A stretch of DNA of 21,745 nucleotides, taken from positions 1 to 21,745 of IMG/VR virus record IMGVR_UViG_3300042312_000452; one strand, 5' to 3'. Made by a program: the position numbers and the translations under genes. Numbering within the stretch: the first letter of the stretch is position 1; each line of letters starts with the position of its first letter. The DNA is from a virus. The notes below the pieces were generated by a model. It worked only from the letters and a program-made list of their open reading frames with translations. It searched no databases and was not told the DNA's origin. Positions 1 through 21,745 of this stretch are shown one piece after another.

Positions 1-603
1 ACCGTTTCAACAATGAGTCCTCAGAAAAATATTTTAGCTGATGCTACTATTAGCGAAGAAATTCCTCAAGATTTCGGGATTTATGATTTAAATAATTTTC
101 TTTCAGTTACTTCTTTGTTTAAAGAAGGTTCTGAATTAGAATTTGATTCTAGTCATGTAATTATTAAAGGTCGTGGTGGTCGTTCTAAAATTAAATATCG
201 TATTACAGACCCATCAATGATTGTTGTTGCTCCACCAAAACGTCCTAATCTTCCGTCCGTAGATGTTAAATTTACATTCTCAAAAGAAGATTTGGAATGG
301 GTAATGAAAACAGCTAGTGTTTTGGGTGCACCACATATTGCTGTTGAATCTGATGGAGCTAAAGTTGATTTATTAACTTTTGATGAGTCTAATGATGCTA
401 GTCATACAAACTCTTTAGAATTGGCTGATGTTGATCCTGAAGGTAAAGTTTTTAAATTAGTGTTTAAAACTGAAAATTTAAAAGTTATTCCTGATACTTA
501 TGATGTTGAGATTTCAAGTAAAGGTATTTCAACATGGACTTCAACTACCAGTGAATTAAAGTACTGGGTGACGATAGAAACTTCATCAAAATTCGGAGGT
601 TAA
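1..603 (+). CDS. 45: DNA polymerase sliding clamp, gp45-like (5' end outside window)
   Basis: This is the trimeric sliding clamp that tethers the phage polymerase to DNA and, in T4-like phages, also takes part in late transcription. The reading frame is open from base 1. The first ATG (13) is not the true start, because the codons before it continue the gene and T4 gp45 has about 30 further residues at this point. The segment 'GIYDLNNFLSV' matches the T4 'AIYDLNGFLGI' region, followed by a 'DPSMIVVAPPKRPNLPSV' stretch resembling T4 'DPSTVVAPNKPIPFPV'. The C-terminus 'YWVTIETSS' corresponds to T4 'YVVALEADS'. The clamp loader follows one gene later, which supports the call. The last codons (GGA GGT, 595-600) serve as the ribosome binding site of the next gene. 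Confidence 0.9.
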   Translation, partial: TVSTMSPQKNILADATISEEIPQDFGIYDLNNFLSVTSLFKEGSELEFDSSHVIIKGRGGRSKIKYRITDPSMIVVAPPKRPNLPSVDVKFTFSKEDLEWVMKTASVLGAPHIAVESDGAKVDLLTFDESNDASHTNSLELADVDPEGKVFKLVFKTENLKVIPDTYDVEISSKGISTWTSTTSELKYWVTIETSSKFGG

Positions 604-605
604 TT

Positions 606-893
606 ATGACACAATCAATTGAAACTGTATTCGGTACTTTAGACGAAAAACAACAAAAAACTTTAATTGATGGGCTAAAAGAAATTTCTGTTCATCTTTC
701 TCGAGTTGATAATGAAAAGTTAGCAGTAAAAGATATTGTTGATTCTATTAAAGATGAGATTGATCTTCCTAAGAAAATTATTAATCGTCTAGCTAGAACT
801 TATCATAAGCAAAATTTTGCTGAGCAAAATACTGAAGATAAAGAATTTGCTAAATTATATGTGAATATTGTATCTGGTTATTCAGCTGAATAA
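606..893 (+). CDS. Small DsbA-like dsDNA-binding protein (tentative)
   Basis: A 95-residue, mostly helical, charged protein with GGAGG at 595-599, inside the end of the clamp gene. From memory, residues about 40-88 (a KDI..SIKDEI...K.INRLARTYHKQNF pattern) resemble the C-terminal half of T4 DsbA, which has a matching KDIRI..KDELG...FNRLLALYHKDN pattern. T4 DsbA binds double-stranded DNA and has been linked to late transcription. In T4 that gene lies elsewhere, next to gene 33, so its place between genes 45 and 44 is a different arrangement. No transmembrane segment is seen. A terminator-type hairpin follows directly. The DsbA assignment is inference from remembered sequence and could be wrong; a conserved phage helical protein is the safe description. 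Confidence 0.5.
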   Translation: MTQSIETVFGTLDEKQQKTLIDGLKEISVHLSRVDNEKLAVKDIVDSIKDEIDLPKKIINRLARTYHKQNFAEQNTEDKEFAKLYVNIVSGYSAE

Positions 894-904
894 TTTGAAA
901 TTTT

Positions 905-930
905 AGGGTGGCTTAGGTCACCCTTTTTTT
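905..930 (+). terminator. Intrinsic terminator between dsbA-like gene and gene 44
   Basis: The arms GGGTGGC (906-912) and GTCACCC (917-923) pair through seven positions, including one G-T pair, closing a 4-base loop (TTAG). Seven T residues follow at 924-930. This has the shape of a rho-independent terminator. It would separate clamp transcription from clamp-loader transcription, or attenuate the latter, since no convincing promoter is visible between it and gene 44. Confidence 0.75.
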
Positions 931-954
931 ATGTTTAAAATGTGAGATTATATT

Positions 955-1893
955 ATGCGTGAACAAATGTTGTGGTGTGAAAAATATCGTCCTGAGAAAA
1001 TTTCTGATTGTGTTCTTCCTGAATCAATTAAATCAACTTTTCAAGAATTTGCTAATCAAGGTAAAATTCCTAATCTATTAATCGCTGGTTCCGCAGGTGT
1101 TGGTAAAACAACTATTGCGAAAGCACTCTGTAAAGAAGTTGGTTGTGACTACATAGTAATTAATGGATCTGATGAGAGTGGTATTGATGTTCTTCGCGGT
1201 AAAATTAAAAATTATGCATCATCAGTTTCTTTGTCTGGTGGTCGTAAAGTAATTATCATTGATGAAGCAGATTATTTAAATGCTAATTCATTACAACCAG
1301 CGCTTCGTAACGCTATTGAAGAATTTTCAATTAACTGTTCGTTTATTTTTACTTGCAATTATAAAAATCGTATCATCGAACCGCTACATTCTAGATGTTC
1401 TGTGGTTGATGTGAAAATTGCTAAAGAAGATAAACAAAAATTAATGGGTCGATTTTTTAAAAGAGTTTGTTTTATTCTTGATCAAGAAAACGTTACATAT
1501 AATAAAGAAGTTGTTGCTCAGGTAGTTGCAAAATATTATCCAGATAATCGTAGAGTATTAAATGAGTTGCAACGTTATTCTATGGGTGGTGTTATTGATG
1601 CTGGATTATTAGCTCAAGTTTCTGATTTAAATATTACTCCATTAATAAAAGCAATGAAAGAAAAAGATTTTATTAATGTTAGAAAATGGGTTATTGATAA
1701 TTTAGATAATGATAGTCATACAATTTATCGAAAATTATATGATAATATGAATGACATTCTTAAAAGTAATTCTATTCCACAGTTAGTTTTATTGATTGGT
1801 AAATATCAATATCAAACAGCTTTTGTTGTTGATCATGAAATTAATTTAATGGCGTTTTTTACTGAATGTATGGTAGATTTGGAATTTAAATAG
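955..1893 (+). CDS. 44: Clamp loader large subunit, gp44-like AAA+ ATPase
   Basis: ATPase subunit of the gp44/gp62 clamp loader, which opens the gp45 ring and places it on primer-template junctions. It has 312 residues (T4 gp44: 319). It begins with the RFC-box-like 'WCEKYRPEKISDC', then Walker A GSAGVGKT (residues 45-52), Walker B VIIIDEAD (99-106), a sensor-1 region 'FIFTCNY' (130-136) and the SRC motif with arginine finger (146-148). The C-terminal part is helical, as in RFC-type collar domains. GAG at 944-946 lies 8 bases before the ATG. The small subunit follows 8 bases after the stop codon. Confidence 0.95.
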   Translation: MREQMLWCEKYRPEKISDCVLPESIKSTFQEFANQGKIPNLLIAGSAGVGKTTIAKALCKEVGCDYIVINGSDESGIDVLRGKIKNYASSVSLSGGRKVIIIDEADYLNANSLQPALRNAIEEFSINCSFIFTCNYKNRIIEPLHSRCSVVDVKIAKEDKQKLMGRFFKRVCFILDQENVTYNKEVVAQVVAKYYPDNRRVLNELQRYSMGGVIDAGLLAQVSDLNITPLIKAMKEKDFINVRKWVIDNLDNDSHTIYRKLYDNMNDILKSNSIPQLVLLIGKYQYQTAFVVDHEINLMAFFTECMVDLEFK

Positions 1894-1901
1894 GGGGAAT
1901 T

Positions 1902-2288
1902 ATGCTTGATTTATTCAAGGAAGTTTTACCTAGTGTATTACAAACTAAAACCGATATTTTAACTCCGGAAAACGAAAAAGAATATAAACCTTATATCGTT
2001 AATAGAGCAATTTCTCAACATAACGATACAATATTATATGTTAACGAAATGAATCGTTATCCAAATTTGGATAACAAGTTACAATACCACTTTTACCTAA
2101 ATACATTAAAAGCTAAGAAACGACCATTTCAAAAGTGGTATAAATCTAGCGAATCAGATGATATTCAGAGTGTAAAAGAATATTTCGGGTATTCTTCCGA
2201 AAAAGCAAAGGAAGCATTGAGAATTCTTACTCCTGATCAAATAAAAACAATTAAGGAAGTTATAGATAAAACTGGAGTTATAAAATGA
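1902..2288 (+). CDS. 62: Clamp loader small subunit, gp62-like
   Basis: Non-ATPase subunit of the clamp loader. At 128 residues it is clearly shorter than T4 gp62 (187), like the short gp62 forms of marine T4-like phages. The assignment rests mainly on position between 44 and regA. It also rests on a weak family pattern: an N-terminal helix, a 'Y..NRAISQ..D.ILYVNEMN' stretch resembling T4 'FMVENALSQFPE.MPAVYAMN', then 'YHFYLN' and 'K.RPFQKWYK'. A strong GGGGGA ribosome site (1893-1898) overlaps the gene 44 stop. Its stop overlaps the regA start as ATGA, so translation of 62 and regA is probably coupled. Confidence 0.85.
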   Translation: MLDLFKEVLPSVLQTKTDILTPENEKEYKPYIVNRAISQHNDTILYVNEMNRYPNLDNKLQYHFYLNTLKAKKRPFQKWYKSSESDDIQSVKEYFGYSSEKAKEALRILTPDQIKTIKEVIDKTGVIK

Positions 2289-2686
2289 GTGATATTTTTA
2301 ATGGATTCGGAATAGAAGTGTTCATTGATGAAAATGATTTTTTAAAAATCAAAGAAACTTTATCTCGTATTGGTGTTTTATCAAAAAAAGATAAAACATT
2401 ATATCAATCTTGTCATATTTTACATAAACAAGGTAGGTATGTAATTATACATTTTAAGGAATTATTTGGATTAGATAATAAAATTCATGATATTAGCGAA
2501 AATGATATTGCCAGAAGAAATACTATTGTTAAATTATTAGCAGATTGGGAATTATTGGAAATACGAAATCAAGATGAATGTAAATCTCCATTAGTTCCAA
2601 TTAGCCAAATTAAGATTCTTTCATATAAAGAAAAACATGAATACAATTTGGTTAGTAAATATAATATTGGGAAAGTGAAAAAATAA
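2285..2686 (+). CDS. regA: Translational repressor RegA
   Basis: RNA-binding repressor that in T4 binds AU-rich ribosome-binding regions of early mRNAs, including those of gene 44 and regA itself. It has 133 residues (T4: 122). Similarity is strong along the length: 'LKIKETLSRIGVLSKKDKTL' then 'YQSCHILHKQGRYVIIHFKE' match T4 'LKVKETLTRMGIANNKDKVL' and 'YQSCHILQKKGLYYIVHFKE'. 'LLADWELLEI' and the C-terminal 'SYKEKHEYNLVSKYNIG' match T4 'LLEDWGLIEI' and 'SFKQKHEWKLVPKYTIG'. A roughly 10-residue N-terminal extension (MSDIFNGFGI) is absent from T4. The start overlaps the gene 62 stop, and the stop shares one base with the PAAR gene start. Confidence 0.96.
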   Translation: MSDIFNGFGIEVFIDENDFLKIKETLSRIGVLSKKDKTLYQSCHILHKQGRYVIIHFKELFGLDNKIHDISENDIARRNTIVKLLADWELLEIRNQDECKSPLVPISQIKILSYKEKHEYNLVSKYNIGKVKK

Positions 2687-2946
2687 TGCCTGGAGTTACC
2701 CGAAAAGATACTGACACAGCTGGAGGTACTCTAATCGGTGCTTCTGGTAATGTATTTGTAAATGGCAAAGGCGCTGTTCGAATAGGTGATGCAGTTGCTG
2801 GGCATGGTCCAGCAATTCATGCTGGTCCAGTTATGGCTGTCGGTTCAGGAACAGTTTTTGTAAATGGTATTGCTGTATGTAGAGCTGGTGATGCAGCTAC
2901 ATGCGGCCATACAGCCACTGGGAGCGGAGACGTTTTTGCTGGCTAA
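2686..2946 (+). CDS. PAAR-repeat spike-tip protein (gp5.4-like)
   Basis: An 86-residue glycine-rich protein with the PAAR fold pattern: an N-terminal 'MPGVTRKDTDTAGG', two 'G..VFVNG' turns (about residues 22-27 and 56-61), 'AVRIGDAVAGHG' and 'AVCRAGDAATCGHT'. H40, H45, C73 and H75 are the likely metal ligands. PAAR proteins cap the tip of contractile-tail spikes (T4 gp5.4) and type VI secretion spikes with a metal-bound cone. Here the gene sits directly behind regA (TAATG, one shared base) in a replication operon, far from tail genes. It looks richer in G+C than its neighbours. A double hairpin follows. Confidence 0.9.
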   Translation: MPGVTRKDTDTAGGTLIGASGNVFVNGKGAVRIGDAVAGHGPAIHAGPVMAVGSGTVFVNGIAVCRAGDAATCGHTATGSGDVFAG

Positions 2947-2950
2947 ATAG

Positions 2951-2973
2951 TTTTGTAGGGTGGTTCTACAAAA
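2951..2973. other. Perfect 8-bp inverted repeat after PAAR gene
   Basis: TTTTGTAG (2951-2958) and CTACAAAA (2966-2973) pair perfectly around the loop GGTGGTT. It is not followed by a T run on the + strand. It stands just before a second hairpin that is a proper terminator. It could stabilise or process the 3' end of the upstream mRNA, or act with the second hairpin. It shares the octamer GGGTGGYT with two other intergenic hairpins in the window. Confidence 0.6.
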
Positions 2974-2977
2974 ATCA

Positions 2978-2999
2978 GACTCGCTTCGGGAGTCTTTTT
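2978..2999 (+). terminator. Intrinsic terminator with UUCG-type loop, after PAAR gene
   Basis: GACTC (2978-2982) pairs with GAGTC (2990-2994). The loop holds CTTCGG, a C(UUCG)G tetraloop with one bulged G, and five T residues follow (2995-2999). This is a classic intrinsic terminator ending the 44-62-regA-PAAR unit. Confidence 0.85.
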
Positions 3000-3030
3000 A
3001 ATATATCTTGCTTATTATAAGGAGAAATGT

Positions 3031-3462
3031 ATGACAATTAACAACACTGCACTAGCAGATTTTAGATCTATTCATAATTCAGCATTTATTGGTTTTGACG
3101 AAATTTTTCGTAGAATCAAAGAATTGGAAAAACCTCAAACAGGATTTCCTCCATATGATATTATCAAACGTTCAGAAGAACAATTTGTTATCAAATTGGC
3201 TGTAGCTGGATATTCGAAAGATAATATTTCAATTGTTCTGGATTCCGGAAAATTAACTATTTCTGGTTCTACTAAAACAGAGGATTTAGATTCTTTGTAC
3301 TATATCCATAAAGGAATTGCAGAAAGAGATTTCAAACGAGTGTTTACGCTCTCTGATACCGTTGAGGTTGAGAAAGTGACATTATCCAACGGTATGTTAT
3401 ATGTAACACTTCAAAACGTAATTCCAGAACATAAAAAACCTAAAGTATTCGAAATTGAATAA
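3031..3462 (+). CDS. hsp20: Small heat-shock protein, Hsp20/IbpA-like
   Basis: An ATP-independent holdase chaperone of the alpha-crystallin family, 143 residues. The alpha-crystallin domain runs from about residue 38 to 134: 'FPPYDIIKRSEEQFVIKLAV' followed by 'AGYSKDNISIVLDSGKLTIS', 'GIAERDFKRVFTLSDTVEVE' as in IbpA-type proteins, and 'LSNGMLYVTLQN', the strand pair before the C-terminal tail. Hsp20 genes near gene 43 are common in marine T4-like phages, where a role in virion or replication protein folding is assumed but not proven. AAGGAG (3019-3024) lies 6 bases before the ATG. The gene stands alone between two terminators, so it must have its own promoter or depend on readthrough. No clear promoter is visible in the roughly 30 bases before it. 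Confidence 0.93.
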   Translation: MTINNTALADFRSIHNSAFIGFDEIFRRIKELEKPQTGFPPYDIIKRSEEQFVIKLAVAGYSKDNISIVLDSGKLTISGSTKTEDLDSLYYIHKGIAERDFKRVFTLSDTVEVEKVTLSNGMLYVTLQNVIPEHKKPKVFEIE

Positions 3463-3487
3463 AATATAGAATATTAGGTATTTCCCT

Positions 3488-3517
3488 AAACGGCAATCAA
3501 TATGGTTGCCGTTTTTT
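3488..3517 (+). terminator. Intrinsic terminator after hsp20
   Basis: AAACGGCAA (3488-3496) pairs with TTGCCGTTT (3506-3514), and a T-G and a C-G pair extend the stem inward. The T run reaches 3517. A minor competing hairpin TTAGG/CCTAA (3474-3489) overlaps its left foot. It insulates hsp20 from the sigma70-type promoter that follows. Confidence 0.88.
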
Positions 3518-3521
3518 ATGC

Positions 3522-3550
3522 TTGCTATTTTTCAAGATTCATAGTATAAT
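3522..3550 (+). promoter_or_regulatory. Sigma70-type promoter for the dCMP deaminase-polymerase unit
   Basis: TTGCTA (3522-3527; 4 of 6 to TTGACA) lies exactly 17 bases before a perfect TATAAT (3545-3550). Transcription would begin near 3557, about 25 bases before the first ATG. It lies just after a terminator and in front of a tight run of four genes ending with polymerase, so it is most likely an early promoter read by unmodified host polymerase. Confidence 0.75.
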
Positions 3551-3580
3551 AGTTCTATATACAATAATTTGGTGATTTTT

Positions 3581-3862
3581 ATGGCATACACAAGATGGTC
3601 TGATTCTAATTGGTATTCTTTTCATAATTGTTCTTCTGGTGAGACGAAGAATGAACAAGTTCTTTCTCTTTGGTATGTTGGAGCAGAACGTCTTGTTGAT
3701 TTATATTATGAAGAATTGGTTGAAATGACTCCTAGTTTATTAAAACAATTTTATGATACTGATATTTCAAAAGAAGATATTCATGAAGCAATGGAAATTA
3801 TAAACTGGTTCATTGATGATATGGATAAAGAATTTCAATATGAGAATGATGATGAAGAATAA
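3581..3862 (+). CDS. Small acidic protein of unknown function
   Basis: 93 residues from ATG 3581. A TTG codon at 3569 would extend it by four residues, but GGTGA at 3571-3575 fits the ATG as ribosome site and would fall inside the longer form. The N-terminus is rich in aromatic residues ('YTRWSDSNWYSFHN'), the middle is helical, and the C-terminus is strongly acidic (YENDDEE). No membrane segment or catalytic motif is recognised. It is the first gene after the sigma70-type promoter and overlaps the deaminase gene by 11 bases, so it is probably made early. Similar small proteins beginning with an 'YTRWSDS.WY' pattern occur, as I recall, in other T4-like phages; function unknown. Confidence 0.8.
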   Translation: MAYTRWSDSNWYSFHNCSSGETKNEQVLSLWYVGAERLVDLYYEELVEMTPSLLKQFYDTDISKEDIHEAMEIINWFIDDMDKEFQYENDDEE

Positions 3863-4355
3863 ATTTATTAATTATTTTATGGATGTAGCTGAGCGTACAG
3901 CTGAATTATCCTATGCTGAACGATTAAAAGTTGGTACAGTAATTGTAAAGAATAATCGTATAATTAGTTGTGGATATAATGGGTTGCCTGCAGGTTGGGA
4001 ACCTAATGCTTGCGAAAAGGTGGTAATTTTATCTGATTCAGAATATTTTGCTTTATCGTTGGAAGATCAACATAGATATGAGCCGATTCCGGATTCATTT
4101 TTCTGGCGTGGATTGAAAACATATGATGAGGTTATTCATTCTGAAGCTAATGCAATTTCTCAATTAGCTAGTTATACTGAATCTGGAATCGGTGCAACAT
4201 TATTTTGTACACATAGTCCATGTTTACAGTGTGCAAAAATTATATATGGTTCTGGTATCAGAATTGTGTATTATAAAACAGAATATCGATCTAATGATGG
4301 TATTCAATTTTTAAAACAATGTGGCGTAAATGTCATAAAATACGAGGAAAATTAA
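3852..4355 (+). CDS. cd: Deoxycytidylate (dCMP) deaminase
   Basis: Converts dCMP to dUMP for dTTP synthesis during phage replication. It has about 167 residues from ATG 3852. Two in-frame ATGs directly before (3846, 3849) are also possible, and still earlier ATGs lie deep in the upstream gene. The zinc site is complete: HSEANAI gives H96 and the proton-shuttling E98, and HSPCLQCAK gives C124 and C127. The N-terminal 'VGTVIVKNNRIISCGYNGLP' followed by 'AG' matches the substrate-binding strand of T4 Cd (VGAVIEKNGRIISTGYNGSP). GAG at 3842-3844 can serve as ribosome site inside the upstream gene. T4 Cd has 193 residues; this copy lacks part of the C-terminal tail. Confidence 0.93.
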   Translation: MKNKFINYFMDVAERTAELSYAERLKVGTVIVKNNRIISCGYNGLPAGWEPNACEKVVILSDSEYFALSLEDQHRYEPIPDSFFWRGLKTYDEVIHSEANAISQLASYTESGIGATLFCTHSPCLQCAKIIYGSGIRIVYYKTEYRSNDGIQFLKQCGVNVIKYEEN

Positions 4356-4356
4356 A

Positions 4357-4674
4357 ATGACAGATATTAGAATGTTTAGAACAGCAACTGGTGAAGATGT
4401 TATTGCTGAATATGTAGAAACAACTGCTGATGGTGATGTTTATAAAAATGCTATTCAATTAGTTATTGTTCCTTCTAGAGCAAATCCACAAGAACAATCT
4501 TATGCTTTTGCTCCATTCCCGCACTATTCGCAAAAAGGTAGCGAGTTAAAATTAACCTTTAACAGAGAACGAATTATATTTTTTATTGAGATTGAAGATG
4601 CATTCCTTGAACAATATAATTCAGTTTTTGGTCATATTACAACACCTTCTCCAAAATTTATTTTAGGTAAATAA
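4357..4674 (+). CDS. Small putative beta-barrel (Sm-like) protein
   Basis: 105 residues, between dCMP deaminase and polymerase, with GAGGA (4344-4348) upstream; its stop codon abuts the polymerase ATG. The pattern 'MFRTATGEDVIAEYVETTAD' followed by 'GDVYKNAIQLVIVP', then a late 'ELKLTFNRERIIFFIEIED', resembles the strand order of Sm/LSm-fold proteins (l.tGe.v.g.v......v.l.na..i). An RNA-binding or ring-forming role would follow if that is right, but this is pattern reading only. Homologues appear, to my knowledge, in the same neighbourhood of other marine T4-like phages without known function. No signal peptide or membrane helix. Confidence 0.8.
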   Translation: MTDIRMFRTATGEDVIAEYVETTADGDVYKNAIQLVIVPSRANPQEQSYAFAPFPHYSQKGSELKLTFNRERIIFFIEIEDAFLEQYNSVFGHITTPSPKFILGK

Positions 4675-7200
4675 ATGTCAAATTTTTACACAGATGTATC
4701 AATTTTAGGTAATAGTATTCTTTATAGGGGAATTGAAGATGGTAGACGAGTTCAATTTAAATTAGAATACTCGCCTAAAGTTTATGTGAAATCTAATAAG
4801 AAAAGTGAGTGGCAAAATCTTTTCGGTCAATATGTAGAAGAAATTCAACCAGGAAGTATTAGTGAAACAAGAGATTTTATTAAACGATATTCTGATGTAG
4901 ATAATTTTGAAATTTATGGTGATATAGGTTTTGATGTCCAGTTTATTTCTGATAAATTTACTGGACTGATTGACTGGAGTATGGATCATATTAATTCATT
5001 TGTTCTTGACATTGAAACTGCAACAGAACAATCTGGTTTTCCTAATCCTGATCAAGCAAGTGAAGAAGTTCTTCTTATTACTATGAAGAACATGAAAACA
5101 AAACGCAATACAACATTTATGTCCAGAGAATACACTGGAGATCCAATAGAAAATTGTGATTTAATTTTATGTCAAGACGAATATTCATTATTAAATCAAT
5201 TTGTCGATTTCTGGAAACGTTCTAATGTAGATATTATTACAGGGTGGAATGTTGAAGGATTTGATATAAAATATCTTGTAAATCGAATTAAAAATATTTG
5301 TAGTGAAGATAGACTTAAAGAATTAAGTCCCTGGAATCGTATTAAAGAACGAAAAACTAAAGACGATTATGGTAAAGCTACAACTCTTTATGAAATTGTT
5401 GGGGTTCCTGTTGTTGATTTTAGAGATTTATACAAAAAATACACTTATACAAAACAAGAGAATTATCGTTTAGAAACTATTGCTCAAGTTGAATTAAATT
5501 GTGGTAAATTAGATCATAGCGAATTTGATACGTTTAAAGATTTTTATACTTATGGGTGGAATAAATTTGTCTTATATAACACTATCGATTGCGATAGAGT
5601 AGATGAACTTGAAGACAAAATGAAATTGCTCGAACTATGTTTAACTACGTCTTATTTGGCAAAAGTTAATTATGGTGACGTATTCAGTCAAATTCGTATG
5701 TGGGATTCAATTATTTTTAATCATTTGAAATCTAAAAATGTTGTTATTCCACCAAGATCTAAGAATAGTAAATCAGAACAGTTTGAAGGAGCGTTCGTCC
5801 GTGAACCAATTCCAGGATTCTACAAGTGGGTTACTGCTTTTGATGCTACCAGTCTGTATCCAAGTATTATGCAGACCTGGAACATATCCCTAGAGACCTT
5901 TGTTGGTATGTTTGATGGTAACATTACAACTAAAGGGTTGCTGAATAAAGAATACGATTTTCCTGAGGAATATACTGTAGCAGCTAATGGTGCTATGTAT
6001 AGAAAAGATAAAGTTGGTATGATCCCTGAGTTGATTGATATTTACATGAAAAAACGTAAAGAAGCAAAATCAACAATGTTGCGTTATGAGAGCGAATTAG
6101 AATTATTAAAAGGTTCTAAAATAGATAAAAAAGAAGCTAAAGCTGAATATAAACGATTACATAATTTAATCTCAAAATATAATAACGAACAAATGGCATT
6201 TAAAATTGCTATGAATAGTTTGTATGGCGCACTAGGTAATGCATTCTTTAGATATTATACTTTAGAAAATGCTAGAGCTGTAACTTTATCTGGTCAATAT
6301 ATTATTATCAGCGTTGGTGAATATGTAGATAAAAAATTGAATTCTCTATTTAAAACTCAATATCCTTGGGTTATTTATCAAGATACAGATTCAATTTATT
6401 TAACGCTTGAGCCGATTGTTGATAAATTTTATTCAGATAAAGATGTTAAGGACGTTATTCCTGTACTAAGTAAAATTTGTAAGGAAAAGATTGATCCAAT
6501 CATTAATGAATGTTGTTACGATCTTCAGCGGTATACAAATGTACATCGAGATTGTATTTCATTTAAATTAGAAGCGATTAGTTCTAAAGGTTTTTGGACT
6601 GGTAAAAAGCGTTATGCATTAAACGTTTACGAAAATGAAGGTGTTGTGTATAATGAACCTAAATTAAAAATTATGGGTCTAGAAGTTGTTAAATCTTCAA
6701 CACCGAAAGTTATTAGAGATAAATTAAAGAAATCTGTAGGTTTAATCTTAAATGGTACTGAATCTGATGTTCAGGATTTCGTTTCCAGTGTTAAATCTGA
6801 ATTTTACAATTATTCTGTTGAAGAAATTTCATTTCCGCGTGGCGTAAATGGTATTGAAAAATATAGTGATTCAAAAACATTGTATGCCAGCGGTTGCCCA
6901 ATTCATACTAAAGGAGCTATTCTATATAATAATAGACTTAAAGAATTAAATCTTCAGCATAAGTATGAAAATATTGGTGAAGGTGAGAATATTAAGTTTT
7001 GTTATTTGAAAAAACCTAATCCATTAAAAAATGAAGTAATTTCATTTTCAGTTGGATTACCTCCTGAATTTGGGTTGGATAAGTATGTTGATTACGAGAA
7101 ACAGTACGAAAAAACATTTTTAGACCCATTAAATGGTATGTTAGAAGCTGTTGGTTGGTCTCATGAACGAATGAATAGTATTGAAGATTTTTTTAGTTAG
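4675..7200 (+). CDS. 43: Family B DNA polymerase, gp43-like
   Basis: Replicative polymerase with 3'-5' proofreading, 841 residues (T4: 898). Exonuclease: Exo I 'LDIETA' (D112, E114, the same numbers as in T4), Exo II 'TGWNVEGFD' (189-197), Exo III around Y301-D305. Polymerase: motif A 'FDATSLYPSIM' (D390), motif B 'KIAMNSLYGALGN' (510-522), motif C 'YQDTDSIY' (D570, D572), and 'KKRYALN' (644-650). The C-terminus ends in 'SIEDFFS', resembling the short hydrophobic clamp-binding tail of T4 gp43. All key residues are intact; no intron or split is present. A late-promoter box starts at the base after the stop codon. Confidence 0.97.
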   Translation: MSNFYTDVSILGNSILYRGIEDGRRVQFKLEYSPKVYVKSNKKSEWQNLFGQYVEEIQPGSISETRDFIKRYSDVDNFEIYGDIGFDVQFISDKFTGLIDWSMDHINSFVLDIETATEQSGFPNPDQASEEVLLITMKNMKTKRNTTFMSREYTGDPIENCDLILCQDEYSLLNQFVDFWKRSNVDIITGWNVEGFDIKYLVNRIKNICSEDRLKELSPWNRIKERKTKDDYGKATTLYEIVGVPVVDFRDLYKKYTYTKQENYRLETIAQVELNCGKLDHSEFDTFKDFYTYGWNKFVLYNTIDCDRVDELEDKMKLLELCLTTSYLAKVNYGDVFSQIRMWDSIIFNHLKSKNVVIPPRSKNSKSEQFEGAFVREPIPGFYKWVTAFDATSLYPSIMQTWNISLETFVGMFDGNITTKGLLNKEYDFPEEYTVAANGAMYRKDKVGMIPELIDIYMKKRKEAKSTMLRYESELELLKGSKIDKKEAKAEYKRLHNLISKYNNEQMAFKIAMNSLYGALGNAFFRYYTLENARAVTLSGQYIIISVGEYVDKKLNSLFKTQYPWVIYQDTDSIYLTLEPIVDKFYSDKDVKDVIPVLSKICKEKIDPIINECCYDLQRYTNVHRDCISFKLEAISSKGFWTGKKRYALNVYENEGVVYNEPKLKIMGLEVVKSSTPKVIRDKLKKSVGLILNGTESDVQDFVSSVKSEFYNYSVEEISFPRGVNGIEKYSDSKTLYASGCPIHTKGAILYNNRLKELNLQHKYENIGEGENIKFCYLKKPNPLKNEVISFSVGLPPEFGLDKYVDYEKQYEKTFLDPLNGMLEAVGWSHERMNSIEDFFS

Positions 7201-7208
7201 TATAAATA
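7201..7208 (+). promoter_or_regulatory. T4-type late promoter box TATAAATA
   Basis: A perfect match to the T4 late promoter -10 element, recognised by gp55-bearing RNA polymerase with gp33 and the clamp as coactivators. It begins at the first base after the gene 43 stop codon and is the only perfect copy I found on the + strand. Transcription would start near 7214, so the RNA would open with the hairpin 7214-7234. The next genes include uvsX and 41, which are usually early or middle genes. Confidence 0.6.
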
Positions 7209-7213
7209 AAGTT

Positions 7214-7234
7214 AAGAGGGGTGGCTCCCCTCTT
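7214..7234. other. Strong 8-bp hairpin in 43-uvsX intergenic region
   Basis: AAGAGGGG (7214-7221) pairs perfectly with CCCCTCTT (7227-7234) around the loop TGGCT. Only three T residues follow, so as a terminator it is weak, although GC-rich by local standards. It could terminate polymerase mRNA inefficiently, or form a protective 5' stem on transcripts begun at the late box just upstream. Confidence 0.65.
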
Positions 7235-7273
7235 TAAAATAATCAGCAATTTTAATTTAATAGAAGGAAATAT

Positions 7274-7690
7274 ATGACTGATACAATTTCAAATTGGACT
7301 TTATTTGGTGTCCATCTCACTTCAATCGAACTTTATGAATATTATTCGGAAGAGAATGATTGTCATTTTTATAATTCTAGCATTACTATATCATTAGATA
7401 ATGGTCTTACAAAAGAATTTGAACAAGTAGTTACATTATTTACTGATATTTGGGAAGAAGATCCTGTTTTGTGTGCTGTTGACACTGCTTTATCTGTAAA
7501 CAATTTATTTTCATTATCTCGTTATGTTATGATTTTTAATCAAGATGGATCTCAAATGGGAGAATTCTTTTTACCTGAAGATTTTGATGATATTAAAAAT
7601 ATTGATATTAATTGGTTATCTGAACAAGAAGATGAAGAACCTATTTCTGGTATAGATATAGAACAATCAACAAAAATTTTGATGATATGA
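7274..7690 (+). CDS. Acidic protein of unknown function
   Basis: 138 residues, strongly acidic, with an AAGGA ribosome site (7264-7268). It alternates predicted strands in the first 60 residues ('LFGVHLTSIELYEYY', 'NSSITISLDNGLTKEF') with a more helical middle ('DPVLCAVDTALSVNNLFSLS') and ends in an acidic tail. No catalytic motif, signal or membrane segment is recognised. It is the first gene after the late box and hairpin. Its stop overlaps the endonuclease start as ATGA. I do not recognise the family. Confidence 0.8.
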   Translation: MTDTISNWTLFGVHLTSIELYEYYSEENDCHFYNSSITISLDNGLTKEFEQVVTLFTDIWEEDPVLCAVDTALSVNNLFSLSRYVMIFNQDGSQMGEFFLPEDFDDIKNIDINWLSEQEDEEPISGIDIEQSTKILMI

Positions 7691-8409
7691 ATTATATTCG
7701 TATACATGACTCAATAATATCTAGAGCTAGAACAAGGGTATATGATAGTAAATTATATCAAAATCATCATATTATACCTATTCACGAAGATTCTACCTCA
7801 ACAGAAACTGTTCCTTTAACTATAAAAGAACACAGGGTAATTCATTTATTGAGATATAAAATGGGGTTCAATTTAGGAAATTTAAAAGCCTACTATTTAT
7901 TAAAAGGTAATCCTGAAATTGAAGTTAATTTATTAATTTGTTCTTTAGCTGGTAAAATTGGTGGTAAAATGACTAAAGAACAGAAACTTGGAATATTTTC
8001 TGGTTCTTGGGATAGATCAGCTGAATCGAAAAGAATTCATTTTGAGGGTCTAGTTACCCCACATTTTAAAAAATTTCCAGATGTTGCTGCTGTATGTGGT
8101 AAACAAAATGTTTTATCTGGAATTGGTATTCATGATCCAAATTATAAAAATTTAAGATCAGAATGGGCTAGTATTGGAGCTAATGCTCTTCAGGAAGCTG
8201 GAACTAGGAGTGGAATTGGTGGATATGACTGGAGAATTAATAATTATGATTTAGTTATAGAAAATTCCTCTAAGGGGGGTAAAATTGGTGGTAAAATTGT
8301 TGGTTCAAGACCTTGGTGGACTAACGGTGTTGAAAATAAAAGATCTCATACCAATCCAGGTATCGGTTGGTGTCGAGGAATGACTAAAAATAAAACGGTG
8401 AATAAATGA
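7687..8409 (+). CDS. HNH homing endonuclease-like protein
   Basis: 240 residues. An N-terminal HNH-type core reads 'YQNHHIIPIH' (H27, H28) followed by 'TVPLTIKEHRVIHLLRY' (H49, H53), the usual HHIIP....LT..EH...H.LL pattern of phage HNH nucleases. Two 'GKIGGK' segments (about residues 89-94 and 198-203) resemble NUMOD-type DNA-binding repeats. The tail 'RPWWTNGVENKRSHTNPGIG' is a signature of free-standing phage homing endonucleases. It is joined by 4-base ATGA overlaps on both sides, so it sits seamlessly between an unknown gene and uvsX. A mobile invader is likely; whether it still cuts, and where, is unknown. Confidence 0.88.
   Translation: MNYIRIHDSIISRARTRVYDSKLYQNHHIIPIHEDSTSTETVPLTIKEHRVIHLLRYKMGFNLGNLKAYYLLKGNPEIEVNLLICSLAGKIGGKMTKEQKLGIFSGSWDRSAESKRIHFEGLVTPHFKKFPDVAAVCGKQNVLSGIGIHDPNYKNLRSEWASIGANALQEAGTRSGIGGYDWRINNYDLVIENSSKGGKIGGKIVGSRPWWTNGVENKRSHTNPGIGWCRGMTKNKTVNK
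7951..7970 (+). repeat. 20-base direct repeat inside the HNH gene, copy 1
   Basis: The 20 bases here recur exactly at 8278-8297, both in frame and both encoding GKIGGK. Identity at the wobble positions as well suggests a recent internal duplication or gene conversion of the DNA-binding motif rather than protein-level convergence. Confidence 0.8.
8278..8297 (+). repeat. 20-base direct repeat inside the HNH gene, copy 2
   Basis: Exact copy of 7951-7970, in the same codon phase, encoding the second GKIGGK motif just before the WWTNG tail. Confidence 0.8.
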
Positions 8410-9482
8410 GTTTATTAGAAAAATTACAAAAAGCAGGCACAATAAAACAAGCTGCAGTTCTAGCTAATTCCCCATTCTTTAATGCAAAAGATTGTATTCA
8501 AACCAATCTACCAATTTTAAATGTTGCTTTTTCTGGATCATTATCTGGAGGTTTAGTTCCTGGTCTTACAGTTTTTGCTGGTGCTTCAAAATCATTTAAA
8601 ACTCTTCTAGGGTTATATTGTATGAAAGCATATTTCGACAAATACCCTGATGCAGTTGCTTTAGTTTATGATTCTGAATTTGGTATTACGCCAGAATATC
8701 TTGCTTCAAATGGTATTGATACATCTAGAGTTATCCATATCCCAATTGAACATATTGAAATGTTAAAATTTGATATTGTTAAGAGATTAGAAGAAATTAA
8801 ACGAGGAGATAAAGTATTTGTTCTTGTTGATTCGTTGGGTGCATTAAGTTCGAAAAAAGAAGTTGAAGACGCATTAGATGAAAAATCAGTAACTGATATG
8901 ACAAGAGCAAAAGCGATTCGATCTTTATTGAGAATTATTACTCCACATTTAACAATGAAAGATATTCCTTGCGTGGTAATAAATCATATCTACCAAACAA
9001 TGGAGCTGTACTCTAAAGCTGTGGTTGGTGGCGGTACAGCAGTAATGTATTCTGCTAATCAAATTTTTATTATTTCTAAATCACAAGAAAAAGATGGTTC
9101 TGATTTAGTAGGGTGGAATTTTACTATTAATATCGAAAAGTCTCGATTTGTTAGAGAAAAAGCAAAATTACCATTTACTGTAAAATTTGAAGGCGGTATT
9201 TCAAAATGGAGCGGTTTATTGGATATTGCTCTTGAATCTGGTCATATTGTTAAACCATCAAATGGTTGGTATTCTAAAGTAAATACTGAGACAGGCGAGA
9301 TTGAAACGAAAAAATATCGCCTTAAAGAAACTGAAAATAAAGAATTTTGGTCTAGTATTATTTTAGATCAATCTTTTGATTCTTGGGTTAAACAAAATTA
9401 TCAAATTTCTAATGGATTATTAATGGATAATAGTATTTCAGATGAAATAATTTCTGAAGCATTTAGTGGTGAGGAAGAATAA
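8406..9482 (+). CDS. uvsX: RecA-like recombinase UvsX
   Basis: Strand-exchange ATPase driving recombination-dependent replication and repair. It has 358 residues (T4: 391). Walker A reads GASKSFKT (59-66), close to the T4 'PSKSFKS' form, and Walker B 'KVFVLVDSLGALS' has D142. 'VVINHIYQTMELY' followed by 'VVGGGTAVMYSANQIFIISK' covers the L2 DNA-binding region found in T4 UvsX. The C-terminus is acidic (SGEEE), as in many RecA-like proteins. The start overlaps the endonuclease stop as ATGA. Helicase gp41 lies two small genes downstream. Confidence 0.95.
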   Translation: MSLLEKLQKAGTIKQAAVLANSPFFNAKDCIQTNLPILNVAFSGSLSGGLVPGLTVFAGASKSFKTLLGLYCMKAYFDKYPDAVALVYDSEFGITPEYLASNGIDTSRVIHIPIEHIEMLKFDIVKRLEEIKRGDKVFVLVDSLGALSSKKEVEDALDEKSVTDMTRAKAIRSLLRIITPHLTMKDIPCVVINHIYQTMELYSKAVVGGGTAVMYSANQIFIISKSQEKDGSDLVGWNFTINIEKSRFVREKAKLPFTVKFEGGISKWSGLLDIALESGHIVKPSNGWYSKVNTETGEIETKKYRLKETENKEFWSSIILDQSFDSWVKQNYQISNGLLMDNSISDEIISEAFSGEEE

Positions 9483-9483
9483 T

Positions 9484-9684
9484 ATGAAATTGACATCAGA
9501 TGAACAATTATATTTGGGTGTTGTTGGGTTTTGCATTTTATTTATTGGATGGGGACTAGCTGCTTGGATTACTCATGTTATCACATGTATCCAAAACAGT
9601 GAATGGTTATTCTTGATTGCTGGAGCCATTGCGGTCCCAGTAGCTTGGGTTCACGGAACCGGAATTTGGTTTGGTATTTGGTAG
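9484..9684 (+). CDS. Small two-helix membrane protein
   Basis: 66 residues from ATG 9484. An earlier GTG-type start (9466) would lie in the uvsX tail and displace the GAGGA site (9471-9475) that fits this ATG. Two hydrophobic segments, about residues 9-31 and 42-64, are separated by the short polar loop 'CIQNSEW', a hairpin typical of an inner-membrane protein. It starts one base after the uvsX stop. Small membrane proteins at this spot occur, as I recall, in other marine T4-like phages. Anchoring replication to the membrane or altering the host membrane are possible roles, both guesses. Confidence 0.8.
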   Translation: MKLTSDEQLYLGVVGFCILFIGWGLAAWITHVITCIQNSEWLFLIAGAIAVPVAWVHGTGIWFGIW

Positions 9685-9693
9685 GAGAAAATA

Positions 9694-10014
9694 ATGGTTG
9701 ACTATAAAGAAGAAATAGATTATAATTTTATTGAGGTTAACGGATTTGCTGGAATCAAGATTGCAGAAGTTCCATTTAAGGGTGTGATTTACACATACTC
9801 TAATGTATCTATTGCTGAAGCTGAAGACACATCTGAAGAAGCCGTTTTGTCATTTAATTTTGATGTTATTGATTTAGCTGGGTGTACAGAAGAAGAAATA
9901 CATACTGTAGAATTTAAATCTAAAATTGGTGATATTTTACTTTCAATATTGCAAAATAGTGTGGAGAATAAGGTTGAATCTGAACAAACTAATTTTGAAG
10001 AATCTTCATTATAA
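9694..10014 (+). CDS. Small acidic protein of unknown function between uvsX and 41
   Basis: 106 residues with AGGAG (9683-9687) overlapping the previous stop. A short beta-rich pattern ('FIEVNGFAGIKIAEVPFKGV' then 'IYTYSNVSIAEAED', 'AVLSFNFDVIDLAG') is followed by 'IHTVEFKSKIGDILLSILQN' and an acidic tail. It contains no recognised motif. Its last 41 bases overlap the start of the helicase gene in another frame, which suggests coupled expression. Confidence 0.75.
   Translation: MVDYKEEIDYNFIEVNGFAGIKIAEVPFKGVIYTYSNVSIAEAEDTSEEAVLSFNFDVIDLAGCTEEEIHTVEFKSKIGDILLSILQNSVENKVESEQTNFEESSL
9963..9976 (+). promoter_or_regulatory. Ribosome binding site and TTG start of helicase gene 41
   Basis: GGAGA (9963-9967) lies 6-7 bases before TTG 9974-9976, an ideal spacing. 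The frame has no ATG near the position expected from T4 gp41, and an upstream in-frame ATG (9926) would add residues unlike T4 and has no ribosome site. Confidence 0.65.
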
Positions 10015-11365
10015 TGAAGAATACACAAGAAAAGTATTACCATTTATAAAACCTGATTATTTTAAAGAAAGAAGTGAAAAAGTTATTTTTAATGAAATCT
10101 CTTCTTTCGTTACTGATTATGGGAATATACCAACGTATGAAGCGTTGGTAATTCAGTTAAGTGAAAAATCGTTATCTGATGATGAGTATACAGAAACTCT
10201 TGATGTTTTAAAAGAGTTTCATGAAACACGTGCAGAAACAGTAGATTTAGAATGGTTAGTTGACAAAACAGAAGGATTTTGTCAAGAAAAGGCGATTTAT
10301 AATGCAGTTCTTGAATCTATATCAATTTTGGATAATTCCCACAAAGAATTATCCAAAGGTTCAATTCCTAAGTTATTATCTGATGCATTAGCAATATCTT
10401 TTGATTCTAGTGTTGGTCATGATTATTTAGATGATAGCGATTCTCGATATGATTATTATCATAGAACAGAAGAAAGAGTTCCATTCGCATTAAATTATTT
10501 TAATAAAATTACTAATAATGGTTTACCGAAAAAAACTTTAAATGTTATTCTTGCTCCTCCTCATGGAGGCAAAAGTTTAATGATGTGTGATTGGGCAGCA
10601 AGTTTTCAACAAGGTGGTAATAATGTCTTGTATATAACTTGTGAGATGGCTGAAGAAGAAATTGCGAAACGTATTGATGCTAATCTTCTTAGAATATCAA
10701 TGGATGAATTGATGACTATGGATAAACCATCTTATGAAAAAAAGATGAAGTATCTTAAGTCTAAAACTGTTGGAAAATTATTTGTCAAAGAATATCCAAC
10801 AGCAGCAGCAAATGTAAATCATTTTAGAACTTTATTGAATGAGTTACGATTAAAAAAGAATTTTGTTCCGGATGTAGTATTTGTTGATTATCTTAATATT
10901 TGCGCTAGTTCTAGAATGAAAATGTCAGGTGGTGTTAATTCCTATACATATATTAAAGCAATTGGTGAAGAATTGCGCGGTTTTGCTCAAGAATTTAATC
11001 TTCCTGTGGTTACAGCAACACAAACAACTCGTAGTGGTGCAGCATCTAGTGATATTGATATGAACGATGTTTCTGAATCGTTTGGTATTCCAGCTATTGC
11101 TGATTTTATGGTTGCTATTATCAATAGTGAAGAATTGTATGAGTTAAACCAAATAATGGTTAAACAATTAAAAAATCGTTATAGAGATTTGAATCTTAAT
11201 AAAAGATTTGTTATTGGTGTTGATAGAGCAAAGATGAGATTATATGATGTTGAAGATTCAGCTCAAGATGGTATTGTTGATGCTGGTGAAAAACAAGAAG
11301 AATCATATAAATCGACTTTTGGTAAAAAATTAGAAAAAAAATCTTTTGATGGGTTTAAGGTATAA
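9974..11365 (+). CDS. 41: Replicative DNA helicase, gp41-like (DnaB family), TTG start
   Basis: Hexameric 5'-3' helicase of the primosome. From TTG 9974 the protein has 463 residues (T4: 475) and its first residues align with T4 ('LILKNLHYNEEYTRKVLPFI' versus 'IILSHLIFDQAYFSKVWPYM'). Walker A 'APPHGGKS' (194-201) differs from the T4 'AGVNVGKS' form but keeps GKS. 'VLYITCEMAEEEIAKRIDAN' matches T4 'VLYISMEMAEEVCAKRIDAN'. Walker B 'VVFVDYLNIC' has D305. 'YPTAAANVNHFRTLLNELRL' followed by 'KKNFVP' and 'SFGIPAIADFM' match T4 closely. The gene overlaps the previous one by 41 bases and ends one base before the sugar cassette. Confidence 0.93.
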   Translation: MNLNKLILKNLHYNEEYTRKVLPFIKPDYFKERSEKVIFNEISSFVTDYGNIPTYEALVIQLSEKSLSDDEYTETLDVLKEFHETRAETVDLEWLVDKTEGFCQEKAIYNAVLESISILDNSHKELSKGSIPKLLSDALAISFDSSVGHDYLDDSDSRYDYYHRTEERVPFALNYFNKITNNGLPKKTLNVILAPPHGGKSLMMCDWAASFQQGGNNVLYITCEMAEEEIAKRIDANLLRISMDELMTMDKPSYEKKMKYLKSKTVGKLFVKEYPTAAANVNHFRTLLNELRLKKNFVPDVVFVDYLNICASSRMKMSGGVNSYTYIKAIGEELRGFAQEFNLPVVTATQTTRSGAASSDIDMNDVSESFGIPAIADFMVAIINSEELYELNQIMVKQLKNRYRDLNLNKRFVIGVDRAKMRLYDVEDSAQDGIVDAGEKQEESYKSTFGKKLEKKSFDGFKV

Positions 11366-11366
11366 T

Positions 11367-12080
11367 ATGAAAAGTGCAGTTGTAATAGTCCCAACAACAG
11401 GGGCTAAAACCTTGAAAAAAACGATCGAGAGCATTGCTAGGCAGTCATATACAAATTTAACAGCCCTTGTTGTTATTGATGGGAAAGAACATCGTAGCAA
11501 GGTCGAGAGGATCCTTGTTAGAAATTTATCGAACCTAGATACTCAAGTTGTTTGTCTATCTGATAATGTTGGAGCTAATGGGTTTTATGGACATAGAGTC
11601 TATGCTGGTTTTTCTCATTTAGTGAATCATGATTATGTGTTCTTTTTAGATCAAGATTGTTGGTTAGAACCGACTCATATTGAATCTATGATCAACTCAT
11701 TAGAAACCAGTAATAGTGATTGGGTTTATAGTTTACGCAATATTACTGATAAAGAAGGTAATTTTTTGTGTTACGATGATTGTGAAAGTTTAGGTAAATG
11801 GGAAGCCTGGACTAATACATATCATATAGACACTAATTGTTATTGTTTGAAAAGACAAGTTGCAGTTGCAATTGCTGGAGCATGGCATGGTGGTTGGGGG
11901 CAAGACAGAGTTGTGCGTCAAGCTTTAGCTCAATATTTCCCGAAATATGAATGTACTGGTAAATATACAGTAAATTATAGGTTAGATGGTAATGAGGGTT
12001 CAGTAACAAAAGAATTTTTTGAACATGGTAATTATAAAATGGCTCAAAAATATGATGGAAATTTTCCTTGGAGGGTGTGA
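11367..12080 (+). CDS. GT-A (family 2-like) glycosyltransferase
   Basis: 237 residues from ATG 11367 with AAGG (11357-11360) upstream; a longer reading from 11346 would begin inside the helicase gene. It opens 'SAVVIVPTTGAKTLKKTIES' then 'IARQSY.NLTALVVIDG', the classic GT2 nucleotide-sugar fold. It continues with 'LSDNVGANGFYGHRVYAGFS' and 'YVFFLDQDCWLEP', a D-x-D type metal site (LDQDC). 'TNCYCLKR' and 'GGWGQDRVVRQAL' fit the acceptor side, where the D could be the catalytic base. It would transfer a sugar from a nucleotide donor; donor and acceptor unknown. It is the first gene of the carbohydrate cassette, and its 5' part looks richer in G+C than its neighbours. Confidence 0.85.
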   Translation: MKSAVVIVPTTGAKTLKKTIESIARQSYTNLTALVVIDGKEHRSKVERILVRNLSNLDTQVVCLSDNVGANGFYGHRVYAGFSHLVNHDYVFFLDQDCWLEPTHIESMINSLETSNSDWVYSLRNITDKEGNFLCYDDCESLGKWEAWTNTYHIDTNCYCLKRQVAVAIAGAWHGGWGQDRVVRQALAQYFPKYECTGKYTVNYRLDGNEGSVTKEFFEHGNYKMAQKYDGNFPWRV

Positions 12081-12445
12081 TGCAAATTGTTGAAAAGTTG
12101 TGGGGGTATGAGAAAATTATTGTTAATACTGATTTATATTGTGGTAAGGTAATTCATATCAATAAAGGTCATATTGGTTCATTTCATTATCATGCAGTTA
12201 AAGATGAAACTTTTTATTTGCAAAGCGGTAATGTTAAGTTAAAGTATTCTGATTCAGATGATTACGAGAATAGTAAAGAAATTACTCTTTTACCTGGAGA
12301 TGCATTTAGAATTTATCCTGGATTACGTCATCAAATAATTGGTTTACAGGATTCAGATATTATTGAATTTTCTACACATGATAAAAATGAAGATTCATAT
12401 AGAGTTATTTCTAGCGAAAAATTTATAGGAAATTATAATGAGTAA
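12080..12445 (+). CDS. Cupin, sugar-phosphate isomerase/ManC C-domain type
   Basis: 121 residues from ATG 12080, with a near-perfect GGAGGG site (12070-12075); the shared A gives a TGATG overlap with the previous stop. 'VEKLWGYEKIIVNTDLYCGK' followed by 'VIHINKGH' is the typical opening of mannose-6-phosphate isomerase-like cupins. Cupin motif 1 'GSFHYHAVKDETFYLQSG' supplies H36, H38 and E43. Motif 2 'PGDAFRIYPGLRHQI' supplies H84. All four metal ligands are present. Stand-alone cupins of this type isomerise or epimerise sugar phosphates or assist a guanylyltransferase. It probably helps to make the donor sugar. Confidence 0.85.
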   Translation: MQIVEKLWGYEKIIVNTDLYCGKVIHINKGHIGSFHYHAVKDETFYLQSGNVKLKYSDSDDYENSKEITLLPGDAFRIYPGLRHQIIGLQDSDIIEFSTHDKNEDSYRVISSEKFIGNYNE

Positions 12446-12779
12446 AGTAACAATTGAATGTGATGTTGGTAATATTAGTGATGGTTATCATACATTTAAT
12501 GAATTATATGCACATAGGTGTTCATTATTTGCAGGATTAATGAAATCACATAAAAATCTTGCATGGAAAAGTTTAGTTCATAATGATGGGGCTAGTTATG
12601 ATGGTTGGTTTATTGCTGGTATGAATTTGCCAACAGGAACTATTACCTATCACCTTCCATACAACGAATTTTGGAATTCAACTTCAGATATCCTTGAATT
12701 AGAGGTTGCTCCTGAATGGGACGGGCATACATCAGAAGATGTTATTAAAAGAATTATAAGTTGGGTTGCCACACTATGA
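12438..12779 (+). CDS. Conserved phage protein with WDGHTS motif, function unknown
   Basis: 113 residues with TAGGA (12426-12430) and an 8-base overlap with the cupin gene. It shows 'SDGYHTFNELYAHRCSLFAG', 'KSLVHNDGASYDGWFIAGMN', 'GTITYHLPYNEFW' and a terminal 'APEWDGHTSEDVIKRIISW'. I recognise this as a widespread small protein of phages and prophages without assigned function. Several conserved His, Asp and Trp residues suggest a small binding or catalytic fold. It is the one member of the cassette with no obvious link to sugars, so it may be a passenger. Its stop overlaps the next start (ATGA). Confidence 0.8.
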   Translation: MSKVTIECDVGNISDGYHTFNELYAHRCSLFAGLMKSHKNLAWKSLVHNDGASYDGWFIAGMNLPTGTITYHLPYNEFWNSTSDILELEVAPEWDGHTSEDVIKRIISWVATL

Positions 12780-13453
12780 AATTTGAAATTAATTCTCTCT
12801 ATTGGGATAATGGTAAACATTTAGTTAAATCTCATACACAAGTTATGAATCATTTTAACTTGCCTATAAATTATTATAATTTAAATGGTGTACATCATGG
12901 TTTATGGATGAATTATGTATTAGAAAATTCAACTTCAGATATTGTGGGATTTATTGAAAATGATTGTGTTCCGTTAAACAGAGAAATTGTTGATTATTCT
13001 ATTGACTACGTTTCAAAATCCGGAACGTTTATTGGTTGTGCTCAAGTAGCTAATCATATTCCACCATTTAATCATATCTATGCTGCTCCTTGTTTTTATT
13101 TTATATCTCGAGAATTTTGGAATAATTTGGGAAAACCAAGTTTCTTAGAAACTCCGAGATCTGATGTTGCTGAAGAAATTTCTAGATTAGCTGATGAAAG
13201 AAAACTAATGTATAAAGCATTATACCCAACACAATTTGAGCGATCTCCAGAAGAAGGAATTTGGAAATTGAGTAATTATGGATATTATGGTATAGGAACT
13301 GTTTTTGCTGATAGTGTTTATCACCTATATCAAGGTAGATCTCAACAAAATGCTGATCTATATAAAATAAGATGTGACCAAATAATTAATGGAACTTTTA
13401 CTACAGAAAATTTTTATTCTAGCACAGAATATTACAATGGAAAGGTATTTTGA
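12776..13453 (+). CDS. GT-A-like glycosyltransferase, unassigned family
   Basis: 225 residues from ATG 12776, joined to the previous gene by ATGA; a TTG-type extension to 12761 has no support. 'NSLYWDNGKHLVKSHTQVMN' and 'GLWMNYVLENSTSDIVGFIE' followed by 'NDCVPLN' resemble a glycosyltransferase core in which IENDC stands where LDQDC stands in the first cassette gene. 'APCFYFISREFWN' and 'DVAEEISRLADER' follow. The C-terminal 'YGIGTVFADSVYHLYQGRSQ' carries a histidine next to a loop, as in GT2-like enzymes. No membrane segment. The glycosyltransferase call is moderate; it could also be a degenerate GT-A relative. Confidence 0.65.
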   Translation: MKFEINSLYWDNGKHLVKSHTQVMNHFNLPINYYNLNGVHHGLWMNYVLENSTSDIVGFIENDCVPLNREIVDYSIDYVSKSGTFIGCAQVANHIPPFNHIYAAPCFYFISREFWNNLGKPSFLETPRSDVAEEISRLADERKLMYKALYPTQFERSPEEGIWKLSNYGYYGIGTVFADSVYHLYQGRSQQNADLYKIRCDQIINGTFTTENFYSSTEYYNGKVF

Positions 13454-14163
13454 TGATTATTAATATTCAACAAAAAGATTTTGGTGGAAGAATTCGAAGC
13501 GGTGATATTTTAGGGGTTTGTAATTTACTAGAACATATAAGGATTATTCTGAATAATCCTTATATTAAAATTTATCTCCCTGATGAATCTATTGAAGATA
13601 GTTCTTCAGTAAAGAAATTTAGAGAATTTTTAAAGGAACATACTGATTATTTTTCTGATATTGCTGGTGATCAATATTTTCAATTCGAAAAATTTAATGT
13701 CTGGGATTATAGATCAATTTCCGGCGATCTAGTCCAAGTTGATAATACAAAATATAAGAAAGAAGATAAAATTTGTATTTTTCCATTATTTGATGCACAA
13801 TATAATATTTATAGGAATTGGAGCATTGATTTAATGAAAACAATTATTCAATATTATCAACAAAATTTTAAAGGACGTATTATTGTTTGTACTCACGAAG
13901 ATCAAAAAGATTTTATTGAAAGAAATTTCCTTGGATTAGAATATTCGTATGATTATGATGAAAATATACAACATTTGATTACGTGTAAATATTTTGCTGG
14001 TGGTGATACTGGAACGAGTCATTTAGCTGGATCATTAATTAATAGACCTAAGAATTTATTTTTCTATTCAGCTCAAGAAATTTTTCACACATTTCCTTTG
14101 AATTTTAAAGAGAATGAGATGGTAATGTATAGCGCATTTGGGTGTAAAATAAATGTTAGATAA
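13453..14163 (+). CDS. GT-B/heptosyltransferase-like protein
   Basis: 236 residues from ATG 13453, which shares a base with the previous stop (TGATG); a TTG three bases earlier is not needed. The order of elements fits a shortened GT-B enzyme: 'DFGGRIRSGDILGVCNLLEH' at the front, 'CIFPLFDAQYNIYRNWSIDL' in the middle (compare heptosyltransferase 'P.....KRWP...'), 'GRIIVCTHEDQKDFIERNF' as the strand-helix before the donor site, and 'FAGGDTGTSHLAGSLINRPK' as the glycine-rich donor-binding loop seen in GT9 enzymes. It is shorter than usual GT9 proteins (about 320-350), so it may be a reduced form. Confidence is moderate. Confidence 0.6.
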   Translation: MIINIQQKDFGGRIRSGDILGVCNLLEHIRIILNNPYIKIYLPDESIEDSSSVKKFREFLKEHTDYFSDIAGDQYFQFEKFNVWDYRSISGDLVQVDNTKYKKEDKICIFPLFDAQYNIYRNWSIDLMKTIIQYYQQNFKGRIIVCTHEDQKDFIERNFLGLEYSYDYDENIQHLITCKYFAGGDTGTSHLAGSLINRPKNLFFYSAQEIFHTFPLNFKENEMVMYSAFGCKINVR

Positions 14164-14785
14164 TTATAAAATGTATGACGATGGTAGAGTAAGACAAATT
14201 GAAACAAAACCTTTTGTTTACGATTATTCTTATTCTGATATTTACAATTCCGAACAATATAAATTAAATTCAAAATTAATTTCATATTTAAGATATGGTT
14301 ATATTGTTGGAAGTATTGGTAGAACTCCAACTTCAATTTTAGACGTTGGTTATGGTAATGGAGAATTTCTTTTAGCTGCATCAAATCAAGTTATAGATTG
14401 TTTTGGATATGACGTTTCTGATTATCCAATACCGGATGGAATTCAACGAAGTCCAAGTATGTTTGATAGAAAATATGATGTTATTACATTTTTCGATTCT
14501 TTAGAACATTTTCCTGATATTGATTTTGTTAAAGAATTAAAGTGTAATTTTGTTTGTATTTCTGTTCCTAATTGTTTTTATTTTAGTGATGAATGGTTTG
14601 ATAATTGGAAACATAGAAAACCAGATGAACATATTTGGCATTTTAATTATCAGGCATTAGTTGGTTTTATGGGTGCTAATGGTTATTGGTTAGTAAATTC
14701 AACTGATGTTGAAGATACTATAAGAAAAAATAACCAACCATATTCAAATATTTTAACTTGTGTATTTAAGAAAAATTATGATTGA
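14153..14785 (+). CDS. Class I SAM-dependent methyltransferase
   Basis: 210 residues, overlapping the previous gene by 11 bases; ATG 14153 has a modest GGTG site 8 bases away. Motif I 'SILDVGYGNGEFLLAA' (61-76) binds S-adenosylmethionine; D87 in 'FGYDVSDYP' would hold the ribose; 'YDVITFFDSLEHFPD' (108-122) is the post-motif region typical of methyltransferases of family 11/23; 'EHIWHFNYQALVGFMGANGY' matches the end of family 23-type enzymes. In sugar clusters such proteins methylate sugar hydroxyls or nucleotide sugars. Target unknown. Confidence in the methyltransferase fold is high. Confidence 0.87.
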   Translation: MLDNYKMYDDGRVRQIETKPFVYDYSYSDIYNSEQYKLNSKLISYLRYGYIVGSIGRTPTSILDVGYGNGEFLLAASNQVIDCFGYDVSDYPIPDGIQRSPSMFDRKYDVITFFDSLEHFPDIDFVKELKCNFVCISVPNCFYFSDEWFDNWKHRKPDEHIWHFNYQALVGFMGANGYWLVNSTDVEDTIRKNNQPYSNILTCVFKKNYD

Positions 14786-15443
14786 AAATATTGTTATCGT
14801 TCCATCTGCAATTGGAGCAAGAATTGGTGTTATTGATATTAAAGATAGATTTACTCAAACTCTTGAGGGGTTAAAATCTATTAGAGAACGAATACCAAAT
14901 TCTTATATAATTTTTTGTGATTGTTCATTGGAATCAACTGGTGGTGACGCTGGTGTAATCTTACCATTAGTTGATCAATATTTTGATTTTGCTCAACATG
15001 AACAAGTTCGTCAATTTAGTATGTATGGGATGAAATCTCATGGTGAATTGGTAATGTTTGTTTCTGCAATTCAATTTGCTTTAGCTAATATTGATATGTC
15101 ATCAGTTGATAGAATTTTCAAATTGGGTGGAAGAGGTATTTTAAACGATCAGTTTGATATTGAAAAATATAAGGAAGCTAAAGGTAAATATGTTTTCAAA
15201 ACTCCATCAGATTCATGGATGGGTAATGGTATGAAAATTTACGAAACCAGAATGTATTCTTTACATAAAGATAATATTGATGATTATTTCAAAAAATTTG
15301 ATAATATTATTGGTTCTTGTGAAGGTGGGTTTCAATCAGAACATTCTCATTACAAATGTTTAGATCCTGATATGGTTTATCCTTTTGAAACATTAGGGTT
15401 ACAGTACGTTGTATCATCAACAGGTCAAACTGCATACGATTAA
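14778..15443 (+). CDS. Putative glycosyltransferase-like protein
   Basis: 221 residues from ATG 14778; a reading from 14760 would add six residues within the methyltransferase gene. 'MIENIVIVPSAIGARIGVID' is followed by 'TLEGLKSIRERIPNSYIIFC' and 'DCSLES', a strand-helix-strand start like a GT-A nucleotide-binding half with an acidic DCS. 'DRIFKLGGRGILNDQFDIEK' resembles the 'K.SGRY.L...F' segment I have seen in capsule and virus glycosyltransferase-like proteins. 'GSCEGGFQSEHSHYKCL' may be an acceptor loop. No firm family. The gene overlaps the methyltransferase by 8 bases and lies 2 bases before the epimerase gene. Confidence 0.55.
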   Translation: MIENIVIVPSAIGARIGVIDIKDRFTQTLEGLKSIRERIPNSYIIFCDCSLESTGGDAGVILPLVDQYFDFAQHEQVRQFSMYGMKSHGELVMFVSAIQFALANIDMSSVDRIFKLGGRGILNDQFDIEKYKEAKGKYVFKTPSDSWMGNGMKIYETRMYSLHKDNIDDYFKKFDNIIGSCEGGFQSEHSHYKCLDPDMVYPFETLGLQYVVSSTGQTAYD

Positions 15444-15445
15444 TT

Positions 15446-16249
15446 ATGAAAAATATTTTAATAGTTGGTGGAAGTTTTGTTGGAAGTCATCTATTCAATC
15501 CTGATATTAATTTTAACTATGAATTAGTTTCTCATAGAAATGTTAATAGTGTTGATTTCAATAAATTTGATATTGTTATCAATACAGCATTATCTCCTTC
15601 CTACCGAGATAGTAAATATCATCGGTCTTTTGATATTGATGTACAACTTGCTGAGCGAGCAAATTTAGCTGGTTGTTATTATGTTATGTTATCATCAAGA
15701 AAGGTTTATGGTAATTCAAAAGAATTAAAAACTTTTGTTGAAACTGATCCATATAATCCATTTGATTTTTATAGTGAAAATAAAGCAATAACAGAACAAC
15801 ATCTATTACAAAATTTTGAAAATGTTTGTATTATAAGGGGTTCTAATTTTTTTGGTTTTGAGCCCTATAGAACTTCATTTTTTGGTTTTTGTTTAACAAA
15901 TTTATTAGAACAAAATAAAATTGAATTCAATTTGAATAAAAATATTGTTAGAGATTTCATTTATATTGATGATGTTGTATATCTTTTAAATGCAATTTTT
16001 AAAATTGAACCAAAGGGTATTTTTAATCTTGGTTTAAATAAAGGTTTTACTGTAAAAGATATTGCGGATAATTTGATAATGGGATATGGTTCTGGTATTT
16101 TTATCGGAAGTGATAATCTTCCATTTGATCAACAATTTATTTTAAACACAAATAAGTTATATAAAACTATTGATTTTACTCCAAACTATATAGATTATGA
16201 GAATACTATAAAAAGTGTTGGTTGGAAATTGAAGAATTTAAAAGGATAG
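15446..16249 (+). CDS. NAD(P)-dependent sugar epimerase/dehydratase (extended SDR)
   Basis: 267 residues. Rossmann loop 'ILIVGGSFVGSHLF' (GGSFVGS, residues 8-14), 'DIVINTALSPSYR', catalytic serine region 'YYVMLSSRKVYGN' (S83/S84), active-site Y109 and K113 in 'FYSENKAITEQ', then 'VCIIRGSNFFGFEPYRTSFF' and 'VRDFIYIDDVVYLLNAIF', as in GDP-fucose synthase, RmlD and GalE-type enzymes. The enzyme would change a nucleotide sugar by epimerisation, reduction or dehydration; the exact reaction cannot be read. It is shorter than typical members (about 310) by small deletions, but all catalytic residues remain. Confidence 0.9.
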   Translation: MKNILIVGGSFVGSHLFNPDINFNYELVSHRNVNSVDFNKFDIVINTALSPSYRDSKYHRSFDIDVQLAERANLAGCYYVMLSSRKVYGNSKELKTFVETDPYNPFDFYSENKAITEQHLLQNFENVCIIRGSNFFGFEPYRTSFFGFCLTNLLEQNKIEFNLNKNIVRDFIYIDDVVYLLNAIFKIEPKGIFNLGLNKGFTVKDIADNLIMGYGSGIFIGSDNLPFDQQFILNTNKLYKTIDFTPNYIDYENTIKSVGWKLKNLKG

Positions 16250-16251
16250 TT

Positions 16252-17067
16252 ATGTTAACAATTGTAACAGAATGGTTTGATTTAGAAAGAAGTAAATGGG
16301 AAGGTGTTAGAAATAATCGTATGATCCCTCCATTTATTAAAAGAAGTAGAGATGATTATTTCAAGTATTTTAATAATTTATGTGAAATTAGAAACCCTAT
16401 CATAATTTATACGGAACCTCATTTAGTTGAAGAATTTACAGAAATCGGTAAAGTGCATAATGCTGATTTAACTGTTATTCCTTATGATTTTTTTGGAAGT
16501 TTTACTGATATCAGGGATAAAATTATTAATATAATGAATTCTGAACAATTCATTAATTTTGTTCAAGACCCTTCATTACCTGAATATTGGAATGAAAATT
16601 ATGTTTTGGTAAATTTCTTAAAAACTATTCTAGTAAAGAAAAGTTATGATGATGGTTTAATTCCTGATGATGTAGCTGCAGCTTGGATTGATTTTGGTTA
16701 TGTTAGAGATAAAGATAGATTTCCTGTGACAGAAAATTTTAGCTGGAAATATGATGCATTTAATGATGATAAAATTCATCTATTCCAAATTAAAGATATT
16801 GATCAAACAACAAATATTATGGATACATTAAAATATAATATTGTGTATTTTCAAGGTTGCCATGCTGTATCAAACAAATATGGTTGGGACAAATATCAAA
16901 AAATTATGGAATTAAGTTTACATGAATTATTAATTAATAATTTGGTGGATGATGATCAAACATTAATGTTAATGTCATATTTAAAATTTCCAAGTTTCTT
17001 TACACCACATAAACTTGATCCAAATAAAGATGGTTGGTTTGTTATCTTTAAGGAATTTTACGAATGA
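16252..17067 (+). CDS. WlaTC/HtrL-family glycosyltransferase-like protein
   Basis: 271 residues from ATG 16252 with AAAGGA (16241-16246) ending at the epimerase stop; a reading from 16222 begins inside the epimerase gene. The opening 'MLTIVTEWFDLERSKWEGVR' followed by 'NNR', then 'DDYFKYFNNLCEIRNPIIIY', is typical of the WlaTC/HtrL (YibB) family found in bacterial LPS and capsule loci. 'AAAWIDFGYVRD' has the conserved WIDFG element and 'IVYFQGCHAVSNKYGWDKY' the later histidine region. Members are thought to be glycosyltransferases, but direct biochemical proof is limited as far as I know. The stop overlaps the next start (ATGA). Confidence 0.8.
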   Translation: MLTIVTEWFDLERSKWEGVRNNRMIPPFIKRSRDDYFKYFNNLCEIRNPIIIYTEPHLVEEFTEIGKVHNADLTVIPYDFFGSFTDIRDKIINIMNSEQFINFVQDPSLPEYWNENYVLVNFLKTILVKKSYDDGLIPDDVAAAWIDFGYVRDKDRFPVTENFSWKYDAFNDDKIHLFQIKDIDQTTNIMDTLKYNIVYFQGCHAVSNKYGWDKYQKIMELSLHELLINNLVDDDQTLMLMSYLKFPSFFTPHKLDPNKDGWFVIFKEFYE

Positions 17068-17771
17068 TTTTATATGCAGATGTCGGGACAGCAAACCTAG
17101 GAGATTTTACAAATTCATTACCTGTGCTATCTGGGTTGTATAAAAACTATGGAAAGATATCTTTAATTATTCAAGATGAAATGTTGAAATTTAATGGTAT
17201 CAAAGAATTTCTTTTAGCGCAAGAAATGTTTGATGTTGTTGCTTTTAAATCAGAAGTTCAATCTGTTACTGGTAATGTATTTGCTTTTAATTCTTGGGTC
17301 CAAGAAAAGAAATTAAATGACATTAGACCTATAGAAACTTGTAGGTATGAAATATTATTTAAAGAACGATATGGATTCGATTTTGAAACTGATGATAATT
17401 TTGTATTAACTGTTCCTGACCAAACAGTTGAACAAATTTCCAATCAACTTGTTGGTGATAGATGCGTTTCTACTACATCCGATAAACGCAGAAAATGTGG
17501 TTTATTAGAAGAATCAAATAAATTTAATGATCATTTATTTTTAGATTACACTAAACCAATTTTATATAATCTAAATTTAATAAAGAACTCTAAATACACA
17601 TTTATTACTACTGTAACTGGAATATCGGTTTTAGTAGATTTGATGAACCTAGAACAAAATATATATTATGAGGATGAGATGATTAATTGGGATAATAGAT
17701 CTAGTATTCAAGATACATTTGATCGTCATTATTATAAAAATAGACATTCTACCTTGGTACATTTAACATGA
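17064..17771 (+). CDS. Unknown protein, possibly GT-B-like
   Basis: 235 residues, ATGA overlaps on both sides. 'MILYADVGTANLGDFTNSLP' followed by 'VLSGLYKNYGKISLIIQ' looks like the N-terminal nucleotide-fold of a heptosyltransferase-type protein (G.A.LGD....P.L..L), with 'GDF' where 'GD' normally stands. 'NSKYTFITTVTGISVLVDLM' near the C-terminus takes the place of the donor loop seen as 'GGDTGTSHLAGSL' in the 13453 gene. The middle is too divergent to judge. A degenerate or shortened GT-B enzyme is the best guess; no firm family. Confidence 0.5.
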   Translation: MILYADVGTANLGDFTNSLPVLSGLYKNYGKISLIIQDEMLKFNGIKEFLLAQEMFDVVAFKSEVQSVTGNVFAFNSWVQEKKLNDIRPIETCRYEILFKERYGFDFETDDNFVLTVPDQTVEQISNQLVGDRCVSTTSDKRRKCGLLEESNKFNDHLFLDYTKPILYNLNLIKNSKYTFITTVTGISVLVDLMNLEQNIYYEDEMINWDNRSSIQDTFDRHYYKNRHSTLVHLT

Positions 17772-19141
17772 TAAAATTAATTATATTTGATTTAGATGGA
17801 GTTTTACTTGAATCTAAAGATTGGCATTATGATGCGTTAAATTCTGCTCTAGAAAAAATTGATCCAATGTATCGTATTTCATACGATGAACATCTAACGA
17901 AATATGACGGTCTTAATACAACAAAAAAATTAGACTTACTTGCTGTTGAAAAGGGGTTAAATAAAAAATATTTTAATCAAGTTTGGCAAGACAAACAGAA
18001 TGCTACGTTAGATATCATCAAAAAATTGGATGATGATTTAAAATTGATTGACATATTTTCCAAATTAAAACATCAAGGATATAAAATTGCTGTTGCTTCT
18101 AATTCAATTAGAGAAACTGTAAAATTATCTTTGTTGATGATTGGTGTATTGGAATTTGTTGATTATTTTGTTAGTAATGAAGATGTAAAACGAGCAAAAC
18201 CATTTCCGGAAATGTATTGGAAATGTATGACTGAACTTAATTGTATTCCGTTACAAACGCTTATTATTGAAGATAGTCATATAGGTCGTAAAGGTGCATT
18301 AGATTCTGGTGCATATCTATTGCCAGTTGAAAATCCACAAAATTTAACATTAAGTAAAATTGAATTAAAGTTAAAGGAACTTAATAATATGACTACTGAA
18401 AATACTATTCCATGGATTGATAAAAAGTTAAATGTTCTTATTCCTATGGCTGGATTGGGTTCCCGATTTGCACAACAAGGTTATACTTTCCCTAAACCAT
18501 TAATTGACGTTAATGGTAAACCTATGATTCAGGTTGTGGTAGAAAATCTTAACATCGATGCTAATTATATTTTTCTTGTTCAACAAGAACATTATGAGAA
18601 ATATAATTTAAGGCATCTATTAAATTTAATTTCCCCTAACTGTACTATTATTCAAGTTGATGGTTTAACAGAGGGTGCTGCTTGTACAGCTTTATTGGCT
18701 AAAGAATTTATTAATAATGATAATCCTTTATTAATTGCTAATAGTGATCAATATATTGAGTGGAATTCTAATGAAACTATGTATTCGTTTAGTAACGCGA
18801 AAATTGATGGTGGTATGTTAGTTTTTGAATCAACTCACCCAAAATGGAGTTTTGCTAAGTTAGATTCTAGTGGCTATATAGAAAGGGTTGCAGAAAAAGA
18901 TCCTATCTCAAATATTGCTTCAACAGGAATCTATTATTACACAAAAGGTTCTGATTTTGTTAAATATGCGGAACAAATGATTGAAAAAAATATTAGGGTT
19001 AATAATGAATTTTATATCTGCCCTGTATTTAATGAATTTGTAGAAAATAATAAATTGTTAACTGTAAAATATGTTAATAAGATGTATGGCATAGGGACTC
19101 CTGAAGATTTAACTAATTTTTTAACTAAAAATATTTTATGA
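17768..19141 (+). CDS. HAD phosphatase - sugar nucleotidyltransferase fusion
   Basis: 457 residues with two complete domains. Residues 1-205 are a HAD hydrolase of the beta-phosphoglucomutase-like group: motif I DLDGVLLES (D8, D10), motif II S111 in 'VASNSIRE', K144 in 'KRAKPFPEMY', motif IV 'IIEDSHIGRKGA' (E168, D169). From residue 220 a nucleotidyltransferase begins: 'LIPMAGLGSRFAQQGYTFPK' then 'PLIDVNGKPM' with the G-x-G-x-R and PKP motifs, 'LTEGAACTALLA', metal D327 in 'ANSDQYI', and 'STGIYYYTKGSDF'. It could dephosphorylate a sugar phosphate and then activate the sugar-1-phosphate. A possible second start lies at 18389. The stop overlaps the next start (ATGA). Confidence 0.9.
   Translation: MIKLIIFDLDGVLLESKDWHYDALNSALEKIDPMYRISYDEHLTKYDGLNTTKKLDLLAVEKGLNKKYFNQVWQDKQNATLDIIKKLDDDLKLIDIFSKLKHQGYKIAVASNSIRETVKLSLLMIGVLEFVDYFVSNEDVKRAKPFPEMYWKCMTELNCIPLQTLIIEDSHIGRKGALDSGAYLLPVENPQNLTLSKIELKLKELNNMTTENTIPWIDKKLNVLIPMAGLGSRFAQQGYTFPKPLIDVNGKPMIQVVVENLNIDANYIFLVQQEHYEKYNLRHLLNLISPNCTIIQVDGLTEGAACTALLAKEFINNDNPLLIANSDQYIEWNSNETMYSFSNAKIDGGMLVFESTHPKWSFAKLDSSGYIERVAEKDPISNIASTGIYYYTKGSDFVKYAEQMIEKNIRVNNEFYICPVFNEFVENNKLLTVKYVNKMYGIGTPEDLTNFLTKNIL
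18373..18391 (+). promoter_or_regulatory. Possible internal ribosome site and start for the nucleotidyltransferase domain
   Basis: AAAGGA (18373-18378) lies 10 bases before an in-frame ATG (18389-18391, residue 208), exactly at the linker between the HAD and nucleotidyltransferase domains. It may be a relic of two fused genes, or may produce a separate roughly 250-residue nucleotidyltransferase. Confidence 0.4.
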
Positions 19142-19851
19142 AAACAGCAGTATTATTAAATGGTAATTATAGAACTTTTGATAGATGTTCACCAGTATTT
19201 TTAGATAAATTTAATCCTCTTTCCCCTGATTATTTTATTAACACCTATGATGTTCGTTATATGTATCATGGTTGTATTAAAAATGCTTTAAATTTTTATG
19301 ACGAACAATCAATTGATATAAATTCATTTTCTGAGTTTGAATATAAAGATATTTTAATTGATTCTTATTCTGATATGGTACAATATTTTGATACAGAAAT
19401 ACTACCAACAATTCATCCAGCAATGATTCTTGAAAATGGTTCTTCTTATTTACAATTAGTAAAATGGAAGAAAGGTCTTGATATGATAACTAAATACGAG
19501 ATTGCAAATAAAATTAAATATGATCTTATCATTTTAACAAGATTTGATGTTATCCCCAATTCAATTGACCATCTAAATTATTTTGATATTATTAATAAAG
19601 TTATAATGAATAAATGTTCCATGGGTTTTGCTAATGATCAAATTTTAATTTCTACTAAAGGAAATCTACTTCAGATTATTGATTTTATGCTTTCGGAATT
19701 TCATAATTTTACAATTGAATCAAGTAGAAATACAATTCCACATAATTTAATGAAAAATGCCATTGATAGAATTGGTATTGTTCATGAAGAACATTCTCAA
19801 TTATTGCATTGTATTTTAAGAGAAAATAATGTAAAAGCATTGGTGGCTTAA
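19138..19851 (+). CDS. Putative polysaccharide-type glycosyltransferase, copy A
   Basis: 237 residues. It opens 'MKTAVLLNGNYRTFDRC' and has 'YDLIILTRFDVIPNS' in the middle. The same two signatures appear in the gene at 20298 ('MKIAILLPGHLRTWEYC' and 'YDLVIKSRFDILVED'), so the two are paralogues. The LL.G..RT opening plus the R-F-D element (possible metal site) is a pattern I have met in capsule and LPS loci and in giant-virus and phage sugar genes, where the proteins are taken to be glycosyltransferases. Function not proven. The stop codon TAA directly abuts the ATG of the next gene. Confidence 0.6.
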   Translation: MKTAVLLNGNYRTFDRCSPVFLDKFNPLSPDYFINTYDVRYMYHGCIKNALNFYDEQSIDINSFSEFEYKDILIDSYSDMVQYFDTEILPTIHPAMILENGSSYLQLVKWKKGLDMITKYEIANKIKYDLIILTRFDVIPNSIDHLNYFDIINKVIMNKCSMGFANDQILISTKGNLLQIIDFMLSEFHNFTIESSRNTIPHNLMKNAIDRIGIVHEEHSQLLHCILRENNVKALVA

Positions 19852-20301
19852 ATGAAAATTATTTGTCATAGAGGTAATCTAAACGGTCCAAATATTTTTA
19901 CTGAGAATCACCCTGATCAAATTGATTTATGTATATCAAAAGGGTATGATGTTGAAGTAGATCTTTGGTGTCATTATGGTGAATTTTATCTTGGTCACAA
20001 TAAAGGAATGGATAGAATTTCATTATCTTATTTGGTAGAACGGAAAGATAAATTGTGGATTCATTGTAAAAATCAAGATGCATTATTCGCTTTAAATAAT
20101 CTTGGATTTAATTATTTTTGGCATCAAGAAGATGATGTTACAATAACATCGCACGAATTTATTTGGGCATATCCTGGTAAACAAAAAAAACCATATAGAA
20201 ACATTGTTATACTTGATTTTTCTGAAAAAGTTAATTTTGACTATTATAGAAATCTTGGTGTTTATGCCATTTGTGTTGATTATGTTGAGGAACGAGAATG
20301 A
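19852..20301 (+). CDS. Miniature glycerophosphodiester phosphodiesterase-like protein
   Basis: 149 residues. The opening 'MKIICHRGNLNGPNIFTENH' has the HRG motif (H6, R7) and 'N..TEN.P'; 'GYDVEVDLWCHYGEFYLGHN' supplies E35, D37 and H49. All metal and catalytic positions of the GDPD/PI-PLC-like TIM barrel are thus in place. Usual GDPD domains have 220-250 residues, so the second half of the barrel is missing or very reduced, ending 'RNLGVYAICVDYVEERE'. Short GDPD-like proteins occur in capsule loci; they may cleave glycerol-phosphate or another phosphodiester, or merely bind a sugar phosphate. The stop overlaps the next start as ATGA. Confidence 0.75.
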   Translation: MKIICHRGNLNGPNIFTENHPDQIDLCISKGYDVEVDLWCHYGEFYLGHNKGMDRISLSYLVERKDKLWIHCKNQDALFALNNLGFNYFWHQEDDVTITSHEFIWAYPGKQKKPYRNIVILDFSEKVNFDYYRNLGVYAICVDYVEERE

Positions 20302-20990
20302 AAATTGCTATCCTTCTTCCAGGTCATTTAAGAACTTGGGAATATTGTAAACAAAATTTTATTGATAAATTTATTGATGAGCGCCATCAAATAGATATTT
20401 TTGTTGACACTTATAATGAAGTTGAGTCTGCTTATCCAACTGATAGATTAGATCTATATCCTAAAAATAAAAAACTCGTTCTGAGCAATCATGAAGTATT
20501 TGATTTATTTTCTGATTTAAATGTTGTGATGTTTAATGTTGAATCTGAAGAAATTAATAGGGGATTTGAGCAAGGACCACAAGCAGTAAAAATTGAAAAA
20601 TGCTATAAATTATTTCAAGATTACGTTTCCGTTCATGGTGAATATGATTTAGTTATTAAAAGCAGATTCGATATTCTTGTTGAAGATAAAATTGATTATA
20701 ACTTTTTCTGTGAGAATACTTTAAATAATAATTTTTTATTTACAAGTCATATAGATATTAATAGTCAAAAATTTGGTTTTGGTAGAAATTATTGCGATCA
20801 TTTAGGGATTGGTAATTCTGATGTAATGGATAAGTATCTTACAAGATATTCTAAATTTTTAAGGAAATATGAAGTTTATCATGGATCATTAGATGGGTTA
20901 ATCAATGAATATAATCTCCATAGATCTTCTGACTATATACATAGTGGGTTGGTTAGATTTAATGGTGATAATTATGAAATTATTTGGTAG
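20298..20990 (+). CDS. Putative polysaccharide-type glycosyltransferase, copy B
   Basis: 230 residues, paralogue of the gene at 19138, sharing the 'LL.G..RT' opening, 'F.DKF' and a 'YDL.I..RFD' element at nearly the same distance. The rest has diverged strongly, with many short insertions or deletions, so the duplication is old or both were acquired separately. 'FGFGRNYCDHLGIGNSDVMD' followed by 'KY' later in the chain suggests the 'fGf.d....g....m..y' stretch common in this group. Assigned as glycosyltransferase by motif and context only. The TAG stop contributes to the AGGA site of the following gene. Confidence 0.62.
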   Translation: MKIAILLPGHLRTWEYCKQNFIDKFIDERHQIDIFVDTYNEVESAYPTDRLDLYPKNKKLVLSNHEVFDLFSDLNVVMFNVESEEINRGFEQGPQAVKIEKCYKLFQDYVSVHGEYDLVIKSRFDILVEDKIDYNFFCENTLNNNFLFTSHIDINSQKFGFGRNYCDHLGIGNSDVMDKYLTRYSKFLRKYEVYHGSLDGLINEYNLHRSSDYIHSGLVRFNGDNYEIIW

Positions 20991-20996
20991 GAAATT

Positions 20997-21745
20997 ATGA
21001 AAAAAGTTATTATATCGCATATTTACAATGAAGAATATTTACTTCCGTGGTGGTTGAATCATCATAAAAAATATTTTGATCATGGTATTATTATTGATTA
21101 TGATTCAACAGATAGATCTGCAGAAATTGTAAAAGAAATTTGTCCAACGTGGGAATTTGTTAGATCAAAAAATTCAGAATATAATGAAGTTGAATTACAA
21201 AATGAAGTTTTTGAATATGAATCTAGATATGGTGAGGATGTGTGGAAAGCCTGTCTAAATGTAACTGAATTTTTAATTGGTGATTTTAATTCGCTAGATA
21301 GTACACTGGGGGTTAATATTATCCCTTGTTTGTATTTTATTGATGATCAAGAATTGCGAGACTCTTCCACATTATCATATGATAAACCGTTATGGGAAAT
21401 TATTAAAACTGGGTTAGACGTTCCATTTACGTTAGATTTTAGGGGGTCTAGAGCAATTCATACTCCTAATTTCAGATATCCTCCTGGAAGACATTTTAGA
21501 AGAATAATTAATACTGATAGATTTATCATTTTCAATTATGGGTTTGCTCCTATGACAGAGGAATTCTATAAAAGAAAATTACAAGTTCAGGAATTAATTC
21601 CTTATGAGGAGAGAGTTAAACATAATGGTGGTGCACATACTGATGCATTAAATCCAAATGGATTAACTAGAGAACGGTTAGTTGAGATGTATAGAGAATA
21701 TGTACCAATTGATAATCCGCATTTTCCTAGATTAATGCCTAGGTG
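20997..21745 (+). CDS. GT92/DUF23-like glycosyltransferase (3' end outside window)
   Basis: The frame opens with ATG 20997 (AGGA at 20989-20992) and stays open for 249 codons to the window edge, so the gene is cut. 'VIISHIYNEEYLLPWWLNHH' followed by 'KKYFDHGIIIDYDSTDRS' is the opening of GT2/GT92-like glycosyltransferases (..NE...L..W..hh...g......D..S.D.s). The variant DYDSTD takes the place of the usual DNNSTD. 'CLNVTEFLIGDFNSL' would carry the second acidic pair and 'RAIHTPNFRYPPGRHF' the conserved late histidine area. Full length and C-terminal domain cannot be judged. Confidence 0.78.
   Translation, partial: MKKVIISHIYNEEYLLPWWLNHHKKYFDHGIIIDYDSTDRSAEIVKEICPTWEFVRSKNSEYNEVELQNEVFEYESRYGEDVWKACLNVTEFLIGDFNSLDSTLGVNIIPCLYFIDDQELRDSSTLSYDKPLWEIIKTGLDVPFTLDFRGSRAIHTPNFRYPPGRHFRRIINTDRFIIFNYGFAPMTEEFYKRKLQVQELIPYEERVKHNGGAHTDALNPNGLTRERLVEMYREYVPIDNPHFPRLMPR

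Follow-up and report, generated by a model that had tools for sequence, protein, structure and literature searches.

The question raised by this locus is what a T4-like phage does with a long run of carbohydrate genes placed directly behind its replication genes. The window, that is, the whole stretch analysed (21,745 nt), is the entire virus record (IMG/VR IMGVR_UViG_3300042312_000452) and only a 21.7-kb fragment of the virus genome. Its genes run in the order gp45, gp44, gp62, regA, gp43, uvsX and gp41, followed by the sugar island. A preliminary description made from the sequence had seen here a phage-borne cassette for carbohydrate synthesis and transfer, and the protein families and folds, together with the clustering of the genes on one strand, bear this out. 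The explanation put forward below, on which our confidence is evenly balanced, is that the island is a phage-borne operon remodelling the host surface glycan during infection.

Extent and layout of the sugar island

Starting at 11364, fifteen consecutive plus-strand ORFs fill the contig to its end (Table 1). The helicase gene gp41 forms the left flank, overlaps c01 by 2 bp, and probably starts upstream of 10052, near 9977. The preliminary description had advised inspecting the genes past 21745, and a contig (L002) that is 99.992% identical to the window over 12,403 bp supplies them: it carries c15 complete (L002:11655-12455) and adds four island genes, for a GT4-like protein, a DUF5672 protein, an RfbH-like protein and a second SDR (SDR2), after which comes DUF6267. 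The run of about fourteen genes first described is indeed consecutive, but it does not end at 21745, and the 15 ORFs of the window and the four from L002 give a full island of 19 genes. Its intergenic gaps range from -11 to +6 bp, except for 59 bp before RfbH in the extension, and all of its ORFs are open and overlapping. No tRNA was found in the window, an Rfam search of L002 gave no match, and a repeat search at the island ends returned no convincing recombination repeats.

Table 1. The helicase gene and the island genes of the window, with the basis of each assignment
Feature	Position	Strand	Basis
gp41-type replicative helicase	10052..11365	+	Pfam DnaB_C; T4-like gp41 matches in phages
c01, family 2 glycosyltransferase	11364..12080	+	PF00535 E 6e-12, over cut-off
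c02, single cupin domain protein	12080..12445	+	PF07883 over cut-off; phrog_7851
c03, WDGH-domain protein	12438..12779	+	PF25311 E 4e-38
c04	12776..13453	+	Homologues in near relatives only
c05, GT9 (heptosyltransferase)-like	13453..14163	+	PF01075 in 10/15 family members, best E 4e-4
c06, SAM methyltransferase	14153..14785	+	PF13489 E 2e-16
c07, GT-A-type fold	14778..15443	+	AlphaFold2 pLDDT 93.5; Foldseek E 4e-6 to alpha-1,3-galactosyltransferase
c08, short SDR, sugar-nucleotide reductase/epimerase type	15446..16249	+	PF01370 E 1e-13; motif check
c09, HtrL_YibB family protein	16252..17067	+	PF09612 E 1.5e-35
c10, conserved family	17064..17771	+	Alignment A2; gene maps of relatives
c11, fused HAD (beta-phosphoglucomutase-like) and sugar-1-phosphate nucleotidylyltransferase	17768..19141	+	PF13419 and PF00483
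c12, DUF7796-like, aligns with c14	19138..19851	+	GT-A type via c14 model
c13, small GDPD-like protein	19852..20301	+	Alignment A7; weak GDPD profile match, 7e0v E 0.016
c14, GT-A-type fold (GT6-like)	20298..20990	+	AlphaFold2 pLDDT 80.5; Foldseek E 7e-7 to BoGT6a
c15, family 2 glycosyltransferase (GT2_4), truncated by contig end	20997..21745	+	PF13704 over cut-off

The T4-type late-promoter motif (taken from PMC2984593) lies just downstream of the island, before DUF6267, in 63 of 82 relatives, and was found before gp41 in 0 of 75, before c01 in 0 of 73 and before RfbH in 0 of 54. In raw numbers, TATAAATA occurs less often than chance predicts in both the window and L002, and only its position is informative. 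A search for sigma-70-like promoters gave matches at shuffle level. Since a late promoter follows the island and almost never precedes its genes, the island is probably transcribed together with the replication genes.

Enzyme complement and recurring modules

Sugar-nucleotide or glycosyltransferase families or folds are supported for 11 of the 19 island genes (one of them weakly), three encode accessory enzymes that would fit such a pathway (cupin, methyltransferase, GDPD-like), and the remaining five have no sugar assignment (WDGH, YibB, DUF5672 and the two orphans c04 and c10). The window families scoring above Pfam cut-offs are GT2, cupin, WDGH, methyltransferase, SDR, HtrL_YibB, HAD_2 with NTP_transferase, and GT2_4, and DUF7796 gave two weak Pfam matches in the c12/c14 pair.

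Seven or more glycosyltransferases had been proposed for the window. Domain or fold evidence supports five (GT2, GT2_4 and three of GT-A type) and one more is GT9-like; seven or more is possible, with YibB, c04 and c10 as candidates. In gene maps of relatives, c01 is the most regular left-end island gene. The GGDT and SH residues of c05 are invariant in the family alignment; its PDB sequence search gave no match, and PDB sequence profiles of c05, c07, c10 and c14 yielded nothing useful. Structure modelling makes c07 and c14 probable glycosyltransferases, the c07 model matching SpsA (Z 13.3, 3.4 Å over 181 residues, with near-ties that include nucleotidyltransferases) and the c14 model matching 4ayl (Z 14.7, 3.2 Å over 183 residues). 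Another possible glycosyltransferase is c04, which had no match in Pfam or PHROG. The c10 family usually adjoins c05 or c09 in relatives; it has no Pfam or PDB assignment, and Pfam searches with its members returned only chance-level names. Comparison of c05 with c10 revealed no relationship between them.

Among the accessory genes, the methyltransferase was correctly recognised at the outset. What had been called a cupin isomerase does have the cupin domain, its isomerase role being putative, and the supposed epimerase/dehydratase is the SDR c08, which has YSENK and is without the TDE/TDK residues of 4,6-dehydratases. WDGH protein c03 is no recognised sugar enzyme and is without a known sugar link; it is retained in close relatives (L083-L085).

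Two enzyme modules recur. The predicted HAD phosphatase and nucleotidyltransferase are fused in c11 (profile matches 1lvh/6hdi for the HAD half, and 4evw), and the HAD half, instead of being a phosphatase, may act as a mutase: D8, D10, H20 and K76 are nearly invariant and represent the D-x-D motif, hinge His and cap Lys, the residues that mark a beta-phosphoglucomutase-type mutase. There are 453 relatives of c11 among viral contigs. Its partner c13 lies no more than 3 kb downstream in 48 of 56 loci. The reading of c13 as a small GDPD-like enzyme holds, with active-site residues H6, R7, E35, D37 and H49 invariant and the HRG, ExD and GH motifs intact in nearly all relatives. The HAD-NT-GDPD unit, for which we know of no described product, occurs in hundreds of viruses as well as in Pelagibacter, SAR86, Methylophilaceae and archaea, and travels without fixed partners across viruses, bacteria and archaea. 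In the Methylophilaceae isolate LSUCC0401 (L252) the pair lies within an O-antigen locus, the RmlABCD-like, GalE-like, Wzx-like, Wzy-like and WecA-like ORFs of which were assigned by eye; the unit is likewise found in a polysaccharide locus of Akkermansia, and one Pelagibacter HAD-NT copy sits among housekeeping genes.

The other module, in the L002 extension, pairs an RfbH/E1-type 3-dehydrase with SDR2, which follows RfbH directly in 75 of 79 loci. The RfbH-like protein has SFYPAHHISTGEGG, with His214 replacing the PLP lysine (the position of the E1 FYPAHHI motif), and its C187, followed after 57 residues by C245-x-C247 and then C259, aligns with the four E1 cysteines that bind the [2Fe-2S] cluster of that enzyme. 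Its score against NCBIfam RfbH is 351.6, below the cut-off of 423. A 4,6-dehydratase with STDEVY is encoded immediately upstream of RfbH in 17 relatives, and all five of these that were scanned passed the dTDP-glucose 4,6-dehydratase cut-off. No such gene was found in the window or the L002 island, and the enzyme could be encoded elsewhere in the phage genome or supplied by the host. In LSUCC0401, RfbH lies 22 kb from the O-antigen module, with a CDP-glucose-type (SDKCY) dehydratase. No direct report of RfbH in T4-like phages came up in a literature search.

A fixed site with changing content

The interval between gp41 and DUF6267 measures 5.4-14.9 kb and carries sugar genes in all 34 spanning contigs of the window's lineage. 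It measures 0.6-3.5 kb, with no such island, in 15 more distant contigs and in the cultured phages Melnitz and S-WAM1. Within the lineage the sugar genes are kept together at the same site and in a recurring order, not scattered as the unrelated singletons that would have told against a cassette. Island content is largely different in a relative whose replication DNA is 94% identical. The island is a locus fixed in place but quick to change in one branch of aquatic T4-like phages, its gene content, order, operon layout, site conservation and turnover being read directly from the genomes. Nine island genes show dN/dS of 0.15-0.28, compared with 0.13-0.17 for gp43 and gp41; the fast-diverging c05, c06, c09, c10 and c12 give 0.4-0.9 to relative L169, with dS near saturation. 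A cyanophage label, suggested by gp41 similarity, was dropped, as psbA is absent in nine relatives.

Similar clusters are found in other T4-like phages, and the window is not the exception it was first taken to be. Large LPS clusters occur in the T4-like cyanophages P-SSM2, S-SSM7 and S-SM2 (PMC3037559), with 24 LPS genes in P-SSM2 (PMC2984593), and are likewise thought to change the host surface (PMC3037559, PMC2984593). The window shares with them many sugar genes in a T4-like genome, but in the examples described the clusters are found beside hli03 or phoH with tRNAs close by, a location typical of them without being a strict criterion, and gp41 of P-SSM2 is followed by mazG, purH and others. 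Synechococcus phages S-H68 and RN05-S carry about 20 such sugar genes. Together with S-B43 they have RfbH at about 55% identity and an SDR2 relative at 43%, although in S-H68 and RN05-S these two are not adjacent, as they are in the island, and the cluster is flanked by tail/tRNA genes on one side and hli genes on the other. S-CAM9 has a HAD-NT at 60% identity to c11, in a cluster near tRNAs and hli/psbA, again unlike the gp41-DUF6267 site. The pelagimyophages, likewise aquatic T4-like phages of streamlined bacteria, carry LPS genes with the same proposed purpose, most of them placed within the host recognition cluster that holds the tail fibres, or in small groups of 2-3 genes (PMC7029224). 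Although T4-like LPS clusters are already known, the window island is striking nonetheless.

Possible roles of the island

For the identity of the sugars, their acceptor, the timing and the benefit, we infer the following scheme. Nucleotide sugars would be made in the cytoplasm, where the fused HAD/nucleotidyltransferase would activate a sugar phosphate, and RfbH with the short SDR would convert a 4-keto-6-deoxyhexose nucleotide, obtained from the host or through a phage gene outside the sequenced part, to a 3,6-dideoxy-type sugar. The cupin and the methyltransferase may diversify the sugars, and their transfer to an acceptor would fall to several soluble transferases of GT-A and GT-B type. 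With transcription continuing from gp41 and the operon ending ahead of a late promoter, its enzymes would be active before virions are assembled. The near-complete LPS- or capsule-like locus first envisaged is not what the island encodes: no membrane-like segment was found in its proteins, and no flippase, polymerase, membrane initiating transferase or membrane transferase joining the pathway to the envelope among its genes (PF01943 is also absent in nine relatives searched). The LSUCC0401 locus shares HAD-NT and GDPD among its sugar-nucleotide enzymes but has the flippase, polymerase and initiating transferase. As flippase, polymerase and ligase are lacking, the phage enzymes would most likely extend or cap the host's own lipid-linked O-antigen/LPS, altering the cell surface during infection and plausibly excluding other phages.

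Three purposes had been suggested at the outset, namely surface remodelling, virion decoration and base modification, and the promoter layout and bacterial context favour the host surface over the virion. Soluble transferases might put the same nucleotide sugars on proteins of the capsid or tail and so mask or diversify the particle; having no membrane-like segments or export genes, they could modify phage proteins directly, and many pelagimyophage LPS-type genes do lie with tail fibres (PMC7029224). This seems unlikely, given that the late promoter behind the island separates off the late unit, that the island is collinear with replication genes, and that the clearest bacterial setting of HAD-NT/GDPD is an O-antigen locus. 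Early-made enzymes could also glycosylate virion proteins. Distinctly less probable is a mixed use, in which RfbH-SDR2 and HAD-NT-GDPD produce metabolites that are soluble or phosphodiester-linked, so that just some of the transferases work on the surface; the mobility of HAD-NT-GDPD and the Pelagibacter copy among housekeeping genes would fit, but the Methylophilaceae and Akkermansia polysaccharide loci speak against it.

Attachment of the sugars to phage bases would agree with the position directly after gp41 and the early/middle layout (in T4 a glucosyltransferase gene lies close to gp41). There is precedent in T4-like phages, some of which glycosylate hydroxymethylcytosine while RB69 arabinosylates it (PMC6024577). 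We consider this very improbable, because a thymidylate-synthase-family dCMP hydroxymethylase was found in 0 of 9 relatives (120-222 kb, possibly incomplete records; controls positive); cyanomyoviruses have given no evidence of modified nucleotides (PMC2984593), and the number of transferases and the dideoxysugar branch exceed a base's needs. Neutral stuffer DNA filling the headful, a role proposed for the LPS clusters of large cyanophages (PMC3037559), would suit the highly variable content, but is scarcely credible for open, overlapping ORFs, most with dN/dS well below 1 and near the gp41 level, in an island present in every lineage member spanning the site.

Beyond host surface remodelling itself, a tentative and rather doubtful extension is that the site is a lineage-wide 'serotype locus', a fixed slot between replication module and late promoter that swaps whole glycan programmes, among them a 3,6-dideoxysugar branch, probably dTDP-linked, and a HAD/nucleotidyltransferase/GDPD route, as yet uncharacterised, to an activated sugar. 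Should this be true, one branch of the aquatic T4-like phages would keep a switchable glycan locus comparable to bacterial O-antigen loci, with RfbH-SDR2 and HAD-NT-GDPD singled out as its recurring modules, and phage-driven change of the bacterial surface and exclusion of rival phages would become directly testable.

The sugar-gene island and its proteins

The window is a complete virus record of 21.7 kb, the left half of which is filled by a T4-like replication core (gp45, gp44, gp62, regA, a PAAR protein, hsp20, a deaminase, gp43, an HNH protein, uvsX and gp41); the identities of gp45, gp44 and gp43 were additionally supported by alignment with relatives. There follow 15 genes on the same strand (numbered c01 to c15 in order), running from nt 11364 to the window end and spaced −11 to +6 bp apart. 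A related contig, L002, matches window nt 9343–21745 at 99.992% identity (window position = L002 position + 9342) and extends 4.8 kb beyond, supplying the rest of the last transferase and then GT4-like, DUF5672, RfbH-like, second short SDR (SDR2) and DUF6267 genes. A third contig (L162) carries c14 to DUF6267 at 100%, with gene content and order unchanged. Because both contigs continue past the window end, the whole island can be delimited at 19 genes and about 14.2 kb (window-equivalent nt 11364–25594).

Scans with Pfam, PHROG and NCBIfam assigned island proteins to the GT2, cupin, WDGH, methyltransferase, short SDR (two), HtrL_YibB, HAD_2 plus NTP_transferase (the fused HAD-NT gene), GT2_4, DUF5672 and RfbH-like families, with weak matches to DUF7796 (twice) and GT4-like. 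No family was assigned to c04 (nt 12776–13453) or c10 (nt 17064–17771), and the matches of the DUF5672, YibB and WDGH proteins do not point to a function. Folds were placed using AlphaFold2 models, then Foldseek and VIA-align. Near-tied structural matches of the protein aligned to SpsA include nucleotidyltransferases, so its predicted GT-A fold does not fix its activity and makes it a probable glycosyltransferase. The 149-residue GDPD-like protein has H6, R7, E35, D37 and H49 of the GDPD-type active site in every aligned relative.

Features of the window, with structural or family matches and side observations
Feature	Position (nt)	Strand	Observation
PAAR-motif (tail spike) protein	2686–2946		Between regA and hsp20 within the replication module, away from structural genes
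T4-type late promoter motif, TATAAATA	7201–7208		Directly past the gp43 stop, 66 bp ahead of a 138-aa ORF at 7274
Homing endonuclease-like gene	7687–8409		Between gp43 and uvsX; directly past it, uvsX falls to 63–66% in L083 and L084 (related contigs with near-identical gp43)
WDGH-domain protein	12438–12779		Retained within the island by near relatives only
GT9-like protein (c05)	13453–14163	+	PF01075 matched by 10/15 family members
Predicted GT-A fold protein	14778–15443	+	AlphaFold2 pLDDT 93.5; Z 13.3, 3.4 Å over 181 residues to SpsA
HAD half of HAD-NT	17768–19141	+	Nearest: beta-phosphoglucomutase
Nucleotidyltransferase half of HAD-NT	17768–19141	+	Nearest: 4evw, nucleoside-diphosphate-sugar pyrophosphorylase
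DUF7796-like pair, predicted GT-A fold			AlphaFold2 pLDDT 80.5; Z 14.7, 3.2 Å over 183 residues to BoGT6a

The gp41–DUF6267 interval among relatives

The gp41–DUF6267 junction was compared across maps of related viral contigs. In the lineage of the window (DUF6267 44–100% identical to that of L002) the interval measures 5.4–14.9 kb and holds sugar genes in 34/34 spanning contigs, some of which are near-identical or, having been baited with RfbH or HAD-NT, biased towards sugar genes; 17 of the 34 came from a gp41 search, a bait that does not select for the island. Among relatives with DUF6267 at most 37% identical, the interval is 0.6–3.5 kb and no such island was present (15/15). Two cultured phages also have the short kind of interval: one gene separates gp41 from DUF6267 in Melnitz, and four do so in S-WAM1. 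A recurring order in relatives is SDR1 (the first short SDR, c08)-YibB-c10-c05-(methyltransferase)-c17 (an island gene beyond the window)-RfbH-SDR2. Island content turns over among close relatives, since L083 matches the window at 94% over nt 1–2690 and 3852–7200, at 78% up to nt 12082 and at 74% to nt 13405, with no DNA match in the remainder of the window. Other lineages have the HAD-NT gene at different positions, such as downstream of DUF6267 or ahead of gp45.

In many related phages gp41 is separated from the first sugar gene by a gene whose product matches DruA of Druantia defence (L089:3371–4480 and relatives; 29 proteins of 303–381 aa; PF14236 E 2.5e-10, PADLOC DruA E 4e-9). Other islands encode a reverse-order nucleotidyltransferase-HAD fusion or an APH-type kinase (L088:8810–9835, L094:10502–11245).

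Late promoter placement and a putative dideoxysugar branch

The late promoter motif is TATAAATA in T4 and NATAAATA in cyanophage S-PM2 (PMC2984593). It was found upstream of DUF6267 in 63 of 82 distinct relatives, mostly at 48–53 bp, and in the relatives scanned it was absent upstream of gp41 (0/75), c01 (0/73) and RfbH (0/54). Its total count was lower than the shuffle expectation, and the placement is therefore not a by-product of AT-richness. This promoter layout, rather than a transcript, suggests that transcription continues from the replication genes into the island and stops ahead of a late unit.

The RfbH-like protein matched E1 structures at 1e-70, and has His214 at the PLP lysine position of transaminases and cysteines at 187, 245, 247 and 259. 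As its NCBIfam RfbH score (351.6) is below the cut-off (423), it counts as a relative rather than a certified equivalog. SDR2 directly follows RfbH in 75/79 loci, and DUF6267 comes next in 64 of those 75. Directly upstream of RfbH, 17 relatives, some of them near-identical, carry a 4,6-dehydratase with STDEVY; the five of them that were scanned (L164, L183, L190, L199, L228), plus a more distant copy (L166), passed the dTDP-glucose 4,6-dehydratase cut-off. RfbH of the Methylophilaceae bacterium LSUCC0401 instead adjoins a CDP-glucose-type dehydratase with SDKCY. No dehydratase was found in the island of the window, and the TDE/TDK residues are missing from both of its short SDRs; the 4-keto sugar would therefore have to come from the host or from a phage gene outside the region seen.

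Possible role of the island

Pairwise dN/dS values to L169, rough because dS is near 1, were 0.15 for RfbH, 0.17 for GT4-like, 0.20 for HAD-NT, 0.21 for GDPD and 0.25–0.28 for five more genes; the fast island genes gave 0.41–0.91, and the reference genes gp41 and gp43 gave 0.17 and 0.13. Rough as they are, these values speak against the island being unselected cargo. As to the target of the sugars, a membrane-like segment was seen in none of the island proteins, and in nine long relatives (120–222 kb, five of the window's lineage) searches with positive controls found no Wzx family member, psbA or thymidylate-synthase-family enzyme. Without a membrane-like segment or Wzx, these phages presumably cannot make a lipid-linked polymer alone, and without the synthase-family enzyme they appear to lack a known pathway to hydroxymethyl bases. 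The HAD-NT and GDPD pair is carried on the chromosomes of Methylophilaceae, Pelagibacter, SAR86, Poseidoniales and others; in LSUCC0401 it lies within what reads as a complete O-antigen locus, in Akkermansia the genes are separate and lie in a polysaccharide region, and in one Pelagibacter the HAD-NT gene sits among housekeeping genes. Remodelling of host surface glycans is therefore favoured as the putative role, at roughly even odds; glycosylation of the virion ranks below it and seems rather unlikely.

HAD, nucleotidyltransferase and GDPD-like genes travel jointly, fused or separate, in bacteria, archaea and viruses (L252, L291, L296 and other bacterial loci; viral L003–L081), and in Akkermansia (L291) a kinase-like ORF follows them.

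T4-like phages with LPS clusters have been known since P-SSM2 (PMC3037559, PMC2984593), and LPS genes have been described in pelagimyophages (PMC7029224), with the same purpose proposed as here. As far as our searches show, what is new is the gp41–DUF6267 slot, occupied regularly in one lineage with swapped content, the placement of the island before a late promoter, and two recurring enzyme modules.
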